A DNA stretch of 64,000 bases from NCBI RefSeq assembly GCF_003703835.1, contig NZ_RDQR01000002.1:1-64000 (forward strand), in the 5' to 3' direction. Under the pieces are notes generated by a model. The model saw only the letters and a program-made list of their open reading frames with translations. It did no database searches and had not been told where the DNA came from. The translations under genes and the position numbers were made by a program. The DNA comes from Auritidibacter ignavus. GTDB taxonomy: Bacteria; Actinomycetota; Actinomycetes; Actinomycetales; Micrococcaceae. Numbering within the stretch: position 1 is the first letter of the stretch; every line of letters starts with the position of its first letter. Shown one piece after another: positions 1 to 64,000 of the stretch.

Positions 1-125
1 CCAGTGGAAGCACAAAACTGATCTAAAATCGCTGACTTCTCCGCCTTGGACCCCGTGCGATAATCCCTACGTAATTGCTTGGTGACTTCAATCCGAGCAC
101 TCATCGAGACAATGTCCTTATCCAT
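1..125 (-). mobile_element. Transposase/integrase-type gene, N-terminal part only (cut by window edge)
   Basis: Reading the minus strand from an ATG at 125 gives 41 codons open to the window edge, beginning MDKDIVSMSARIEVTKQL and continuing with a charged stretch around RRDYRTGSKAEKSAILDQF. This opening is like integrase-core transposases of actinobacterial insertion sequences, in which a short helix-turn-helix region precedes a DDE domain. Only the N-terminus is present, so the family, the catalytic residues and intactness cannot be judged. The next 84 bases (126-209) hold no gene and probably include the element's end. Confidence 0.45.
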
Positions 126-209
126 GCGTTCACACTATGGCTTCGCGCTCACGATACGTGAGGCACGACCTGAGCTACGCGCTCAATATCAATAAGGTAC
201 GTCGGGGGG

Positions 210-239
210 TTGAATAAGAAAATATCACTCCGTTAAACT
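210..239 (+). promoter_or_regulatory. Probable promoter of the osmoprotectant importer operon
   Basis: TTGAAT (210-215) and TAAACT (234-239) are separated by 18 bases and lie 20 bases before the GTG at 260. This is a fair match to a housekeeping sigma promoter. The surrounding 180-240 stretch is AT-rich compared with the genes that follow. Confidence 0.35.
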
Positions 240-259
240 CGCCCTGCGACGACCTGAGG

Positions 260-946
260 GTGACGCATGACGTCTCATGGATTCCTTGGAAGGCGGTCCT
301 GAATGTGCTTGAGTTTCTAACTTCGCGGTGGGGAGATATTCTTTTTCGCTCCTACCAACACGCCAGCTTAGTGGTTCAAGCGCTGATCTTAGCCACGATT
401 ATTGCTTTAGTGATCGCAATGTTGGTGTCGTCACGGCCGTGGGGTGCTTCGGTTGCGAACGCTCTGAGCTCTATCGGGTTGACCGTGCCCTCACTGGCCT
501 TGCTTGGGCTGGTGATTCCCATCGTGGGTATCGGTACTTTACCGTCGGTGGTCTTGGTGACCTTTTACGCGATCCTGCCGATCATGCGAAATGCCATTGT
601 CGGCTTGCAAGCCATAGATCCGCTGGTTGTCGAGTCCGCCCGTGGTCAAGGGATGGGGCCTGCGGCGGTGTTGTTTCGAGTGCGGTTGCCACTGGCCTGG
701 CCGATCATTATGACCGGCGTGCGAGTCTCTGCTCAGATGTCCATGGGTGTAGCCGCCATCGCGGCCTATGCCCTAGGACCTGGACTGGGTGGATACATTT
801 TCTCGGGCCTCAGTCAAATTGGAGGGGCAAACGCGGTGTACTACGCCTTGGTCGGCACTTTTGGCATCGTGATCGTGGCGCTCATTCTTGACCTCTTACT
901 CATGGGTCTGACCCGGCTCACCACTTCGAAGGGACAAAAAGCATGA
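260..946 (+). CDS. Osmoprotectant (glycine betaine/carnitine/choline-type) ABC transporter permease
   Basis: A membrane permease of the OpuB/OpuC type, part of a quaternary-amine importer used against osmotic stress. It has about five hydrophobic segments, for example around LVVQALILATIIALVIAM and GIVIVALILDLLLMGL. The binding-protein-dependent permease loop with its conserved Glu-Ala/Ser-Gly spacing is seen around VVESARGQGMGPAAVLFRV. The GTG at 260 gives 228 residues but has no well-spaced ribosome site. A GTG at 305, 8 bases after GGAAGGCGG, would start the protein at VLEFLTSRWG, closer to the family norm of about 210 residues, and may be the real start. It is first of four genes joined by overlaps. 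Confidence 0.87.
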   Translation: MTHDVSWIPWKAVLNVLEFLTSRWGDILFRSYQHASLVVQALILATIIALVIAMLVSSRPWGASVANALSSIGLTVPSLALLGLVIPIVGIGTLPSVVLVTFYAILPIMRNAIVGLQAIDPLVVESARGQGMGPAAVLFRVRLPLAWPIIMTGVRVSAQMSMGVAAIAAYALGPGLGGYIFSGLSQIGGANAVYYALVGTFGIVIVALILDLLLMGLTRLTTSKGQKA

Positions 947-2166
947 CAGAGTCACAGCGTCATCACGAATCCAACCGCGGCGTTGAGATCGAACTTCGCA
1001 AGGTTTCCAAACGGTACCCCGGGCAGAAAAATCCTGCCGTCCAGGAGATGGACCTCGTCATTCCTGCCGGTGAGATGGTGATGTTTGTTGGGCCATCGGG
1101 ATGTGGGAAAACCACCACGTTGAAGATGATCAATCGACTGATCGAACCAAGCGCTGGCACGATTCTGATTGACGGGGACGATGTGACCAACCACAATCCC
1201 ACGAGGTTGCGTCGCAATATCGGCTACGTGATTCAGGGCGGTGGGATGTTGCCGCACCTGACTGTGGGCGCCAATATTGGCCTCGTCCCGGGGCTACTCA
1301 AGTGGGATAAGAAGCGGATCCGCGCCCGAGTAGATGAGCTTCTGGACATGGTGGGGCTTGACCCGCAGATTTACCGTGACCGCTATCCGAGGGAACTCTC
1401 CGGCGGACAGCAACAGCGTGTGGGTGTGGCGCGTGGACTGGCTGCTGATCCCCCGATCGTGCTGATGGATGAGCCGTTCGGCGCGGTTGACCCGGTGACG
1501 CGCTCGCGGTTGCAGGATGAACTTATGCGGATTCAGTCTGAACTGCAGAAGACTATCGTGTGCGTGACTCACGATATAGATGAAGCGATCAAACTGGGTG
1601 ACCGGATGGTGATTTTCCAACCAGGAGCCACGATCGCGCAGTACGACACGCCAGAAAAGGTTCTCGCCGCACCGGCCAGCGATTTTGTCGACGATTTCAT
1701 CGGTGCTGGATCCACTTTAAAACAGCTCAGCTTACGGCGGGTTGACGAACTTGGGTTGTCGCATCCACCCACAGCCCGGATTGGCGAGTCTGTGGATGAG
1801 GTAGTGCAACGGGCCACAGTAGAGGGAGCGAGTGCTGTTGTGATCCTTAATGAGCGTGACGAGCCCCGTGACTGGGTCAGCCTGCGCACGCTCCAACGAC
1901 AGGCTACGGTGCCAGATCCCAAGGCGGATTTGCAGACCGTCATCGACCACCGGTCAACTCTCAATGACGCGCTCGACGCAATGCTCACCTCCTCCCACGG
2001 TGGTGCCATGGTGGTCAAGCGTGGCACCTACCAGGGTGTGTTGCTTTATGAGACGGTGACGGATTATGTCCGCGCCCTGAATGAACAGGTTGCGCAGCCG
2101 GTACACGACGAGCAACAGCCCGGTTCATCCGACAATCTGACTGACGATGTGCGGGGAGTGAACTGA
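943..2166 (+). CDS. Osmoprotectant ABC transporter ATP-binding protein with CBS domains
   Basis: The ATPase energises import of a quaternary amine by the two flanking permeases. Walker A is VGPSGCGKTTTLK (about residue 50), the signature is LSGGQQQRVGVARGL and Walker B is PIVLMDEPFGAVD. Residues of about 260-380 look like paired CBS domains, which in OpuA/OpuC-type ATPases sense ionic strength or nucleotides. The length of 407 is normal for this class. The start overlaps the upstream permease stop (ATGA at 943-946), and a GAAGGGA ribosome site precedes it. The second permease follows after only 2 bases. Confidence 0.92.
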   Translation: MTESQRHHESNRGVEIELRKVSKRYPGQKNPAVQEMDLVIPAGEMVMFVGPSGCGKTTTLKMINRLIEPSAGTILIDGDDVTNHNPTRLRRNIGYVIQGGGMLPHLTVGANIGLVPGLLKWDKKRIRARVDELLDMVGLDPQIYRDRYPRELSGGQQQRVGVARGLAADPPIVLMDEPFGAVDPVTRSRLQDELMRIQSELQKTIVCVTHDIDEAIKLGDRMVIFQPGATIAQYDTPEKVLAAPASDFVDDFIGAGSTLKQLSLRRVDELGLSHPPTARIGESVDEVVQRATVEGASAVVILNERDEPRDWVSLRTLQRQATVPDPKADLQTVIDHRSTLNDALDAMLTSSHGGAMVVKRGTYQGVLLYETVTDYVRALNEQVAQPVHDEQQPGSSDNLTDDVRGVN

Positions 2167-2168
2167 TC

Positions 2169-2915
2169 ATGTGGCGAAGGCTTTCTCGCGAAGACAAAAT
2201 CTTGCTGGCGGGTATCCCGGTGCTCGTGATCATCTTGCTGGGGGGCTGGCTGGTCTGGCAAGCGGCCGCAACTTTGGACGATATTGAAGCCCGTACCTTG
2301 GACCTCTCCAACGTGGCGGTCATGGCGGGCGAGCACGTTGTACTGGTCTTGGTCTGCACCATTGTTGTAGTACTCACCGCGATTCCCGTCGGAATTCTCC
2401 TCACGCGCGGTAGCTTACGCCGGCTGGCAACTCCGGTGACCTTCATTGCCAATATGGGACAGGCAGCACCGGTGATCGGTGTGATCGTGCTACTGGCTAT
2501 GTGGTGGGGATTCGGGGCGACAACTGCTGTTGTATCGCTGTGGATCTACGCTTTCTTGCCCGTGCTGGCCAATACGATTGCAGCCTTGCGCTCCGTTGAC
2601 CCCGAACTTATTGAGGTTGCCAGGGGGATTTCGATGTCTCCGTGGCAAGTTCTCTTCAGAGTCGAGCTACCGATGGCACTACCAGTGATCATGGTGGGGG
2701 TGCGCACAGCACTCGTGCTATTGGTGGGTGCTGGGGCCTTCGCGACTTTTATTGACGCTGGTGGCCTCGGGACACTCATCACCACCGGAATCAGCCTGTA
2801 CCGGTTTCCCATTCTGATTTCGGGTGCCCTGTTGATTGGTACTCTAGCCCTGCTGATCGAATGGGTGGGAAGACTGTGCGAAGCGATCTTGGCTCCGAAG
2901 GGGGTGACTGCGTGA
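2169..2915 (+). CDS. Osmoprotectant ABC transporter permease, second subunit
   Basis: A second OpuB/OpuC-type permease, 248 residues, with an N-terminal membrane segment (KILLAGIPVLVIILLGGWLV) and further hydrophobic spans. It carries the permease loop around LIEVARGISMSPWQVLFRVELP. Together with the first permease it forms the translocation pore. It sits between the ATPase (2-base gap) and the binding protein, whose GTG overlaps this gene's TGA, so translation is probably coupled through the operon. Confidence 0.9.
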   Translation: MWRRLSREDKILLAGIPVLVIILLGGWLVWQAAATLDDIEARTLDLSNVAVMAGEHVVLVLVCTIVVVLTAIPVGILLTRGSLRRLATPVTFIANMGQAAPVIGVIVLLAMWWGFGATTAVVSLWIYAFLPVLANTIAALRSVDPELIEVARGISMSPWQVLFRVELPMALPVIMVGVRTALVLLVGAGAFATFIDAGGLGTLITTGISLYRFPILISGALLIGTLALLIEWVGRLCEAILAPKGVTA

Positions 2916-3922
2916 AACGGTCAATGTCGTTGAAGATGTTGCTTCGGGTCGCTAAACGTCGAGCTGTTATCGGCGTGAGTAGTCTCGGGCTCATCGGAAG
3001 CCTGGTCCTGTCCGGTTGTGGTTTGGGTACTGCCGGCGGTTACACTCCCTCGGGGACGCTGACCGGTGAGGTCGCCGACATTAGCCTTGACGGTGCCAGT
3101 ATTTCCGTTGGTTCCAAGAACTTCACCGAGCAAATCCTTCTGGGCAAGATCGCTGTGGTGCTACTGCAGTCAGCGGGGGCTGACGTTCAGGACCTGACGA
3201 ATATTCCCGGCTCGACCTCGGTTCGCCAGGCCCAGTTGACAGGTGATGTTGACCTCACCTTGGAATATACAGGGACAGCCTGGATCACATATATGGGGCA
3301 CACTGATCCGATACCCGATTCCCAGGAACAATACGAAGCTGTGCGGGACGCGGACAAGTCCAACGGGCTAACGTGGTACGAGCCCGCTGACATGAACAAC
3401 ACGTATACAATGGCTGTGCGCAGGGAGACGGCTGAAGAATACGGGGTCTCATCCCTGGACGATATGACGAAGCTCCCCGAGGCAGAACAAACATTTTGTG
3501 TGGATGCCGAGTTCCAGGCTCGCAATGATGGGTTTATCCCGATGCTGGAGGAATACGGGATGGATGAACCTCCTTCTGAACAGGTGTCGATTATCGACAC
3601 CGGAGCGATCTATGCGGCCCTTGCTAACGGAACCTGTACCTTCGGTGAGGTATTTTTCACCGACGGTCGTATTAAGGCGTTGGACCTGGTAGCGCTGGAA
3701 GACCCGCGGGGATTTTTCCCCAAATACAACATGGCACCGGTCGTTGACAGTGAGCTCGCCGAGCAATATCCCCAGCTTGAAGACCTCTTTGCGCCGGTCG
3801 TCGCTGACCTAGACAATGACCGGATGCAGGAACTTAATGCCCGCGTGGACGTGGACGGAGAAGATTACGGTGACGTGGCCTATGAATACCTTAAAGATTT
3901 GGGAGTAGTCACCGACAGCTAG
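2912..3922 (+). CDS. Osmoprotectant-binding lipoprotein (ProX/OpuBC family)
   Basis: The extracytoplasmic substrate-binding protein of the importer, 336 residues. I choose the GTG at 2912 because it overlaps the permease stop, follows a GAAGGGGG ribosome site, and gives a clean lipoprotein signal: basic residues, a hydrophobic core and the lipobox LSGC (around residue 36). The mature part starts with the family pattern ISVGSKNFTEQILLGK and contains the conserved ligand-box region LEYTGTAWITY. A longer frame from 2861 would put the signal inside the protein and is unlikely. Substrate choice among betaine, choline and carnitine cannot be told from sequence alone. Confidence 0.9.
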   Translation: MKRSMSLKMLLRVAKRRAVIGVSSLGLIGSLVLSGCGLGTAGGYTPSGTLTGEVADISLDGASISVGSKNFTEQILLGKIAVVLLQSAGADVQDLTNIPGSTSVRQAQLTGDVDLTLEYTGTAWITYMGHTDPIPDSQEQYEAVRDADKSNGLTWYEPADMNNTYTMAVRRETAEEYGVSSLDDMTKLPEAEQTFCVDAEFQARNDGFIPMLEEYGMDEPPSEQVSIIDTGAIYAALANGTCTFGEVFFTDGRIKALDLVALEDPRGFFPKYNMAPVVDSELAEQYPQLEDLFAPVVADLDNDRMQELNARVDVDGEDYGDVAYEYLKDLGVVTDS

Positions 3923-3924
3923 GG

Positions 3925-3960
3925 AGCGGACGGCATGACAACGTCCGCTAAAACGTTGTC
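3925..3960 (+). terminator. Two overlapping alternative hairpins after the importer operon
   Basis: AGCGGACG (3925-3932) can pair with CGTCCGCT (3942-3949). GACAACG (3937-3943) can instead pair with CGTTGTC (3954-3960). The two stems share bases and exclude each other. No T-run follows, so an ordinary rho-independent terminator is not shown. It may be a weak terminator or a processed 3' end. Confidence 0.3.
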
Positions 3961-3971
3961 TCGGGCTCAGC

Positions 3972-3995
3972 TACCTGTAACTCGAGTTGCAGGTA
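3972..3995. promoter_or_regulatory. 24-bp near-perfect palindrome upstream of fadA (candidate operator)
   Basis: Positions 3972-3995 read TACCTG-T-AACTC-GAGTT-G-CAGGTA and are a dyad with a single mismatched pair. It lies 64 bases before the fadA start and near the expected promoter. A TetR- or GntR-type repressor responding to acyl-CoA would fit the location, but no such regulator gene is adjacent. The regulator is therefore unknown. Confidence 0.45.
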
Positions 3996-4058
3996 TGAGA
4001 CGCTATCCTCAATACTGTTGGTTGAGTCCTAGCTCACAGAAAAGGAAAAGGAAGGTCC

Positions 4059-5267
4059 ATGCCCGAGGCATATATCTATGATGCCGTGCGAACTCCGCGC
4101 GGGAAGAATAAGAACGGGTCGTTGCACTCGGTGAAACCCATCGACCTGGTGGTGGGCTTGATCGAGGCTATCCAAGAACGCAACCCCTCGTTAGATCCAC
4201 AACTCATTGACGACATTGTCCTGGGCGTGGTCTCCCCGGTTGGAGACCAGGGTGGAGATATCGCTCGCGCCGCTGCCCTGGCTTCGTCCCTACCTGACAC
4301 GGCGGCTGGTGTGCAGGTCAACCGGTTCTGCGCCTCCGGCCTCGAAGCTGTGAACCTGGCCGCCCAGAAGATCGGCTCCGGCTTCGAAGATCTCGTGCTG
4401 GCCGGCGGCGTGGAATCCATGTCGCGGGTGCCACTGGGTGCTGACGGTGGCCCGTACTCTCAGGACCCCGCCACCGCCTATGACTCCTACTTCGTGCCCC
4501 AGGGTATCTCCGCAGACTTGATTGCCACGGTGGAAGGTTTCAGCCGCGAAGACGTCGACACCTACGCCGCTCGTTCCCAGCAGCGGGCTGAGACCGCGTG
4601 GCAAGAAGGTCGCTTCGACCGCTCGATCGTGCCGGTGAAAGACATCAACGGTCATGTGCTGCTCGACCACGATGAACACCGCCGTCCCGGCTCCACCGTG
4701 GAATCCCTGGGCGAACTGCCCGCCAGTTTCGCCAAGATCGGTGCCCAGGCTGGTTTCGATGACGTTGCCTTGCAGAAATACCACTGGTTGGAGCGGATCA
4801 ACCACGTCCACGGTCCCGGTAACTCTTCCGGCATCGTTGACGGCTCCGCCCTGGTGTTGCTCGGTTCTGCCGAGATCGGTGAGAAGCTGGGCCTGACCCC
4901 GCGCGCCAAGATTATTCAGACGGCGGTCACCGGGTCGGAACCGACCATCATGCTCACCGGCCCGACCCCGGCCACTGAGAAAGCACTGGCCAAGGCGGGT
5001 CTGAGCGTGGACGATATTGACCTGTTCGAACTCAATGAGGCCTTCGCCGCTGTGGTGATGAAGTGGCAGAAGGAGCTGGGCGTTCCGGATGAAAAGGTCA
5101 ACGTCAACGGTGGTGCCATCGCCATGGGCCATCCATTGGGTGCGACCGGCGCGATGATTTTGGGTACGTTGCTCGATGAGCTCGAGCGCACCGACCAGCA
5201 GCGCGGTCTGGCCACCCTGTGCATCGGTGGCGGCATGGGTATTGCGACCATTATCGAGCGAGTCTAA
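4059..5267 (+). CDS. fadA: Acetyl-CoA acyltransferase (3-ketoacyl-CoA thiolase)
   Basis: Cleaves 3-ketoacyl-CoA with CoA in the last step of beta-oxidation. Thiolase hallmarks are present: the acyl-accepting Cys in [10 protein letters not shown] (C91), His in GHPLGATGA (H358) and the proton-relay Cys in LCIGGGMG (C388). The length, 402, is normal. The ATG at 4059 follows a GGAAGG ribosome site. The multifunctional FadB-type gene starts 11 bases after the stop, so both subunits of a fatty-acid oxidation complex are probably made from one mRNA, possibly controlled by the palindrome at 3972-3995. Confidence 0.93.
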
Positions 5268-5278
5268 GGGGAACAGTC

Positions 5279-7447
5279 ATGACGACAGAGAACTACACCG
5301 GATACCAGTGGGACCAAGACGCCGATGGCATCGTGACCATCACCATGGACGACCCCAATGCCTCGGTCAACACCATGAACGACCACTTCGTGCAGGCCTT
5401 CTCAGCCACCGTGGACCGGCTGGAAGCCGAAGAGATCACCGGCGTGGTGATCACCTCGGCGAAAAAGACCTGGTTCGCCGGAGGTAACCTCGAGCAACTG
5501 CGCGAGATGACCCCCGAGAACACCGACGCCCAGGTGGCAGAACTCAGCCACATCAAGTCGCTACTGCGTCGTCTGGAGCAACTGGGTAAACCCGTGGTGG
5601 CCGCCATGCACGGTGCCGCCCTGGGCGGTGGCCTCGAAATCGCCCTGGCCTCGCACTACCGACTGGCCGCCTCCGATAATCCCAAGGCACGCTACGGTGT
5701 GCCCGAAGTGACCCTGGGACTGCTTCCCGGCGGTGGCGGTGTGACTCGCCTGGTGCGCATGCTCGGTATCCAGGACGCCCTGCAGAAAGTGGTGATTCCC
5801 GGTACCCAGTTCAAGGCCGAGGACGCCCACGCGCTGGGGCTCATCGATGAGCTGGTGCCCGCCGAGCAGCTCCGCGAGGCTGCGGTGGCCTGGATCAAGA
5901 ACAACCCCGAACCGGTCCAGCCTTGGGACCAAGAGGGCTTCAAAATCCCCGGCGGGGACCCGAAGAGCCCCAAGGTCGCCAGCCAGCTGCCGGCCCTACC
6001 GGCACTCTTGCGTCGCCAGCTGAAGGGCGCGAACTTCCCGGCACCGCGTGCTGCCATGGCTGCTGCGGTAGAGGGCGCCTCGGTGGATATCGACACCGCA
6101 CTGGCGATTGAGACCCGGTACTTCATTCACCTGACCCACTCTCAGGTGGCCAAGAACATGATCCAGGCCTTCTTCTTCGACATGCAGCACATCAAGTCCG
6201 GTGGCTCCCGTCCCGACGGCATTGCCCCGCGGGAGATCAAAAAGCTCGGCGTACTCGGAGCCGGTTTGATGGGCGCAGGCATCGCCTACGTGTCCGCCAA
6301 GGCTGGACTGGACGTGGTGCTCAAGGACGTTTCGCTGGAGGCGGCTGAAAAGGGTAAGGACTACGCCCGCAAGCTTGAGGCCAAGGCTCTACAGCGGGGC
6401 AAGACCACCGAAGAAAAGTCCCAGGCTCTGCTGGACCGCATCACCCCGACCGGGGAGGCCTCCGATTTTGAGGGCGTGGACTTCGTCATCGAGGCGGTCT
6501 TCGAATCCGTGGAGCTCAAACACCAGGTGTTCCAGGAGATCCAGGACATTGTCACCCCGGACGCACTGCTGGGCTCCAACACCTCCAGCTTGCCGATCAC
6601 TTCGCTGGCTGCTGGCGTGGACCGTCAGGAAGACTTCATCGGCATTCACTTCTTCTCCCCGGTCGACAAGATGCCACTGGTGGAGATCATTTGCGGCGAG
6701 AAGACCTCCGATGAGGCACTGGCACGCGCCTTCGACTACGTGGCCGCGATCCGCAAGACCCCGATCGTGGTCACCGACTCGCGCGGTTTCTTCACTTCCC
6801 GGGTGATCGATAAATACATGCGCGAAGCCCTGGCGGCTGTGGGTGAAGGTGTGGAGCCGGCCACCGTCGAGCACGCCGCGATGCAGGCCGGTTACCCCTC
6901 CGGCCCGCTGTCGCTGCTGGACGACCTGACGCTGACCCTGCCGCTGAAGATCCGTTCTGAGGCCGAAGAAGCAGACCGTGCTGCCGGCATCGAGACCCCA
7001 CACCACCCTTCCCAGGACGTACTGCGCTGGATGGTGGAAGAAGCCGATCGTCCTTCCCGCAAGTCCGGTCGCGGGTTCTACGACTACGACGAGAACGGCA
7101 AGCGTCAGCTGTTGTGGCCGGGGCTACGGGAGCACTTCAAGTCCGGGACCTCGGTGCCGGAGCTGATCGACCTGCAGGAACGCATGCTCTTCGCTGAGGC
7201 ACTGGACACCATTGCCTGCCTGGAAGAAGGCGTGCTGACCTCGGTACCCGATGCTAATATCGGCTCGATCCTCGGTATTGGGTTCCCGGCCTGGACCGGT
7301 GGCGTGTTGCAGTACGTCAACCAGTACGCCGGCGGCCTGCAGGGCTTCGTGGCTCGCGCTCGGGAGCTCGCCGAGAAGTACGGTGACCACTTCCTGCCCT
7401 CCGAAGGGCTGATCGCGAAGGCCAAGGCCGGCGAGAAGTACGAGTAA
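5279..7447 (+). CDS. fadB: Fatty-acid oxidation complex alpha subunit: enoyl-CoA hydratase / 3-hydroxyacyl-CoA dehydrogenase
   Basis: A two-enzyme protein for the hydration and NAD-dependent oxidation steps of beta-oxidation. Residues of about 1-190 are a crotonase domain (oxyanion region AALGGGLEIALASHYRLAA). From about residue 320 there is a Rossmann NAD site (LGVLGAGLMGAGIAYVSA), followed by the 3-hydroxyacyl-CoA dehydrogenase signature GIHFFSPVDKMPLVEII and two C-terminal dehydrogenase segments. The length is 722. The ATG at 5279 is preferred to an upstream in-frame ATG at 5219 because the latter lies inside fadA. It pairs functionally with fadA. Confidence 0.93.
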   Translation: MTTENYTGYQWDQDADGIVTITMDDPNASVNTMNDHFVQAFSATVDRLEAEEITGVVITSAKKTWFAGGNLEQLREMTPENTDAQVAELSHIKSLLRRLEQLGKPVVAAMHGAALGGGLEIALASHYRLAASDNPKARYGVPEVTLGLLPGGGGVTRLVRMLGIQDALQKVVIPGTQFKAEDAHALGLIDELVPAEQLREAAVAWIKNNPEPVQPWDQEGFKIPGGDPKSPKVASQLPALPALLRRQLKGANFPAPRAAMAAAVEGASVDIDTALAIETRYFIHLTHSQVAKNMIQAFFFDMQHIKSGGSRPDGIAPREIKKLGVLGAGLMGAGIAYVSAKAGLDVVLKDVSLEAAEKGKDYARKLEAKALQRGKTTEEKSQALLDRITPTGEASDFEGVDFVIEAVFESVELKHQVFQEIQDIVTPDALLGSNTSSLPITSLAAGVDRQEDFIGIHFFSPVDKMPLVEIICGEKTSDEALARAFDYVAAIRKTPIVVTDSRGFFTSRVIDKYMREALAAVGEGVEPATVEHAAMQAGYPSGPLSLLDDLTLTLPLKIRSEAEEADRAAGIETPHHPSQDVLRWMVEEADRPSRKSGRGFYDYDENGKRQLLWPGLREHFKSGTSVPELIDLQERMLFAEALDTIACLEEGVLTSVPDANIGSILGIGFPAWTGGVLQYVNQYAGGLQGFVARARELAEKYGDHFLPSEGLIAKAKAGEKYE

Positions 7448-7464
7448 AAACTCCATATACTCAT

Positions 7465-7505
7465 CGCACCCGTCAGCGCTTCTTTGAGGTGTGCTGGCGG
7501 GTGCG
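7465..7505 (+). terminator. Terminator-like hairpin after fadAB
   Basis: CGCACCCGTCAGC (7465-7477) pairs with GCTGGCGGGTGCG (7493-7505), a 13-base stem with one mismatch and a 15-base loop. Only a weak T-rich stretch follows, so efficiency is uncertain. It separates the fad and pur operons. Confidence 0.5.
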
Positions 7506-7606
7506 GTGTGTTAACCCCGCAATGAAAACCCCCGGAATAGGCAAAGCGTGGCTGAAGCGCCTAAGATTTTGACGTACACGATTTCGTCAGAAGGTGGAGA
7601 CTGCAG

Positions 7607-7876
7607 ATGCCTCGTATCGTCGTTGACGTGATGCTCAAACCCGAAATTCTTGATCCGCAGGGTAAAGCCATTGCCCACCAGCTCCCCGGAATCGGGATCT
7701 CCGATTTCTCCGCAGTCCGTCAGGGCAAGCGTTTCGAACTGTTCGTCGACGGTGAGGTCACCGAGGCCCACCTGCAGGCAGCACGTCGGGCCGGTGAAGA
7801 ACTGCTCTCCAACCCGGTGATCGAAGACGTGGTGAATGTGTCTGTGGCTGACGACGATGCGGTGGAGCAGGCATGA
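7607..7876 (+). CDS. purS: Phosphoribosylformylglycinamidine synthase subunit PurS
   Basis: The small subunit of FGAM synthase in Gram-positive-type purine synthesis, bridging PurQ and PurL. At 89 residues it starts [21 protein letters not shown], has the central [16 protein letters not shown] region typical of PurS, and ends with the ENPVIEDV-like segment ([14 protein letters not shown]). A ribosome site AAGGTGGA sits 9 bases before the ATG. It is the first gene of purS-purQ-purL and overlaps purQ by 4 bases. Confidence 0.94.
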
Positions 7877-8592
7877 GCCCACGTATTGGCATTATCACCT
7901 TTCCTGGAACACTCGATGACCGCGATGCTACCCGAGCGGTGCGGTTGGCCGGCGCCGAGCCGGTGCAGCTGTGGTACAAGGACACCGACCTGGCCGGTAG
8001 CGACGCGGTGGTGATCCCCGGCGGATTCTCCTACGGCGACTATCTGCGCGCCGGGGCGATGGCCGCCAAAGCCCCGATGATGACCCAGGTGGTGGCCGCA
8101 GCTGAGACCGGCCTGCCGGTGCTGGGCATTTGCAACGGGTTTCAGATCCTCACCGAGGCCGGATTATTGCCGGGCTCGATGATCAAAAACGATCACCTGA
8201 AGTTCATCCGCACCGATCAACGTTTGCGCATTGACAACGCTACCACCGCCTGGACGTCCTCGTTTCGTCAGGGCGAGGAGATTGTGGTGCCCTTGAAGAA
8301 CCAGGACGGCCAATACGTTGCCGATGAGCAGACGCTGGCGATGCTGGAGGAGTCCAACCGGGTGGTCTTCCGCTACCGTGGCCACAACCCGAACGGCTCC
8401 CGCAATGACATTGCCGGTATCACCAATGAGGCAGGCACTGTGGTGGGGCTGATGCCCCACCCCGAACACGCGGTGGAAGCCGGTTTCGGCCCCTCACTGG
8501 CCTCCGGAACCGCCACACCTGCCACCATGCGCCAGGGAACCGATGGGCTGGGCGTGTTCCAGTCCGTGCTGACCTCACTTGCGAGAGCCTAA
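7873..8592 (+). CDS. purQ: Phosphoribosylformylglycinamidine synthase subunit PurQ (glutaminase)
   Basis: The glutamine amidotransferase subunit supplying ammonia to PurL. It is a class I triad glutaminase: nucleophile Cys in VLGICNGFQ (C87), with the His and Glu in the C-terminal [10 protein letters not shown] motif. An oxyanion region is seen in [15 protein letters not shown]. The length of 239 is typical. The start overlaps the purS stop (ATGA), indicating coupled translation, and purL begins 8 bases after its stop. Confidence 0.95.
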
Positions 8593-8600
8593 GGATTACG

Positions 8601-10880
8601 ATGTTCAACCTCGACACCGTCGACCACGCGACTGCCACCCCCGATGAAGAACTTCCCTGGGCCGAACTGGGATTGAAGGACAACGAGTTCGCCGAGATCA
8701 AAAAGGTCTTGGGGCGCCGGCCCACCCACGCCGAGCTGGCGATGTACTCGGTGATGTGGTCCGAGCACTGCTCCTATAAGTCCTCCAAGGTCCACCTGCG
8801 CCAATTCGGTGAGAAGGTCACCGACGAGATGCGTCAGGACCTGATGGTGGGCATCGGTGAGAACGCCGGGGTCACCGACATCGGTGACGGCTGGGCGGTG
8901 ACCTTCAAGATCGAGTCCCATAACTCCCCGTCCTTCGTCGAGCCCTACCAGGGTGCAGCCACCGGCGTGGGTGGGATCGTGCGCGACATTATCTCGATGG
9001 GTGCCCGCCCGGTGGCGGTCATGGACGCGCTACGTTTCGGTCCGATCGACTACCCCGACACCCAACGGGTACTCCCCGGCGTAGTGGCCGGAATCGGCGG
9101 ATACGGTAACTCGCTGGGGCTACCCAATATCGGCGGAGAAACCGAATTTGACGAGTGCTATCGCGGTAACCCGTTGGTCAACGCGCTGGCGGTCGGCGTA
9201 CTGCGCCACGAGGATCTGCGCACCGCCAACGCCTCGGGGGCGGGCAATCAGGTCGTACTCTTCGGTGCCCGCACCGGCGGTGACGGCATCGGTGGCGCCA
9301 GCGTGCTGGCCTCAGAATCCTTCGACGACACCAAACCCTCCAAACGCCCGGCGGTGCAAGTCGGTGACCCGTTCGCCGAAAAGGTCCTGATCGAGGCCTG
9401 CCTGGAGCTATTCCACTCCGGACTGGTGGAAGGTATCCAAGACCTGGGTGCTGCCGGCATTTCATGTGCCACCTCGGAGTTGGCCTCCAACGGTGAGGGC
9501 GGGATGCACGTGGACCTCACCCAGGTGCTGTTGCGTGACCCGAGCCTGACCCCCAGCGAGATTCTGATGTCAGAATCCCAGGAACGGATGATGGCCGTCG
9601 TCACCCCCGAGAAACTGGCCGACTTTGAAGCCGTGATGGATAAGTGGGAGGTCGAGTACTCGGTGTTGGGCGAGGTGACCGACACCAACCGGCTGATCAT
9701 TGAGTGGGACGGCGAGGTGATCGTCGACGTGGACCCGCGCACCGTGGCTCATGACGGGCCCGAATACCACCGCCCCTACCACCGTCCGGACAGTCAGGAC
9801 GCGTTGGCCACCGACCACTTCCAGGCCCTCGATTTCCAGGCCCCCGAGGCCGATCTGCGCCAGACCATCTTGGACTTGCTCTCCACCCCGAATCTGGCCG
9901 ATACCTCCTGGATCACCGCCCAGTACGACTCCTACGTGCAGGGCAACACCGCCATGGCCGAACCGGATGACGCCGGGGTGATCCGCGTGGACGAAACCAC
10001 CGGGCTCGGCATTGCCGTGGCCACCGACTGCAACTCGCGGTTCACCACCCTGGATCCCTACACCGGCGCTCAGGCCAGCCTGGCCGAGGCCTATCGCAAT
10101 GTGGCCACCTCCGGGGCCCGCCCGGTGGCGGTCTCCGACTGCCTGAACTTCGGCTCCCCGGAAGATCCAGCGGTGATGTGGCAATTCGCCGAAGCCGTGC
10201 GCGGGTTGGCCGATGGGTGCCTGGAACTGGGCATCCCGGTTACCGGTGGCAACGTCTCGCTATACAACTCCACCGGCGCCCAGGCCATCCACCCCACCCC
10301 GGTGGTCGCCGTGCTGGGCGTACACCAGAACGTGGAGAACCGGGTACCTTCTGGCTGGCAGTCCGCCCACGCCGGTCACGTGATCTACCTGCTGGGCACC
10401 ACCGCCGATGAGCTCGACGGCTCCGAACTGGCGCGGATGCACGGGCACCTCGGCGGCGTACCGCCCCAGGTCGACCTGGCTGCCGAAAAGGCACTGGCGC
10501 AACTGTTGCAGACCGCCGCACAACGCCAGCTGATCTCCGCGGCCCACGATCTCTCCGGTGGGGGACTAGCTGCCGGGCTGGCCGAAGCCTGCCTGCGGTT
10601 CCAGGTCGGCGCGGAGTGCGAGCTGAACCACGTGGCCGACCGCGATGGGATTGACCTGCCGACCCTGTTGTTCTCCGAATCTCAGGGTCGGGCCATCGTC
10701 TCGGTGCCTCCGGTGCAGGTGACCGCCCTGGAGCAACTGGCCGAAGCGCACCACGTGCCACTGGCGCAGATCGGGGCGGTGACCGCCTCCACCAGCCTGC
10801 ACATCAACGGGCTTGAGCCACTGATGTTCAGTGAGATCAACCGGACCCGTGCGAACCTGATCAGCGAGTACTTCGGATAG
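8601..10880 (+). CDS. purL: Phosphoribosylformylglycinamidine synthase subunit PurL (synthetase)
   Basis: The ATP-dependent synthetase subunit converting FGAR to FGAM. At 759 residues it is the short (small) PurL form that needs separate PurS and PurQ. Visible signatures are [11 protein letters not shown] near the N-terminus, the glycine-rich ATP loop [29 protein letters not shown] and SESQERM. The second half has the [15 protein letters not shown] repeat of the fold. The ribosome site is AAGGA before ATG 8601. Its TAG shares a base with the GTG of the next gene. Confidence 0.95.
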
Positions 10881-12337
10881 TGCCCACCAGCTCACCATCC
10901 CGTACGGCAGCCATCGTCGGCGCCGGCCCCAACGGGCTCACCGCCGCCGCCCTGCTAGCGAAGGCCGGCTGGCAGGTCGACGTCTACGAACGCAATGCCC
11001 GCATCGGCGGAGCCAGCTCCTCAGCGGAGATCTTCGGGCCCGGCACCGTGGTCGACCTGGGGGCTGCCGCCCACCCCTTCGGGGTGGCCAGCCCGGTCTT
11101 CGCCCGACTGCGACTGACCGATCATGGGCTACGCTGGCGACACGGCCGCTACCCCATGGCCCACCCGTTGGACGACGGCTCGGCCGTGGTCTTACATCAC
11201 AGCCTAGAAGACACCGCCGCCGAACTCGGTGGCGACGGCACCGCCTGGCGGATGATTCACCGGTCCCTGGTCGACAATATTGACAAGGACCTGGAAAACG
11301 TCATGGGTCCGTTGCTGCGGTTCCCTGCCCACCCGGTACGCATGGCCCAATTCGGGCTGTTCGGATCCCCACCCTCGACGTGGTTCACTCGCACCGCCTT
11401 CCGCGACCAGCCCGCCCGGGCGCTATTTATCGGCTCGGCCGCCCACGCCATCACCCCGCTGGGTCACCCGTTTACCTCCGCCTATGGCGCGATCTTCGGC
11501 GCTCTGGGCATGACCCGTGGCTGGCCGGTGGCCGAGGGGGGCTCCCAGGCCATTTCCGACGCCCTGGGATCGGTGATTACCAGCCACGGCGGACGGATTC
11601 ACACCGATACGGAGATCACCTCGCTACACGAGTTGGATGCCGAGAAAATCCTGCTGAATATGACCCCGGCCCAGGTGATGACCCTCGCCGGACGCGAGAC
11701 CGCCGCCGGGTTGAGCGATACCACCCTGGGCCGGCTGTCTCGCTGGCGCTACGGACCCGGCGTGTATAAGGTCGACTATCTGCTCGACGGGCCGGTGCCC
11801 TGGAGCGATGACCGCGTCGGTCAGGCCGTGACCGTTCACGTGGGCGGTCAAGCCGCTGAGATCCGGTTGGCCGAAGCCCAGATCACCGCCGGACGCATGC
11901 CCGAACGGCCCTTTGTGATGGTGTGTCAGCAACAAGTCGCTGACCCCAGCCGGACCACCGATTCGCGCACGATCCTGTGGACCTACGCGCACGTGCCGGC
12001 CAATTATCACGAGCCCCGTCGCGGACTGGTAGCCGAGCGGATCGAGGCCCAAATTTCCCGGTTCGCCCCGGACTTCCGCGACCGAATCCTGGACCGCCAC
12101 CTGGTCTCCCCACAAGATCTGCAGGACTGGAACCCGAACCTCATCGGTGGCGATATTGCCGGTGGGGCGATGACCCGCAGTCAGGCGGTGCTACGTCCCG
12201 GTCTCACCCGCGAACCCTACCGGCTCACCGACCGGCTCTTTATGGGCTCGGCAGCCACCCCGCCCGGGGCCGGGGTGCACGGTATGTCCGGGTACTGGGC
12301 CGCCCAGGCGATGGGGGCGGAACCCCGGGAAGCTTAG
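10880..12337 (+). CDS. FAD-dependent oxidoreductase, phytoene-desaturase/CrtI-like
   Basis: A 485-residue flavoprotein of the NAD(P)-binding Rossmann / amine-oxidase superfamily. The N-terminus carries the dinucleotide motif AIVGAGPNGLTAAALLAKAG followed by an acidic residue ending the second strand (VDVYERNARIGGASS). The C-terminus has the second FAD motif around FMGSAATPPGAGVHGMSGYWAA, as in phytoene-desaturase-like proteins. The substrate is unknown; no carotenoid genes are nearby. It starts with GTG overlapping purL's TAG by one base, an unusual functional pairing. Its end overlaps the convergent regulator gene by 4 bases. Confidence 0.75.
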   Translation: MPTSSPSRTAAIVGAGPNGLTAAALLAKAGWQVDVYERNARIGGASSSAEIFGPGTVVDLGAAAHPFGVASPVFARLRLTDHGLRWRHGRYPMAHPLDDGSAVVLHHSLEDTAAELGGDGTAWRMIHRSLVDNIDKDLENVMGPLLRFPAHPVRMAQFGLFGSPPSTWFTRTAFRDQPARALFIGSAAHAITPLGHPFTSAYGAIFGALGMTRGWPVAEGGSQAISDALGSVITSHGGRIHTDTEITSLHELDAEKILLNMTPAQVMTLAGRETAAGLSDTTLGRLSRWRYGPGVYKVDYLLDGPVPWSDDRVGQAVTVHVGGQAAEIRLAEAQITAGRMPERPFVMVCQQQVADPSRTTDSRTILWTYAHVPANYHEPRRGLVAERIEAQISRFAPDFRDRILDRHLVSPQDLQDWNPNLIGGDIAGGAMTRSQAVLRPGLTREPYRLTDRLFMGSAATPPGAGVHGMSGYWAAQAMGAEPREA

Positions 12338-12999
12338 CTGAGGAACACCCCTCGGGCATAGCCCTCGGGCACAAACACCTCAGCCTCGCCGTGGATCAAG
12401 ACATACCCGTCCGGAACCTGTTCCACAGTGACGTCGGTACCCAGCGTGATGCCCTGGGCCAGGCAATCGGCCAAGAACTCCTGATCAATCTGGGCGATTT
12501 CCCCGATCCGCGACAGGATGCCGTGGTCCCGGTCCACAATGCTGTCATCGGCGGGCTGGTCCACCGAATGCACCTGGGAACCATTGAGTTGCGGGACTTT
12601 ATTGCCGAAAGGATCCACCTCCGGGTGCTCCAAGAGCCCGTCCATCAACTCCACGGCCTCATCACTGGCCACGTGCTCCCATCGGCACGCTTCGGCGTGA
12701 ATTTTCGACCAGTCGAGCTTGACCACCTGATGCAAAAACTGCTCGATCACTCGGTGTTTGCGCATCACCGATAAGGCCTGCTGTTCGCCTTCTGCGGTAA
12801 AGTGCAACACCCGGTCGTTGCCCAACACCAGCAACCCGGCCTTCGACATCCGATTTACCGTCTCCGAGACGGTCGGGGAGGACTGCTCGAAGCGTTCGGC
12901 TAACCGGGCGCGCAGGGCCGGCAGGCGGGCCTCGTGCAATTCGGTAATGGCCTTCAGATACATTTCCTGTGTATCGACCAGGTCGTGGTGATCGGACAT
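12334..12999 (-). CDS. Iron-dependent transcriptional regulator, DtxR/IdeR family
   Basis: A metal-activated repressor controlling iron uptake and storage genes. At 221 residues it has a winged helix (LRARLAERFEQSSPTVSETVNRM), a dimerisation/metal domain and a C-terminal SH3-like domain. DtxR metal ligands are visible with a +3 offset: M13, H82, E86, H101, C105, E108 and H109 within HAEACRWEHV. This fits iron rather than manganese regulators, which lack the Cys. I chose the ATG at 12999, 11 bases after AAGGAG; a GTG at 13011 touches the ribosome site and is unlikely. A DtxR-type box overlaps the leader, suggesting autoregulation. Confidence 0.9.
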   Translation of the reverse strand: MSDHHDLVDTQEMYLKAITELHEARLPALRARLAERFEQSSPTVSETVNRMSKAGLLVLGNDRVLHFTAEGEQQALSVMRKHRVIEQFLHQVVKLDWSKIHAEACRWEHVASDEAVELMDGLLEHPEVDPFGNKVPQLNGSQVHSVDQPADDSIVDRDHGILSRIGEIAQIDQEFLADCLAQGITLGTDVTVEQVPDGYVLIHGEAEVFVPEGYARGVFLS

Positions 13000-13014
13000 C
13001 GTGGCATTCACTCC

Positions 13015-13033
13015 TTGACTGAGGTTAACCTAA
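13015..13033 (-). promoter_or_regulatory. DtxR/IdeR-type iron box in front of the iron regulator
   Basis: On the minus strand 13033-13015 read TTAGGTTAACCTCAGTCAA. I count 14 of 19 positions matching the DtxR/IdeR consensus, including an unbroken TTAGGTTA half-site and a central GGTTAACC dyad. It overlaps the ribosome site of the dtxR-like gene, so binding would block its own expression. Confidence 0.6.
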
Positions 13034-13035
13034 CA

Positions 13036-14664
13036 CTACCGTATGAGCCACGCGGTGGAATCGGGCTCCACCATGCTCTCGGCGTAACCGGGGCCGATCA
13101 GTAGTTCCCCGGGGGCGACCGTCACCGGCCGATCCGACAGATTGGCAATAACCTCGACGCGCTGAGTCCCCGTATGGTCTTCAGTGGTGACGGTAAAGGC
13201 CAGCACCCCGCGGTGCGGATCGTGGTGGGCGGACCAGGCGAACTGACCGGAACCCAACCGGTATTCAGCCCGCAGGCGCAACAACTGCCGGTAGGTTTCC
13301 AAAAATGATCCGGGCACCCCGTCTTGTTGATCCACGGCCAAGCGGTGATAGGACTCCGGGGCCGGAAGCCACCCGTCGGGCTGACCGGCCCGCCACGGCA
13401 TGGGCACCCGGGCCCCGTCGCGACCGTACTCGGCACCCCGGGTGCGCCGGTAGGTCGGATCTTGACGTGCCTCGTTCGGCAGGGTGGTGTGTTCGGGCAG
13501 GCCCAGCTCATCGCCCTGATAGATATAGGCCGAGCCCGGCAGTGCCAGCTCGATCATCGCCGCCGCCAACGCGCGTCGGCGTCCCAGGGCTTCATCCGGC
13601 TGGATGTCTTCGGCGGTGATGCTGTCCGGATAGCTGGTGGGATCCGGCAGTCCGAAGCGGGAGGCGTGCCGGACCGTATCGTGATTCGACAGCACCCAGG
13701 TCACCGGCGCCCCCACCGCGTGCGCCTCGGCGAACGAGATGTCAATAGCCTCGTGGAGCGCCTGGGCATCGTAGCCGGCGGTGAGGAAGGTGAAGTTAAA
13801 GGCCTGCTGCATCTCGTCGGGGCGCACGTAGCGGAACAGCCGGAACAGCGGCGAGATCCAGGCCTCGGCAACCATCATCCGATCCTGGTATTCCTCCAGC
13901 ACCCGGTGCCAGCTACGGTAAATCTCGTGCACGCCCTCCTGATCGTAGAAGGGGTGCACCGGGGTGAAGCTGTCCGAATCAGTGATATTGTGATCCAGTT
14001 CGGCATCGGTGATCATTCCCGGCCGGTGCGGATGATCGGGTAGTCCAGCCTGTTTGACCAGCCCGTGGGCCACATCAACTCGGAACCCATCGACCCCGCG
14101 GTCCAACCAGAACCGCAGAATATTCTCGAACTCTTCGCGCACCTCGGGGTGCTCCCAGTTCAAATCCGGTTGCGAGGTGTCAAACAGGTGCAGATAGTAC
14201 GGGCCCGGGGTGCCATCCGGTTCGGTAATCTGGGTCCAGGCCTTTCCTCCGAAATGCGACAACCAGTTATTGGGCTGGTCGCGGAAAATATACCGATCCC
14301 GGGCGGCCGGGTCGCCTAAGGCCTGCTGGAACCAGGGGTGCTGATCCGAGGTATGGTTCGGCACCAAATCCACGATGATTTTCAGCCCGTGCTCGTGGGT
14401 GGCGGTAATCAGCCGGTCGGCATCGGCTAGAGTGCCAAACAGCGGGTCCACGTCCCGGTAATCGGCCACATCATAGCCGGCGTCCTGTTGCGGGGAGACG
14501 TAAAAGGGCGAGAGCCAGATGGCATCCACCCCGAGCTCGGCCAGATACGGGAGCTTGGCGATCACCCCCGGCAGATCACCCATCCCCGACCCCGTGGAAT
14601 CGGCAAAGGAGCGGGGATAGATCTGGTAAATGACAGCATGGGACCACCAGGGAGTTTTGGACAT
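13036..14664 (-). CDS. Alpha-glucosidase / oligo-1,6-glucosidase, glycoside hydrolase family 13
   Basis: Hydrolyses alpha-glucosides such as maltose, isomaltose or sucrose in the cytoplasm. At 542 residues it starts WWSHAVIYQIYPRSFADS and shows the GH13 conserved regions in order: DLVPNHTSDQHPWF, the nucleophile region DGFRVDVAH, the acid/base region MVAEAWISP and the transition-state region LSNHDTVRH. A C-terminal beta domain follows. It lies divergent to a broken acyl-CoA ligase. The -10-like TAGGCT lies 6 bases before the ATG, so the mRNA may be leaderless. No transporter is adjacent. Confidence 0.92.
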   Translation of the reverse strand: MSKTPWWSHAVIYQIYPRSFADSTGSGMGDLPGVIAKLPYLAELGVDAIWLSPFYVSPQQDAGYDVADYRDVDPLFGTLADADRLITATHEHGLKIIVDLVPNHTSDQHPWFQQALGDPAARDRYIFRDQPNNWLSHFGGKAWTQITEPDGTPGPYYLHLFDTSQPDLNWEHPEVREEFENILRFWLDRGVDGFRVDVAHGLVKQAGLPDHPHRPGMITDAELDHNITDSDSFTPVHPFYDQEGVHEIYRSWHRVLEEYQDRMMVAEAWISPLFRLFRYVRPDEMQQAFNFTFLTAGYDAQALHEAIDISFAEAHAVGAPVTWVLSNHDTVRHASRFGLPDPTSYPDSITAEDIQPDEALGRRRALAAAMIELALPGSAYIYQGDELGLPEHTTLPNEARQDPTYRRTRGAEYGRDGARVPMPWRAGQPDGWLPAPESYHRLAVDQQDGVPGSFLETYRQLLRLRAEYRLGSGQFAWSAHHDPHRGVLAFTVTTEDHTGTQRVEVIANLSDRPVTVAPGELLIGPGYAESMVEPDSTAWLIR

Positions 14665-14721
14665 GGTTCTAGCCTAATCGCACCCGGACAGGCAGTTCTG
14701 CTGACCTGCTAATCTGAACTC

Positions 14722-16139
14722 ATGCGCCACACTATGACTCCCGTCACGTATCTTGACCGTACCGCCGCCATCTATCCCGACCACACCGCCGTGGAATGTG
14801 AAGGCACCAGCTGGACGTATCGCGAATTTCACCAGCAGGTGCGCCAGCTCGCCGGGGCCTTATCGGCCACCGTCTCGCCGGGCCAGACCGTTTCGGTGGT
14901 GGCTCCGAACCTGCCCGAGATGTTGGTCGCCCACTTTGCGGTGCCGATGCTGGGGGCGGTCCTCAACCCGCTCAACCCGCGCCTGACCTCGGCCGAATTC
15001 CGCTACATTCTCGATCACGCTGAGGCCCGGATCGTGTTCGTCGACCCGGATGTCGCCGACCGTCTGACACCGGTGTGTACCGAGCTCGGGATCGAAATGA
15101 TCACGCTGGATGAGCAGTACCAGCGGTTCATCGCCGATGCTCCCGCCCCACCAGCGGTGACGATTGCAGAGGACGACCCGATCGCGCTGAACTACACCTC
15201 CGGTACCACCGGCCCGCCGAAAGGCGTGGTGTATACCCACCGTGGGGCCTATTTGGCCGCTCTGTCGGCTGCCTACCACTACGGCTATGATGCCACCACC
15301 CGATACCTGTGGACGCTACCGATGTTCCACTGCAACGGCTGGACCACACCGTGGGCTGTCACCGCCGCCGGTGGCACCCACCTGTGTCTGCGTGCGGTTC
15401 GTCAGGACGCTATCTGGGACCAGCTCGATACCGTGACCCACTTGTGCGGGGCGCCGGTGGTGTGCGCGACTATCCTGGATTCGCCCCGCGCCCACCCAGT
15501 CCCGGGCGTCAAACTCACCACCGCCGGGGCCGCCCCGCCACCGTCGATCATTGCCGGGCTGGAAGAACTGGGCATCACGCCGATCCCGGTCTACGGACTG
15601 ACCGAAACCTACGGGCCCTTCTCGATTACTCAGGCCCAACCCGACTGGGAGGACCGCCACGCCAAGCTCTCCCGGCAGGGCGTGCCCATGATCCACGCCG
15701 GCGAGCTGGCCGTGGTGGATCCGCAGATGAATTTCTTACCGCACGACGGGGAATCCCTCGGCGAGGTCGTGGTCCGCGGTAACGGCGTGATGGCCGAATA
15801 TTTCAAGGATCCCGACCACACCGCCACTGCCTTCGCCGGTGGCTGGTACCACACCGGCGATGTGGGCGTGATCGACCCCGACGGTTACCTACGACTGACT
15901 GACCGGCTCAAAGACATCATCATTTCCGGTGGCGAGAACATCTCCTCGATCGAGGTGGAAGGCGTGATCCACGCCCCGTGGCCTACATTGTCGGCGACGT
16001 CGATCCCGAGGACCTGCGGGCCCACTGCCGGGAACGACTCGCCGGGTTCAAGGTGCCCGACCGTTTCGAGATCCTGACGGAACTACCGCGCACCGCTACC
16101 GGAAAGATCCGCAAGAACGAGTTGCGCGGACAGTCCTAG
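14722..16139 (+). pseudogene. Acyl-CoA ligase (AMP-forming), broken by an internal deletion/frameshift
   Basis: An adenylate-forming enzyme that would activate fatty or related acids to CoA thioesters. The main frame (451 codons, TGA at 16077) shows the motifs TSGTTGPPKGVVYTH, YGLTETYGP, YHTGDVGVIDPDGYLRLTDR and the hinge KDIIISGGENISSIEVEGVIHA. After that the frame turns to nonsense. Another frame from 15978 to TAG 16139 encodes the missing end: VAYIVGDVDPEDLRAHC, then LAGFKVPDRF and PRTATGKIRK with the catalytic Lys. About 20 residues expected between the two parts (a PAVxEAAVVxxPDxxWGE-like stretch) are absent, so the lesion is a deletion not divisible by three. The translated product lacks the catalytic Lys. 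Confidence 0.8.
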
Positions 16140-16142
16140 CCT

Positions 16143-16967
16143 TTAGGACGCGACCGGACCTGCCGGTAGCGCACGCTTATGCGCTGAGGCCCGGTACGCG
16201 GAGATGATCCGCTCAGCCACGTCCTCGGGAACGATCTTGCCCTCGAGAAAGTCATCGATCTGATCATAGGTCAGTCCCAGCTCATCTTCATCGGTGCGCT
16301 GGGGCTGATCGGAGAGCAGATCCGCGGTGGGGACTTTGGCCCACAAATGTTCCGGTGCACCCAAATACCGGGCGATGCTGCGCACCTGTCGCTTATTCAG
16401 TCCCTGGAGCGGGCCGATATCGAAGGCGCCATCCCCAAACTTGGTGTAGAACCCCGTCACCGCCTCCGCGGCGTGATCGGTGCCCACCACCAGATCGCCA
16501 TCGATCCCGGCGAGAGCATACTGCGCCACCATGCGCATCCGCGCCTTGACATTGCCGAAATTGAAATCGCTGATCTGCTCGCCGGTGGCCTGACGGAAGG
16601 TCTCACCGAACTCATCGGTGGCCGGACCGATCTGGAACGTCACTGCCCGGGTCGGACGAATAAACTCCACCGCAGCGGTGGCATCGGACTCATCGGCCTG
16701 CATCCGATACGGCAAACGCACTGCCGTAAACCGCGCTTCAATACCGTCCTGCTGGAGCTTCTCGACGGCCAGCTGAGCCAACCGGCCCGCCACGGTGGAA
16801 TCCACCCCACCGGAAATGCCCAACACCAGCCCGGAAGCTCCGGCCTGTCGCAGGTACTGACATAAGAACTCCACCCGGCGCTGGACTTCGGTGGCCGGAT
16901 CGATCTCCGGGGCGACGTTCAGGGCGCTGATGATCTGTTGCTGTGCGCTCGTGCTCATAGCACCCAT
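16143..16967 (-). CDS. nadE: NAD+ synthetase, ammonia-dependent
   Basis: Amidates deamido-NAD to NAD+. At 274 residues it is the short form without a glutaminase domain. It has the PP-loop SGGVDS (52-57), the NAD-site stretch VVGTDHAAEAVTGFYTKFGDG and the C-terminal PTADLLSDQPQRTDEDELGLTY. Either the ATG at 16967 or one at 16958 (MSTSAQQQ) may be the start; neither has a ribosome site. A TAATAG box 5 bases before the first ATG allows a leaderless mRNA. The upstream plus-strand ligase ends 3 bases from its stop, so the two are convergent. Confidence 0.93.
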   Translation of the reverse strand: MGAMSTSAQQQIISALNVAPEIDPATEVQRRVEFLCQYLRQAGASGLVLGISGGVDSTVAGRLAQLAVEKLQQDGIEARFTAVRLPYRMQADESDATAAVEFIRPTRAVTFQIGPATDEFGETFRQATGEQISDFNFGNVKARMRMVAQYALAGIDGDLVVGTDHAAEAVTGFYTKFGDGAFDIGPLQGLNKRQVRSIARYLGAPEHLWAKVPTADLLSDQPQRTDEDELGLTYDQIDDFLEGKIVPEDVAERIISAYRASAHKRALPAGPVAS

Positions 16968-17002
16968 GCTATCTATTAGATCACGTCACCAGGAGACCTT
17001 CC

Positions 17003-17797
17003 TCATGAGCAAACCTCCACGATCACCGGAACGTGGTCCGAGGGGCCCTTACCCTTGCGTTCGTCCCGATCGATCATGGTTTCCCCGGTGCTCACTGCCG
17101 GTGAGACCAAGGCAAAGTCGATCCGCATGCCCTCGTTCTTCGGGAAACGCAGTTTCTGATAGTCCCAGTAGGTAAAAGCCTGCTCGTGCTGGTCGCGCAC
17201 GGGATCGTGCAGAATCTCTTCGAACGCGTGGAAGCGCTCCCGCTCCGGAGCGGACACGTGGGTCATCTCGTTCTCATAGAAGAATTCGATATCCCATACG
17301 TCCTGATCGTAGGGTGCAATGTTCCAGTCGCCGACCAGTGCTAATTTTTGCTGGGGGTTCTCGTCGAGTTCAGCGCCAATGTGCTCCCGCAACGCATCCA
17401 GCCAGTTGAGCTTATACGCCATATGTTCATCGTTGAGCGCCCGACCGTTGGGAACGTACAACGACCACACCCGCAGATCTTCTCCTACGACCGCCGAGAT
17501 TGCCCGAGCCTCTTGCACCGGGTCGTGACCGCCTTTGCCGAAGGCCGGCTGGCCCGGGAAGGTTCGTTGGACATCGGTGAGGCCCACCCGGGAGGCAATC
17601 GCGACACCGTTCCACTGGTTAAACCCGAAATGTGCGACCGCATAACCCAAGCGCTCAAAAACCTCCCAGGGGAAGTTCTCATCTTTGCACTTGGTTTCCT
17701 GGATGGCTAACACATCGGTGTCGCTACGCTCGAGGAAGTCCTCCACCCGGTCGGCCCGGGCCCGCAGTGAGTTCACATTCCAGGTCGCTAATTTCAC
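17003..17797 (-). CDS. xthA: Exodeoxyribonuclease III
   Basis: A DNA repair nuclease (AP endonuclease and 3'-phosphatase/exonuclease). At 264 residues it carries all endonuclease/exonuclease/phosphatase family motifs: NVNSLRAR, metal ligand Glu34 in IQETK, the VPNGRAL Tyr/Asn region, GDWNIAP and the C-terminal SDHVPV. It starts with GTG after GAGGAG. It is transcribed in the same direction as nadE, 36 bases upstream of it. Confidence 0.93.
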   Translation of the reverse strand: MKLATWNVNSLRARADRVEDFLERSDTDVLAIQETKCKDENFPWEVFERLGYAVAHFGFNQWNGVAIASRVGLTDVQRTFPGQPAFGKGGHDPVQEARAISAVVGEDLRVWSLYVPNGRALNDEHMAYKLNWLDALREHIGAELDENPQQKLALVGDWNIAPYDQDVWDIEFFYENEMTHVSAPERERFHAFEEILHDPVRDQHEQAFTYWDYQKLRFPKNEGMRIDFALVSPAVSTGETMIDRDERKGKGPSDHVPVIVEVCS

Positions 17798-17848
17798 GCT
17801 ACGTCTCCTCGTTTTTCACACCACCACACGTGGACTCCATAAAGCGGA

Positions 17849-18202
17849 CTAGAACTGCACCTCGCAGTGGTCTTGCAGATAGGTCATCCCGTCCACAAAC
17901 TCGTCGTCATCGGCCAGCTCGACCACCTCGGCGTAGGCGTCGGTATCCGACGTATCGCCGGTGCGGTGGTCTTCCAGAATCTCGGCCATGGAGATGACCT
18001 GGTCGATGCCGTGGCGTAGTTGCTCATCCGAGGCGTTATTTTTGATCTCCTCGGCCTGCTCGATGAATCCCTCATCGGCGGGCTCAGGTAGGCCCTGCAA
18101 TTGCTCGCACGAGTCTTCGAGCGCGTCATCGCCACCGGAGCTACACCCGGTCAGCGCCAACCCCGTCGCGAGAGTAATGAGACTTAGATGCCGGAGGCGC
18201 AT
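17849..18202 (-). CDS. Small lipoprotein, function unknown
   Basis: A 117-residue protein with a lipoprotein signal ending in LTGC, then an acidic, helical mature part (LPEPADEGFIEQAEEI..). Two further Cys, one in DSCEQL and one near the end in DHCEVQF, could form a disulfide. It overlaps the end of the next lipoprotein gene upstream by 19 bases and looks like a diverged paralogue of it. I recognise no family. Confidence 0.7.
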   Translation of the reverse strand: MRLRHLSLITLATGLALTGCSSGGDDALEDSCEQLQGLPEPADEGFIEQAEEIKNNASDEQLRHGIDQVISMAEILEDHRTGDTSDTDAYAEVVELADDDEFVDGMTYLQDHCEVQF

Positions 18203-18582
18203 TTATCAACCAGAACCTCGGCCGATGTGGGATCGACCTGTGACTCGAGACCCTGTTGTTGGGCTTCTGCGATGCTGGCTCCGTCTTCCAGGGACTGGTA
18301 GACGCTGTGGTAGGAGCCTTCGATATCTTCCAGAGCGTTGGCAAGCTCCTGATCGGAGGTGTCATGAACCATCCGAGAAAATTCGTTTAACGCCGATTCC
18401 ATCTGGCCGGTGGCGCGTTCGGCGTCATCGCCGGACTCCCCTAGGGCGTTTTGGACCTTGAGTGTGACGTTGTTGAGCTTCTGACAGGTCGTGGCGATTT
18501 CATCGTTGCCAGTGCAACCGGTCAGGGTGAGACCCAGCCCGACCACGGCACTGATTCCGAGAACGGTTTTTTTCAGGTTCAT
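18184..18582 (-). CDS. Small lipoprotein, function unknown (paralogue of its neighbour)
   Basis: A 132-residue protein with a signal peptide ending in the lipobox LTGC (about residues 20-23), a helical acidic body and two more Cys (TTCQKL and DKCASGI) placed as in the downstream 117-residue lipoprotein. The pair overlaps by 19 bases and probably arose by tandem duplication. It is divergent to pyrE. No function is assigned. Confidence 0.7.
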   Translation of the reverse strand: MNLKKTVLGISAVVGLGLTLTGCTGNDEIATTCQKLNNVTLKVQNALGESGDDAERATGQMESALNEFSRMVHDTSDQELANALEDIEGSYHSVYQSLEDGASIAEAQQQGLESQVDPTSAEVLVDKCASGI

Positions 18583-18687
18583 GGTTCCTCATCTCCGAAA
18601 AAGCGGTGCTGTTGACACTCTACTAAAGGGGCAACGCTCGTGACGCCAATTTCCAACTCACGATGTGTTGACCAGGATAAACAGTGG

Positions 18688-18732
18688 GCGGTGCACCCGC
18701 CGAGGCTGATCCGGCGATGCACCGCGTAAACT
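18688..18732 (+). promoter_or_regulatory. pyrE promoter region with a flanking inverted repeat
   Basis: GCGGTGCA (18688-18695) and TGCACCGC (18718-18725) form an inverted repeat around where the -35 box should be, with an inner GCCG/CGGC pairing. The -10-like TAAACT (18727-18732) follows directly and lies 7 bases before the pyrE ATG, so the transcript would have essentially no leader. The repeat could be a repressor site. Confidence 0.4.
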
Positions 18733-18739
18733 AGCCTGC

Positions 18740-19291
18740 ATGGGAACCTATGCTTCGGATCGCGCTGAACTGGCAGAACTCGTCAAAGACTTGGCGGTGG
18801 TGCACGGAAAAGTGACGCTGTCCTCGGGCAAACAGGCCGATTATTACATCGACCTGCGGCGAGTCACTTTGCACCACCGCGCAGCTCCGCTGGTGGGGCG
18901 GGTCATGTTGGAGTTACTCTCCGACGTGGAGTTTTCCGCGGCCGGAGGATTGACCATGGGCGCCGACCCGGTCGGCACCGCAATGTTGCACCAAGCCAAC
19001 CCGGCCCGGGAGTTGGATACTTTCGTGGTGCGTAAACAGGCCAAAGAACACGGTATGGGACGCCAGGTGGAAGGACCCTCGATCGAGGGGCGGAAAGTCG
19101 TGGTGTTGGAAGATACCTCGACCACCGGCGGATCTGCCTTGACCGCCGTTGAGGGTGTGCGCGCTGCCGGCGGTGAGGTCCAAGCCGTCGCTGTGCTGGT
19201 CGATCGGGATACCGGAGCGGCCGAGCGGATCCAAGACGAGGCCGGCGTCCCGTATCTGGCCGCCTTCCGTTTGAGCGATCTCGGACTCTAA
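18740..19291 (+). CDS. pyrE: Orotate phosphoribosyltransferase
   Basis: Makes orotidine monophosphate from orotate and PRPP in pyrimidine synthesis. At 183 residues it has the PRPP-binding motif VVVLEDTSTTGGSAL and the upstream loop DTFVVRKQAKEHGMGR with the Lys residues of the catalytic loop. The N-terminal VVHGKVTLSSGKQADYYIDLRR is typical. There is no ribosome site; TAAACT 7 bases upstream points to leaderless translation. A small membrane protein and a TrmH-type methyltransferase follow, likely in one operon. Confidence 0.94.
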   Translation: MGTYASDRAELAELVKDLAVVHGKVTLSSGKQADYYIDLRRVTLHHRAAPLVGRVMLELLSDVEFSAAGGLTMGADPVGTAMLHQANPARELDTFVVRKQAKEHGMGRQVEGPSIEGRKVVVLEDTSTTGGSALTAVEGVRAAGGEVQAVAVLVDRDTGAAERIQDEAGVPYLAAFRLSDLGL

Positions 19292-19313
19292 CCATCCCTG
19301 AAGGAGGATCACT

Positions 19314-19664
19314 ATGGCAGACCACAAGACGGAGATTCAGCACCGCAAGACCGCACCGGCGGTGATCGCCGGGCTGATCGGTGGCTACGCCACGGCTCGG
19401 TTGACGAAGATTCGGGCCCTGGGCGCGGTCGGACTGGGTGTGGCCGGTAGCTACGCCACAAAAGCCTGGGCGCAAGCAGGTGGCGCTGGACGCGCCGTGG
19501 GACTGGCGACGGTATACCTGGGCGCTTTCGGCGCGTCGCACTGGTTATCGAAGAAAATTGGCGCGTGGCCATCGGTACTGACGGTCACCGGCATCGCCTC
19601 GGGGGCCGCCTGGGCGGTGCATGATCGGCACACCGAGCCGCACATCGACGGCCCGACGACGTGA
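19314..19664 (+). CDS. Small membrane-associated protein, function unknown
   Basis: A 116-residue protein with Gly/Ala-rich hydrophobic stretches (APAVIAGLIGGYATARL, ALGAVGLGVAGSYAT, AVGLATVYLGAFGASHWL, SVLTVTGIASGAAWAV), so probably three or four short membrane segments. A strong AAGGAGG site precedes the ATG by 6 bases. Its TGA overlaps the GTG of the methyltransferase gene (GTGA), so the two are coupled. I do not recognise the family. Confidence 0.7.
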   Translation: MADHKTEIQHRKTAPAVIAGLIGGYATARLTKIRALGAVGLGVAGSYATKAWAQAGGAGRAVGLATVYLGAFGASHWLSKKIGAWPSVLTVTGIASGAAWAVHDRHTEPHIDGPTT

Positions 19665-20335
19665 CGGACTCCGCGCAGCACCCCACCGACAACGGCTACC
19701 ACCGTGAAGTCGGTGTAGGCCCCTGGGAAGGACCCTGGCCCACCGGCGAACAGTACGATCCGCAACTACTGGCTGAGGGTGATCGTCGCAATGTGTTGGA
19801 CCGGTACCGGTATTGGACAGTGGAGGCCATTGTGGCCGACCTCGACCGATCGCGCCACGGTCTGCACATTGCCATCGAGAATTGGCAGCACGATTTCAAT
19901 ATCGGAACCGTGGTGAGAACCGCGAACGCGTTTAACGTCGCTGGGGTGCACATCATTGGCAAACGCCGGTGGAATCGTCGTGGTGCGATGGTCACCGACC
20001 GCTACCTGCACGTTGAGCATCATCCCACTATTGACGACTTTGTGGCGTGGGCGCAAGAGAACAACCTACCGATTCTGGCCGTGGACCTTTTTGAGGATTC
20101 GGTGGCGATCGAGGAGTTCAGCTTCCCGAGGGAATGCGTGATGGTCTTTGGGCAAGAGGGACCGGGGATTTCCGAGGACATTCATCGGGCTGCCACGGCA
20201 ACGTTGGCCATTGCGCAATATGGCTCAACCCGTTCAATCAATGCCGGGGTGGCCGCCGGTATCGCGATGCATGAATGGGTGCGACAGCATGCGGTTCGCC
20301 CGGCAGGTCCTGACCGCCGGGTGGTGGATGGTTAG
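19661..20335 (+). CDS. TrmH/SpoU-family RNA 2'-O-methyltransferase
   Basis: Methylates a ribose in tRNA or rRNA with SAM, using a knotted SPOUT fold. At 224 residues it shows motif 1 FNIGTVVRTANAFNV, motif 2 CVMVFGQEGPGIS and motif 3 TRSINAGVAAGIAMHEW, which make the knot and SAM site. It starts with GTG overlapping the upstream stop. Which RNA position it modifies is not evident. Fructose-bisphosphate aldolase follows after 35 bases with its own TAGACT -10-like box. Confidence 0.88.
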   Translation: MTDSAQHPTDNGYHREVGVGPWEGPWPTGEQYDPQLLAEGDRRNVLDRYRYWTVEAIVADLDRSRHGLHIAIENWQHDFNIGTVVRTANAFNVAGVHIIGKRRWNRRGAMVTDRYLHVEHHPTIDDFVAWAQENNLPILAVDLFEDSVAIEEFSFPRECVMVFGQEGPGISEDIHRAATATLAIAQYGSTRSINAGVAAGIAMHEWVRQHAVRPAGPDRRVVDG

Positions 20336-20370
20336 ACTGGGGGCAAAACCAGATCGATGAAGGAGCTTAT

Positions 20371-21393
20371 ATGCCTGTCGCATCCCCCGATAAGTACGCT
20401 GAGATGATTGACGCCGCGAAAAAGGGTGGCTATGCCTATCCCGCGGTGAACGTCACCAGTTCACAGACTCTCAACGCTGCTATCCGCGGTTTCGCTGAGG
20501 CAGAGTCTGACGGGATCATCCAGGTTTCGACCGGTGGTGCCGAGTATTTCTCTGGTCAGTCGGTGAAATCCATGGTCGTGGGGGCGAAGGCCTTCGCCGC
20601 CTTCGCCAAGGTAGTTGCTGATTCCTACGGTGTCACCATCGCTCTGCACACCGATCACTGCCCGCAGGACAAACTCGAGGGCTTCGTTAACCCGCTCCTG
20701 GACGCCTCCGCCGAAGAAGTCAAGGCCGGTCGTGATCCGATCTTCAACTCTCACATGTGGGATGGTTCGGCAGAGCCTCTGGAAAACAACCTGCGCATTG
20801 CCGAACAGCTCCTGGAGCGAACTCAGGCCAACCACCAGATTCTCGAAGTGGAGATCGGTGTTGTCGGTGGTGAAGAAGACGGAGTGGCGAACGAGATCAA
20901 TGACAAGCTCTACACTTCGGTCGAAGACGGCATGAAGACCGTTGAGGCTTTGGGAACCGGCGAGAAGGGTCGCTACATTACCGCGCTGACCTTCGGTAAC
21001 GTTCACGGGGTGTACAAGCCGGGCAATGTCAAGCTCCGTCCCGAGCTGTTGGACGAAATCCAGCGTGAGGTGGGAGCCAAGGTCGGCGTGGAGCGCCCCT
21101 TCGACCTGGTCTTCCACGGTGGTTCGGGCTCGACAGATCAAGAAATTGCTGACGCTGTGTCCTATGGTGTGATCAAGATGAACATCGATACCGACACCCA
21201 GTACGCCTTCACGCGTCCGGTGGCTGCCCACATGTTTGAGAACTACGATGGGGTGCTCAAAGTTGATGGCGAAGTCGGCAACAAGAAAATGTACGACCCG
21301 CGTACCTGGGGCAAGAAAGCCGAAGCCTCTATGAGCGAGCGGATCGTTCAGGCCTGCCAGGCGCTGGGATCGGCTGGCCACGCGCTGACATAA
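20371..21393 (+). CDS. fba: Fructose-bisphosphate aldolase, class II
   Basis: A glycolytic and gluconeogenic zinc aldolase, 340 residues. Metal ligands and active-site stretches are visible in LHTDHCPQDKLEGF, LEVEIGVVGGEEDGV, NVHGVYKPGN and the phosphate-binding VFHGGSGSTDQEI, then KMNIDTDTQYAFT. The ribosome site is GAAGGAG. It runs convergent with the HNH gene, with only 10 bases between stops and no hairpin. Confidence 0.95.
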   Translation: MPVASPDKYAEMIDAAKKGGYAYPAVNVTSSQTLNAAIRGFAEAESDGIIQVSTGGAEYFSGQSVKSMVVGAKAFAAFAKVVADSYGVTIALHTDHCPQDKLEGFVNPLLDASAEEVKAGRDPIFNSHMWDGSAEPLENNLRIAEQLLERTQANHQILEVEIGVVGGEEDGVANEINDKLYTSVEDGMKTVEALGTGEKGRYITALTFGNVHGVYKPGNVKLRPELLDEIQREVGAKVGVERPFDLVFHGGSGSTDQEIADAVSYGVIKMNIDTDTQYAFTRPVAAHMFENYDGVLKVDGEVGNKKMYDPRTWGKKAEASMSERIVQACQALGSAGHALT

Positions 21394-21403
21394 GCTGCGA
21401 CCC

Positions 21404-23245
21404 TTAGTGATGCCAATATGCGTTACGCCGAGGGGTTGGATCTGGGCTCACCCAGGGTTCTGGGACAAACCAGACCCCCTTGGCGTCGATGCGTTGAATG
21501 CGCCATTTGCCTAAGTGCACATCGGTGTGGTGGCCCTGGCAGAGCAAGACCGCATTGCCCATATTGGTGTCGCCACCGTTTTCCCATTCGGTGATGTGGT
21601 GGATCTGGCAATAGGCAGCGGGCATAGTACACCCCGGTGTGGCACAACCACGATCTCGAGCCACCAATGCACGGTATTGCGCGGTGGAGAACATTCGTTT
21701 TTCTCGGCCAAGATTGAGCACTTCACTGTCACTGCCAAACACCAGCGGGATCAATCCTGCGTCACAGGCGGCTGATCGTAATTTGCTGGGATGAATGGTT
21801 CCAGAGAATTGACCTTCAGATCTGAATCGGTGGCCCGGAGAATCATCATCGACTGGATCGCCTTCTCGGTGGTGACTGAAGAACTTCACGAGTGATTGTC
21901 TCTTCAAATCGTCATCGAGTTGGTGTCGTCGCGACAATTGTTCGCTCAGGGTCTCGTAGTCCATCGAGATGATCATCTTGGTGGACTGACCGCGCGTTGC
22001 TGGCAACCCGTTCTTGGCGTTCCCGGCGCCAATGCCGGCAATCAGTACACCGAACAGCGCGTTCACTGCACGGTGTGCGCGATGACGGGGATCGTAGAGG
22101 TTCTCCCCGTCAAAGGAGTGCTGGTTTCCCGCTGCATCGATACTGGCCAGTGCATCGGGGGAAATCTCGGGAAAGTTTGCTTTCAATGCCTGAATAACCG
22201 GGTTCTTCGGCTCGGTCGCCGAGCTCTCATCATCTGAGTTGTGGCTGTCAGTGACACCGGTTGTCTCAGAACCACGACGTAGCACGGCATAGTTGTTTGC
22301 TGCGGCCTCAATGGTTCGCAACAGCTCGGCATTGAGGCCGAAGACGGTCCCGCCGAAGTCCAGACCACCATCCTGTCGCGAGGCGACCCAGAACTGTTCT
22401 TGAGCTGGTTGTGGTTCAAGGCCATCTTCGGGTGCGGGGCCGTCGGCATCAATGTAGTAGCACAGTTTGGGCAACCACTCACGGCACGTTTGATGGAAGT
22501 CGCCGACGCTCATGGTTTCTGCGTGACGGGTCAGCACTGGCATCATTTCGTGAAGAATCGCGTCCACCCGTGCCGGATCCGCGGATGTTCTACGGGCATA
22601 GCGTTTGAGATCTTCGGTGAGCTTGATCAGGCGGTCGGCGTTAGCGGTCCGCATGTGACCGCGCTGGAAGCTACGCGCAAAGTCTGGGAACTCAAGTTCA
22701 GGGGCGGGGCCACCTGAAATCGGTGGTGGGGGCGGAACCGTATAGTGGGCCCGCATCGTTCGCTGGGCGATATCTCTGCGACCCAGTCCGTGGTATTCCT
22801 CGAGGTACTTTTTTTCATTTTTCGGTCCTCGAATTGTGCGGGGAACTCCCAGAACTGCTTGTTGTTCTGCGGTCGTGGTCAAGGCCCGGGTGGTGAGCCC
22901 CATCAGCGTCGTCTGGAGGCCGTCAAGACCGGTGCTGAGTTCTTCGGCTGCATGGGTGAGACCGGGCAAGCTGTCGTGATAGTTATCCGGTGCGGTGAGT
23001 TCGACCTGCTCGGAATCACGATCAGAGGCCAGCGTGGAGTTCCAGTCGGTAGCCGAGGCGTCTTCGCGCCACCTGGCGAGGTCATCGAAGGCACTCTCTG
23101 AGCCCATGCGCGACCCTAATGCTTGGAGTACCCGGCACGCGGCGTGGAGCATCTCGCCCGGCGATGCCTCTCGCAGGGCTTCTTCGTCGAGGAGGCCCGG
23201 GACAGCCTGCATGTCGCGACTGCGCGGATCCGCCGTCACTGACAT
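21404..23245 (-). CDS. DUF222 / HNH endonuclease domain protein
   Basis: A 613-residue protein of the actinobacterial DUF222-HNH family, which is numerous in these genomes and of unclear role (possibly mobile DNA). The C-terminus has the zinc-HNH motif: CATPGCTMPAAYCQIHHITEW, then NAVLLCQGHHTDVH. The N-terminal two thirds are the DUF222 region. I chose the ATG at 23245 (MSVTADPRSRD), preceded by GAGGTGGTGAAGA; the longer frame from 23362 has no ribosome site. It lies alone, convergent with fba. Confidence 0.85.
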   Translation of the reverse strand: MSVTADPRSRDMQAVPGLLDEEALREASPGEMLHAACRVLQALGSRMGSESAFDDLARWREDASATDWNSTLASDRDSEQVELTAPDNYHDSLPGLTHAAEELSTGLDGLQTTLMGLTTRALTTTAEQQAVLGVPRTIRGPKNEKKYLEEYHGLGRRDIAQRTMRAHYTVPPPPPISGGPAPELEFPDFARSFQRGHMRTANADRLIKLTEDLKRYARRTSADPARVDAILHEMMPVLTRHAETMSVGDFHQTCREWLPKLCYYIDADGPAPEDGLEPQPAQEQFWVASRQDGGLDFGGTVFGLNAELLRTIEAAANNYAVLRRGSETTGVTDSHNSDDESSATEPKNPVIQALKANFPEISPDALASIDAAGNQHSFDGENLYDPRHRAHRAVNALFGVLIAGIGAGNAKNGLPATRGQSTKMIISMDYETLSEQLSRRHQLDDDLKRQSLVKFFSHHREGDPVDDDSPGHRFRSEGQFSGTIHPSKLRSAACDAGLIPLVFGSDSEVLNLGREKRMFSTAQYRALVARDRGCATPGCTMPAAYCQIHHITEWENGGDTNMGNAVLLCQGHHTDVHLGKWRIQRIDAKGVWFVPEPWVSPDPTPRRNAYWHH

Positions 23246-23527
23246 GCTCTTCACCACCTCAATGCGTTCGATAAACCATCTGATTGTTCGAGTTATACTC
23301 CCATAATATCGTACAGCTGTTCCCATAACAAGGGTGTGCGCGAAGGGTGTGGATGGCTGCAAACCGCTTAATCATGCGGGAGTTGCGGTTGACGTCAAGT
23401 GTGCGTTTCGAACAGTGGACAACCGGCACTCGAACGGCTTAATCGAACATGTGCGACGTCTGAACAGTCACCGGCAACAACTCTGCGGAGGTATTCCAGC
23501 CCACGGTGGTCGTTTAGAGTATGTGCC

Positions 23528-23857
23528 ATGAGCTATGCCGTGATTGTGATCTACGTACCGACCGAGAACGCCGAAGCAGTCCGTGACGCGCTCGCTGAGG
23601 CGGTGGGCCCGATCGGTGAGTATTACGGAGCATCGTTCACCTCTCAGGGCACCGGGCGGTTCACTCCGTTGCCGGGGGCTGCACCGGCCATTGGAGAGGT
23701 AGCGCGTGCCGAGGAAGTGGCTGAAGACCGGATCGAGATGATGGCCCCGATCGATAAAGCGCGGGCAGCGGTGCAAGCCGCACTCGCGGTGCACCCGTAC
23801 GAGCAACCGGCCTATCACATCATCCCGGTCTCGACCCTGGAGGATTTTCGTGAGTAA
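23528..23857 (+). CDS. YqfO/NIF3-insert-like small protein
   Basis: A 109-residue protein starting MSYAVIVIYVPTENAEAVRD, with an internal GPIGEYYGASFTSQGTGRF stretch and an ending PYEQPAYHIIPV. These match the small CutA/PII-like domain found inserted in NIF3-type proteins and standing alone as YqfO. Its biochemical role is not established. The start at 23528 is favoured over 23399 because the family starts there and a TAGAGT -10-like box lies 7 bases upstream (leaderless). Confidence 0.7.
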   Translation: MSYAVIVIYVPTENAEAVRDALAEAVGPIGEYYGASFTSQGTGRFTPLPGAAPAIGEVARAEEVAEDRIEMMAPIDKARAAVQAALAVHPYEQPAYHIIPVSTLEDFRE

Positions 23858-23890
23858 TGGGTGCCCGGGCACCGGGGCGCCCAGGGCGTT

Positions 23891-23943
23891 AAAAAAGCCT
23901 GCCACCGATGGCACAACTGTGGTGGTTGGCTGCGGTGGCAGGC
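23891..23943 (-). terminator. Rho-independent terminator of metNIQ
   Basis: On the minus strand GCCTGCCACCG (23943-23933) pairs perfectly over 11 bases with CGGTGGCAGGC (23907-23897) and is followed by TTTTTT (23896-23891). It lies 34 bases after the metQ stop. It may also stop the convergent transcript of the YqfO-like gene. Confidence 0.85.
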
Positions 23944-23976
23944 GTTAGTCAAACCCTTAGTCAGACTCGGTGAGAG

Positions 23977-24897
23977 TTACTCAGCGTCTTCTTCCTCGGC
24001 GTTTTCCTCGTCTGAGGCGTCCTCGGAGGACTCGGAGCTGTCGCCTTCGGCGGGGATGATTTCACCGTTGGGCCATTCTTCCGTGATGAAGTCGGCAACT
24101 TCCTGGGAGTGCAACAGCTCCTCCAGGGTGGCAATGGCGTCGTTATCGTCGCCGGCACGCCAGACGAGCATGTTGCCCCACGGGCTGTCCTCGGCGGATT
24201 CCACGACCAGGGCGTCATCGACGCTCAGTCCGGCCTCCAGGAAGTAGTTGCCGTTGATGATGGCCAGGTCGATGGAGTCATCATCGACGACCTGAGCCAA
24301 GAACTCCGGCTGGGATTCTTCGAACTCCAGGCCCTTGGGGTTCTGTTCGTCGGTCAGATCCAGCGCGCCCTGGTCGTCACCGATGTCTTCCAGCAGACCT
24401 TCGGCTTCCAGCAGCTGCAGTGCGCGGGGCTGGTTGGCCGGGTCGTTGGTGATACCGATGGTGGCGCCATCGGGCAGATCGTCAATGGAGTCGTGCTTCT
24501 CGGAGAAGCCAGCGTAGGGCTCCAGGTGGATCGGATCGCCGTGATCGAAATCGTATCCCAGGTCCTCTTCCTGCTGTTCCAGGAAGGGCAGGTGCTGGTA
24601 GTAGTTAGCGTCGTCGCCGCCTTCGTCCAGCACACGGTTCGGGGTCTGGTAGTCATCGTATTCGTTGATTTCCAGGTCGATACCGGCATCTTCGGCCAGA
24701 TTCTCATCGACGTACTCCAGGATCCGAGCATGCGGAACCGGGTTGGCACCAACGGTGATGGTGGTGACGTCTCCGTCGCCACCATTGTCGCCACCGCCTT
24801 CTTCACCGCAACCGGTCAGCACCAGGGCGGTGATGGTGGCGGTAGCCCCGAGGGCCAGTCCGTGGCGGATGCGACGGCGTGAGGTGAATGAGGTCAT
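23977..24897 (-). CDS. metQ: Methionine ABC transporter substrate-binding lipoprotein
   Basis: Captures methionine outside the membrane for the MetNI importer. At 306 residues it is an NlpA/MetQ family protein with a signal peptide ending in LTGC, an acidic linker, then ITVGANPVPHARILEYV and the family block FLEQQEEDLGYDF. The C-terminal tail is very acidic (Glu/Asp/Ser). The ribosome site is AAGGAG, 9 bases before ATG. It is last gene of metN-metI-metQ and is followed by a strong terminator. Confidence 0.9.
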   Translation of the reverse strand: MTSFTSRRRIRHGLALGATATITALVLTGCGEEGGGDNGGDGDVTTITVGANPVPHARILEYVDENLAEDAGIDLEINEYDDYQTPNRVLDEGGDDANYYQHLPFLEQQEEDLGYDFDHGDPIHLEPYAGFSEKHDSIDDLPDGATIGITNDPANQPRALQLLEAEGLLEDIGDDQGALDLTDEQNPKGLEFEESQPEFLAQVVDDDSIDLAIINGNYFLEAGLSVDDALVVESAEDSPWGNMLVWRAGDDNDAIATLEELLHSQEVADFITEEWPNGEIIPAEGDSSESSEDASDEENAEEEDAE

Positions 24898-24947
24898 CAG
24901 AGAGTTCTCCTTCCAAGGTGGGTGTGTGGTTCGTTGGGGAGGAAAGC

Positions 24948-25631
24948 TTAACGGTGGTCGACGTACTTGACGATCTGATCGCCGATGAACTGGATGATCT
25001 GGACCAGCACCACGATCAGGATCACGGTCACCAGCATCACGGCGGTGTCGAAGCGCTGGTAGCCGTAGTTATAGGCGAGTCGGCCCAGACCGCCACCGCC
25101 GACCAGCCCGGCCATGGCGGAGTAGCCGATCAGCACCACGATCGTATTGGTGGAAGCGGCCACCAGTCCGGGGAGGGCTTCGGGCAGATAGATCTTGGAC
25201 ACGATCTGGGCCTTCGATAGGCCCATGACCTGGGCGGCGTCCACGGTGCCGGCGGGGACTTCACGCAGTGCGGTTTCGACCAGGCGGGCGAAGAACGGTG
25301 CGGTGGCGATGGTCAGGGACACCGTGGCGGCGATGGGGCCGATGGCAGTGCCGACCAAGAACTGGGTGAAGGGGATCAGCGCGACGATCAAGATCGCGTA
25401 GGGGATCGAGCGGGTGATGTTGACGATGATCGAGGAGATGATCACGTACAGCCAACGTACCGGTGCAAGTCCGCCCGGGCGGGTGATGTGCATGATCAGG
25501 CCGACGATCAGCCCGAGGATGATGGTCGCGATCGAGGAGATCACCACCATTTGGATGGTCTCCCACAGGGCTTCGGGCACGGCATTGGTGATGGCGCGGT
25601 TTTCGAGCACGTTCTCGGTGAACCAATCCAT
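24948..25631 (-). CDS. metI: Methionine ABC transporter permease
   Basis: A 227-residue permease with about five membrane segments (VVISSIATIILGLIVGLIM, VMLVTVILIVVLVQIIQFI). The permease coupling loop is seen around VDAAQVMGLSKAQIVSKIYLPEALPG. Its ATG shares one base with the metN stop (TAATG), so translation is coupled. It works with MetN and MetQ in methionine import. Confidence 0.9.
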   Translation of the reverse strand: MDWFTENVLENRAITNAVPEALWETIQMVVISSIATIILGLIVGLIMHITRPGGLAPVRWLYVIISSIIVNITRSIPYAILIVALIPFTQFLVGTAIGPIAATVSLTIATAPFFARLVETALREVPAGTVDAAQVMGLSKAQIVSKIYLPEALPGLVAASTNTIVVLIGYSAMAGLVGGGGLGRLAYNYGYQRFDTAVMLVTVILIVVLVQIIQFIGDQIVKYVDHR

Positions 25632-26638
25632 TACAGATCACCTGCCTTCAGGGCGCGAGCTTGGAATCCGGCGGCGCGCAGGACTTGTAAGGCTGGTTCG
25701 GCAGCGGGTGGCTGGTCCCCGCCGGTTACGGACAGTAGCTGGTGGGCGAACCGAGTGGGTCCGAGGTATTCGATGGTGCCGGTGGAGACGATGGCCTTCA
25801 CCGGCAGGGCCTCTTCCAGCACGGTGGTAGGGGCGGGTAGGTGTTCGCCGGAGCCCAGCACCTCGATCAGCGTGGCTTGGGGGTCGCGGTGGGCTTCATC
25901 GAGTTCGTCCAGTGGCAACAACGCGGCGGAGAGCTGACCGTTCAGGTGGGCGGCGACTTCTTCCAGCGGACCGGATTCGACGATGCGACCTGCGTCCAGC
26001 AGAGAGACGGCGTCGCACAGGGTTTTGACCACGTGCATTTCGTGGGTAATCACCACCACGGTGAGGTTGAGTCGGTGGGCCACCGAGCGGATCAGCTCCA
26101 GGATCTCTTTGGTGGTGGCCGGGTCGAGGGCGGAGGTGGGTTCATCGCACAGTAGCACGTCCGGGTCGGCAGCCAAGGCGCGGGCGATGCCGACGCGTTG
26201 ACGCTGTCCGCCCGACAGCTGGGCAGGGTAGGCCTCGTGGAAGCCGTCGAGGCCGACGAGATTGACCAGTTCGGCGGCACGCCGTTTGCGTTCGGAGTTG
26301 GAGACCGAGGAGATCTCCAACGGCAGGGCCACGTTGTCGACGACGGTGCGCGAGGACAGCAGGTTGGCGTTCTGAAACACCACGCCGATCCGACGGCGGG
26401 CCTGACGCAGTTGTTTGGCCGAGGAGTTGCTCAGCACCGTGTCGTTGACCGCGACGGTGCCTTCGGTGGGGTGATCCAACAGGGTCAGGCAACGCACCAG
26501 GGTGGATTTCCCCGCCCCGGAACGACCAATAATGCCGTGGATCGAGCCGGTGGGAACCTGAAGGTTCACGTCATCTAACGCCCGAACCTCACGGGCGTTT
26601 TGTCGGTAGACCTTGGTCAGGCCTTCAACAGTGATCAT
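25631..26638 (-). CDS. metN: Methionine ABC transporter ATP-binding protein
   Basis: The ATPase of the importer, 335 residues. Walker A is GIIGRSGAGKSTLVRCL, the signature LSGGQRQRVGIARAL and Walker B PDVLLCDEPTSALD. The last 80 or so residues resemble the NIL/ACT-like domain that binds methionine and inhibits transport when the cell is full. I set the start at the ATG at 26638 (MITVEGLTKVY) after AGGAG; the open frame extending upstream to 27178 is low-complexity and overlaps the DUF3151 gene on the other strand. A hairpin and a palindrome sit in the leader and promoter. Confidence 0.92.
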   Translation of the reverse strand: MITVEGLTKVYRQNAREVRALDDVNLQVPTGSIHGIIGRSGAGKSTLVRCLTLLDHPTEGTVAVNDTVLSNSSAKQLRQARRRIGVVFQNANLLSSRTVVDNVALPLEISSVSNSERKRRAAELVNLVGLDGFHEAYPAQLSGGQRQRVGIARALAADPDVLLCDEPTSALDPATTKEILELIRSVAHRLNLTVVVITHEMHVVKTLCDAVSLLDAGRIVESGPLEEVAAHLNGQLSAALLPLDELDEAHRDPQATLIEVLGSGEHLPAPTTVLEEALPVKAIVSTGTIEYLGPTRFAHQLLSVTGGDQPPAAEPALQVLRAAGFQARALKAGDL

Positions 26639-26659
26639 GCAGGGGTATCTCCTGATCCT

Positions 26660-26726
26660 GATGCGCAGAGCCGGTGGGCTCAGTGCATCGTGCGCGTGCT
26701 GACATTGCTGACAATGAGGTACCTCA
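26660..26726 (-). promoter_or_regulatory. metNIQ leader: hairpin and TGAGGTACCTCA operator candidate
   Basis: TGAGGTACCTCA (26715-26726) is a perfect 12-base palindrome, with TATTCT just upstream on the minus strand as a possible -10. It is therefore placed where a repressor would cover the start of transcription. Next come two copies of an (A/T)TGTCAGCA-like sequence. A hairpin GATGC..GAGCC-CACC-GGCTC..GCATC (26689-26660) then ends a few bases before the ribosome site and could mask it. No known SAM-riboswitch core was recognised. Confidence 0.45.
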
Positions 26727-26871
26727 AGAATAGGGGACACTGACTCGCAGCGCGGTATCGGTGTGAACGTGATTTCACCGGGAATGTCACATGGTGTCAT
26801 CTTCGGAACTTCGCCAGGCTGGGTACAGTGGAAGCAGAATCTATGCGCTGAGGTGGCGAAAGGAGCCTGTT

Positions 26872-27294
26872 GTGGCCTCGATGATCGGTAAGAACTTGAT
26901 GGAACCCGAGCCCACTCTGTTGGCGGCGGAACCGGAGGTGGACCAACGGCTGCAGGCCGGTGACCTGCCGGAGGATCTGGTGCCGGTGGCCCCGCGGTCC
27001 TCGCTGGTGTGGGCGTTATTGGCCGAGGACGCCTGGCAGGAGGGGCGGACCGTGGACTCGTACGCTTATGCGCGGGTGGGATACCACCGGGGACTGGACG
27101 CGCTACGGGCGGCCGGATGGCGCGGGCAGGGCCCGGTCCCGTACTCGCATGAACCCAATCGCGGATTTTTGCGCGCACTGTACGCTCTGGGCCGAGCCGC
27201 TGCCGCGATCGGGGAATCCGATGAGGTGGAGCGGATCACGACACTGTTGCATGACTGTGACCCCAGCGCGGTGGAGCAGATCGAGGCTCGCTAG
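26872..27294 (+). CDS. DUF3151 family protein
   Basis: A 140-residue protein of the actinobacterial DUF3151 family, unknown in function and probably cytoplasmic. Typical stretches are SSLVWALLAEDAWQEGRTVDSYAYARVGYHRGLD (conserved core), GWRGQGPVPYSHEPNRGFLRAL and a final DCDPSA. The start is GTG 26872, 6 bases after AGGAG; the frame is open further upstream but without a ribosome site. It is often a single-copy housekeeping gene near metabolic genes. Here it converges with the acyltransferase gene, 2 bases apart. Confidence 0.85.
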   Translation: MASMIGKNLMEPEPTLLAAEPEVDQRLQAGDLPEDLVPVAPRSSLVWALLAEDAWQEGRTVDSYAYARVGYHRGLDALRAAGWRGQGPVPYSHEPNRGFLRALYALGRAAAAIGESDEVERITTLLHDCDPSAVEQIEAR

Positions 27295-27296
27295 CG

Positions 27297-29136
27297 TTAC
27301 GGGTTGTCCTGCTGTGGGCGGGGTAGTGAGTCGATAAACTCCCAAAATAGCTCGCCGGCGCGGGCGAGGTTAGCCAGGAAGGTCTCGGGGCCTTGGGAGT
27401 TTTTGTCGTGCCAGCTGACGCAGAATTCTCCGTGGGCGGGTTTGGGCGTGTAGCTGATGCCGAAGCCTTCGGAGATCGTGGGGGGCGAAGGCATACCGGA
27501 TGATCTGCTCGGGGCCACCAACCGAGGTGGTGGACAAAAAGTCCCGGCGGACCGACCGGATGGCCGGGTCGGTGAAGAACGGGTCGGAGGCCATCAGCGT
27601 GTTATCGGCGATCGCGGTGGCTTCCAATAGTTGCAGGTGTCGGTCCATCCCGGATCCGGCCTTGCATTTCTTGACCCAGATCCGGTGGGGGTTCAGCGCA
27701 TCGATCAGCAGATTTTCGGTAGCCTTCCCTTGAGCCAGCGCGGTGGCAAAGCGCACGGCTTCCGGGGTGGCAGCCCGGAGGCATTCGGTGCGACCGGCGC
27801 GAAATTCGCGTATGTCCACGGCCTCGTAGACCGCCCGGATATGCTGGAAGGTCAAGTACTGGGCGGTCGACATCATCAGCTGGGCGCAGGCGTCTCGGCT
27901 GAGCTTGAGCGGATAGTTATCCACGGGTAAGAGCCGGTCCACCTCGACCATCGCCACCTGATAGTGGCGAGCGCGCTCGCGGTAGTGCTCCACCTCAGGC
28001 GTGAAGCGCTCCAGTAGCTCATCGGTGAACTCCCAGGTCAACGGTTCACTGGCTAGCTCGGGCTGGTGTGGATCCATGGTGGTGGGCTGGGGGTCGAGAG
28101 CCTGGATCCGTTGGAGTGCGGTGACCAGGGTGGCCCCGTCCACTCCGGTGTGTTCGACCTCCATGCACAACCAGTCGTGGTGGAGCCCGACCTGGTAGCT
28201 GATGGGCTTATAGACCCAGGCTGCCCCGGGGCGGAAGGCAAAGTTGCGCAACTCAGCGGCCCGGGGCAGGTCTGCCTCGGTGATGTCGACGGTGAAGAGC
28301 GTGTTTTTCAACCGCTGATAGGTCTGTTCATTCTCTCCTACAGCCCGCAGTTCTGGCAGGTGCTCGGCCAAGAACTCAGAGCCCAGTGCGGAGATCGCGG
28401 CGAAGTTTGGTTGCTGGGCTTGTTGGGCTTGCTGGGCGGTGTGTGCCTCGTCCAGAATCTGGTCGAGGGCGACCCGCAGTTGCGTGGGGGTGGCCAGGGT
28501 GCCGGTCTGATCGGTCACGGTGACCGCGTGTAGCTGGCCGCGGTGGAACACGCCAATCTCGCGCTCGCGGGCATCGAGGGTGCACGGCTCGATCACGTCT
28601 TCATCGACCTGCGGGGTGCGGATCCCGCCGTTGAAGGTAAACCACTGGTTCATCGTGATGCGGTTGCCACGGGCATCGATCTCTTCGGGCATCTCGCCAC
28701 GGGCCTGGATGAGGTGGAACCGGAGCAGGCGGTGTACGAGGTCTGCGACTCGAGCAGATCCGGTCTTCTCGGAGGGGATTTCGATCTGGAAAGCCACATT
28801 GGAGGCCAGCATCAGTGGCTCGCGGACCGCGAGATAACTGGAGTACCAATAATCCGACATCCAGTTGGTGCCGGTGGCCTCGGCCCGGGAGGCTAGCTGT
28901 TCCAGCTGAGATTGCAGGATGGGGCCATTGCGAGTGCGGAAGGAATCGATGATCTTTTCGGCGTGAGCAAATTCCTCCCCGGCCAACAGGGTACGTAGCG
29001 CGTGGCGGAGCGTGTCCAAGGTGTCATCAAGATGTGGGAGAGGTAGTGGCTTGAGGTCGACGGTGGCCGGGTGCGGGGTGAGGGTCACAGCGGTATGGGC
29101 TTTCTCTTCGACAGGATGGGTTACCTCTATTGTCAC
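27297..29136 (-). pseudogene. Choline/carnitine O-acyltransferase, frameshifted at a G6 tract
   Basis: Transfers acyl groups between CoA and carnitine or choline. The main frame from GTG 29136 runs 588 codons, with the catalytic His in MEVEHTGVDG (H329) and the core up to IIRYAFAP. At a run of six G (27480-27485, six C on the coding strand) the frame is lost and ends with unrelated basic residues. The correct ending, TISEGFGISYTPKPAHGEF, then FCVSWHDKNSQGPETF and LFWEFIDSLP, continues in the next frame to TAA 27297. One C fewer would restore a full-length enzyme of about 612 residues. A sequencing error, phase variation or true inactivation are all possible. The family is uncommon in bacteria. 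Confidence 0.8.
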
Positions 29137-29299
29137 CTGTCGGTGAGGTTGCTGTCAGGAGCCCTACCATCCGGTAGATAAAGTCACGAAAGAATAACAG
29201 GATATTCTCAGGTTTTCCCGGGATCGGCACGAGCATGCGGATTAAAGGGTATGACTTCGGGGTGAATCCTCAGTTAATTCAGACGGTCGGTTGCGAACA

Positions 29300-29337
29300 G
29301 ATAACGATTGTGTCACGGTGGATAACAGTCAGATAAC
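29300..29337 (+). promoter_or_regulatory. Three GATAAC direct repeats upstream of the NlpC/P60 gene
   Basis: GATAAC occurs at 29300-29305, 29321-29326 and 29332-29337, spaced 21 and 11 bases (two helical turns and one). Direct repeats of this kind precede cell-wall hydrolase genes controlled by the MtrA response regulator in actinobacteria. I infer a similar site. The longer leader 29137-29411 also contains GGGGTGAATCC (from 29258), a short piece reminiscent of the c-di-AMP riboswitch, but the rest of that motif is not recognisable. Confidence 0.35.
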
Positions 29338-29414
29338 AACGCGCTGTTCGGGCGCGGTCCATTGATGTTCTCATCACGAGTAGAGATCACGAGATAGAGA
29401 AGGAATCCTGATTG

Positions 29415-30332
29415 ATGACTTATTTAACTCGTCGCGAGCGTATTGACGCTGAGCGGGCCTTGAAGCAGGCTGCCACCCGCCGTCGTCGGAAGAATGTGAC
29501 CAGCGGGCTGGTCGGTGTTGCTGCGGTGGCTGGTGCTACCTTCACCGGAATGAATTCGGCCACCGCTGCCCTGGAAGATGTGCCGGCCGACGCGGAGGGC
29601 TCCTCGACGGCGGCTCAGGTGGGCCCGAATAGCACCTCCGATAGCGCCAACACCGCTTCTGCTGAAACATCTGCTGATACCTACACCGTGGAAGCCGGGG
29701 ATACGCTCTCACAGATCGCCGGCGAGTTAGGCGTGAGCCTCAATGAGTTACTGGAGGCCAATAGTATTTCGGCCTCTACCACCATTTACCCCGGCCAAGA
29801 ACTGACCGTTCCGGGCGCAACGGAGTCCACCGGGGAACAGGCGCAGACTGCCTCTAATACTGCCTCCAATGCTGAGACAGCAACCAGTGAGGCGTCGGCC
29901 GATGAACCCCTGGACGTTCAAACCGTCTCGGCAACCAGCTCGGCCAGTGGCTGGCAGGGCCAGGCCGTGAACGCGGCCATCGACATCGTCAATTCCGGTG
30001 CTGTGTACAGCTTTGGCGCTAATGGTCCCTCGGCCTACGACTGCTCGGCCTTCGTCAAGGCCGCTTACGCCAGTGCGGGCAAGGACTTGCCACGTACCTC
30101 ATCCGCCCAGTACTCGGCAGCCAACCAGCATGTCTCCCTGGACAACCTGCAAGCCGGTGACCTGGTGTTCTGGTCCAATAATGGCTCCGCCTCGGGCATT
30201 TACCACGTGGCCATGTACATCGGTGATGGCCAGATTGCTCAGGCCCGTAACCCCAGCGCGGGTATTACCATTGACAACCTGTCGACCTACCAGCAGTACA
30301 ACCCGCCGATCCAGACCGCTGCTCGGTTCTAA
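29415..30332 (+). CDS. Secreted LysM - NlpC/P60 peptidoglycan hydrolase
   Basis: A cell-wall peptidase, 305 residues. It has a basic N-terminus, then a hydrophobic signal/membrane segment (LVGVAAVAGATFTGM), one LysM domain (YTVEAGDTLSQIAGELGV to IYPGQELTVPG), a Ser/Thr/Ala linker and a C-terminal NlpC/P60 domain. The domain has the catalytic Cys in AYDCSAFVKAAY, the His in IYHVAMYIGDG and a polar third residue downstream. The ATG at 29415 follows AGAAGGA; a TTG at 29412 is less likely. It likely cleaves peptide cross-links during growth. Its 3' end adjoins the repeat bounding the island. Confidence 0.9.
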   Translation: MTYLTRRERIDAERALKQAATRRRRKNVTSGLVGVAAVAGATFTGMNSATAALEDVPADAEGSSTAAQVGPNSTSDSANTASAETSADTYTVEAGDTLSQIAGELGVSLNELLEANSISASTTIYPGQELTVPGATESTGEQAQTASNTASNAETATSEASADEPLDVQTVSATSSASGWQGQAVNAAIDIVNSGAVYSFGANGPSAYDCSAFVKAAYASAGKDLPRTSSAQYSAANQHVSLDNLQAGDLVFWSNNGSASGIYHVAMYIGDGQIAQARNPSAGITIDNLSTYQQYNPPIQTAARF

Positions 30333-30335
30333 GAC

Positions 30336-30380
30336 CACCGAGCTCTCGGTGCTCAGCCCAGCTGGAGTGTTACAGCTGGG
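30336..30380. terminator. Two hairpins between the NlpC/P60 gene and the opp remnant
   Basis: CACCGAG-CT-CTCGGTG (30336-30351) follows the NlpC/P60 stop. CCCAGCTG (30357-30364) pairs with CAGCTGGG (30373-30380) and overlaps the stop of the opp fragment. The second hairpin is duplicated at 42680-42703. Neither has a good T-run, so they may act as weak bidirectional terminators. Confidence 0.35.
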
Positions 30381-30566
30381 GTAGGTCGTCGAGTAGATGT
30401 CGGGTGTAGGAATGTGACGGGTTGTCAAGGACGTCATTGACCGGCCCGTGGTCGACAATTTCGCCCTGGTTCAACACTGCCACTTGCGTGGCGATGTGTC
30501 GGGCCAGGGCGATGTTGTGTGTGACGAAGAGTAGGGCCAGCCCGCGCTGGTGGCGCAATTGGTTCA
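30350..30566 (-). repeat. Left 217-bp direct repeat (3' end of the oligopeptide ATPase gene)
   Basis: Identical to 42673-42889 except for one base (A at 30476, G at 42799). It contains the last 65 or so codons of the ATPase gene and its stop. The two copies lie 12,323 bp apart in the same orientation and bracket the foreign segment. They show how the segment entered (recombination or site-specific integration at this gene end) and give it a route out. Confidence 0.9.
30370..30566 (-). pseudogene. Truncated 3' fragment of the oligopeptide transporter ATPase gene
   Basis: Encodes only the C-terminal end (NQLRHQRGLALLFVTHNIAL to HLLDDLPQL) of the ATPase whose intact copy is at 42693-44375. Upstream of 30566 the sequence becomes unrelated. 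One residue differs (Val instead of Ala in VLNQGEIV). It has no start of its own; the open frame that continues to 30936 is unrelated sequence. Confidence 0.85.
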
Positions 30567-30859
30567 CGCCCTGGGCGGTTTTCAGATGAGTCTCGACGAC
30601 TAGATGACTAGATACGGGGTAGGTTACATTGTGAATACAGGCCCTATCGAACCAAAGGATCGGGTGCACTATGAGCGATGAGCTCATTGCACTAAGAAGA
30701 ATATTAAACATGATCGCGTAACGAGTCGGCACGAACAACACGCACGAAAACGGTGTCTCGATCCTCTGGCTCCGTGCAATGCAAAGGCTTTCCGGCCACT
30801 GTGGGTTCGAGGCACTACTGCCTCGGCGTCGCCACCGAGGAATCAAAGGAGAAGAATCA

Positions 30860-31691
30860 GTGACCAGAGAGCGACGAGTTGCCGTGATCGGTGCAAGTGG
30901 GCAGATTGGAAGTCTCGTCGCGCGTGCACTTCCCAACGTGGTATTCGAGTCGTTGCCATCTCGCGCCTACGAAGCGATGCCCTCTCCACTGGCGAGCTTT
31001 CCCATTGTTAGATCTCATCGTATGAAACCGCCGAGCTCAAGCGAGGAGTGTCCAGGTTTGGTCCGTTCCATGGTGTCATCGACCGAAAGCCGCCCGATTC
31101 CGCCGGCTTTCCTCGACAATCTCTATGTGTACGGTCGCGCCACCTTACCGATAACGGAGTCGCACCCGATGGGACCCTGCAGTGGGAAGGGAACCGCCAG
31201 GTTGGAAGGGACGAAGATTCTTGATCAGGCGCGTCTGGACGGTCACGACGTGGTCGTGTGCCGGGCGGCAGATTTTCTCGATCCGGGTGCAGAGACCACG
31301 GTTATGCCGTGGAGCTCTCTCGAGAAGGTCGTCAGAGGAAGAAAGTGCTCATTCATGTGGTTCGGCAAGCCGGACAACAGGCATTCGTTCGTGTTGCCTC
31401 GCGGTGTTGCCCAGGGGGTAGCTGAAACATGCCTCAGGCCAGATCTCCGGTCCATGCCGACGCTTCACATGCCAGCGATCACCGCGTTTTCCGCCAATGA
31501 CCTATCCAGAGAACTATCCTCTGCGGTAGGTCGCACGTTCAAACCAGCTACTGTGGGGAAAACTTGTTCTCACGGTCGCTGGTAGCTTCAGCGACGCTGC
31601 GCGCGAACAGCGGGAGATGATGTACCAGTTCGACAATGACTATGTCCTCGACGACTCTAAGCTTCGTAGCCGAATGCCTGATTTCCCCTGA
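30860..31691 (+). pseudogene. Decayed NAD-dependent epimerase/dehydratase gene
   Basis: Begins with GTG after AAGGAGAAG and reads RRVAVIGASGQIGSLVARAL, a Rossmann motif of the SDR/NmrA-like epimerases. It continues with recognisable family blocks DNLYVYGRATLPITESHP and VVVCRAADFLDPGAE. Between and after these the similarity breaks up. The frame stops at 31585, while the expected C-terminal block (QREMMYQFDNDYVLDDSKLR) appears in another frame ending at TGA 31691. Several frameshifts and deletions are implied. It sits just inside the island's left end. Confidence 0.6.
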
Positions 31692-31859
31692 AGAACCGTG
31701 GAAAACGTGGTATCGATGCTTGCGTCTAAGGCTTGAGCCTACTGGGTTCCCTGTGCAATGCTCTCGAGACTCGAGGGCTGTCGGGTGACCAGCATGACAG
31801 CCTTGCCCGGGTCATCGGTGAGGAAAACGTCGTAAGTCATCGCCCAGTTTGTCGCGCGT

Positions 31860-32150
31860 TTTGATCAAGACGTGGCGGAATGGTTGGTCATGGATGCTGG
31901 TGGTTCGGCAACTGTGGTCATTCCGAACCATTCCACGTCACCGTCAGCGTCAAAGTTCAGTGTTCAAAGCGTAGCGCCCCCGTCGAGGCCAAATCGGTCA
32001 ACCCGCAAGAGGTGTGGTTGCGAGAGGTGGCTATCGGGACCTGACTTGTTGATGCACGTCAACGCGAACCTCCTACCCTGCGACAGCAAGTATCCGCGTA
32101 TCGGTCCAACCGTTGGGACCCTTGACGCCACAGACGAATCATCTGGTTTA
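31860..32150 (+). pseudogene. Possible IS21-type transposase remnant; rest of 31692-32183 without genes
   Basis: A short stretch in one frame reads AEWLVMDAGGSATVVIPNHS, loosely like the GG(x)4-VVPDNxS region of IS21 IstA transposases. Pieces in a second frame downstream (around APVEAKSVNPQEVWL) could continue it. No full domain, no terminal repeats and no start are seen. It may be a relic of how the island was assembled. The remaining bases of 31692-32183 show nothing I can name. Confidence 0.22.
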
Positions 32151-32183
32151 AAGGCGGTTGAGCTTTTTGGGAAGCTTTAGGGC

Positions 32184-32795
32184 TTACAGGGAAGAGGGGC
32201 CGGGGAGGGCCAATGGTAGTATTCCAAGATTGTGTCCCAAGGTGACTGCATGAGTACGGCTTCTTGCTTGTAGCCGACTACGAAGGTTCTTCACATGAGT
32301 ATGGACCGTGGCTGTACTTACTGAAAGCGTCTGCGCGATCTGGTCGTCTCGTTTGCCCAAAGAGATCTGGTGGAGTACTTCCTTCTCGCGTGCCGTGAGA
32401 GGGTTCTCTAATATATGATGGCTCAACTTCCGGGCGACTTGGTGCCGCGAGACGTATTCCCCGGGTAATGATACCGAGACGGCCGCGCTGATAATCTCGG
32501 CGGTGTCTAACGGGGTTCCTACTACCACTACTCGGACGGAGCCCAGCGCTATGACCTCATGGGGGTCGGGGGTGGCCAGGAGGATGGTGAGAGCGTCAAC
32601 ATCGCTGTACCATCTGAGCTCGTGTATCACCTGTTGAAGCGAAGGCTCTCCGATGAGAAGTATATTCGGACCCTCAGGAAGCTTGGCCACACCGACGACC
32701 CTGTTATGGCCAATATTAAAGTCTTTCAACAAGCTCTCAACGTTGCTCACGCTTCTGGCTTCGCCAGTACCACAAATGGTGGAGAGAGTAATCAT
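32184..32795 (-). CDS. LuxR-family transcriptional regulator of the island cluster
   Basis: A 203-residue protein with a C-terminal LuxR/GerE helix-turn-helix (LTAREKEVLHQISLGKRDDQIAQTLSVSTATVHTHVKNL, written here as the span of about residues 132-170). The N-terminal part is receiver-like in size but I see no phosphorylatable Asp pattern (ILLIGEPSLQQVIHEL), so it may be an atypical receiver. I use the ATG at 32795: it overlaps the methyltransferase stop (ATGA) and has AAGGAGAAG upstream. It is the last gene of the overlapping minus-strand operon 34429-32184 and probably controls the cluster. Confidence 0.8.
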   Translation of the reverse strand: MITLSTICGTGEARSVSNVESLLKDFNIGHNRVVGVAKLPEGPNILLIGEPSLQQVIHELRWYSDVDALTILLATPDPHEVIALGSVRVVVVGTPLDTAEIISAAVSVSLPGEYVSRHQVARKLSHHILENPLTAREKEVLHQISLGKRDDQIAQTLSVSTATVHTHVKNLRSRLQARSRTHAVTLGHNLGILPLALPGPSSL

Positions 32796-33535
32796 CGTTC
32801 TTCTCCTTGGCAAGTCTTTTGGTAAACCGATACCAGGTTCTTGCTCTGGGTGACGTATGGATTCTTGGCTAGGTCCTCATATCGTTCGAGAAGTTCGAAG
32901 CCAACGCTGGAAGCGAGAATGTCAAGCTCGCGAGGTGCTAACCAGTGGCTCGTCTCGGTGTAAAACGATTGGTTCTCGGGCCCCGTGACTGTGCGGATCA
33001 GAGTTACTTTTTCGGCAACGTGATCGACGAAGGCAGTATCGGTGAGCAGGTGCTGCTCAGTTAGAGGCACCGAAAGGCTGAATGTCTCCGGCTGATCGAG
33101 ATAAATCCGCGGGTCATATGTCTCTAGAATCAAGTAGCCGTTGTCCGCGGTGCAATTAGCTGCTTGAGAGAGAACTCGTTGTTGTTCTTTCCATCCGGGA
33201 ACCATGAATAGAGTATTTGTCACTATCACGCAAAGGTCGAAAATTCCGTGGACTAGCTCATTTCTAAAGTCACCACAGGCTGTAGAAACGTCGTACCCCC
33301 GGGTCCTCCGTTGAAGGATCTCGAGCATGGTTGGTGATAGGTCCAAGGCTGTTATCGAGAAGCCGGCCTCAGCAAGAGGTAGGGTTAACCTCCCAGTCCC
33401 CGCCGCGAACTCCAGCACCGTCACTGGCATGCGGGGTAACGAACTAACGAAGTCGGAAATCAAGTTAACATCATTCTGGACGGAGTGGACGAGTTCATAC
33501 GTTTCAATAGACTCATCGGGGTAGGGTGGCTTCAT
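32792..33535 (-). CDS. SAM-dependent methyltransferase, CypM-like (N-terminal peptide methylation candidate)
   Basis: A 247-residue class I methyltransferase with SAM motif I EFAAGTGRL (42-50) and an acidic residue after the second strand (ALDLSP, D65). Its opening PYPDESIETYELVHSVQNDV and the following DFVSS resemble, as I recall it, the opening of CypM, the cypemycin alpha-N-methyltransferase. The layout after motif I also agrees (ACGDFRNEL, ETSHWLAPRELDIL). CypM dimethylates the N-terminal Ala of a linaridin. It is translationally coupled on both sides by ATGA overlaps, with the SdpA-like gene upstream and the LuxR gene downstream. A different small-molecule substrate cannot be excluded. 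Confidence 0.7.
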   Translation of the reverse strand: MKPPYPDESIETYELVHSVQNDVNLISDFVSSLPRMPVTVLEFAAGTGRLTLPLAEAGFSITALDLSPTMLEILQRRTRGYDVSTACGDFRNELVHGIFDLCVIVTNTLFMVPGWKEQQRVLSQAANCTADNGYLILETYDPRIYLDQPETFSLSVPLTEQHLLTDTAFVDHVAEKVTLIRTVTGPENQSFYTETSHWLAPRELDILASSVGFELLERYEDLAKNPYVTQSKNLVSVYQKTCQGEER

Positions 33536-34083
33536 GGCATACCAGCCTCCAAATTATGAAAGTCGGAAACCAGAACTGGCTCAGGAGCGACGCGTGGTTC
33601 GTAAGATGTAGCGCGCATCAGCATAAATTGCGTTCGTACACTATCCTGAGGATGTTCACCTTTGTGAGTAACGGTATTCAACAATGTCAAATACGCTGTG
33701 CTCAGTTTGACGCGCTGGAAGTCTTGAGTGGATTCGTGGGTTCTCACCAATTCATCGGTCGCGTCAAAAAGGCCCTTCTCCAGGCGGCGATGTGGCGCCC
33801 AAATTAGGTGCGTAAACCTACGCTTTTGACTGTACGTTAGTTCCTGCCAATTTGTGACATCCCCGTTCGGAAGTTGACTGCGGTACACGAGCCTAATTTC
33901 GTGACAAGCTGGGTTAGGAGCAAAGAACCGCGAATCTGGGACCATCAGACCTGTCTTGTCGATTTTGGTGGCCGTTTTCCGACCGATATCAAATTGCGAA
34001 AGCACGGTGGCCGTGGCCCAGATGCCCAGCGTTCCAGCAAGTGTGTACGTGGTGAAGTGGTGGCAGATGCTTGTTGTATTCAC
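33532..34083 (-). CDS. One-TM protein, SdpA-like (partner of the HTTM protein)
   Basis: A 183-residue protein with one N-terminal membrane segment (about residues 9-29) and a soluble part outside or facing the membrane. The block PDSRFFAPNPACHEIRLVYR (49-68) followed by a Trp-rich NWQEL is typical of small proteins paired with HTTM proteins. It recalls the WxFF(T/A)xxPR block of SdpA, which with SdpB matures the SDP toxin of Bacillus. It starts with GTG after AAGGAGG, 8 bases away, and overlaps the methyltransferase gene by ATGA. Its exact role is unknown. Confidence 0.55.
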   Translation of the reverse strand: MNTTSICHHFTTYTLAGTLGIWATATVLSQFDIGRKTATKIDKTGLMVPDSRFFAPNPACHEIRLVYRSQLPNGDVTNWQELTYSQKRRFTHLIWAPHRRLEKGLFDATDELVRTHESTQDFQRVKLSTAYLTLLNTVTHKGEHPQDSVRTQFMLMRATSYEPRVAPEPVLVSDFHNLEAGMP

Positions 34084-34105
34084 TTAAGCGCCCTCCTTCG
34101 AGTGA

Positions 34106-34429
34106 TTATGTGGCCAAAAGTACGTGGCCATTGCCCTCACGATTTTCAGTGAATAGCCGAAGCCATAACTTTGCACGGTGCGCGGCTTGATGGATGGTGA
34201 TGTGTGGGCTGCGTTCAGGAATCGAACGCAGTACTTCCTGAAGTTCCATGCAACTGTCGCTGGCACGAAAAGCCATATAGGGCGGGTTATCAATAGAGTG
34301 CTGTTTTTTGAGCTCCCAGCTACGCTTGAGAAGCCCGGTCAATGTGAGTTCCAAGTTCGCAGGTCGGCAGGCACTTTTTATCTTCTTTGCTGAATTCCAC
34401 TGCGTATTCGCGAGATATTTTGGCCACAT
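34106..34429 (-). CDS. Small protein of unknown function in the island operon
   Basis: A 107-residue protein with Cys21 and Cys60, a basic N-terminus and a likely helical body (MELQEVLRSIPERSPHITIH, then AAHRAKLWLRLF). I consider it real because its TAA is followed at once by the strong ribosome site of the SdpA-like gene, and codon phase is kept throughout. It starts at the first ATG after an in-frame TGA; a clear ribosome site is not seen. It heads the four-gene operon 34429-32184. I do not recognise a family. Confidence 0.5.
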   Translation of the reverse strand: MWPKYLANTQWNSAKKIKSACRPANLELTLTGLLKRSWELKKQHSIDNPPYMAFRASDSCMELQEVLRSIPERSPHITIHQAAHRAKLWLRLFTENREGNGHVLLAT

Positions 34430-34870
34430 TACTTGCCTAATGGCTCAACCTCTTAGAGAGGAAGCGCGTCACTTGGCTCGTCGTAAATGTCTCCGCAGAG
34501 TGCGAATCGCTTGCTCTTACCGAGGCGAGGGATGAGTCACTTCGGTGTTAGAGGAATCAACCAGCGCCAATCCACTGACACATTGTGTCATATGGGCTAC
34601 GAAGTGCGCATCTAACACACCTCGGAAGGAGTGGTTCGAGAAGATCACAACGGTTTTGGTTCGGAGACGGTCGAGGAACCGTTCTGCGGCGCTCTAGTAT
34701 CGCGGGACTGCTCGCGCTTTGAGAGTCGGTATTTTATCTCGATTGTAAAAATGGAAAAGACGTAGAATTTAGATCTCCCGTTGACTCGTAGACTTCCGAG
34801 TGGGCAAGAACCTGAGCTGAGTAGCTCTGAATGAAGAGGGGCGGCATAGTCGGTTCCCGTCAGGACGGGA
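34430..34870. promoter_or_regulatory. 441-bp gene-free stretch with a TGACACA-T-TGTGTCA palindrome
   Basis: No credible gene on either strand. Positions 34576-34590 form a perfect odd-centred dyad, TGACACA-T-TGTGTCA, about 150 bases upstream of the 107-residue gene, so it probably belongs to the promoter of the minus-strand operon 34429-32184. It may be bound by the LuxR-type protein or the response regulator of the island. A TCCCGTC-AG-GACGGGA hairpin (34855-34870) abuts the stop of the HTTM gene and may terminate it, although no T-run follows. Confidence 0.4.
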
Positions 34871-35719
34871 TTATTGTAAGAGGCGGTGCTTCCATGAAAA
34901 ACGAATGGCCTTCGCGACGGAAATGATGGACGGGTAGGTCCCGCAGAAGGCCCAGAAAAACCTGTTCAGCCCCATGAACCGGGCGTTGGCTATGTGGAAC
35001 GCGGCTCCGATGCCGAGCCCTATGGTGCGGAGGGTTTTTGGCATCAGCACTACTGCTGGAAACAGGACTTCGAATGCTGTGACAGTTCGGCTCATGGCGG
35101 CCGCCCTCCACTCTTTCGCGGTCAGGAAACGGTAAAACCTTTCATCGCCGTAGGTTTGTGTTCTAAAAATCCCTTTGAGGGCGCTTCCATCTCGCCACGA
35201 CGGAGAGACGACTTTGGCGACCCCAGATGCAAAGTACGAAAGTAGGCTCTGGAACGCGACAAAGGAACTGAGAAGGGTAGCGTTGCATTCGTTTCGGGGC
35301 ATCAGCTCCGCAAGGGCGCCTGATGAGAATACGATAAAGGACATCTGGTCGGATCCATCGGACCCGTACCAGCCTCGGTAACTTTTTGCCCACAGGAGTA
35401 GTGTCAGGGTGGTTATCGACAGGGTGCGGACTTTTGTCCGTTCCGGGGCAATGATCGTGCCGATAGCTGCCAGCGACCGAAGGAATACCAGATACTGGTA
35501 TCCAGGATGTTCGAAGCATTTGTCCAACTGACGGCCAAGGCGGCCTTGGAACATCGGTAGTGAAGTGCGCCGTAGTCGCCAGGCGAGTAAGGAATCGGAC
35601 TTGACGTCGGCCGGTCGGCTCAATTCTTCTAGCGATCCAACCAAGCTCCCTATCGCTGCTATCCGCGACCCTCGTGTTAGTGCTTGTCCTGGATTTGACT
35701 TGCATGACGAGGAAAACAC
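34871..35719 (-). CDS. HTTM-domain multi-spanning membrane protein, SdpB-like
   Basis: A 282-residue membrane protein with about six hydrophobic segments and HTTM hallmarks: SWRDGSALKGI (174-184) with SYFASGVAKV before it, then FHIANARFMGLNRFFWAF (241-258) and TYPS. HTTM proteins include the vitamin-K-dependent carboxylase membrane domain and SdpB, needed to mature the SDP peptide toxin. HTTM proteins recur in RiPP and bacteriocin clusters. I place the start at GTG 35719, right after GGAAGGAG. A much longer open frame upstream is the shadow of the permease gene. With the SdpA-like protein it probably modifies or matures the cluster's peptide at the membrane. Confidence 0.7.
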   Translation of the reverse strand: MFSSSCKSNPGQALTRGSRIAAIGSLVGSLEELSRPADVKSDSLLAWRLRRTSLPMFQGRLGRQLDKCFEHPGYQYLVFLRSLAAIGTIIAPERTKVRTLSITTLTLLLWAKSYRGWYGSDGSDQMSFIVFSSGALAELMPRNECNATLLSSFVAFQSLLSYFASGVAKVVSPSWRDGSALKGIFRTQTYGDERFYRFLTAKEWRAAAMSRTVTAFEVLFPAVVLMPKTLRTIGLGIGAAFHIANARFMGLNRFFWAFCGTYPSIISVAKAIRFSWKHRLLQ

Positions 35720-35832
35720 AGGTCTCCTTCCGGTATCTTGGCTCCTACATGCTGTTATAGCGCCTGTTGCGTGTGCTTTGGAATCTATTAGAGGGAGTGT
35801 ATTGTGCCTGGTGTGCCAAGCGAGAGCGCGCT

Positions 35833-36540
35833 TCAGCGCCTCGGTTCCCATTGAAAGAGGAACCGTGCCGCAAGGAATGCGAGGCCCACCCACGCTAGGG
35901 TTGGGATGAGTAGCATCGTCATTTCGCCGGTGGCCCCCTCGCTCCATGCCTGGACGATTAGTTCGGCAGCCGCTCCTCCTGGTAGAGAGAGCTTTAAGCC
36001 GGCCATCTCGTCTGTGCCGGTAGCTGCGACCCACGTGGCCACTCCAACCACACCCATGGTAATCGGTAGTACTGTGATTTGGGCACTGTCGGGAGAACTC
36101 GTTATGCCAGCTGTAGCGAGGGCAAGGCCGAAAAACATGGCGTGAGTCAGCAACAAGACAGCGACCACATGCACTGGACTGCTTGGACCGCTGTCCACCA
36201 GTGTTAAGACCATCAGAATCACCAGCGTCTGTGCCGCCGAGAGCACAATGAGTACCAACGAGAGGCCGAGAAGGATGGCGGGATCGCTGAGGGAGGTCGA
36301 CCTCATGCGTTTGAGGAACAAATTCTGGCGTCTTGAAGCCAACGTAGTGGTAGTGCTGGCGTAGACCACGAAAGAAGGGATCACTGCCATGACCAGAGAA
36401 GCGATCACAGGGGTTCCGCCTATCGTGTCGCGGTTCCAATAAAGGAACACGGAAATGCCCAAAGGAATGACTGTTGCCATGAACAGGACCAAAGGGTCCC
36501 TGAGCATCTGGATGAACTCGGCTTTGGCGATAGGTAACAT
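35833..36540 (-). CDS. ABC-2 type transporter permease of the island
   Basis: A 235-residue permease with six probable membrane segments (LVLFMATVIPLGISVFLYW, GLSLVLIVLSAAQTLVIL, HVVAVLLLTHAMFFGLALATA, IPTLAWVGLAFLAARFLF) of the ABC-2/DrrB-like kind. It begins 9 bases after the ATPase stop, with GAGGAG as ribosome site. Such pairs export peptides or give self-immunity to producers. Confidence 0.85.
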   Translation of the reverse strand: MLPIAKAEFIQMLRDPLVLFMATVIPLGISVFLYWNRDTIGGTPVIASLVMAVIPSFVVYASTTTTLASRRQNLFLKRMRSTSLSDPAILLGLSLVLIVLSAAQTLVILMVLTLVDSGPSSPVHVVAVLLLTHAMFFGLALATAGITSSPDSAQITVLPITMGVVGVATWVAATGTDEMAGLKLSLPGGAAAELIVQAWSEGATGEMTMLLIPTLAWVGLAFLAARFLFQWEPRR

Positions 36541-36549
36541 CTGGTCTCC

Positions 36550-37428
36550 TCAGTTGCTCAGTGTTCGGAAAATATCGTCGAGGCTTGCTGGCTGGACCGA
36601 TAAGTTGCTGATCCTTATGGCCTTCTCCTCTGACCATTGCAGAAGTTTGAACAGATCGCGCTGAGGGTCCTGAGTTTGTAGTTTCCAGCCACGATCCGTG
36701 GTATCTACGGGGACAGGAACTTCGCCACGATATTCGGGGGTGCTGAAACTGATCGTTGTGGGGAACGATCCTGCCAGCTGGTTGAATGTGCCTTCAAGCT
36801 CGAGTCGGCCTCGGTGCATCAATCCAATTCGATCGGCATGCTCCTGGGCTTCCTCGAGATAGTGGGTGGTCAGCACTAGCGTGGCGCCTTGGTCACGGAG
36901 CTCGCTAACTACCTGCCAGAGTTCGTCGCGTGCTTCTATGTCAAGGCCGGTGGTGGGCTCATCCAGGAAGACAAGCTCGGGGTCACCGTAAATTGCTGTT
37001 GCGAAGTCCAGGCGGCGTTTTTCTCCCCCAGAGAGTTGAGAAACCTGGACGGTGTCCTTATGGGAGAGCCCGACTCGTTGAAGGACGCGGTCTTTATCGT
37101 CTTGCCGGCCGCTCACGGCCCCAAAGAGTTCAACGGTCTCCCCGACCCTCAAAGACGGAGCGAATCCGCTCTCCTGCAACATAATCCCCATTCGGGGTCG
37201 AACCGATCTGCGATCACGGGGATCTTGGTCAAAGACTCGAATCGTACCGGAACTTGGACGCCTGTGCCCCTCGATGGTCTCCAGTGCCGATGTCTTCCCT
37301 GCGCCGTTTGTGCCTAGAAGAGCGTAGAGTTCGCCTTGCTGTACTTCGAACGAGAGCTCCTCAACCGCCGTGAACTTTCCATAGCTCACGGTGAGCTCTT
37401 GGACGTCAATGACCTTTCGTGTAACCAT
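36550..37428 (-). CDS. ABC transporter ATP-binding protein of the island
   Basis: A 292-residue CcmA/DrrA-like ATPase: Walker A LLGTNGAGKTSALE, Q-loop near GIMLQESGFAPSL, signature LSGGEKRRLDFA, Walker B ELVFLDEPTTGLD and switch His in LTTHYLEEAQEHADR. The start at ATG 37428 (MVTRKVIDVQELTVSYG) is chosen from the family N-terminus; GGGATGAAGA lies upstream. The frame remains open to 37530 but without family similarity. It forms an operon with the permease and perhaps the HTTM gene, and likely exports the cluster peptide or protects the host. Confidence 0.87.
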   Translation of the reverse strand: MVTRKVIDVQELTVSYGKFTAVEELSFEVQQGELYALLGTNGAGKTSALETIEGHRRPSSGTIRVFDQDPRDRRSVRPRMGIMLQESGFAPSLRVGETVELFGAVSGRQDDKDRVLQRVGLSHKDTVQVSQLSGGEKRRLDFATAIYGDPELVFLDEPTTGLDIEARDELWQVVSELRDQGATLVLTTHYLEEAQEHADRIGLMHRGRLELEGTFNQLAGSFPTTISFSTPEYRGEVPVPVDTTDRGWKLQTQDPQRDLFKLLQWSEEKAIRISNLSVQPASLDDIFRTLSN

Positions 37429-38890
37429 GTCTTCATCCCAGCAAAATTGGCGGAGTGGCCCCAGTGACGTACTGTCATGAGTTAGGGACGCTTTCCGAAA
37501 AAGAGGTTGTGTGCCGCGTTTGCGACACACAACCCGGAGCCTCTCGCCTCAAGTTACGGGCGGAATCTAACCGACGCATCACGTGAAACTGATCGCAAGA
37601 CAAGCTGGCCTGGTCGGTTCACCGGTCGGAGCCTGACGCCGCGAGTGAGGATGGGCGGAGTGGCATCCAGGCTGATCTGTGGGCCACTATTGAAGGTTTG
37701 AGCATTGTGGTGAGTCGGTCATTGAGCGACCGGCCACTCAGGGTGCGGTCAGGGAGGTTCGGGCTGGTGGTGTGTTTGTTCAGCCCACGTTCCTGAAGCT
37801 GAGTGAACACATTCGCTTCGAGGGGCCGGCAGGACGGCGTTTTCGTGTCATCGTGATGCAATGTGGACGCCCGAGTCAGTCTGTGGCCCACGCGACGACT
37901 GTGCTCAGGAGGGCGAATCAACCTTGCCGGTTTTTTCACGAACGGTAAGGGAGATCGAGAACCGCCAGCGCAGCGGGTTGTCGTGGAGCCCTGAATACGT
38001 GTATCGCGCACGTGGTAGTTACTAGTCGACCCGGTCACGGCTACGAGGTTTTTCTTTCTAGGGTCGCGACCCCTTGAAGAAGATCTTCATACCGGTTACC
38101 CAGCCGGTCACGTCGTGATTAATGAACTGGTTGTTGTTATCGAAGGCGCGCCCGTTGAACTCGAGCAGCACTTGAGAGACTGTGGTAGCAAACTCTGCTA
38201 AGACATGCAGGTGTGCGTATTTGCGTATCGATCGGGCGATCTTTCATATCACGTTGATATGTGAGTCAGGTTCAGGGCCAGAAGAACTCCTCGTGTAACG
38301 TCGGCCCTCGGTTCGCAAGAGTGTTGCCGCTCAGAAAAACCATGCGGGTCCGCGACCGCCCCACTTACTGGCCCGAGCTGGAGCGATTGGGGTAGTAACG
38401 GCGAGGGCCGCGCCGCGCAATCGCCTCGAACCGTACTTCGCAACTACAAGAGCGAGGTGGCGTTCGGTTGTCTCCAGCGATATCCAGTAGTAACTGGCCC
38501 AGAAACATATCGGTGTATCGGCGCTACTAAAACACCACCTCCCCGTATGCTACGGGATCTACCGGGGCCTGCATCTCGGTGGCCAGAAAAATTCGACACT
38601 GCGTTCGGCCTGTGGCCCAAAAGCGATGAAGGACTTTCAACGGCCTGAAGCACGGGTTGCGTCCTGAGACTGGGTGATACCCGAGTTATCTCTTTGCCTG
38701 CCGATGTCGGCGACGGGGTCGTTGAGTAACAAGCTTCCGTACTCCTTGAACGCCCTTGCGTACTGGAACGCGTACGTCTTTCATGTCTTCGCCGTCGCCG
38801 ACATCGACAACCCACGTCCCATAGCTCTCGGCGTCACACCGACGGGGCTGTCATCGGTGCAGGAGGAATCGAAGGTGCTTCGCGAGCATT
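37429..38890. other. 1.46-kb stretch of decayed sequence with two gene remnants
   Basis: No intact gene. Open frames here are short, overlap each other and lack ribosome sites. Two stretches look like the ends of former genes and are listed separately (38058-38243 and 38674-38922). The part 37500-38057 shows no recognisable coding or repeat structure. Confidence 0.5.
38058..38243 (-). pseudogene. C-terminal remnant of an unidentified gene
   Basis: Minus-strand frame open from a TGA at 38246-38244 to TAG at 38060-38058. It encodes about 61 residues with natural-looking composition: KYAHLHVLAEFATTVSQVL, then EFNGRAFDNNNQFINHDVTG and a basic end, GMKIFFKGSRP. No start codon lies near the beginning. 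It reads like the tail of a soluble protein whose front has been lost. I do not recognise the family. Confidence 0.3.
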
Positions 38891-38922
38891 TTAGCGTGGC
38901 CCTCCGCCACCTTGTAGAGTGA
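38674..38922 (+). pseudogene. C-terminal remnant of a second unidentified gene, overlapping the peptide gene
   Basis: An 82-codon plus-strand frame whose second half is protein-like (VADIDNPRPIALGVTPTGLS, then EESKVLREHFSVALRHLVE) while the first half is not. No ribosome site. Its last 32 bases overlap the 3' end of the convergent precursor-peptide gene, so one of the two genes may have been cut at this junction. Confidence 0.3.
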
Positions 38923-39160
38923 GTTGTGTGCCGTTAGGTTGAAGAGCACTCTCACGAGCCCTTATCAGTTCGTTGACTGAACCATAGGGTGCGACCTCGG
39001 CCGACACGGTAACTGGGTTGCTATCGGTAAACCCGAAGATAGCGGTAGTTGCTGTAGTCGCTGTGGTCGCGGGAGTTGCGAGAGTCGGCATCGCAGTAAC
39101 GGCGTGCCCGACTTCGCCGATATTCAGTGTGTCCGCAAAATGTGTCAGGTCATTTCGCAT
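38891..39160 (-). CDS. Candidate RiPP precursor peptide with Thr/Ala-rich linaridin-like core
   Basis: An 89-residue peptide with a very good ribosome site (GAGAGGAGG, 8 bases before ATG). Residues 1-27 look like a leader (MRNDLTHFADTLNIGEVGHA, then VTAMPTL). Residues 28-44 read ATPATTATTATTAIFGF, containing an (Ala-Thr-Thr) triple repeat. Cypemycin, a linaridin, has a core that starts ATPATPT, in which Thr become dehydrobutyrines and the N-terminal Ala is dimethylated by CypM. A CypM-like gene lies in the same island. Residues 45-89 (TDSNPVTVSAEVAPYGSVNE and on) have no clear counterpart, and the end overlaps a remnant, so the C-terminus may be altered. It could instead be another RiPP type. 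Confidence 0.6.
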   Translation of the reverse strand: MRNDLTHFADTLNIGEVGHAVTAMPTLATPATTATTATTAIFGFTDSNPVTVSAEVAPYGSVNELIRARESALQPNGTQLTLQGGGGPR

Positions 39161-39202
39161 GATCTAACCTCCTCTCAGGGATGTCCTACTTTACGTGCCC
39201 GG

Positions 39203-39226
39203 GTGTTGTCCGGACATTTCCAACAC
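39203..39226. promoter_or_regulatory. Nested palindrome between the peptide gene and the sensor kinase gene
   Basis: GTGTTG (39203-39208) and CAACAC (39221-39226) form an inverted repeat, and TGTCCGGACA (39207-39216) is a perfect dyad inside it. It lies about 45 bases upstream of the peptide gene start, in the divergent promoter region shared with the two-component system (start 39392). A binding site for the cognate response regulator is likely. The kinase side has TAAAAT (39316-39321) as a possible -10. Confidence 0.45.
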
Positions 39227-39391
39227 TAATCGGTTGCAAGGCTGAAAATATCCCCAGAAATGTGGATCTTTGAACCGTATTTCTAGAACAAGCCCAACTT
39301 CACTGGCTCGCTGGATAAAATAGAGTGAGTTACGACTCGCTCAAAGTCTTCCCGCCCGAGAGGGCAGTAGGTGCTGCCAGGAGGAGAATCC

Positions 39392-40528
39392 ATGGCTGAC
39401 AACAAAAGAAACAGGAACGAAACAGAAGAATCCATTGGAATCTCTGGGACGTGGCAGCGACATTCTCTAGAGCGTGTCCGGACCAATACGACCCAGGGAC
39501 TGTTGCTAGGACTGGCTGTTTTTTGGGCTGCGGGGCTGCTTACCGCACTTGACCCCCTCTGGCACGTGCTGATTCTCTTGCCCAGCGCGACACTGTCGTT
39601 TTGCGTCGCACTACGGTGGGCGAAGCTCAGTCGAAACCTCTTGGTGTGGTCTTTGCTAGTCGGCGTTCTTACTGCCGGGGTAGCCAGCTGGTTGGCAGTA
39701 AGCCCCTTAGCCACGGGCGGATTGTTGATTGCAGGCGCTGCCTACCTCTCCACGCTACCGAGAATGCGAGTCGTGGCCACTGCCGGTCTCCTAGGTGTCG
39801 CGGTAGGGCTGGCGCTCCTCTCGACAGTGCATGAGCCGGATCAGGCGCCTATTTATGTGACGACTACTGTGGTTTTTGGCCTCTTCTGGGTGGCCGTCTT
39901 CTTCGGGTCTCGGTGGACAGTGCGGGTTGTGCGGGAGCTCGACAATGCCCACCGAGCCCAGACTCAATTGGCCCTTTATCGGCAGAAATTCCGTTTCGCG
40001 GCTGATTTACATGATATTCAGGGGCACACATTGCATGTAGTCAAGATGAAAACGGCCCTTGCTCAGCGACAGATGGACGACGCTCCTGACGCTGCCAAGC
40101 AGGAATTGGACGAGGTCCGTGGTCTTCTGACAGATACGATCTCGCAAGCCAAGTCACTTGCCTATGGAGAACGCCGTCTAACCCTGCAGGGCGAGTTGGA
40201 GAACGCGAAAAACCTCCTTGAGGCTACAGGTGCTACGGTCAATGTTCACCACGCTGATGCCGATCTCCCGCTCGAACGTGAAGAACCAGCAAGCTTGGTG
40301 CTCAGGGAGGCGACAACGAACATTTTGCGACACTCCGACGCTAGACAGGTGGAAATAACGGTCAACTCCAACATCGTGGGAATCAGCAATGACGGAGTCA
40401 CTTCTGAAGCGTCAGAGCTGAGTGGGCTTGACGCCCTTAAGAAAAGAGTCTCAGCGTTTGGCGGTACGCTCATGGCGCACTGTGAAGAAAACCGGTTCAT
40501 CACTGAACTTCGATTCCCCACACGTTAG
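39392..40528 (+). CDS. DesK-type sensor histidine kinase
   Basis: A 378-residue membrane kinase. About six hydrophobic spans fill residues 30-175 (for example GLLLGLAVFWAAGLLTAL). The dimerisation/phosphoacceptor helix of the HisKA_3 type is AADLHDIQGHTLHVV with the phospho-His in DLHD. The ATPase part has LREATTNILRHSDARQVEI (N box) and a reduced G region ISNDGVTSEASELSGLDALKKR. The ATG at 39392 follows AGGAGGAG. Such kinases beside ABC exporters often sense the exported peptide or membrane damage. The response regulator follows 14 bases later. Confidence 0.9.
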   Translation: MADNKRNRNETEESIGISGTWQRHSLERVRTNTTQGLLLGLAVFWAAGLLTALDPLWHVLILLPSATLSFCVALRWAKLSRNLLVWSLLVGVLTAGVASWLAVSPLATGGLLIAGAAYLSTLPRMRVVATAGLLGVAVGLALLSTVHEPDQAPIYVTTTVVFGLFWVAVFFGSRWTVRVVRELDNAHRAQTQLALYRQKFRFAADLHDIQGHTLHVVKMKTALAQRQMDDAPDAAKQELDEVRGLLTDTISQAKSLAYGERRLTLQGELENAKNLLEATGATVNVHHADADLPLEREEPASLVLREATTNILRHSDARQVEITVNSNIVGISNDGVTSEASELSGLDALKKRVSAFGGTLMAHCEENRFITELRFPTR

Positions 40529-40542
40529 AAAGGCATGGCAAC

Positions 40543-41145
40543 ATGATTCGTGTTGTGCTTGCAGACGACGAAAACCTCCTGCGCGCCGCAATGGCACAAA
40601 TCTTGCCCTATGAAGGAGAAATAGAAGTTGTTGCAGAAGCCCAGACCGGGCATGAAGCCGTTGAGGCTACTGTGACTTATCGGCCCGATGTATTGGTTCT
40701 TGATCTTGAGATGCCTGAGATCGACGGCCTCGAGGTGCTAGAGACAATTCAGCAACAGCTACCACGTCAGCCAGTGCTCATGTTAACCCGGCACGCCAAA
40801 CCTGGAGTGCTACGCAAGGCTCTTCGGCTGGGAGTTAAAGGGTTCGAGAGTAAATCTGCCGACCCTTCTCATATCGCTGACGTCATTGAGGCCGTTCATC
40901 AAGGAAAGCGCTGGATCGGCTCCGACGTCTCAGCATCGGCGGTAAGCGACGACTGCCCACTTACAGAACGTGAGAAAGATGTCTTACGCGTAACCCGAGA
41001 AGGATTCTCAGCGTCAGAAATCGCGGCTAAACTTTTTCTCTCTCAAGGCACCGTACGGAACTACCTTTCAAGTGCCATAGCCAAAACACATGCAACAAAC
41101 CGGCACGAAGCAGCGCGATTCGCTCGCGATCTTGATTGGATATGA
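40543..41145 (+). CDS. NarL/DesR-type response regulator
   Basis: A 200-residue regulator: receiver domain with acidic pocket ADDEN (8-11), phospho-acceptor D54 in VLVLDLEMPEIDG and a conserved Lys-containing region (KGFESKSADP). A LuxR helix-turn-helix covers residues of about 138-188 (LTEREKDVLRVTREGFSASE and on). It pairs with the DesK-type kinase just upstream and probably regulates the peptide gene or the ABC exporter. Confidence 0.92.
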   Translation: MIRVVLADDENLLRAAMAQILPYEGEIEVVAEAQTGHEAVEATVTYRPDVLVLDLEMPEIDGLEVLETIQQQLPRQPVLMLTRHAKPGVLRKALRLGVKGFESKSADPSHIADVIEAVHQGKRWIGSDVSASAVSDDCPLTEREKDVLRVTREGFSASEIAAKLFLSQGTVRNYLSSAIAKTHATNRHEAARFARDLDWI

Positions 41146-41322
41146 GCCCCTAGTCCCCATCGTGTTAGTTCCTCTCTTTGCGGGGCATCTGACAACCGAC
41201 CGTGACGTTCCTACAATCAGACCCGGGGCCGTAGTCTCGGTACTCCACCCTGAGGTTCGTCCTGGCCTTCGGTACCAAAATCCTCGGTGACGTGGTGTCA
41301 CTACAGCTGGGGGGGTCAGACG

Positions 41323-41598
41323 ATGAACACTGGAAACATGTCTACTCTTCGAAATTTGCTCTATGTCCTGATGGCTGTATCCGTGTTGTTATGCGTGCCG
41401 GCCCTTCTCGTGCATCTGTCCGTAGACCCGCTACCAGGGTGGGTGGAAGCTATTGCCAGTTCACTAGGTGGGCTTGTGTGGTTCGCTCCGGTCGTTGTTT
41501 TTCTGTGTGGACTGGCACTAGGCTGGGCTCAGAGGGAGAGTCACCGAGACCAGCAACGATCACAGGCACCATCTCGTTTCCCTCAGGACTCGGATTAG
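41323..41598 (+). CDS. Small two-TM protein, possible immunity protein
   Basis: A 91-residue protein with two membrane segments (LLYVLMAVSVLLCVPALLVHL and LGGLVWFAPVVVFLCGLALGWA) and a polar, basic tail. I use ATG 41323, after a G-rich stretch; ATG 41338 is an alternative. It lies in the island after the two-component genes. Small two-TM proteins at this place in bacteriocin clusters often confer immunity, but that is inference. It resembles the protein at 42192-42452 only in architecture. Confidence 0.55.
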   Translation: MNTGNMSTLRNLLYVLMAVSVLLCVPALLVHLSVDPLPGWVEAIASSLGGLVWFAPVVVFLCGLALGWAQRESHRDQQRSQAPSRFPQDSD

Positions 41599-42191
41599 AG
41601 AGGGTGCCGGCACCCTCTGCCAGTACCTCCGGAGAACTGTGCGTGTGAAGAAGCGATCGTTGTGCATTACGTTCGGGCTTGAATTGCACGTGTTAGCCTC
41701 CCTGGCGCTTTCGACCGGCGCCATCCGGTTCCGTATCACGCCGAGAGTCACCGGTGGGAATGTGATGTTACGCCCACCTGTGGCGACGCGTGGGCTCCCG
41801 TTCTCTCTATTCCTGCCTTGCTTCCTTTGGCCGTTGCCCAGCTGGTACCTGTACTGGATCTGGCAAATTGCTGTTGGTCCGCAGGTCAAAGACTCTTGGA
41901 TTCTGGTCTATTCTCAAGAAATGAACCAAATGGGTTTCAGAACCGATATATTGCCGGCTTTCAAGAGCGACAACGTCAGTTTTTCGAGGAAAACCTGCCG
42001 AACGTGTCATGAGAATGGGAATCCTAGGCCCGTCAAGAAGCGCCTGTCCCATGACAGCAAAAACAGAGCGACGATTCACCCCGACCCTGCGCATGGTGCG
42101 CTATCCACCGATGGCGCCGTGCGCAGGAAAGTCCAACTCATACGTCTCGGGGGACCGGCAAGGGAATTTTACTCCGTGAACCGGACTTGTC
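41599..42191. other. 593-bp stretch without a recognisable gene
   Basis: Open frames on both strands here (up to 219 codons starting at 41639) have no ribosome site, no domain-like patterns and compositions typical of non-coding frames. No repeat or hairpin of note was found. Confidence 0.5.
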
Positions 42192-42452
42192 TTAGAGGTC
42201 TTTCTTCGAGTCCTGTTTTTCCAGTGCTTTCTTCGCGTTCTTATGGACTACCGAGGCCAGGATGCCTACGCCTACCACCACGACTGTTAGCACAATAGCT
42301 GCACCGGATCCCTGCTCCGGAAGGACCTCAACAGCCGGGGCTATGGGATCCGGAAGGCTACTGGGATCCATCACGTTATTGAGGACAACAAACACCGCGA
42401 CCACCAGGGCTATGATCATGACTACAAGCGAAACAAAGCGTACTGCTTGCAT
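42192..42452 (-). CDS. Small two-TM protein at the island's right end
   Basis: An 86-residue protein: N-terminal membrane segment (FVSLVVMIIALVVAVFVVL), a Pro/Asp-rich loop (MDPSSLPDPIAPAVEVLPEQ), a second membrane segment (AAIVLTVVVVGVGILASVV) and a Lys-rich tail. I start at ATG 42452 after AAGGAGAGC; the frame extends to 42491. Function unknown; immunity or a stress-related membrane role is possible. It is the last gene before the right repeat. Confidence 0.6.
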   Translation of the reverse strand: MQAVRFVSLVVMIIALVVAVFVVLNNVMDPSSLPDPIAPAVEVLPEQGSGAAIVLTVVVVGVGILASVVHKNAKKALEKQDSKKDL

Positions 42453-42672
42453 CGTCGAGCTCTCCTTCACTAGGGGTAATTGCACTCCCATCGTGGGCGG
42501 AATAGGCGAGTTGCTCTAGTGCCACTGTGTCATGACCTACTCGTGAAGTCCTGAGATTCTCTCTCAACGCCGAGCACAGTCTTATCTTGAGCCTCGAGTG
42601 AAGAGTCCCGCCATCAAGGGGATATCGTGTGGTGGGAACGCATTTGTCGCTACCAGGAGTGGCCACCTGTAA

Positions 42673-42889
42673 TGCTCAGCCCAGCTGGAGTGTTACAGCT
42701 GGGGTAGGTCGTCGAGTAGATGTCGGGTGTAGGAATGTGACGGGTTGTCAAGGACGTCATTGACCGGCCCGTGGTCGACAATTTCGCCCTGGTTCAACGC
42801 TGCCACTTGCGTGGCGATGTGTCGGGCCAGGGCGATGTTGTGTGTGACGAAGAGTAGGGCCAGCCCGCGCTGGTGGCGCAATTGGTTCA
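42673..42889 (-). repeat. Right 217-bp direct repeat (3' end of intact oligopeptide ATPase gene)
   Basis: Copy of 30350-30566 with one substitution (42799). It is part of the intact ATPase gene, so this side of the island keeps the functional target gene. Confidence 0.9.
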
Positions 42890-44375
42890 ACAGGGCCAGG
42901 ATGGAGGCTTGCACGGAGACGTCCAGGGCTGAGGTGATTTCATCGCAGACCAGCATCGAGGGTGCGTTGACCAGGGCGCGGGCGGTGGCTGCGCGTTGGC
43001 GTTCCCCTCCGGAGAGGTCTCCGGGCCGGCGGTCGTAGAAGCTGGGATCCAGCTGGACAGCTTCTAGGGTTTCTTCCACCACAGCCCGGTGTTGGGAGGA
43101 AGGTAGCCGCTGGGACATCCGCAACGGTACGGTCAGGGATTTCCCGATGGATTGGCGCGGGTTTAGGGAGGAGAAGGGCGACTGGAAGATGTACTGGATG
43201 TCTTGGCGGGCATCGAGGCTACGCTTGCGGGCCCGGTGTTCCAGTGCCTGGCCCCGTAGCTGGATGGTGCCGGTGTAGTCCGGGTTGAGCCCGGCGATCG
43301 ATCGGGCCAGGGTGGTTTTACCGGAACCGGATTCGCCGAGTAATAAGGTCGATTCCCCGGGATCGATGGTGAGGTTGATTCCCTTGAGCACCTCATGGGA
43401 CCCGTAGGACATCCGCAACTCCCGCACAGCCAGCAGGTGTTGGCTGGGCCCGGATTTCTCCTGCGGTTGAGACTGTCCCTGGGCGGCGGTGGAAGGCTCG
43501 GTGATCGCGGGCGCCTGGTTGGTTTCGGTGAGATTTTTCTTTCCGGCTAGATCGGGTACTGCCCGCAGGAGGCGTTGGGTGTAGGGGTGGTCGGGTTCGT
43601 TCAGGATTTTGCGCCAATCGCCGATTTCCACCAGGTCACCGCGTAGCATGACCGCCACGCGGTGGGCCAATTCGGCGACCACCGCCAGGTCGTGGGTGAT
43701 GTAGAGCGAGGCCACATCGTGGCGGGCGGTCATTTCCCGAATGGTGTCGAGCACGTGGGCTTGGGTGGAGACATCCAGCCCGGTGGTGGGCTCATCGAGC
43801 ACCAGCACGTCGGGGTTCATAGAGAAGGCCATGGCAATACCGATGCGTTGTTGTTGGCCGCCGGAGAGCTGGTGTGGCCAGCGACGCTGGTAGGAATCAT
43901 CATCGGGCAAACCGACATCGCCTAAGACCTGGGCGACTCGCTGGGCGCGCTCGGAGGAGCTGGAGCCGTAGCCGTGGATGTCGAGTACTTCCCGGATTTG
44001 GTCGCCCACCCGCATGGCCGGGTTAAGGCTCAACGCCGGGTCTTGGGGGATGTAGGCGATGCGTTCGCCACGCAGGGCTCGAATGCGGTCATCGGTGAGT
44101 TCAATGACGTTGATTGGAGTTTCGCCAGTGCGTGGGTAGAGGGTGATCTCGCCACCGGTCTGGGCTAGCCCGGTGCGGAAGTGGTTCAGACAGGCAAGCC
44201 CCACGGTGGTCTTACCGGAGCCGGATTCTCCGACCAGGGCGAGGATTTCGCCACGGTGTAGATCCAGGTCCAGGTCGTGAATGATCTGGTGGCCGGTGCC
44301 GGTGGCGGAGACGCTCAGCCCCCGGATGGTGAGCACCACGGTGTCAGTTGCGCTGGTGGGATGGTCGGGACTCAT
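42693..44375 (-). CDS. Peptide ABC transporter ATP-binding protein, two ATPase domains fused (DppD-DppF-like)
   Basis: A 560-residue protein with two complete ATPase domains that energise oligopeptide/dipeptide import. Domain 1: LVGESGSGKTTVGLACL, LSGGQQQRIGIAMAF, DVLVLDEPTTGLD. Domain 2 from about residue 300: LLGESGSGKTTLARS, LSGGERQRAATARAL, MLVCDEITSALD. A Gln/Ser/Pro-rich linker joins them. The ATG at 44375 overlaps the upstream permease stop (ATGA); the longer frame to 44717 is a shadow of the permease gene. It is the last gene of the opp operon, and its 3' end is the target duplicated around the island. Confidence 0.9.
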   Translation of the reverse strand: MSPDHPTSATDTVVLTIRGLSVSATGTGHQIIHDLDLDLHRGEILALVGESGSGKTTVGLACLNHFRTGLAQTGGEITLYPRTGETPINVIELTDDRIRALRGERIAYIPQDPALSLNPAMRVGDQIREVLDIHGYGSSSSERAQRVAQVLGDVGLPDDDSYQRRWPHQLSGGQQQRIGIAMAFSMNPDVLVLDEPTTGLDVSTQAHVLDTIREMTARHDVASLYITHDLAVVAELAHRVAVMLRGDLVEIGDWRKILNEPDHPYTQRLLRAVPDLAGKKNLTETNQAPAITEPSTAAQGQSQPQEKSGPSQHLLAVRELRMSYGSHEVLKGINLTIDPGESTLLLGESGSGKTTLARSIAGLNPDYTGTIQLRGQALEHRARKRSLDARQDIQYIFQSPFSSLNPRQSIGKSLTVPLRMSQRLPSSQHRAVVEETLEAVQLDPSFYDRRPGDLSGGERQRAATARALVNAPSMLVCDEITSALDVSVQASILALLNQLRHQRGLALLFVTHNIALARHIATQVAALNQGEIVDHGPVNDVLDNPSHSYTRHLLDDLPQL

Positions 44376-45144
44376 CGGTTGGCTACTTTCTCCGCGGTGG
44401 TCTCGGGGGTATTGGTCTTCGTGGCCAGTCGGGAGGCCTTCACCGGCAGGGCGGTGGCACGTGCCAAGGCGTCGGCCAGCAGGTTGGTGCCGATCGAGTA
44501 GGTCAGGCGTAGCCCGGCTTCCACGGCCAGCGGGCCGGTGATGTTGGGGAAGATCTCGCGAACCAGGATCTGGGTACGCGGGACCGCATAGAGTTCGGCG
44601 GCGCGGATGTAGTCTTCGGACGTGACTGCCAGCGTGGCAGCCCGGGCCACCCGGGCGATGCGGGGGGGGCGTGGGTGAAGCCGATGACCAGGATGAGCAC
44701 CAGGGCGGAGGGACCAAAGATTACGATGGCCAGCATGGCCAGAATCAGTTGGGGGAAGGCCAGCACCACGTCGTTGACGCGCATGATGATCGCGTCGGTG
44801 ATCCCACCGGCGTAGGCGGCAATCATACCCAACAGGGCGCCGAGGACCAGACCGATGGCGGTGGCGGCCGCTGCGCACAGGAGCAACAGGAGCCCGCCCC
44901 CCACGAAGCGGGAGAGGACCGACCGGCCGAGATTATCGGTACCCAGCAGCGCGTCGTTGGTGAACGGCAAACCGACGAATTCGGTGGTGGAGTATCCGGT
45001 GATCTCCGGGGCGAAAAAGTAGCCGACCAGGGCAATAAGCAGCACCAGGCCAGTGAGGATGACACCGATTTTGCCTTCGGGTTGAGCCCAGATGCGGGCC
45101 ATGAGTGGGTCGGGTTTGGAAGCGGAGGTTTTCAGCTGGCTCAT
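44372..45144 (-). pseudogene. Oligopeptide transporter permease (OppC/DppC-like), broken
   Basis: The N-terminal frame from ATG 45144 is a normal OppC start (LLIALVGYFFAPEITGYS; LLGTDNLGRSVLSRFVGG; VLAFPQLILAMLAIVIFG) up to LVIGFTHAP. There a run of eight C (G on the plus strand, 44662-44669) shifts the frame. Six or nine would be in phase. The rest continues in the next frame: RIARVARAATLAVTSEDYIR, AAELYAVPRTQILVREIFPN, then RLTYSIGTNLLADALARAT. Normal OppC proteins have a further membrane segment and a PPxPDWG-like block between these last parts, so an additional in-frame deletion is likely. The transporter may therefore be non-functional. Confidence 0.8.
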
Positions 45145-46091
45145 GAAGCACTCCTGAGCTTAGGGTTGGCCAGAATGCCGACGATATCGGCGGCGAGGTT
45201 CACCAGGACGTAGACCACGGCGATCAACAACGAGATGGCTTGCACGACTTGCACGTCACGATAGGTGACCGCATCGATCAGCGCCTGGCCCAGGCCGGGG
45301 TAGCGGAACAGGTACTCGATCACGACCACACCGCCAGCCAACCAGGCTAACTGGATGGCCACCACCTGGGCGACCGGTCCGATCGCGTGGGGCAGTGCGT
45401 GACGGAACACCACTCGCCGTTCGGGCACACCTTTCAGGCGGGCCATTTCCACGTACCCGGAGTCCAGGGCTTCGATCATGGTGGTTCGGGTCATGCGGGC
45501 AATATACGGGCTGACCACCAGCAACAGGGCCAGGGTGGGCAGAATCAGCTGGGTGGGAAATTCCCAGACCCGTTGATCCGGTGGGTTCATGGTCACCGCC
45601 GGCAAGATTTGGAACACCGAGGTGGCAAACAGGGTCACCAGGCCGATACCGATGACGAACTCGGGCATGGCGGCCAGGGCCAGGGAGATCCAGGTGATGG
45701 TTTGGTCGCGTTTCTTCCCGCGGTGTCGTGCGGTATAGATGCCGACACCAATTCCGATCGGGATGGACAGTACGGCGGCCAGTACCATCAGCACCAGCGA
45801 GTTCACCAGCGGTTCGCCCAAGTATTCGGAAATCGGCCCGCCGGTGGAGGTGGAGGTGCCGAAGTCGCCGGTGAACAGTCCACCCAGCCACAGGAAATAT
45901 CGTTCCCAAGCGGGCCGGTCGAGGTTCATCTCGGCTTCCAGGGCGGCGATGCGTTCGGGGGTGGCCTGTTGGCCCAGGATGGCGGTGGCCGGAGAACCCG
46001 GCAACAGCAGGGTGGCGCAGAAGACCACGATGGAAACTGCCAAGAGAATCAGCAGGCTGATTCCCAATCGTCGCACAATCAGCTTGGTCAT
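45141..46091 (-). CDS. Oligopeptide ABC transporter permease (OppB/DppB-like)
   Basis: A 316-residue permease with six membrane segments, starting with LGISLLILLAVSIVVFCATLL. It has the typical LLPGSPATAILGQQATPERI region and the coupling loop YVEMARLKGVPERRVVFRHALP. It overlaps oppA (ATGA, 46088-46091) and oppC (ATGA, 45141-45144). It would form the pore with the broken OppC. Confidence 0.92.
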   Translation of the reverse strand: MTKLIVRRLGISLLILLAVSIVVFCATLLLPGSPATAILGQQATPERIAALEAEMNLDRPAWERYFLWLGGLFTGDFGTSTSTGGPISEYLGEPLVNSLVLMVLAAVLSIPIGIGVGIYTARHRGKKRDQTITWISLALAAMPEFVIGIGLVTLFATSVFQILPAVTMNPPDQRVWEFPTQLILPTLALLLVVSPYIARMTRTTMIEALDSGYVEMARLKGVPERRVVFRHALPHAIGPVAQVVAIQLAWLAGGVVVIEYLFRYPGLGQALIDAVTYRDVQVVQAISLLIAVVYVLVNLAADIVGILANPKLRSAS

Positions 46092-47686
46092 GCGTTCACC
46101 TCAGCAATCCAGGCCCGCTGGAAGTTACAGCCAGACAGGGGCAAGCCGGTGGCATTTTCTTCAAAACCCATCACATATTTCTGCATCGCGTCGACCTGGT
46201 TGGAGAAGCCCCAGATGATGTAGCCACCCCGGTCGAAGAATTCTTCTTGGAGCTCGGCAATCTTTCCTTCGCGTTCGGCGTTATCGGCGGTGGCTTGGGC
46301 TTCGGAGACTCGGGCGGCGAAGTCGGGACCCTCCCAGTGGGTTTCATTAAACGGTGCTGTGTCCGTGGCGCATTGGTCTACCTGGGCGAGGAAGTTGCGG
46401 GTGTACCAGAAGGACTGTGAGAAGGGATAGTGCAGGTAGTTACCGTCACCGTAGAAGGTGGTGGTGTCGACCTGGTGGAGATTGGCCGTAATTCCGGCGG
46501 CTCGGACTTGTTCGGCTAGCACCTGCGCGGCCCGGACCGCGCCGGCTTGGATCTCGCTGGTGACCAGATCCACCTCGAGCCCGTCGGGGTAGCGGGCCTC
46601 CGAGAGGAGCTGTTTGGCTTGTTCGATGTTTTGTTGACGCTGTTCGAGGTGGTCCGGGTACCCCGGGTCGTAGAAGGCGAACATATCGTTACCAAGCTGG
46701 CTGTGACCGGAGAACACCTGGTTGACCATTTGCTCACGGTCGATGGCCAGTCGCATGGCCTGGCGGACTTTCACATCGTCGAATGGGGCGGTATCGACTC
46801 GCATGGTAAACGGGAGCCACATCCCGGTCTCGGAGTTCAACACCTGCAACCGCTCATCGGCATCCACCACCCGGGTTAGGGTCGGGTTGATTTGGCCGAT
46901 GGCATCGACCTGGGTGGAGAGTAACGCGTTGAGCATGGCGTCTTCTTCTTGGAAGTTCACCAGCTCGACCCGATCCAGGTGGGCGGGAGTATCCCAGTAG
47001 TTGTCATTGCGGTTCAGGGTGGTGATCTGACCGGGTTCGAATTCACCGAGCGTAAAGGGGCCGGCCCCGATGGGGTCGCTTGGATCGTAGTCTTCGGGGA
47101 CGATGCCCATCTGGTACTGGGAAAACGCATCGTCGAGCTCCGCATCCGGGGTGGAGAGCTTGAAAATCAGGGTGCGTTCATCGACGACCTCCATGCTGTC
47201 GATGACTTCCATCATCGAGGCCCCGTTCTTTGGATCATCAGGGTTGCGCACCCGCTCGACGGTAGCAATGACATCTTCGGGGCGGACCGGCCGACCATCG
47301 GAGAACGTCACGCCCTCGCGTAGCACTAGCCTCCATTCGGTGGCGTCGTCGTTGACCTCCATGGACTCCGCCAACCGGTATTCCAATTCATAGTTGTCGT
47401 CCCGGCGCAATAACCCCTCGTAGAGGTTGATCACCCGCGCGGTGTCTCCGGAGTTCACCGGTGCGTGGGCGTCTAACGAGTCGGTTGCTGACCCGCCGGC
47501 GAGCCCAACTCGCAAGGTGCCACCTTGAGTAGGCGGGCCGGAGGTATCCACCTGGGTGACCGGGGGTGCGCTACAGGCTGAGAGCACGCCGAGCGCGCCC
47601 AGGCCAAGAGCCCCGCCTAACAGCTGGCGCCGATTCAGGTGCAAGCCTGCCGGGCGGGGGTCGGGGATGCGGTGATGGTGGTTCAT
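46088..47686 (-). CDS. Oligopeptide-binding lipoprotein (OppA/DppA-like, SBP family 5)
   Basis: The substrate-binding subunit, 532 residues. The N-terminus has a twin-arginine-like NRRQLLGGALGLGALG and the lipobox LSAC, so export may be by Tat, followed by lipid anchoring. The SBP_bac_5 pattern follows: RLAESMEVNDDATEWRLVLR, VTFSDGRPVRPEDVIATVER and FNETHWEGPDF. Its start overlaps the stop of the broken regulator (ATGA at 47683-47686). The substrate is probably short peptides but is not proven. Confidence 0.9.
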   Translation of the reverse strand: MNHHHRIPDPRPAGLHLNRRQLLGGALGLGALGVLSACSAPPVTQVDTSGPPTQGGTLRVGLAGGSATDSLDAHAPVNSGDTARVINLYEGLLRRDDNYELEYRLAESMEVNDDATEWRLVLREGVTFSDGRPVRPEDVIATVERVRNPDDPKNGASMMEVIDSMEVVDERTLIFKLSTPDAELDDAFSQYQMGIVPEDYDPSDPIGAGPFTLGEFEPGQITTLNRNDNYWDTPAHLDRVELVNFQEEDAMLNALLSTQVDAIGQINPTLTRVVDADERLQVLNSETGMWLPFTMRVDTAPFDDVKVRQAMRLAIDREQMVNQVFSGHSQLGNDMFAFYDPGYPDHLEQRQQNIEQAKQLLSEARYPDGLEVDLVTSEIQAGAVRAAQVLAEQVRAAGITANLHQVDTTTFYGDGNYLHYPFSQSFWYTRNFLAQVDQCATDTAPFNETHWEGPDFAARVSEAQATADNAEREGKIAELQEEFFDRGGYIIWGFSNQVDAMQKYVMGFEENATGLPLSGCNFQRAWIAEVNA

Positions 47687-48504
47687 AGTGAGGAATACCC
47701 CGTGGTGGTGTGATGATGGTGATAGGTTTCGGAAACCATATGGCCCAAGATGAGCTGATCGGCCAGCGTCACGGCCCGATCGGCGTCAAGTCCTCCGGTA
47801 ATCACCCGGATGCCCAGCCCGTCGATCAAAGCAGCAAAGACATCGCGGAGTGCATCGACAGGGGTATCGACCAGGACATGCTGGTCTTGACCGGTCTGAA
47901 TGAGCGTGGTGACGGTGTCGAGCCAGCGTTGGTAAGCGGTGGCGTTGACTTCTTTAGCATCCGGGAAGGCGGGGGCAGCCGACCAGAATTGCACCCAGGT
48001 GGCCCATTCCAGTCGAGTACGTTCAGTGGTGGGTAACTGGGTGCGGGTCAGCGATCGCAGTGCCTGAACGGGGTCGGTGATCGCCAGCGACCGTGCCTGG
48101 GACTGGGCAGCTAACTGGCTGCAGTGGTGCAACGTCGCTCAGAAGATGGCGTTCTTATTCTCGAAGTAGTACAGCACCGCGACCGGGGACATGGAGGTAG
48201 CCCGGGCGATATCGTCGATTTTCACGGTGGAATATCCGCGGGAAGCAAACAGTTCCCAGGCAGCAGCCACCACCGCTTCGCGCCGAGAGCACTGGGTGTT
48301 GGTGTCCTGGCGGGTGGGGAAGGGATGCGAGGAGGTATCTGTGCCATCGCCCAGAAGCCAGTCCACGCTCACACCGGTTAGTCGCGCCAGCGCATGCAGT
48401 TCGGTGGCCGAAAATTTGCGCACCCCGGCTAAAGATTTGGAGAGTTTGGATTCATCGAGACCCATCTGCTGGGCCAGGCGTGAGTCACGCAGTAAACGTA
48501 TCAC
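47683..48504 (-). pseudogene. XRE-TetR fusion regulator with an in-frame TGA
   Basis: The first half (GTG 48504 to TGA 48141-48139) has a lambda-repressor-like helix-turn-helix (RLAQQMGLDESKLSKSLAGV, SVDWLLGDG) and then a TetR-type one (VAAAWELFASRGYSTVKIDD, YYFENKNAIF). The same frame resumes straight after the TGA as ATLHHCSQLAAQSQARSLAI, a plausible TetR ligand domain, and ends overlapping oppA. A single change (CGA to TGA) would explain the break, with no shift of frame. A separate 149-residue product from TTG 48132 is less likely. It may have been the local regulator of the opp operon. Confidence 0.7.
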
Positions 48505-48591
48505 CGGCTTGCGGTGATCGCAATACTTTGATTCACATTCAGGGGCAATCGCAATATCGGGATTGTTCCCGGGCGACTAGAGTAAAGCTCC

Positions 48592-49251
48592 GTGGCTCAA
48601 CTGTATTTCCGTTATGGCGCAATGAACTCCGGCAAATCCACCGCGCTCTTGCAGGCAGCGTTTAACTATGAAGAACGTGGCATGCGCGTGCTGGTGACCA
48701 AACCTGCGGTGGACACCAAGGGTGCCGATCAGATTGTCTCGCGTCTGGGTGTGGTGCGCACGGTGGATTTCCTCGTATTGCAGGGAGCCTCGTTGCGGGA
48801 GAGCTTTGCGCAACGAGCCTCGGGCCGCGACCCGTATTCCTTGGTGCCTGATTTGGACGCGGCCAGCCAGCCGGTATCATGCTTACTCATCGACGAGGCT
48901 CAGTTCCTGAGTGTCGAACAGGTCGAAGATGCGTTGCGGATCGCGGTGCTCGATGATGTACCCGTGTTGGCCTACGGGATCCGGACTGACTTTCAAACCA
49001 GATCATTTCCGGGAGCGCGCCGACTGTTTGAATTGGCCCATAATATTGAGGAGCTAAAGACCATCTGCCGATGCGGTCGTAAGGCTCTGTTTAATACCAG
49101 GAAACTAGGTGACCGATTTGTCTTTGATGGCGCTCAGGTGGCCATCGACGATGACGATGGTTCTCAGCACACCAATGTCACGTATATCTCGCTGTGCGCT
49201 CGCTGTTATCTAAAAGAGCGGGAGCGCTCGGGGATACCGGAGCTGTCATAA
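48592..49251 (+). CDS. tdk: Thymidine kinase
   Basis: Phosphorylates thymidine in pyrimidine salvage. At 219 residues it has the P-loop GAMNSGKST (9-17), Walker B LLIDEAQFL, the thymidine-site stretch LAYGIRTDFQTRSFPGA and a structural zinc site with two Cys pairs (CRCG and CARC). It starts with GTG and has no ribosome site, but TAGAGT lies 8 bases upstream, so a leaderless mRNA is likely. Confidence 0.92.
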   Translation: MAQLYFRYGAMNSGKSTALLQAAFNYEERGMRVLVTKPAVDTKGADQIVSRLGVVRTVDFLVLQGASLRESFAQRASGRDPYSLVPDLDAASQPVSCLLIDEAQFLSVEQVEDALRIAVLDDVPVLAYGIRTDFQTRSFPGARRLFELAHNIEELKTICRCGRKALFNTRKLGDRFVFDGAQVAIDDDDGSQHTNVTYISLCARCYLKERERSGIPELS

Positions 49252-49399
49252 AGCCCTTGGGGCCCACTGTCCGCCCGAGCTGGTGACCTTGCTCGCCTGA
49301 TAAACTAGGAAGGTAGGGTTCTCAGGCCAAGGTGTCGGTCGGGAACGTTTTCTATGTTGAGGGCTCGTCCTGCGCGTCCTGATCAGGAGAGATGCAACT

Positions 49400-50692
49400 A
49401 TGCCAGCTATCGCAATCGTCGGCGCCCAATGGGGAGACGAAGGCAAAGGCAAAGCAACCGATCTGCTCGGTGGAATTGTTGACTATGTGGTCAAGCCCAA
49501 CGGTGGCAATAACGCTGGGCATACCGTGGTGGTTAACGGTGAGAAATTCGAACTCAAGCTCCTGCCGGCCGGTATTCTCTCTCCGAATGCGACCCCGGTG
49601 ATCGGCAACGGGGTGGTGATCAACCTCGAAGCGCTCTTTGAGGAAATCGACGGACTTCAAGCACGTGGTCACGACTGCTCGCACCTGAAGGTCTCTGCCA
49701 ACGCTCACGTGGTCGCCCCGTACCACCAGACCCTGGATAAAGTCACCGAGCGATTTTTGGGCAAACGTGCGATCGGTACCACCGGTCGCGGTATTGGGCC
49801 CACCTATCAAGACAAAGTTGCCCGGCTGGGTATCCGGGTCCAGGACCTCTACGATGAATCGATTCTGCGTCAGAAAATCGAGGGCGCACTGCGGCAGAAG
49901 AATGAGCTACTTGTCAAGCTGTATAATCGCCGGGCCTTTAGTGTTGATGAGATTGTGGAATACTTCGATCGCTTCGCTGAGCGACTGCGCCCGATGGTGG
50001 TGGACTCGGTGATCCTGCTCAACGAAGCATTGGACCATAACAAGGTCGTGCTCATGGAAGGTGGACAGGCCACCTTTCTCGACGTTGATCACGGGACCTA
50101 CCCGTTTGTCACCAGCTCCAACCCCACCGCGGGAGGAGCTTCGGTGGGTGCTGGAATCGGACCCACCCGGTTCACCCGCACGCTGGGAATTATTAAGGCC
50201 TACACGACCCGTGTGGGTGCCGGACCGTTCCCGACCGAGCTGGATGACGAGATGGGGGAGCGACTACGCACCAGTGGCGGCGAGTTCGGGGTGAACACCG
50301 GTCGTCCCCGTCGGACCGGCTGGTTCGATGCGGTCATGGCCAAGCACGCCTCACTGATCAATGGGTTTACCGACTACTTCCTCACCAAGCTGGATGTGCT
50401 CACCGGCATCGACCAGATTCCGGTCTGTGTCGCCTACGATGTCGACGGCGTCCGGCATGACTCGATGCCGATGACCCAGACGGATTTCCACCATGCGGTC
50501 CCCATTTACGAGTACTTCCAGGGCTGGCACGATGACATCTCTCAGGCACGGAGCATTTCTGATCTCCCCGAGGCTGCTCAACGCTACGTGCATGCTCTCG
50601 AAGAGCTATCGGGCACCAGGATCTCCGGTATCGGTGTGGGGCCGGGCCGCGACGAAGTGATTCAGGTCCGCGACTTGGTTTGGAACGACTAG
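49400..50692 (+). CDS. purA: Adenylosuccinate synthetase
   Basis: Couples IMP and aspartate with GTP in AMP synthesis. The 430-residue protein starts [18 protein letters not shown], the GTP P-loop-like signature, then [11 protein letters not shown]. It has [18 protein letters not shown] and the C-terminal [13 protein letters not shown] and [12 protein letters not shown]. The ribosome site GGAGAG lies before ATG 49400. A TAAACT box (49301-49306) may be its promoter's -10, leaving a leader of about 90 bases. threonine synthase follows 34 bases later. Confidence 0.96.
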
Positions 50693-50726
50693 CCACCACA
50701 ACACGAAAGAGTTCTGCGAGGTCCCG

Positions 50727-52142
50727 ATGCAGTATGTTTCCACTCGTGGCGGGATGGACCCCGCCAGCTTCTCCGACATTCTCTTGGAAGGCCTAGCCCC
50801 CGACGGTGGGCTGGTGATGCCCACCGAGATTCCGGTGATCGACCAGGTCACTATCGAATCCTGGCGTGAGCTGAGCTATCCGCAACTGGCACGAGAAGTC
50901 ATCGGCCGGTACTGGACCGAGACCCCCACGAACGACCTCGAACAGATCGTCACCGCCGCCTATGGTGACCAGTTCTCCAGTAACCACGTCGTCCCCCGGA
51001 CTCAGATTGGGGACAACACGTGGCTTTTGGACCTCTCGCAAGGCCCCACGCTGGCTTTCAAAGATATGGCGATGCAATTTCTGGGTGAGGCGATTCCATA
51101 CGTACTGACCGAACGAGGTGAGACCCTCAACATCTTGGGGGCGACCTCCGGTGATACCGGCTCAGCTGCTGAGCACGCCTTTGCTGCCAAACCGAATGTG
51201 GCGGTGTTCATGCTCTCCCCTCAGGGGCGAATGTCGGCATTCCAACGTGCTCAGATGTATTCGCTGACCGATCAGAACATCCACAATATTGTGGTGGATG
51301 GAGTCTTTGATGATTGCCAGCACATGGTCAAACAACTCAACGGCGATCTCCCATTTAAGCGTGCCAATACGCTCGGCACCGTCAACTCGATTAATCTAGG
51401 CCGGTTGGTTGCCCAATGCGTCTACTACTTCTGGGGGTGGCTCCGCGCCAGCGATGAGCACCCCGGTAGCACCGAGCCGATCGACGTCACGGTTCCTTCC
51501 GGAAACTTCGGCAATATCTTCTCTGGGCAACTCGCCCGGCTCATGGGCCTGCCCATCCGTCGATTGGTGTTGGCCACCAACGAGAACGACGTGCTGAACG
51601 AGTTCTTCCGCACTGGAGTTTATACCCCGCGTTCGGCTCAACAGACCGTGGCCACCTCCTCACCGTCCATGGATATTTCGAAGGCCTCGAATCTGGAACG
51701 ATTGATCTACCTGGTCCTGGGCTCCGATCCGATTAAACTCTCTGGCGCTTTCCAGGCGCTGGATGACGTGGGAACACTCGATCTGTCCCGCTATCAACCC
51801 CGGTTTGCCGAAGAGTTCGGGATGGTCTCCGGTGCCTCCACGCACGCCGACCGGTTGACGGCCATCCGGCAGACCTGGGAGCACGCGCATGTGCTCATTG
51901 ATCCGCACACCGCTGACGGCGTCACCATCGCCGAACAGTATCGGGATGACTCGGTGCCCATGCTGGTGCTGGAAACCGCCAAACCGGAAAAGTTTTCCGA
52001 CACGGTCGTCGAAGCTATTGGTCAGGCACCGGAGTTGAGCGAGGACCTGCAGAACATGTTAGAACGCGAGCAACACATCATCGAGATCCGCGACAACGTT
52101 GATCAACTACGCGACTACATTGCAGAACACGCTGTGCGGTAG
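50727..52142 (+). CDS. thrC: Threonine synthase
   Basis: A PLP enzyme converting O-phosphohomoserine to threonine. At 471 residues it belongs to the longer type with the N-terminal MQYVSTRGGMDPASFSDILL. PLP Lys112 is in PTLAFKDMAMQF; LGATSGDTGSAAEHAF binds the phosphate and VTVPSGNFGNIFSGQ the cofactor. A GCGAGG ribosome site precedes the ATG. A nitrilase-family gene begins 15 bases after its stop, so they are probably co-transcribed. Confidence 0.95.
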   Translation: MQYVSTRGGMDPASFSDILLEGLAPDGGLVMPTEIPVIDQVTIESWRELSYPQLAREVIGRYWTETPTNDLEQIVTAAYGDQFSSNHVVPRTQIGDNTWLLDLSQGPTLAFKDMAMQFLGEAIPYVLTERGETLNILGATSGDTGSAAEHAFAAKPNVAVFMLSPQGRMSAFQRAQMYSLTDQNIHNIVVDGVFDDCQHMVKQLNGDLPFKRANTLGTVNSINLGRLVAQCVYYFWGWLRASDEHPGSTEPIDVTVPSGNFGNIFSGQLARLMGLPIRRLVLATNENDVLNEFFRTGVYTPRSAQQTVATSSPSMDISKASNLERLIYLVLGSDPIKLSGAFQALDDVGTLDLSRYQPRFAEEFGMVSGASTHADRLTAIRQTWEHAHVLIDPHTADGVTIAEQYRDDSVPMLVLETAKPEKFSDTVVEAIGQAPELSEDLQNMLEREQHIIEIRDNVDQLRDYIAEHAVR

Positions 52143-52157
52143 AAAGGTGGCAAGGCG

Positions 52158-52958
52158 ATGGTCACAGTAGCGGTTGCACAATTTGGGCCAACAGCCGATG
52201 TCAATGACAACCTGAGTGTGATCAAACGGCTGATCACCGAAGCATCCCAACGCGGGGCCAGACTCGTGGTCCTGCCGGAAGAAGCGATGCTGGCCTACCG
52301 CCTGGTCGAAGGATCTCTGGCCGAAGCGGTTGCCACAGCCTGGCCCGTGTTTGTCGAGCAACTGTGCGGGCTAGCTCAGCAACATGATGTGCATGTGGTG
52401 GCCGGAGGGTTCGAACCGTCCGCAACCGGCAAGCCTTTTAATACTCTGCTGGTCGTCAACGACCGGGGTGAGCAGGTGAGCACCTATCGGAAACTGCATC
52501 TCTATGATGCCTTTAACAATCGTGAATCAGACGAGATCTCTGCCGGTGACCAAGGGGTAGTCACCGTGGATCTCGAAGGCATCACCTGGGGTCTGCAAAC
52601 CTGTTACGACATCCGATTCCCCGAGGTCGCTCGCGCGCTGACACTACGGGGCGCTCAGGCCATCATCACCCCGGCAGCATGGTTTGCTGGCGAACACAAG
52701 AAAATGCACTGGCAGTCACTGTTGACCGTCAGAGCGATGGAGAACACTGTATGGATACTCGCCGCGGACACCGTTGGGACCGACACGATCGGCTATTCCA
52801 GTATCGTCGATCCCTTGGGCGTTGCAGTAGCGGAGCTCGGTGTTGAGCCGGAAGGCGTCGTGCTGGCGGAGGTGAGCACAGATCGGGTGGCGGAAGTGCG
52901 CTCGATAGTACCAGTCTTAGCCAACCGACGCACGGATGTGACCGATCTCAAGAATTAG
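52158..52958 (+). CDS. Carbon-nitrogen hydrolase (nitrilase superfamily)
   Basis: A 266-residue amidase with the catalytic triad Glu41 (VVLPEEAML), Lys112 (YRKLHLYDAF) and Cys149 (LQTCYDIRFPE). The spacing and the LYDAFNNRESDEI block resemble omega-amidases and deaminated-glutathione amidases, but the substrate is not proven. A strong AGAAAGGTGG region precedes the ATG. It follows thrC closely and ends 134 bases before a strong terminator. Confidence 0.87.
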   Translation: MVTVAVAQFGPTADVNDNLSVIKRLITEASQRGARLVVLPEEAMLAYRLVEGSLAEAVATAWPVFVEQLCGLAQQHDVHVVAGGFEPSATGKPFNTLLVVNDRGEQVSTYRKLHLYDAFNNRESDEISAGDQGVVTVDLEGITWGLQTCYDIRFPEVARALTLRGAQAIITPAAWFAGEHKKMHWQSLLTVRAMENTVWILAADTVGTDTIGYSSIVDPLGVAVAELGVEPEGVVLAEVSTDRVAEVRSIVPVLANRRTDVTDLKN

Positions 52959-53092
52959 CGAACGCCCATGTCACCAAGGTATTTAGGGTCACCTGAGTAG
53001 AATTAACAGGAAATTGTCAGCTTAAACCCTAGACTCGCCCTGTTCGTCACCTTAGACTCAAAAGTACCTCATCAAGGTGCGAGTGATGACAT

Positions 53093-53144
53093 AAGCCCCC
53101 GTCCGATTATCACAGCGTTCCCCTCACGCTTCGGACGGGGGCTT
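53093..53144 (+). terminator. Strong rho-independent terminator after the thrC unit
   Basis: AAGCCCCCGTCCG (53093-53105) pairs perfectly over 13 bases with CGGACGGGGGCTT (53132-53144), followed by a T-rich stretch (TGTTGCTGTCTTTTCT). The 134 bases between the hydrolase stop and the hairpin hold no gene. Confidence 0.85.
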
Positions 53145-53465
53145 GTTGCTGTCTTTTCTACACTCTTCAGGCGCGATTGACTTCGAAACGGCCCGGGACC
53201 TGTCGGTAGTGGTTCAGGGTTGGTGGGTTCGGTGGGGCGGGTGGGGTTTCCCGGTATCTTGGGGAAGTTAGGTGGCAGACAAGAGGTTACTTAACGGTAG
53301 TTTTTGGTGTTACTGTGGCCCTGGCATTGGGGTGTGTCCGGTTGCTGGGCGTTCCAGGAGATTCATCACATTGAGCACCTGCGTTGGGGGTTTGCTGTGC
53401 GTCGGCGCGGTGTTCTCTCGCGGGATGTGTGACTATTTCCGCGAAGAGAAAGAGACGTGAGAGAA

Positions 53466-53760
53466 ATGTCTAAAGCATCGAAGAATGGTGTTGGCTGCTT
53501 TTGCGGCTTTTGCGTTGCTTGGTGGTGGTGTCGTGTGTGGCGTGGCCCGGGCGGATGTGGCATCTGCAGACCAAAATCAGCCCTCGGACACTAGCAATAC
53601 GGGGGATGAGAGTCCATTACGCCTCGTTGAATAGATCCTTTCTGGAGCTTTTCTGACAAATTTGAATGGACTGTGCTTAAGCCCGGTGAGACTAAGACGC
53701 TCCCGAAGCTGAGGGGTTCGGTTCCAAAGGGCGGGTGGGGTGTGGTGCGGGCACGGGGGA
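53466..53760 (+). pseudogene. Decayed start of a second YPDG-type surface protein
   Basis: From 53485 the plus strand reads MVLAAFAAFALLGGGVVCGV, then ARADVASADQNQPSDT, nearly the same as the signal peptide of the giant surface protein (MAAFTAFALVGGGVVCDV, ..VARADQAD). The frame ends at TAG 53634. The first codons (ATG TCT AAA GCA TCG, 53466) are in another frame. Further on, WTVLKPGETKTLPKLRGSVP fits an adhesin repeat domain in a different frame. It is thus a broken paralogue whose remainder is gone. Upstream (53150-53465) only its former leader is recognisable, with a CGAAGAGAAAGAGACG-like stretch. Confidence 0.65.
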
Positions 53761-53848
53761 GTGCATGGTGGGGATCATGGCATGGGAGTGTAGCGTGAAC
53801 AACACTGATCTGCGGCGACAGTCCGTTCACGAGCACATGAATTCTGTG

Positions 53849-54493
53849 TCACCGGTCCGTGTGCTCACCGGCCCGCGCGATGCTGTGCGAGGTCTGGCCG
53901 AGCTGCAGGAGCGCGAGCACGAGGCGTGAGTACCGGTGGGTGCCGACGGCCACATGCATCGCCATCCGGTCCCGGGATCCGGAGACGTCGAGATCGGAGC
54001 CGGAGATCATGTCGACGGCTGCCCCGATGAGCTGCAGATACTCGTCGCTGACCTCCAATCCCAGCTCCGTCATCTCCGCCACCACCGAGGTGGCCGCTGC
54101 CCGGGCGGCGCTCGGCGCGTCCGGCCAGCCCTGGGCTTCCATGACCGAGGTGACCCGCGCCTCGGCGGCGGCCGTGCGCGCATCCGGTGCAGCCGGCGAG
54201 TCAGCGGAGAGCGGTGGCAGCCCGCCGCCGAGGATCTGGGCGGTCTGCATGACATCGAGCATGCTCGCCAGTGGGTCGTCGATGACGGCGGTGAGCGTGC
54301 CGATCTGCTCGATCGACAGGCCGACGAGCTGCCGGAGCGCGGCGATGAGCTCTAAGCGCTCGACGTGGGAGTCGTCGTAGACCGCGGTCGTCTGGTTCCG
54401 CTTGGCTCCAGGCGGCAGGAGGCCTGCGCGCAGGTAGTACTTGATCGAGGCTGTCGAGGTGCCGGTGGCCGCTGCCAGCGCGCTGAGCTTCAC
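53849..54493 (-). CDS. MerR-family transcriptional regulator
   Basis: A 214-residue regulator with the MerR N-terminal winged helix (MKLSALAAATGTSTASIKYY, LRAGLLPPGAKRNQTTAVYD), then a helical linker and an effector domain of unknown ligand. It starts with GTG after AAGGAG. It is divergent from the DUF2306-like membrane protein, whose promoter has a long spacer as MerR-controlled promoters do. GC-rich codon use differs from the flanking surface-protein genes, suggesting the segment 53.8-57.5 kb was acquired as a block. Confidence 0.87.
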   Translation of the reverse strand: MKLSALAAATGTSTASIKYYLRAGLLPPGAKRNQTTAVYDDSHVERLELIAALRQLVGLSIEQIGTLTAVIDDPLASMLDVMQTAQILGGGLPPLSADSPAAPDARTAAAEARVTSVMEAQGWPDAPSAARAAATSVVAEMTELGLEVSDEYLQLIGAAVDMISGSDLDVSGSRDRMAMHVAVGTHRYSRLVLALLQLGQTSHSIARAGEHTDR

Positions 54494-54542
54494 TTAGCTC
54501 TCCTTGGCGGTCGGATACTGAATCGGGGTGTGGCTATCCACG

Positions 54543-54572
54543 TTGCACACACTTGGACAACGTCACTATCTT
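54543..54572 (+). promoter_or_regulatory. MerR-type promoter candidate of the DUF2306-like gene
   Basis: TTGCAC (54543-54548) and TATCTT (54567-54572) are 18 bases apart, at the long side for a sigma-70 promoter, as MerR regulators require (often 19-20). The -10 lies 7 bases before the ATG at 54580, so the transcript would be leaderless. The divergent MerR gene starts 50 bases away. Confidence 0.4.
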
Positions 54573-54579
54573 ACCGAGT

Positions 54580-55095
54580 ATGGAGACCATCCCGCTCGCC
54601 GTTATCGTCCATGCCAGCGCGGCGTTCCTCGTCCTTATCATCGGCCCCGTCAACATCTTCCGGCCCCGCCGCGACGCCGTGCACCGGGTGCTCGGGCGCA
54701 CCTGGGTGGGGCTCATGTACCTCACCTGCGGCTCCAGCTTCTTCTTCGGCCTCGAGGACGGCTTCACCTTCCTCCACGGGCTCTCGGTGTTCACGACGGT
54801 CACCGTCACCCTCGGGGTCTGGATGATCGTGAGCGGCAGTAGGCGCGGGCACATCGGCAACATGGTCGGCTCCTACATCGGCACCCTCATCGCCTTCGGC
54901 TTCGCGGCCTTCGTGCCCACCCGCCTCATCTGGACGACAGCGGTGACCAGCCCGGTCGCGCTCGCCGCCTTCGCCGGTGCGCTTGCGCTCATCGCAGGTG
55001 CGTGGTTCGCCGTTCTCAAGGCCCGCCTCGGCAGCGGTGGAGGGAAAGGCTCGCGAAAGGGCATTGCGGAGGGGCCTCGCCAACCAGTAGGCTAA
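54580..55095 (+). CDS. DUF2306-like four- to five-TM membrane protein
   Basis: A 171-residue membrane protein: PLAVIVHASAAFLVLIIGPV, then RPRRDAVHRVLGRTWVGLMY (the His/Arg block typical of DUF2306-like proteins) and further hydrophobic spans. The function is unknown. I prefer the ATG at 54580 over a TTG at 54553 because the promoter box leaves a leaderless start there. It is followed 53 bases later by a SRPBCC protein. Confidence 0.7.
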   Translation: METIPLAVIVHASAAFLVLIIGPVNIFRPRRDAVHRVLGRTWVGLMYLTCGSSFFFGLEDGFTFLHGLSVFTTVTVTLGVWMIVSGSRRGHIGNMVGSYIGTLIAFGFAAFVPTRLIWTTAVTSPVALAAFAGALALIAGAWFAVLKARLGSGGGKGSRKGIAEGPRQPVG

Positions 55096-55148
55096 CAATG
55101 TTAGCCAGTAGTGGCTGACGCTCACCCGCACCGATCGGAGTCCCCGCC

Positions 55149-55682
55149 ATGACCGTCGCCCGCATCATCGCCATCTGCCTGTCCATCCCCCTCATCCTGG
55201 TCGCCGGCATCTTCGCCTACAGCCGCCTCAACCCGGTCTCGATCATCGTCGTCACCGAACTCGACGCCTCACCTGATGAAGTGTGGACGGTGCTGGCCGA
55301 CACTGAGCGCTACAGCGAATGGAATCCCTCGATTATCGAGAGCTCCGGCACCGTCGCCGCCGGTGAGAAGCTGCACAACACCGTCATCTTTGCAGACGGC
55401 ACGATGACCTTCACCCCCACGATCCTGACCGCCGAACCCGGTCGCGAACTGACGTGGATCGGGCGGATGTGGGTCCCGGGCCTGGCTGATGGCGAGCACT
55501 CCTTCCGGCTCGAAGCGCTGCCCGGCGGCGGCACCCGGCTGACCCAGCAGGAGACCTTCACCGGTGTCGTCGTGCCGTTCATGACGTCGATGCGTACTGA
55601 CCTCGAAGCCGACTTCGCCGAGGTCAATGAGGCGATCGGGCAGCGGGCCGCCGATCTGCGGCAGACTGGTGCCCATGACTGA
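55149..55682 (+). CDS. SRPBCC-family protein with N-terminal membrane anchor
   Basis: A 177-residue protein. One membrane segment (IIAICLSIPLILVAGIFAY), then a START-like SRPBCC domain for hydrophobic ligands (DASPDEVWTVLADTERYSEW at its start; TRLTQQETFTGVVVPF near the end). The ligand is unknown. Its last codons contain the ATG of the TetR gene (ATGACTGA), so the two overlap by 8 bases and are coupled. Confidence 0.8.
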   Translation: MTVARIIAICLSIPLILVAGIFAYSRLNPVSIIVVTELDASPDEVWTVLADTERYSEWNPSIIESSGTVAAGEKLHNTVIFADGTMTFTPTILTAEPGRELTWIGRMWVPGLADGEHSFRLEALPGGGTRLTQQETFTGVVVPFMTSMRTDLEADFAEVNEAIGQRAADLRQTGAHD

Positions 55683-56205
55683 GATCCCGATCAAGCTGCC
55701 GACGCGTAGCCCGCGCCAGACCGAGATCCTCGTCGCCGCACGCCGCCGCGTCGAAGCCGCGGGCTGGGAGGCGCTGAGCATGCGCATGCTGGCAACCGAC
55801 CTCGGGATCCGCGCCCCGTCGCTGTACAAGCACCTGCCGAACAAGGAGGCGGTGCGCACCCAGCTGCTCATCGACGCCTTCGCCCGGATGGGGCAGGCAT
55901 GCTGGCGGGTGATCGAGACTGAAGCCTCGATCGACTTACTGCTGCGCGCCTACCGCGCCACCGCTGCCGCGTCACCGGAGCTCTACCGGCTGGCGACGAG
56001 CGGGCCGCTCGACCGGGCTGCGCTGCCTGAGGGTTTGGAGGAGTGGTCCGGCCGGCCGTTCTTCGTCGTCACGGGAAACCTGGTGATCGGACAAGCACTG
56101 TGGGCGGCCACCCACGGGCTCACGATCCTCGAACTCGACGGGCGACTGCCGCCCGGCAGCGACGTCGATGCCGCCTGGGAGGAACTCGCCGAAGCGTTCA
56201 AGTGA
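55675..56205 (+). CDS. TetR-family transcriptional regulator
   Basis: A 176-residue regulator with an N-terminal TetR helix-turn-helix (ILVAARRRVEAAGWEALSMR, MLATDLGIRAPSLYKHLPNK) and a short C-terminal domain of the WHG kind (GNLVIGQALWAATHGLTILE). The ATG at 55675 overlaps the SRPBCC gene end. It probably regulates this small operon. Confidence 0.87.
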   Translation: MTEIPIKLPTRSPRQTEILVAARRRVEAAGWEALSMRMLATDLGIRAPSLYKHLPNKEAVRTQLLIDAFARMGQACWRVIETEASIDLLLRAYRATAAASPELYRLATSGPLDRAALPEGLEEWSGRPFFVVTGNLVIGQALWAATHGLTILELDGRLPPGSDVDAAWEELAEAFK

Positions 56206-56738
56206 GCGGATCTGATCGAGCGGATCTGACTGTTCGGATCAGCGCGCCGCCTGCGGTGCCGGCCGAGAGCCAGCAGGACTGCCAAAGCTTCGGCTGGGAT
56301 GGTGACATCAAGACCGGTGCACTCGCGGAACAGCCGCAGCCGAGGTAGACGAGCACGGTATCGATGACGCGCTCACGCTCATCAGCGGCGAGGGTCGCCA
56401 GGCCAGCCTGGATCTCTGACCGCCGCTGGGGAACATCTCCGTCAGGTGCTCGTTGAGGAACGGCACCCACACCTCGCGCTCTGTCGCCCACGTCCCGGGT
56501 TCGGCGACCCGGTGCGTCAGCGGGCGCGGGTCAAAGGTAGGCGCGCTGTGCGTATGACGAGTACTCCTCGAGGGTCTTGAGCACCTCCTCGGCATAGGAG
56601 AGCAGGCGCGGTGCATCGGCCGCATCGGAGCAGCCGGACAGGCGCGCGTGAGGCGCGGCCGTGCACTCGACTGGCTGTGCCTCGGTAGGATCGCTGCAGG
56701 CCATCCGCTCACCGTTTCTGACGAGGAGAGAAGCCTGG
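56206..56738 (-). pseudogene. 533-bp stretch holding fragments of a decayed minus-strand gene
   Basis: No intact gene. On the minus strand protein-like pieces lie in different frames: MACSDPTEAQPVECTAAPHA, SYAEEVLKTLEEYSSYAQRA (ending near 56531), PRPLTHRVAEPGTWATEREV, WVPFLNEHLTEMFPS, and EIQAGLATLAADERERVIDT. Together they look like one protein interrupted by at least two frameshifts. I do not recognise it. Confidence 0.3.
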
Positions 56739-57551
56739 ATGACCTCCGAACCATCCATGCCCGCAGGCCGTAGCGCCGGCCACCTCATGGTCGAACAGCT
56801 CGTGCGCGAAAGCGTCGAGCCCCTCTACAGCGTGTCCGGTGAGAGCTTCCTCGACATCCTCGACGGCCTCTACGACGCCCCGATCACCAACGTCGTCGCC
56901 CGCCACGCAGGTGGCTCGGGATTCATGGCCCTGGCCGAGGCGCGCCTGACCGGCAGGCCCGGCGTCGTCATGGTCACCCGCGGACCGGGTGTGGCGAACG
57001 CGATGATTGCCATCCACACCGCCTATCAGGACCAGACGTCGCTCGTGATGTTCGTCGGCCTTATCCCCATCCCCGACCGCAATCGGGAGTCCTTCCAGGA
57101 ATTCGACCAGCATGCGTGGTTCGGCTCCACGGCGAAGAAGGTTCTCGTCCTCGACGACCCGGGCTCCGCCGGCGAACTCGTCTCCGATGCCATGCGCATG
57201 GCTGCCGGCGGACGGCCCGAACCGGTCGTCATCGGCGGTGACGGCTGGCAAGACGGCTGTGGAGCCGAGCTGGCCGCCTGGTGTGTAGCCCACGGGGTGT
57301 CGGTGACTTCCGACTTCCGCGTCTATGATGCGATCCCGGCCTCCAGCTCGGCCGCCATCCTCCCGGCTCTGACCGCCGAGGTGCCGGCCACCTCGGAAGC
57401 GGAAGCCCGCCGCACCCGACTGGAGCGGATGCGCAGCGAGCACGAGGCCTTCTCCACCGCCCGCGTCGACCGCGGGCTGGGCCGTCCACCTGCGGCGGTG
57501 ACCGGTCCCGAGGTTCTTCGGAACCACACGAGACCGGCCACCGGTGTTTAA
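56739..57551 (+). pseudogene. TPP-dependent enzyme (acetolactate-synthase-like), truncated
   Basis: The 270-codon frame from ATG 56739 (after GAGGAG) matches the N-terminal PYR domain of thiamine-diphosphate enzymes: LMVEQLVRESVEPLYSVSGE, the conserved activating region VVARHAGGSGFMALAEARLT with RHAGGSGFMA, and VVMVTRGPGVANAMIAIHTA. After GGDGWQDGCGAELAAWC only scraps of the central domain follow. The C-terminal TPP-binding domain (GDG...NN) is absent. The last 20 or so codons are foreign: they read through a copy of the terminator that follows the surface-protein gene. Normal members have about 550 residues. Confidence 0.7.
57496..57550 (+). repeat. Second copy of the surface-protein terminator region
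   Basis: 57496-57550 is closely similar to 63439-63492 (hairpin arms ACCGGTCCCG and CGAGACCGG around the loop GTTCTTCGGAACCACA), with a few substitutions that weaken the stem. It probably belonged to the lost 3' end of the paralogue whose start survives at 53466. The stretch 57552-57848 that follows is the leader of the giant surface-protein gene and has no gene of its own. Confidence 0.6.
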
Positions 57552-57848
57552 GACCCCACTTAGCGTTCAGGGGCAGCAATTCGGGTTCCAAGTGGCTGGC
57601 TTCTTGATCACGGTCTCAAGAGGTGCACATATGCCACTGATCTTCTGCAGGACTTGGGTTATTTGTTGTAACGAAAGATAACTAGATAGTTGTACGCCGT
57701 GGTATTCTGAGCGGTAGGTTACTCTATGGTCGGTGACAGCGGCCGCAGGGTCTATCATCACGATCACCTTCAGAAGGTTTTTCCGTGCGCGTGCACGGCG
57801 TTCTGTGGTGTGGTCACGTTTTTTCTCGACAGAAAGTGACTAGCCGTA

Positions 57849-60800
57849 ATGACTGAGATTTCCAAAAACTCTGCGGGACAGTGGCCAGCTTGGCGGCGCG
57901 GTGCCATGGCTGCCTTTACCGCTTTTGCTTTGGTTGGTGGTGGCGTTGTCTGTGACGTGACCCAGGCCACCGTGGCGCGAGCTGATCAAGCGGACGCTCC
58001 TGCAACAGACGCTCCCGCAGCAGGAGAAGACGCAACCACCCCCGCTACCGGCGAAGACGTCAGTGACGCCATTGTCCCCAAGAAAGTGAACCCTGAGGGT
58101 GCGACAAATCGTTACCCGCGGGCGACGAATCCGCAGGGTACTCGTCCGGCTCCGGTCGCTAGTGAAGTCACTGGTCCGGTGGATGCGGATGCGATTGCTG
58201 CTGGTCGAGTTCGTACTTATGGTCAATTCGCTGACGTCACCAACCGTGGCTCGTTGGGGACCTTCTCAGGTCGTTTGTACTACAGCAATGGTGTGTCTTT
58301 CGACTCCAGTAACTCTGGTGCGGAGGCGTTGAATGATGTGACTCTGTACTTGCAGTGGATGGATAAGGACTCGCCTGCTAGCCCGGTGTTCACCGCGAAG
58401 ACGCACAAATTGGCCGGTACCGACGGGGCTTTCGGTTTTGGTGATCTGAACTGGGTTGATGAGAACGGTACCTTGCACGTCTACGAGCCGATGAGCTTGA
58501 TTAACGATGTGCGGATCAAGGTGTGGGTTGCTCCGGGCCAGACTGGTCCCGGTGGGGGTGAGTTGAAGGCTATCCGTCAGGGTCCGGGGATGATGAACGG
58601 CTTCATGAACCCCGGCCGTGATGGTCACTTTGGTTCCTTTACCACCGAACAGTTCTCCACTCAACGTGGTTCGGTGTGGGTTTATGAGAAGCCTGAGGGT
58701 GCGGATCCTGCTAGCTACCTGACGACCCCGCGTGATCAGTGGAAGATCGATAACGAAGGTCCGGTGCCCACGCCGTCCAACACTTCCGGTGTGGGTGGCA
58801 ACGGCCCCAACATGGTTTCTGGCCGTGTTTGGTGGGAATCGGGCGAACCTGATCTTTTCGTTCCTTTCCCGACCCGCGCCGGTGAGAATCCTGCTCCCGG
58901 TACTCGGGTGGTGATGTCGGTGCTGACTGCGGAAGGTCGTTCGGCTATTCGTGGTTTGGGTAATCTGCCTACGGGTCAGCGGCTTCAGCAGCAGAAAGCG
59001 TTGTTGGAAGCGAATCCGCAGCAGATTAAGCAAACTGTGGTTGCCCCGGTTGGGGACAATGGTCGGTACACGGTGCGTTTCGATCAGCCTATCCCGAATG
59101 CTGACGCGTTGTATGGTTTCGTGATTAATACCGACGATGAGATTGTGGCTGGTTACACGCCGTGGACTGTCCCGGCGTTTGGTGATCCGAATGATGGTAC
59201 TCACACCGCGGCCTTCTGGCAGCCGGCTCGTGGCTCCCTGTACAACGTGTACTTCGCGCTGGTGCCTGACCCGAACCGTGCTGACATTTCGCTTGATCAC
59301 GACACCGGTGCCAACACCGCCGGTGTTGGTGATGTGGTGACCCCGAGTGTCAATACCGTATTCTACCCCGGCCAGAATTACGCCATCCGCTGGGTTGATG
59401 AGAACGGTAACCAGGTCGGTAATGACTGCAAGATTACCTCGGCTGCTGAGGCTGCCAACTGCACCTTCACGGTACCCGAAAATGCTGAGCCTGGAACCGT
59501 TTACCAGGCGCGGTTGATCATCAACGGCAACATTATGGACTCGGCAGCTTTCCGCGTCACTGAATACGCAGAAACGCTGGACCCTGCTTATGAGAATGCT
59601 TCTGGTGCGCCGGGTGAGCAGGTAACTGTCCCGGCACCGACCTACAAGAACAACCAGGGCCAGGATGTTTCGGCCCCAGCTGGTACAAAATACGCCCTGC
59701 GGGACGACGCCCCCGAGGGGGCGACCATCGATGAGAACACCGGTGAGATCACCTACACGATTGCAGAGGATGCACGAAATGGGTCCTCGATCGATATCCC
59801 CGTCGTGGTGACTTACGCTGATGAGTCCGTTGACCACGTGACCGCCACGGTGAACGTGGTTGAGCCTGGTGTTGTGTCTTACCCGGATGTGACTGTGGGT
59901 GATGATGGGGATCGTCAGGTGTCTGTGGATCCGGTGATTACTGATGCTGAGGGTAACCCTGCTGAGAAGGGTGAGGGTGACCGGTTTGAGTTCGGTGAGT
60001 TGCCGGATGGATTCGTGAAGGATCCTTCTGATGAGTCGGGCAATACCATTATTTGGAATGGTGGCACTGAAGATCCTGCTGATGACATTACGGTGGTGAT
60101 TGATCCGGAGACGGGTCAGATTACCGTGGATGCTGGTGAGGATGCTGATACCCAGGGCCCGGTTCAGGTTCCGGTCCGGGTTGTGGATCAGGATGGTAAG
60201 CCCACGTATGAGGGTTCGGTGACCATCGACGTTGATCCGAAGGCTCCGGCGCAGGCTGAAACCTTCGAGCCCGCATATGAGAACGCTTCTGGTGCGCCGG
60301 GTGAGCAGGTAACTGTCCCGGCTCCGTCGTTCACCGATGCTGAAGGTAAAGAGGCCGAGGCTCCGGAGGGGACCTCGTTCCAGGCTGGTGAGAACGCTCC
60401 TGAGGGTGTGACCATCGATGAGAACACTGGTGAGATCACGTTCACTGTTCCGGAGGGTGCTACCCCTGGTGAGACCATTGAGATCCCTGTGGTGGTGACC
60501 TACCCGGATGGTTCCACCGATGAGGTCACGGTGACCGTGACGGTGGATGAGCCGGAGGTTGTTGAGCCTGGTGTTGTGTCTTACCCGGATGTGACTGTGG
60601 GTGATGATGGGGATCGTCAGGTGTCTGTGGATCCGGTGATTACTGATGCTGAGGGTAACCCTGCTGAGAAGGGTGAGGGTGACCGGTTTGAGTTCGGTGA
60701 GTTGCCGGATGGATTCGTGAAGGATCCTTCTGATGAGTCGGGCAATACCATTATTTGGAATGGTGGCACTGAAGATCCTGCTGATGACATTACGGTGGTG

Positions 60801-63404
60801 ATTGATCCGGAGACGGGTCAGATTACCGTGGATGCTGGTGAGGATGCTGATACCCAGGGCCCGGTTCAGGTTCCGGTCCGGGTTGTGGATCAGGATGGTA
60901 AGCCCACGTATGAGGGTTCGGTGACCATCGACGTTGATCCGAAGGCTCCGGCGCAGGCTGAAACCTTCGAGCCCGCATATGAGAACGCTTCTGGTGCGCC
61001 GGGTGAGCAGGTAACTGTCCCGGCTCCTTCGTTCACCGATGCTGAAGGTAAAGAGGCCGAGGCTCCGGAGGGGACCTCGTTCCAGGCTGGTGAGAACGCT
61101 CCCGAGGGTGTCAGTGTTGATGAGAACACTGGTGAGATCACGTTCACTGTTCCGGAGGGTGCTACCCCTGGTGAGACCATTGAGATTCCTGTGGTCGTGA
61201 CCTACCCGGATGGTTCCACCGATGAGGTCACGGTGACCGTGACGGTGGATGAGCCGGACAACGGCGGTGGCCAGGAGGACACCCTGGCTGACATCACCAC
61301 ACCGACGTGGGAGAACGGTACCGTTGAGCCTGGTGGGTCGGTAGATATCCCGAATTCTGGTGACCAACTGCCGGAAGGCTCCAAGGTCGAGGCCACTGCC
61401 GATGCTGAAGGTTGGAAGGTGTCGGCCACCGATGATGGTACCCTCACCGTCACCGCACCCGAGGGAGCTGCTGACGGTGACAAGACCACTATCGAGGTGA
61501 CCGCGACCTACCCGGATGGTTCGCAGGATGTTGAGAAGGTCACCGTGACCGTCAACGACCCCAATGGTGGTGGCGACGATGAGGAGGACGGTACCCAGGC
61601 TGATGACATCACTCCATCGTGGGTGAACAGCCAGGTTGCTCCCGGTGAGTCCGTTGAGGTTCCGAACACGGGCGAAGAGATTCCGGAAGGTTCCACCGTT
61701 GAAGCCAGCACTGATGCCGAAGGCTGGCAAGTTTCGGCCACCAACGACGGCACTCTGACCGTGACTGCACCGGAAGGTGCCTCGCACGGTGACAAGGCTG
61801 TGGTGACTGTCCAGGTCACCTACCCGGATGGTTCTGTTGACACCGAACAGGTCAGCGTCACTGTCGTTGACCCGGCTGTCGGTGATGACGATGACAACAA
61901 CAACCAAGCTGCTGAGGTTCAGCCCAACTGGGATAACCAGGAAGTGGCGCCGGGCGAGTCGGTGACTGCGCCGAATAATGGTGATGCGTTGCCAGAAGGC
62001 TCTGAGGTCGAAGCGACTTCTTCCCAGGATGGCTGGAACGTGACCGTCGGCGATGATCACGGGATAACTGTCACTGCTCCGGAGAATGCCTCCACGGGTG
62101 ATAAAACCACGATCACGGTAACTGTGACCTATCCGGACGGTTCCACTGACACCGAGACCTTCACCGTGACCGTCAATGACCCGAGTGGTGATAACGGTGG
62201 TGAAGAACCTGGCAGTGACCAAGCGAGCGAGGTAACTCCGAACTGGGACAACACCACTGCTCAACCAGGTCAGACTGTTGAGGTGCCGAATAACGGTGAC
62301 GAACTGCCGGAAGGCTCTCAGGTCGAAGTTGCGTCCGATCAGGACGGTTGGACCGTTGAGGTTGGCGAGGACGGTAGCACTATCAAGGTGACTGCCCCAG
62401 AAGGTGCCACCTCGGGCGACAAGACCGAAATTACCGTGACCGTGACCTACCCGGATGGCTCCACTGACACCGAAACCTTCACCGTGACCGTGACCGAGCC
62501 ATCTGATGGTGGTGAGGGACCTGGTGAGCAGGAGAAGCCGAACTGGGGTGACGCTGAGGGTGAGCCTGGTGAGCGGATCGTGATCCCGAATGAGGGTGGC
62601 GAGGTTCCTGAGGACACCACTGTTGAGGTGGAAGGCCCAGGACGTGCCTCGATCGACGAGGACGGCAACCTGGTTGTCGAAATCGATAAGGATGCGAAGC
62701 CTCGTGACACCATTGTGGTGGTCGTCAAGGACAAGGACGGCAACGTGATCGATGAGATCACCGTGACCGTGACCGAGCCATCTGATGGTGGTGAGGGACC
62801 TGGTGAGCAGGAGAAGCCGAACTGGGGTGACGCTGAGGGTGAGCCTGGTGAGCGGATCGTGATCCCGAATGAGGGTGGCGAGGTTCCTGAGGACACCACT
62901 GTTGAGGTGGAAGGCCCAGGACGTGCCTCGATCGACGAGGACGGCAACCTGGTTGTCGAAATCGATAAGGATGCGAAGCCTGGTGACACCATTGTGGTGG
63001 TCGTCAAGGACAAGGACGGCAACGTGATCGATGAGATCACCGTGACCGTGACCGAGCCATCTGATGATGGCGGTGCTGGTGACGGTGGCGACAAGCCTGG
63101 TGACGGTGGCGACAAGCCTGGTGACGGTTCCGGTAAGCCTGGTGATGGCGGCGCTGGTGACGGTTCCGGTAAGCCTGGTGATGGCGGCGCTGGTGACGGT
63201 GCTGGTGACGGTTCCGGCAAGCCTGGTGATGGCGGTTCTGGTGACGGTGCTGGCGATGGCGCTGGTTACGCCTCCGATGCGTCGAGTGACCACAGTGACA
63301 AGCTGGCTTCGACTGGTGCTGGCGTGCTGGGCGCGTTGGGTCTGGGTGGTCTGCTGGCTGCGGCCGGTGGCCTGTTGGCCCGTCGTCGCAAGTCTGAGGA
63401 CTAA
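57849..63404 (+). CDS. Giant cell-wall-anchored surface protein with YPDG-type repeats and LAxTG sorting signal
   Basis: An 1851-residue surface adhesin-like protein. A signal peptide (residues 1-45, ending near TVARA) is followed by a unique A-region to about residue 575. Then come Rib/YPDG-type beta domains: YPDGSTDEVTVTVTVDEP and similar ends. Residues 671-904 and 905-1138 are a 234-residue unit repeated twice. Four diverged domains of about 90 residues (NxGDxLPEGSxVE) and two nearly identical 93-residue units follow, then a Gly/Asp/Lys/Pro linker (GDGSGKPGDGG). The C-terminus is LASTG, a hydrophobic helix and RRRKSED, a class E sortase signal. The protein is very acidic. It probably projects from the wall for adhesion. 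A broken paralogue lies 4.4 kb upstream. Confidence 0.92.
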   Translation: MTEISKNSAGQWPAWRRGAMAAFTAFALVGGGVVCDVTQATVARADQADAPATDAPAAGEDATTPATGEDVSDAIVPKKVNPEGATNRYPRATNPQGTRPAPVASEVTGPVDADAIAAGRVRTYGQFADVTNRGSLGTFSGRLYYSNGVSFDSSNSGAEALNDVTLYLQWMDKDSPASPVFTAKTHKLAGTDGAFGFGDLNWVDENGTLHVYEPMSLINDVRIKVWVAPGQTGPGGGELKAIRQGPGMMNGFMNPGRDGHFGSFTTEQFSTQRGSVWVYEKPEGADPASYLTTPRDQWKIDNEGPVPTPSNTSGVGGNGPNMVSGRVWWESGEPDLFVPFPTRAGENPAPGTRVVMSVLTAEGRSAIRGLGNLPTGQRLQQQKALLEANPQQIKQTVVAPVGDNGRYTVRFDQPIPNADALYGFVINTDDEIVAGYTPWTVPAFGDPNDGTHTAAFWQPARGSLYNVYFALVPDPNRADISLDHDTGANTAGVGDVVTPSVNTVFYPGQNYAIRWVDENGNQVGNDCKITSAAEAANCTFTVPENAEPGTVYQARLIINGNIMDSAAFRVTEYAETLDPAYENASGAPGEQVTVPAPTYKNNQGQDVSAPAGTKYALRDDAPEGATIDENTGEITYTIAEDARNGSSIDIPVVVTYADESVDHVTATVNVVEPGVVSYPDVTVGDDGDRQVSVDPVITDAEGNPAEKGEGDRFEFGELPDGFVKDPSDESGNTIIWNGGTEDPADDITVVIDPETGQITVDAGEDADTQGPVQVPVRVVDQDGKPTYEGSVTIDVDPKAPAQAETFEPAYENASGAPGEQVTVPAPSFTDAEGKEAEAPEGTSFQAGENAPEGVTIDENTGEITFTVPEGATPGETIEIPVVVTYPDGSTDEVTVTVTVDEPEVVEPGVVSYPDVTVGDDGDRQVSVDPVITDAEGNPAEKGEGDRFEFGELPDGFVKDPSDESGNTIIWNGGTEDPADDITVVIDPETGQITVDAGEDADTQGPVQVPVRVVDQDGKPTYEGSVTIDVDPKAPAQAETFEPAYENASGAPGEQVTVPAPSFTDAEGKEAEAPEGTSFQAGENAPEGVSVDENTGEITFTVPEGATPGETIEIPVVVTYPDGSTDEVTVTVTVDEPDNGGGQEDTLADITTPTWENGTVEPGGSVDIPNSGDQLPEGSKVEATADAEGWKVSATDDGTLTVTAPEGAADGDKTTIEVTATYPDGSQDVEKVTVTVNDPNGGGDDEEDGTQADDITPSWVNSQVAPGESVEVPNTGEEIPEGSTVEASTDAEGWQVSATNDGTLTVTAPEGASHGDKAVVTVQVTYPDGSVDTEQVSVTVVDPAVGDDDDNNNQAAEVQPNWDNQEVAPGESVTAPNNGDALPEGSEVEATSSQDGWNVTVGDDHGITVTAPENASTGDKTTITVTVTYPDGSTDTETFTVTVNDPSGDNGGEEPGSDQASEVTPNWDNTTAQPGQTVEVPNNGDELPEGSQVEVASDQDGWTVEVGEDGSTIKVTAPEGATSGDKTEITVTVTYPDGSTDTETFTVTVTEPSDGGEGPGEQEKPNWGDAEGEPGERIVIPNEGGEVPEDTTVEVEGPGRASIDEDGNLVVEIDKDAKPRDTIVVVVKDKDGNVIDEITVTVTEPSDGGEGPGEQEKPNWGDAEGEPGERIVIPNEGGEVPEDTTVEVEGPGRASIDEDGNLVVEIDKDAKPGDTIVVVVKDKDGNVIDEITVTVTEPSDDGGAGDGGDKPGDGGDKPGDGSGKPGDGGAGDGSGKPGDGGAGDGAGDGSGKPGDGGSGDGAGDGAGYASDASSDHSDKLASTGAGVLGALGLGGLLAAAGGLLARRRKSED
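59859..61262 (+). repeat. Two tandem 702-bp repeats inside the surface-protein gene
   Basis: Unit 1 is 59859-60560, unit 2 60561-61262. They are nearly identical, with only a few base changes, mostly near the end (for example ACCATCGAT in unit 1 against AGTGTTGAT in unit 2). The period of 702 is a multiple of three, so copy number can change without breaking the gene. Confidence 0.9.
62501..63058 (+). repeat. Two tandem 279-bp repeats near the 3' end of the surface-protein gene
   Basis: Units 62501-62779 and 62780-63058 are almost identical; one visible change turns GAAGCCTCGTGAC into AAGCCTGGTGAC (Arg to Gly). Each encodes 93 residues, in frame. Confidence 0.9.
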
Positions 63405-63441
63405 GACTCTGCGCTGCTACTAGTGGTGTAGTTACTGGCGG

Positions 63442-63493
63442 TGGCCGGTCCCGGGTTCTTCGGAACTACACGGGACCGGCCACTGGCGTTTTT
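63442..63493 (+). terminator. Rho-independent terminator of the surface-protein gene
   Basis: TGGCCGGTCCCG (63442-63453) pairs over 12 bases with CGGGACCGGCCA (63471-63482), followed by CTGGCG and TTTTT (63489-63493). It lies 37 bases after the stop. A mutated copy is at 57496-57550. Confidence 0.85.
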
Positions 63494-63530
63494 AGGCGTC
63501 CACGACGGGCGTGACGGTGTGGCATAAACG

Positions 63531-63564
63531 ATGAGGGGCTTTCACACGTGTGAAAGCCCCTCAT
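63531..63564. terminator. Perfect 34-bp palindrome between convergent genes
   Basis: ATGAGGGGCTTTCACAC (63531-63547) is followed at once by its exact reverse complement (63548-63564). A 17-base stem without loop bases can form on either strand. It lies 25 bases after the end of the minus-strand CoA-binding gene and most likely ends its transcription. The T-run is short. Confidence 0.6.
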
Positions 63565-63589
63565 TGTGGTCCCTTGCACGAATCTGGTT

Positions 63590-64000
63590 CTATCGATCTA
63601 ATTCCTGGCGGCGCGAAGAGATGACCCCGGTGTTGAAACCAGCGAGGTTCAGCCCGCCGTGGAAGCGAGCGTGTTCAATTTTCACGCAACGGTCCATGAC
63701 GATATTCATGCCATACGACTCGGCCAGGTGTGCCGCCTCTTCATTCCAGATACCCAGCTGGAGCCAGACGATCTTGGCCCCGACGTTGTGGGCATCTTCG
63801 ACAACCGCGGGAGTGTCTTCGGGTTTTCGGAAGACGTCGACGATATCGGGTACGACGGGCAGTGCCTCGAGGCTCGGATACACCTTGTGGCCCAAGATTT
63901 TCCCACCCTTCTCCGCGAGAACCGGGTTGATGAAATACACATCGAAGGTGGTGGAACTAAGCAGGTAAGTCGCGACAAAGTTGGACGCACGGGAGGGCTT
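63590..64000 (-). CDS. CoA-binding-domain protein (YccU-like), N-terminus outside the window
   Basis: 137 codons open to the right edge. The visible part reads KPSRASNFVATYLLSSTTFD, VYFINP, GGKILGHKVYPSLEALP, IVDVFRKPEDTPAVVEDA, and IVWLQLGIWNEEAAHLAESY, ending with CVKIEHARF and a GGLNLAGFNTGVISSRR tail. This is the CoA_binding_2 / YccU family, a small Rossmann-like protein of unknown role. About 20-25 residues are missing at the N-terminus. A GTG at 63940 inside the domain is not the start. Confidence 0.88.
   Translation of the reverse strand, partial: KPSRASNFVATYLLSSTTFDVYFINPVLAEKGGKILGHKVYPSLEALPVVPDIVDVFRKPEDTPAVVEDAHNVGAKIVWLQLGIWNEEAAHLAESYGMNIVMDRCVKIEHARFHGGLNLAGFNTGVISSRRQELDR

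Follow-up and report, generated by a model that had tools for sequence, protein, structure and literature searches.

The small gene at 38891-39160 is best explained, with a probability of about 0.78, as encoding a linaridin-like RiPP precursor from a branch whose precursors share a conserved C-terminal segment, the pathway of which is probably decaying in this genome. That it is a genuine RiPP precursor gene we regard as settled by sequence comparison, because a profile of two homologous precursors ranks its peptide first and these homologues are syntenic. The branch appears, from the sequences compared, to be small and undescribed, with the C-terminal segment setting its precursors apart from described linaridins.

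The precursor gene and its homologues

Within the window, i.e. the entire 64,000-nucleotide stretch that was analysed, the precursor frame translates to MRNDLTHFADTLNIGEVGHAVTAMPTLATPATTATTATTAIFGFTDSNPVTVSAEVAPYGSVNELIRARESALQPNGTQLTLQGGGGPR, and its residues 28-44 read ATPATTATTATTAIFGF, exactly as the earlier note had it. The strong ribosome site described there is likewise present, as an AGGAGG placed 7 nt ahead of the ATG (within the upstream sequence AGAGGAGGT); a promoter scan upstream of the precursor detected nothing. The leader end falls inside a PTLATP form of the PxxxTP motif, where cleavage is predicted by analogy with linaridins. Of the small ORFs from 29 to 45 kb, none but the precursor has a P..[AGST]TP motif; it occurs as one copy in the genome and contains zero Cys, and no Pfam or NCBIfam model matched it.

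Table 1. Precursor gene, its parts and the surrounding cluster in the window
Feature	Position	Strand	Basis
Precursor peptide gene	38891..39160	minus	89 aa ORF; leave-one-out profile; homologues in L049 and L050
Ribosome-binding site AGGAGG	39168..39173	minus	sequence; 7 nt from ATG
Leader, residues 1-27 (MRNDLTHFAD...AMPTL)	39080..39160	minus	alignment to the homologues' leaders, MQNxITxFAD...PVLAT
Putative core, residues 28-44, Thr/Ala repeats ATPATTATTATTAIFGF	39029..39079	minus	alignment; extent inferred
Conserved C-terminal (follower-like) segment, residues 45-73, DS...SVNELIRARESAL	38942..39028	minus	L049, L050, L138
Window-only extension, about 16 residues beyond homologues' ends	38891..38941	minus	alignment; GC3
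ABC exporter ATPase (DrrA-like)	36550..37428	minus	Pfam/NCBIfam; 58-60% identical in L049/L050
ABC-2 permease	35833..36540	minus	PF01061; 45-49% identical in L049/L050
HTTM membrane protein (LinG-like)	34871..35719	minus	PF05090 E 9e-9; 54-56% identical to L050; tree 100/94
Alpha/beta hydrolase (LinE-like) remnant	34175..34687	minus	L049 + L050 hydrolase profile, i-Evalue 5e-11
LinL-like / SdpA-like protein (DUF5819 relative)	33532..34083	minus	PF19136 E 3e-5, below cut-off; 52-55% identical in L049/L050
SAM methyltransferase (LinM-like by position)	32792..33535	minus	nearest NCBIfam model daptide_MTase, below cut-off
LuxR-type regulator	32184..32813	minus	PF00196; homologues at same place in L049/L050
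Sensor histidine kinase	39371..40528	plus	PF07730; 42-43% identical in L049/L050
Response regulator	40543..41145	plus	PF00072/PF00196; 63-64% identical in L049/L050

Downstream on the precursor strand follow the genes for the ABC ATPase, the permease, the HTTM protein, the DUF5819-like protein, the methyltransferase and the LuxR regulator, and the kinase and response regulator genes lie divergently upstream. With the HTTM protein as query five loose relatives were obtained, and an HTTM alignment scan of 84,980 species genomes identified two close ones, Brevibacterium sandarakinum DSM 22082 (locus L050, HTTM 54% identical) and Microbacterium marinilacus YM11-607 (L049, 50%); wider HTTM sampling recovered no relative closer than these. 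Each gene of the window cluster has a counterpart in both loci, with 42-64% identity (32-45% for LuxR), and beside the HTTM, LinL-like and methyltransferase genes of these loci lie homologous precursors (tblastn E 1e-5 and 3e-6), congruent with the earlier proposal of a precursor peptide whose core starts like that of cypemycin. Indeed, when the 770 small ORFs of the window were scored with a leave-one-out profile of the L049 and L050 sequences only, the window peptide ranked 1/770 (E 8.3e-16; next 0.19). In the alignment the leader (MxNxxTxFAD...G...) is followed by a P-x-L-A-T junction and a Thr-rich block, after which come F-G-x-x-D and the tail V-x-x-L-x-x-A-R. At the junction the window has PTLATP and L050 has PVLATP, whereas L049 has PVLATI, with the final Pro replaced by Ile.

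Two kinds of neighbouring gene were also observed. A beta-lactamase-fold (PF00144) gene, which might have a role in maturation or immunity, adjoins the cluster in L049 (14406-15290) and L050 (13535-14389), with no match in the window. Small membrane proteins, possibly immunity proteins, adjoin the kinase and exporter genes in L050 (7109-7426) and L049 (7740-7988), being 33% identical to each other; those of the window (41287-41598 and 42192-42491) resemble them only in size and hydrophobicity.

Relationship to linaridins

In a published type B linaridin cluster the HTTM and alpha/beta hydrolase genes are separate, and LinL and the PxxxTP motif are present (PMC9927463); LinHL of the alpha/beta-hydrolase type is cited as acting as an epimerase when linaridins mature (PMC10406935). 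The window has a LinL-type protein and the motif at the leader-core junction; the combination of HTTM protein and alpha/beta hydrolase (LinH, or LinG plus LinE) is incomplete here, both being intact in L049 and L050. Moreover, small ORFs with PVLATPA or PVMATPA occupy the same place, beside HTTM-hydrolase-LinL genes, in HTTM loci of many actinobacteria. In the type A locus L045 a cypemycin-family precursor (NF033752 E 1e-25) lies beside an HTTM-hydrolase gene and a DUF5819-like gene, and it is on gene position, as in that locus, that our equation of the DUF5819-like protein with LinL rests.

Because of its gene set, its motif and the HTTM tree (below), the cluster is, by sequence, linaridin-like. 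We stop short of classing it as an established linaridin member, since NF033752, NF033402 and NF033403 match none of the window, L050 and L138 precursors (L138 is described below), and since the comparison of profiles with other PxxxTP precursors, at 78-89% probability, rests mostly on the motif. With the type B linaridins corynaridin and legonaridin the cluster shares the separate HTTM (LinG) and hydrolase (LinE) genes, a LinL-like protein, an ABC transporter, the PxxxTP motif and a Thr-rich core (PMC9927463). It differs from them in having a methyltransferase gene and no recognised short-chain oxidoreductase gene, in a conserved segment after the core of its precursor and in a hydrolase that is a remnant. 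Type A linaridins (cypemycin/grisemycin) have in common with it the core start ATPAT, the leader motif P-x-x-A-T-P and homologous HTTM-hydrolase and LinL proteins (checked against L045); in contrast, HTTM protein and hydrolase are unfused in the window-type cluster, and the window system is without a C-terminal Cys, a decarboxylase (LinD) or an NF033752 match.

A conserved tail behind a variable core

The 45 residues after the putative core had been called unusual, whereas about 29 of them align with a C-terminal segment, FGxxDS...SVxELLxAR, that is conserved in the window, L049 and L050 precursors. The homologues stop six residues beyond the A-R, and the window precursor continues well past that point. 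A fourth precursor was recovered in genome G764 (L138 10004-10264, E 2e-5) when 13,358 small ORFs of HTTM loci were searched with a three-precursor profile, built without the L138 sequence. Its core, ATPAYAAYATGVAVTFTLGIISDAVG, is unrelated, yet it has a similar tail, TDADDV...ASADQLIRARIDGLQ; a second precursor of the L138 locus ends SELLALRAERLTRG, a tail resemblance that was judged by eye. The follower segment alone, with the window left out of the profile, gave a weakly significant match (E 0.029, rank 1/770).

As the tail is conserved behind a different core in G764, the constant ends and variable middle of these sequences suggest a leader-core-follower precursor, where the C-terminal segment is most likely a second recognition or follower part. 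Tentatively, and at a little under even odds, we picture an undescribed linaridin-like branch with bipartite precursors, in which constant recognition parts would flank the core on either side and both be cut away. Such leader/core/follower precursors are not reported for linaridins in the literature covered. Alternatively, and in our estimate rather doubtfully, the mature peptide comprises everything that follows P-x-L, about 50 residues in relatives, with no follower and with the conserved C-terminus as part of the product, for example as a receptor- or immunity-binding tail. Linaridins generally retain all residues after PxxxTP, a separate protease gene was not identified and no precursor of this branch lacks the C-terminal segment, points that all suit a long product. 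However, the tail is constant while the core differs completely between L050/L049 and L138, which is the usual sign of a recognition part and speaks for the bipartite precursor. The conserved tail behind a variable core, found in cultured strains of Microbacterium and Brevibacterium, would offer a direct handle on substrate recognition by HTTM-LinL.

A tail resembling SVxELLxAR was also noted in Dokdonia (Bacteroidota), where an ORF near an HTTM-DUF5819 pair (L122 5372-5737) ends ECSIDELIDLRSSLI; this may be chance.

Other identities of the precursor

It is very improbable that the peptide is not a linaridin but the precursor of an SdpC-like toxin, with an SdpAB-like pair for its maturation. 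The HTTM and DUF5819 membrane proteins are indeed shared with the SdpABC (sporulation-delaying protein) system, resembling SdpB and SdpA (TIGR04033 E 0.001), and many HTTM-DUF5819 pairs without hydrolase and methyltransferase were met in the survey of loci. Nonetheless, the HTTM tree joins the window protein to those of L050 and L049 (support 100/94), and thus to hydrolase-bearing loci, outside the pair-only SdpB-like clade; the latter comprises 44 HTTM proteins with DUF5819 partners and no hydrolase match, with one exception. Unlike SdpABC, the window cluster has a methyltransferase and the remnant of a hydrolase, and its precursor bears the linaridin motif and is unrelated to SdpC models, matching no Sdp model. 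The tree largely refutes this identity.

Less probable again is a daptide-type RiPP, suggested by the methyltransferase, which among NCBIfam models scores best with daptide_MTase (E 2e-22; 80 bits, where the cut-off is 175). Daptide precursors have an invariant Thr at the C-terminal end (PMC10036551), which window-type precursors lack, and neither an aminotransferase nor an alcohol dehydrogenase nor an RRE protein was found in the cluster with Pfam and NCBIfam. With the MpaB/C/D enzymes and the C-terminal Thr missing, the identity is refuted as far as gene content allows, the likeness to daptides being the nearest named methyltransferase model.

That the frame is a chance ORF or the linker of an ordinary secreted protein has a negligible probability: Ala/Thr simple repeats can come from composition, and the peptide retrieved no relative when 295 genomes of the same family, viral contigs and plasmids were searched, but the same leader, Thr block and tail recur in syntenic clusters of two other families, which rules it out, and the linker, foreseen in the earlier note as the refuting outcome, was not found. 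Those weak same-family peptide matches that were examined proved to be matches of composition, with no related gene around them.

Loss of the hydrolase and probable decay of the cluster

Between HTTM and LinL, where L049, L050 and other linaridin-type loci have an alpha/beta hydrolase, the window slot (34084-34870) holds no intact gene. The match to the hydrolase profile is confined to this gap, and the fragment observed there misses its N-terminal third, carries in-frame stops and has NHSFRG in place of the GHSxGG elbow. A hydrolase is present in 37/37 surveyed methyltransferase-bearing loci; no other part of this genome gave more than weak matches to alpha/beta hydrolases of a general kind (E 1e-5). 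The extension of the precursor has a GC3 of 0.35, compared with 0.52-0.55 in its remainder.

Since the hydrolase is a stop-ridden fragment and the precursor overruns the ends of its homologues, the cluster in this genome is probably decaying, and for the same reasons the pathway would probably yield an incompletely modified product or none. Open frames are retained for the precursor, HTTM, LinL, methyltransferase, ABC exporter, two-component and other regulators, so that a partial decay, or a hydrolase working in trans, is possible. With precursor, HTTM, LinL and methyltransferase kept and the hydrolase lost, the window copy amounts to a natural deletion mutant that could reveal the hydrolase step.

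In the same-family genome G133 an HTTM homologue with an in-frame stop was noted (L140 8834-9283), near which lies a precursor-like ORF with PMTATPA (9688-10059); this is possibly another decaying cluster.

A proposed pathway

Linaridin enzymes dehydrate and epimerise peptides using membrane proteins of which little is yet understood. From the homology, synteny and motif conservation observed, we infer the following chemistry and cleavage for intact relatives. The leader would dock on a membrane complex of the HTTM protein, the alpha/beta hydrolase and the LinL-like protein, where the Thr-rich core would be dehydrated to dehydrobutyrines and possibly epimerised. Cleavage of the leader is predicted within the P-x-L|A-T motif, i.e. 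after Leu27 in the window precursor, upon which the new N-terminal Ala would be dimethylated by the adjacent methyltransferase; the latter, by analogy from its LinM position, is a possible enzyme for such N-terminal dimethylation. The product would then leave via the ABC exporter, with the divergent two-component system probably in control. For the window precursor, too, such dehydration, cleavage, dimethylation and export would be the most likely course, at present or in the past.

Genomic setting

The whole cluster is contained in a 12.1-kb stretch (30567-42672) flanked by 217-bp direct repeats (30350-30566 and 42673-42889, 99.5% identical) that copy the 3' end of an opp-like ABC gene (42693-44717); the stretch resembles a genomic island whose target end was duplicated. 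Its G+C, at 0.51-0.58, is lower than that of the flanks, mostly 0.60-0.65, in keeping with horizontal acquisition.

Between the precursor and the ABC gene lie 1.36 kb (37531-38890) with no recognisable gene, the corresponding distance in L050 being only about 200 bp. Plasmids and phages gave no nucleotide match to this interval, and genes of the relatives gave no convincing one. The convergent gene remnant claimed earlier at the 3' end of the precursor, a plus-strand ORF overlapping it (38674-38922), matches no Pfam or NCBIfam model, and in view of this and of the missing nucleotide matches it is unsupported as a gene or remnant. Farther along the window, 57849-63404 encodes a repetitive surface protein of 1851 aa, in which the tandem repeats are nearly identical and the C-terminus carries a sorting-like signal, LASTGA.

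Follow-up and report, generated by a model that had tools for sequence, protein, structure and literature searches.

A predicted wall-anchored Rib/YPDG surface protein of Auritidibacter ignavus with two near-identical pairs of stalk units and a head common in staphylococci

The window analysed here is a 64,000-base stretch of Auritidibacter ignavus DNA (59.8% G+C) on a contig of 191,690 bases; the draft genome totals 2.59 Mb in 53 contigs. Well inside this contig lies a single open reading frame with an ATG start (57849-63404, +) that encodes a predicted wall-anchored Rib/YPDG surface protein of 1851 amino acids. A sequence-only reading had placed the gene at exactly these coordinates and assigned its product to the YPDG family. 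The domain searches bear this out, with matches far above the cut-offs to Pfam RibLong (PF18957; 490.9 bits against a cut-off of 27) and NCBIfam YPDG_rpt (NF038186; 539.2 bits against 40). The same reading called the protein giant; its size stands at 1851 residues, and the word is a relative one only, the open frame of one staphylococcal relative reaching 5014 codons.

The protein begins with a probable signal peptide (residues 1-45; 57849-57983, +), recognized by eye from a charged start, a hydrophobic core and the sequence ARA before D46. It is followed by an N-terminal head module of about 475 residues (approximately residues 101-575; 58149-59573, +), which is conserved in relatives and in which the alignment of heads places a cysteine pair, C527/C538 (59427-59462, +). 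The stalk consists of 11 YPDG/Rib-matching stretches, in the order A0, B1, A1, B2, A2, C1-C4, D1, D2, where the letters are labels assigned in this analysis. Domain A0, delimited by domain matches (59574-59858, +), precedes two copies of a 702-bp unit delimited by repeat comparison, the first comprising B1 and A1 (59859-60560, +) and the second B2 and A2 (60561-61258, +). Next come the apparently older YPDG/Rib domains C1-C4 (61296-62492, +), which share 57-72% protein identity among the four, and two copies of a 279-bp unit, also delimited by repeat comparison, that carry D1 (62479-62757, +) and D2 (62758-63036, +). A putative wall-spanning spacer of short Gly/Asp/Lys-rich repeats (63061-63270, +; Tandem Repeats Finder arrays with periods of 21, 36 and 48) leads to the sorting motif LASTG (residues 1819-1823; 63303-63317, +), a hydrophobic stretch and an RRRK tail. 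In a sequence search of the PDB, the stalk matched the solved Rib-type domains 6s5w, 9avk, 6s5y and 6s5x. Tandem Rib domains are described as elongated rods (PMC6936399), and the window stalk probably has the same shape.

The C-terminus carries the features of a class E sortase substrate, namely an LAxTG motif, a hydrophobic stretch and a charged tail, in a genome that encodes a class E sortase. LAxTG is the motif reported to be recognized by class E sortases (PMC5148588). A genome search with PF04203 identified a single sortase, which NCBIfam assigns to class E (216 bits against a cut-off of 160). The LPXTG-anchor model TIGR01167 scored 13.7 bits at residues 1818-1848, below its cut-off of 15.9. 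Because class E is the only sortase class found, anchoring by sortase E is consistent with the genome, and LASTG can be read as a class E sorting signal mediating putative wall attachment. The LAxTG anchor proposed from the letters of the window alone is thus present, alongside a sole sortase of the class to which it was attributed.

Both repeat units are tandem, near-identical and multiples of three in length, as had been claimed, and each is present in two copies, with no longer arrays. The 702-bp copies (59859-60556 versus 60561-61258) differ at 9 of 698 bases (98.7% identity), changing seven codons, five of them synonymously. The 279-bp period, which comprises D and its linker, was compared over 62479-62787 versus 62758-63066 and shows one difference in 309 bases, the identity thus continuing beyond D2 to 63066. 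At the protein level, these are two copies of 234 residues and two of 93 residues, each pair about 99% identical. When the DNA of all eleven stalk domains was compared, B1 and B2 were 100% identical over 396 bases, D1 and D2 rounded to 100%, and A1 and A2 were 97% identical; every other pair of stalk domains in the gene showed 51-70% identity. Given these values for the other pairs, the identity of the units does not stem from chance or protein constraint, and both the 702-bp and the 279-bp copies are best explained by their sequence as recent duplications or homogenized copies, in agreement with the initial proposal. The differences between the 702-bp copies are lopsided: the first 467 bases are identical and all nine differences fall within the last 231. 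Counted as five clustered events, this clustering has a p value of about 0.004 in a post hoc test. Partial gene conversion affecting B could account for such a distribution, as could conversion of A with other domains as donors.

The copy number could in principle be an artefact of the draft assembly, produced by merging genuine copies or by adding a spurious second one. The 467-base identical run exceeds common short reads, the genome is in 53 contigs, and in one relative (G790) the gene is split across contigs within its repeats. We consider such an artefact highly improbable in the window gene, where nine positions in the 702-bp unit and one in the 279-bp unit distinguish the copies and where the gene lies deep within the 191,690-base contig. 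Because the copies differ and the gene is interior to a long contig, each unit likely has at least two real copies; given the 467-base identical run in a draft, the true number possibly exceeds two.

In Pfam and NCBIfam, no family reaches its cut-off with the window head. The other 23 heads in a 24-member alignment (A2) were compared by E-value rather than by cut-off; MG2 is the best Pfam family, detected in 15 of the 24 at an E-value of 0.1 or lower, the best being 0.00013, and NCBIfam yielded a single weak and implausible family, in 2 of the 24. Searched against solved structures, the head profile gave no good match, the best being the S-layer protein Sap at E 0.12. A structure model built from 5 sequences was poor (pLDDT 55), and the fold search on that model was not used. 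The AlphaFold model built from 24 sequences reached a pLDDT of 72.9 and a pTM of 0.75, and its residues 372-476 resemble the MG domains of complement and macroglobulin proteins, with Z scores of 8.5-10.8 and rmsd of 2.0-3.4 over 82-96 aligned residues among the best 50 matches listed, in a fold search that barely probed the head outside this part. The sole clear fold match within the head is therewith a predicted MG2-like Ig domain formed by its last ~105 residues. A likeness to the shaft pilin SpaD suggested by Foldseek was rejected as too weak (TM about 0.2). Exactly two cysteines are present in the window head (A2 columns 469 and 481) and exactly two in the head of another genome of the same family, G093 (columns 468 and 481), whereas 21 of the 22 staphylococcal rows have no cysteine and the remaining row has a single one elsewhere. 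This pattern suggests that the actinobacterial heads carry a disulfide in their MG2-like part.

A scan of genome contigs recovered three head loci, in Staphylococcus edaphicus and two S. simulans strains, at 31-36% identity. Within the genus of the S. edaphicus genome, head matches were found in 35 of 84 genomes (27 full length and 8 partial); one full-length copy, in G827, is interrupted by a stop. Across the class of that genome, 12 of 319 genomes matched, and the six full-length cases consist of five already counted and one new. Among 395 genomes of the window's own family, sampled from 32 genera, a single-sequence search detected the head in two, the window genome itself and G093. A profile search of the family raised this to 6 of 390, with full-length heads in the same two genomes only. 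Partial matches (L056-L062) occur in G011, G064, G094 and G245, in two of these genomes as separate N-terminal and C-terminal segments; they are possibly distant versions of the head. The phylum sample contained the head in the window genome only (1/396 by single sequence, 1/392 by profile). A single relative was found among plasmids, in a Staphylococcus haemolyticus record, and none among viral contigs. The head family is, then, frequent among staphylococci but seldom found in the family of the window, and neither the Pfam nor the NCBIfam library used here contains an entry for it.

Most of these heads sit on the same kind of stalk. The sequence past the head was readable in 25 of 26 relatives, and all 25 enter Rib/YPDG-type sequence within about 165 residues, as judged by eye; in L031 and L032 it comes after one other domain, and L049 is interrupted by a stop. 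The head of G093 is instead joined to a short Ala/Asp/Glu-rich repeat stalk that matches no Pfam family. A tree built from the 24 heads places the window row with uncertainty, on a branch of 2.85; because this branch is so long, we make no statement on the direction or age of any transfer of the head. We found no description of the head in the literature searched; most subscription papers lie outside that literature, so the head may have been published. The available text of PMC9210967, on new adhesive domains, makes no mention of Rib.

The window genus is represented by one genome; changes in unit number were compared in three pairs of staphylococcal relatives. The heads of G824 and G825 (L063 and L064) differ at 2 of 1386 bases, and their genes carry 2 and 3 Rib domains, respectively, counts that Pfam also returns; the length difference is exactly 258 bases, in frame. 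Each of these two genes is broken by one in-frame stop downstream of the YSIRK signal part and upstream of the head, at a position that differs between the two; sequencing error, an on/off state or decay in each gene independently could be the cause. Because both carry a premature stop, their unit change may have arisen in a non-functional gene. In the second pair, G865 and G794, which are about 91.5% identical over the aligned 5' stretch, motif counts give 4 versus 1 Rib domains; the signal part is missing from the long frame of G794. G821 and G860 have three Rib domains each and differ in the count of a further stalk domain, with at least 3 in G821, which is cut by its contig end, and 2 in G860. 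In other relatives, Tandem Repeats Finder identified units of 255-258 bases in 4.9, 9.0 and 26.9 copies, with 95%, 87% and 67% matches, respectively. Judged from these sequences, the stalk architecture does change length in evolution, with a single clean in-frame unit step in one pair. The proposal that unit number can change is accordingly upheld in relatives only, for 2 versus 3 domains in near-identical genes and 1 versus 4 in more distant ones.

The stalk of the window protein might nevertheless be effectively fixed in length within its species, the duplications being recent or homogenized by conversion and having no consequential variation. Only two copies of each unit are present, and the patchy distribution of differences in the 702-bp unit (0 in 467 bases, 9 in 231) disfavours duplication followed by even mutation and fits partial conversion of B. 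We regard a fixed length as rather unlikely, considering that unit number varies in relatives bearing the same head and that similar near-identical tandem units vary in other Rib proteins: R28 is reported with 1-17 Rib repeats, unit loss being linked to homologous recombination (PMC9704523). In streptococcal Alpha-like proteins (Rib, Alpha C and R28), the tandem Rib-type domains likewise have near-identical DNA, whereas the window stalk is mostly of the longer RibLong/YPDG type; no AlphaC_N-type head was detected in Pfam scans of the whole window protein or of its head at E up to 1.

The closest parallel is offered by the Periscope Proteins, in which a variable number of near-identical tandem stalk domains sets the projection of an N-terminal domain, and among whose founding examples are Rib proteins (PMC8201768). 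With SasG, Rib and Sgo_0707, the window protein shares tandem repeats well over 50 residues long and over 80% identical, as found by DNA and protein comparison rather than with T-REKS, the repeat-sequence criterion being that of PMC8201768. It also shares a predicted stalk of folded domains, probably rod-shaped to judge from the domain families, an N-terminal globular region and a putative C-terminal wall anchor (PMC8201768). In contrast to these proteins, it has two copies per unit, a different, uncatalogued head family, and LAxTG with a class E sortase in an actinobacterium in place of LPxTG. Wall proteins with Rib domains are known in coagulase-negative staphylococci (PMC8360574), which belong to the genus where the head is common; they resemble the window protein as wall-anchored proteins with a Rib stalk. 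The staphylococcal relatives of the head that were read differ from the window protein in having a YSIRK signal peptide, an LPxTG anchor, shorter Rib units of 86 residues and heads without the cysteine pair.

From its sequence, the window protein probably works like a Periscope Protein, and we have good confidence that it is a fibrillar, wall-anchored, Rib-stalk protein of this type whose stalk was lengthened twice in frame by tandem duplication and whose units are recombinable. Eleven Rib/YPDG-type domains would form the rod that carries the globular head, the Gly/Asp-rich spacer would cross the wall, and the class E sortase would attach the LASTG signal. The stalk would have been extended once by a 234-residue B-A unit and once by a 93-residue D unit, and the near-identical DNA could let homologous recombination add, remove or homogenize units in this species as well. 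Unit gain or loss would alter how far the head projects, so that stalk length might act as a switch; it might also bring the antigenic change suggested at the outset, and with it an immune role.

The head may be an adhesin, a reading based on architecture, since the head matches no known adhesive family; the window layout is the usual one of fibrillar adhesins, with an N-terminal globular region, a tandem stalk and a C-terminal anchor (PMC8286594). This layout makes it unlikely, in our view, that the head instead serves another surface role (as an enzyme, in cell-cell or biofilm contact, or in envelope structure), with stalk length setting no distance for ligand binding, even though no adhesive Pfam or NCBIfam family matches it and the MG2-like Ig domain, its only clear fold match, also occurs in non-adhesive proteins. 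The repeats are ordinary for a Periscope-type protein, and the head family is the less ordinary part. We tentatively suggest, as a reading that may well prove wrong, that it is an undescribed, widespread family of surface-protein heads transferred, for the most part along with Rib-type stalks, between staphylococci and members of the window's actinobacterial family, the actinobacterial branch gaining the disulfide in the MG2-like part and lineages re-tuning reach by gain and loss of stalk units. The length-variable Rib-stalk proteins in the literature cited come from streptococci and staphylococci; here, the same architecture appears in an actinobacterium whose only sortase found is of class E. 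The head gives a tangible candidate for a new family of surface proteins, one whose ligand could be sought with a single recombinant domain.

A 1675-residue open reading frame on the opposite strand (58266-63293, -) was considered as an overlapping gene and rejected, being explained by codon usage. In 500 shuffles that preserved the protein and its codon usage, the longest antisense frame averaged 1405 codons, and 76 of the 500 reached the observed 1712 codons, all in the same frame as the observed one; the long antisense frame results from avoidance of TTA, CTA and TCA. A promoter and terminator scan of 57540-63600 gave nothing useful, with one promoter-like site (1.9 expected) and eight terminator-like sites (4.1 expected). 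Of the 559 positions in a model of a thiamine-pyrophosphate enzyme, the upstream neighbour (56661-57551, +) matches only the first ~163, and it looks truncated from its sequence. The genome also contains a second, decayed Rib/YPDG surface-protein gene (L027, approximately 3325-4650; G000:C1, about 168.3-169.6 kb, -), in which a signal-like start and the YPDG part are in different frames. Both Rib loci are near O-acetylhomoserine sulfhydrylase/cystathionine gamma-synthase genes (window 63590 onward, corresponding to L025 1125-2423, and L027 184-2942), a shared neighbourhood that may be a coincidence.
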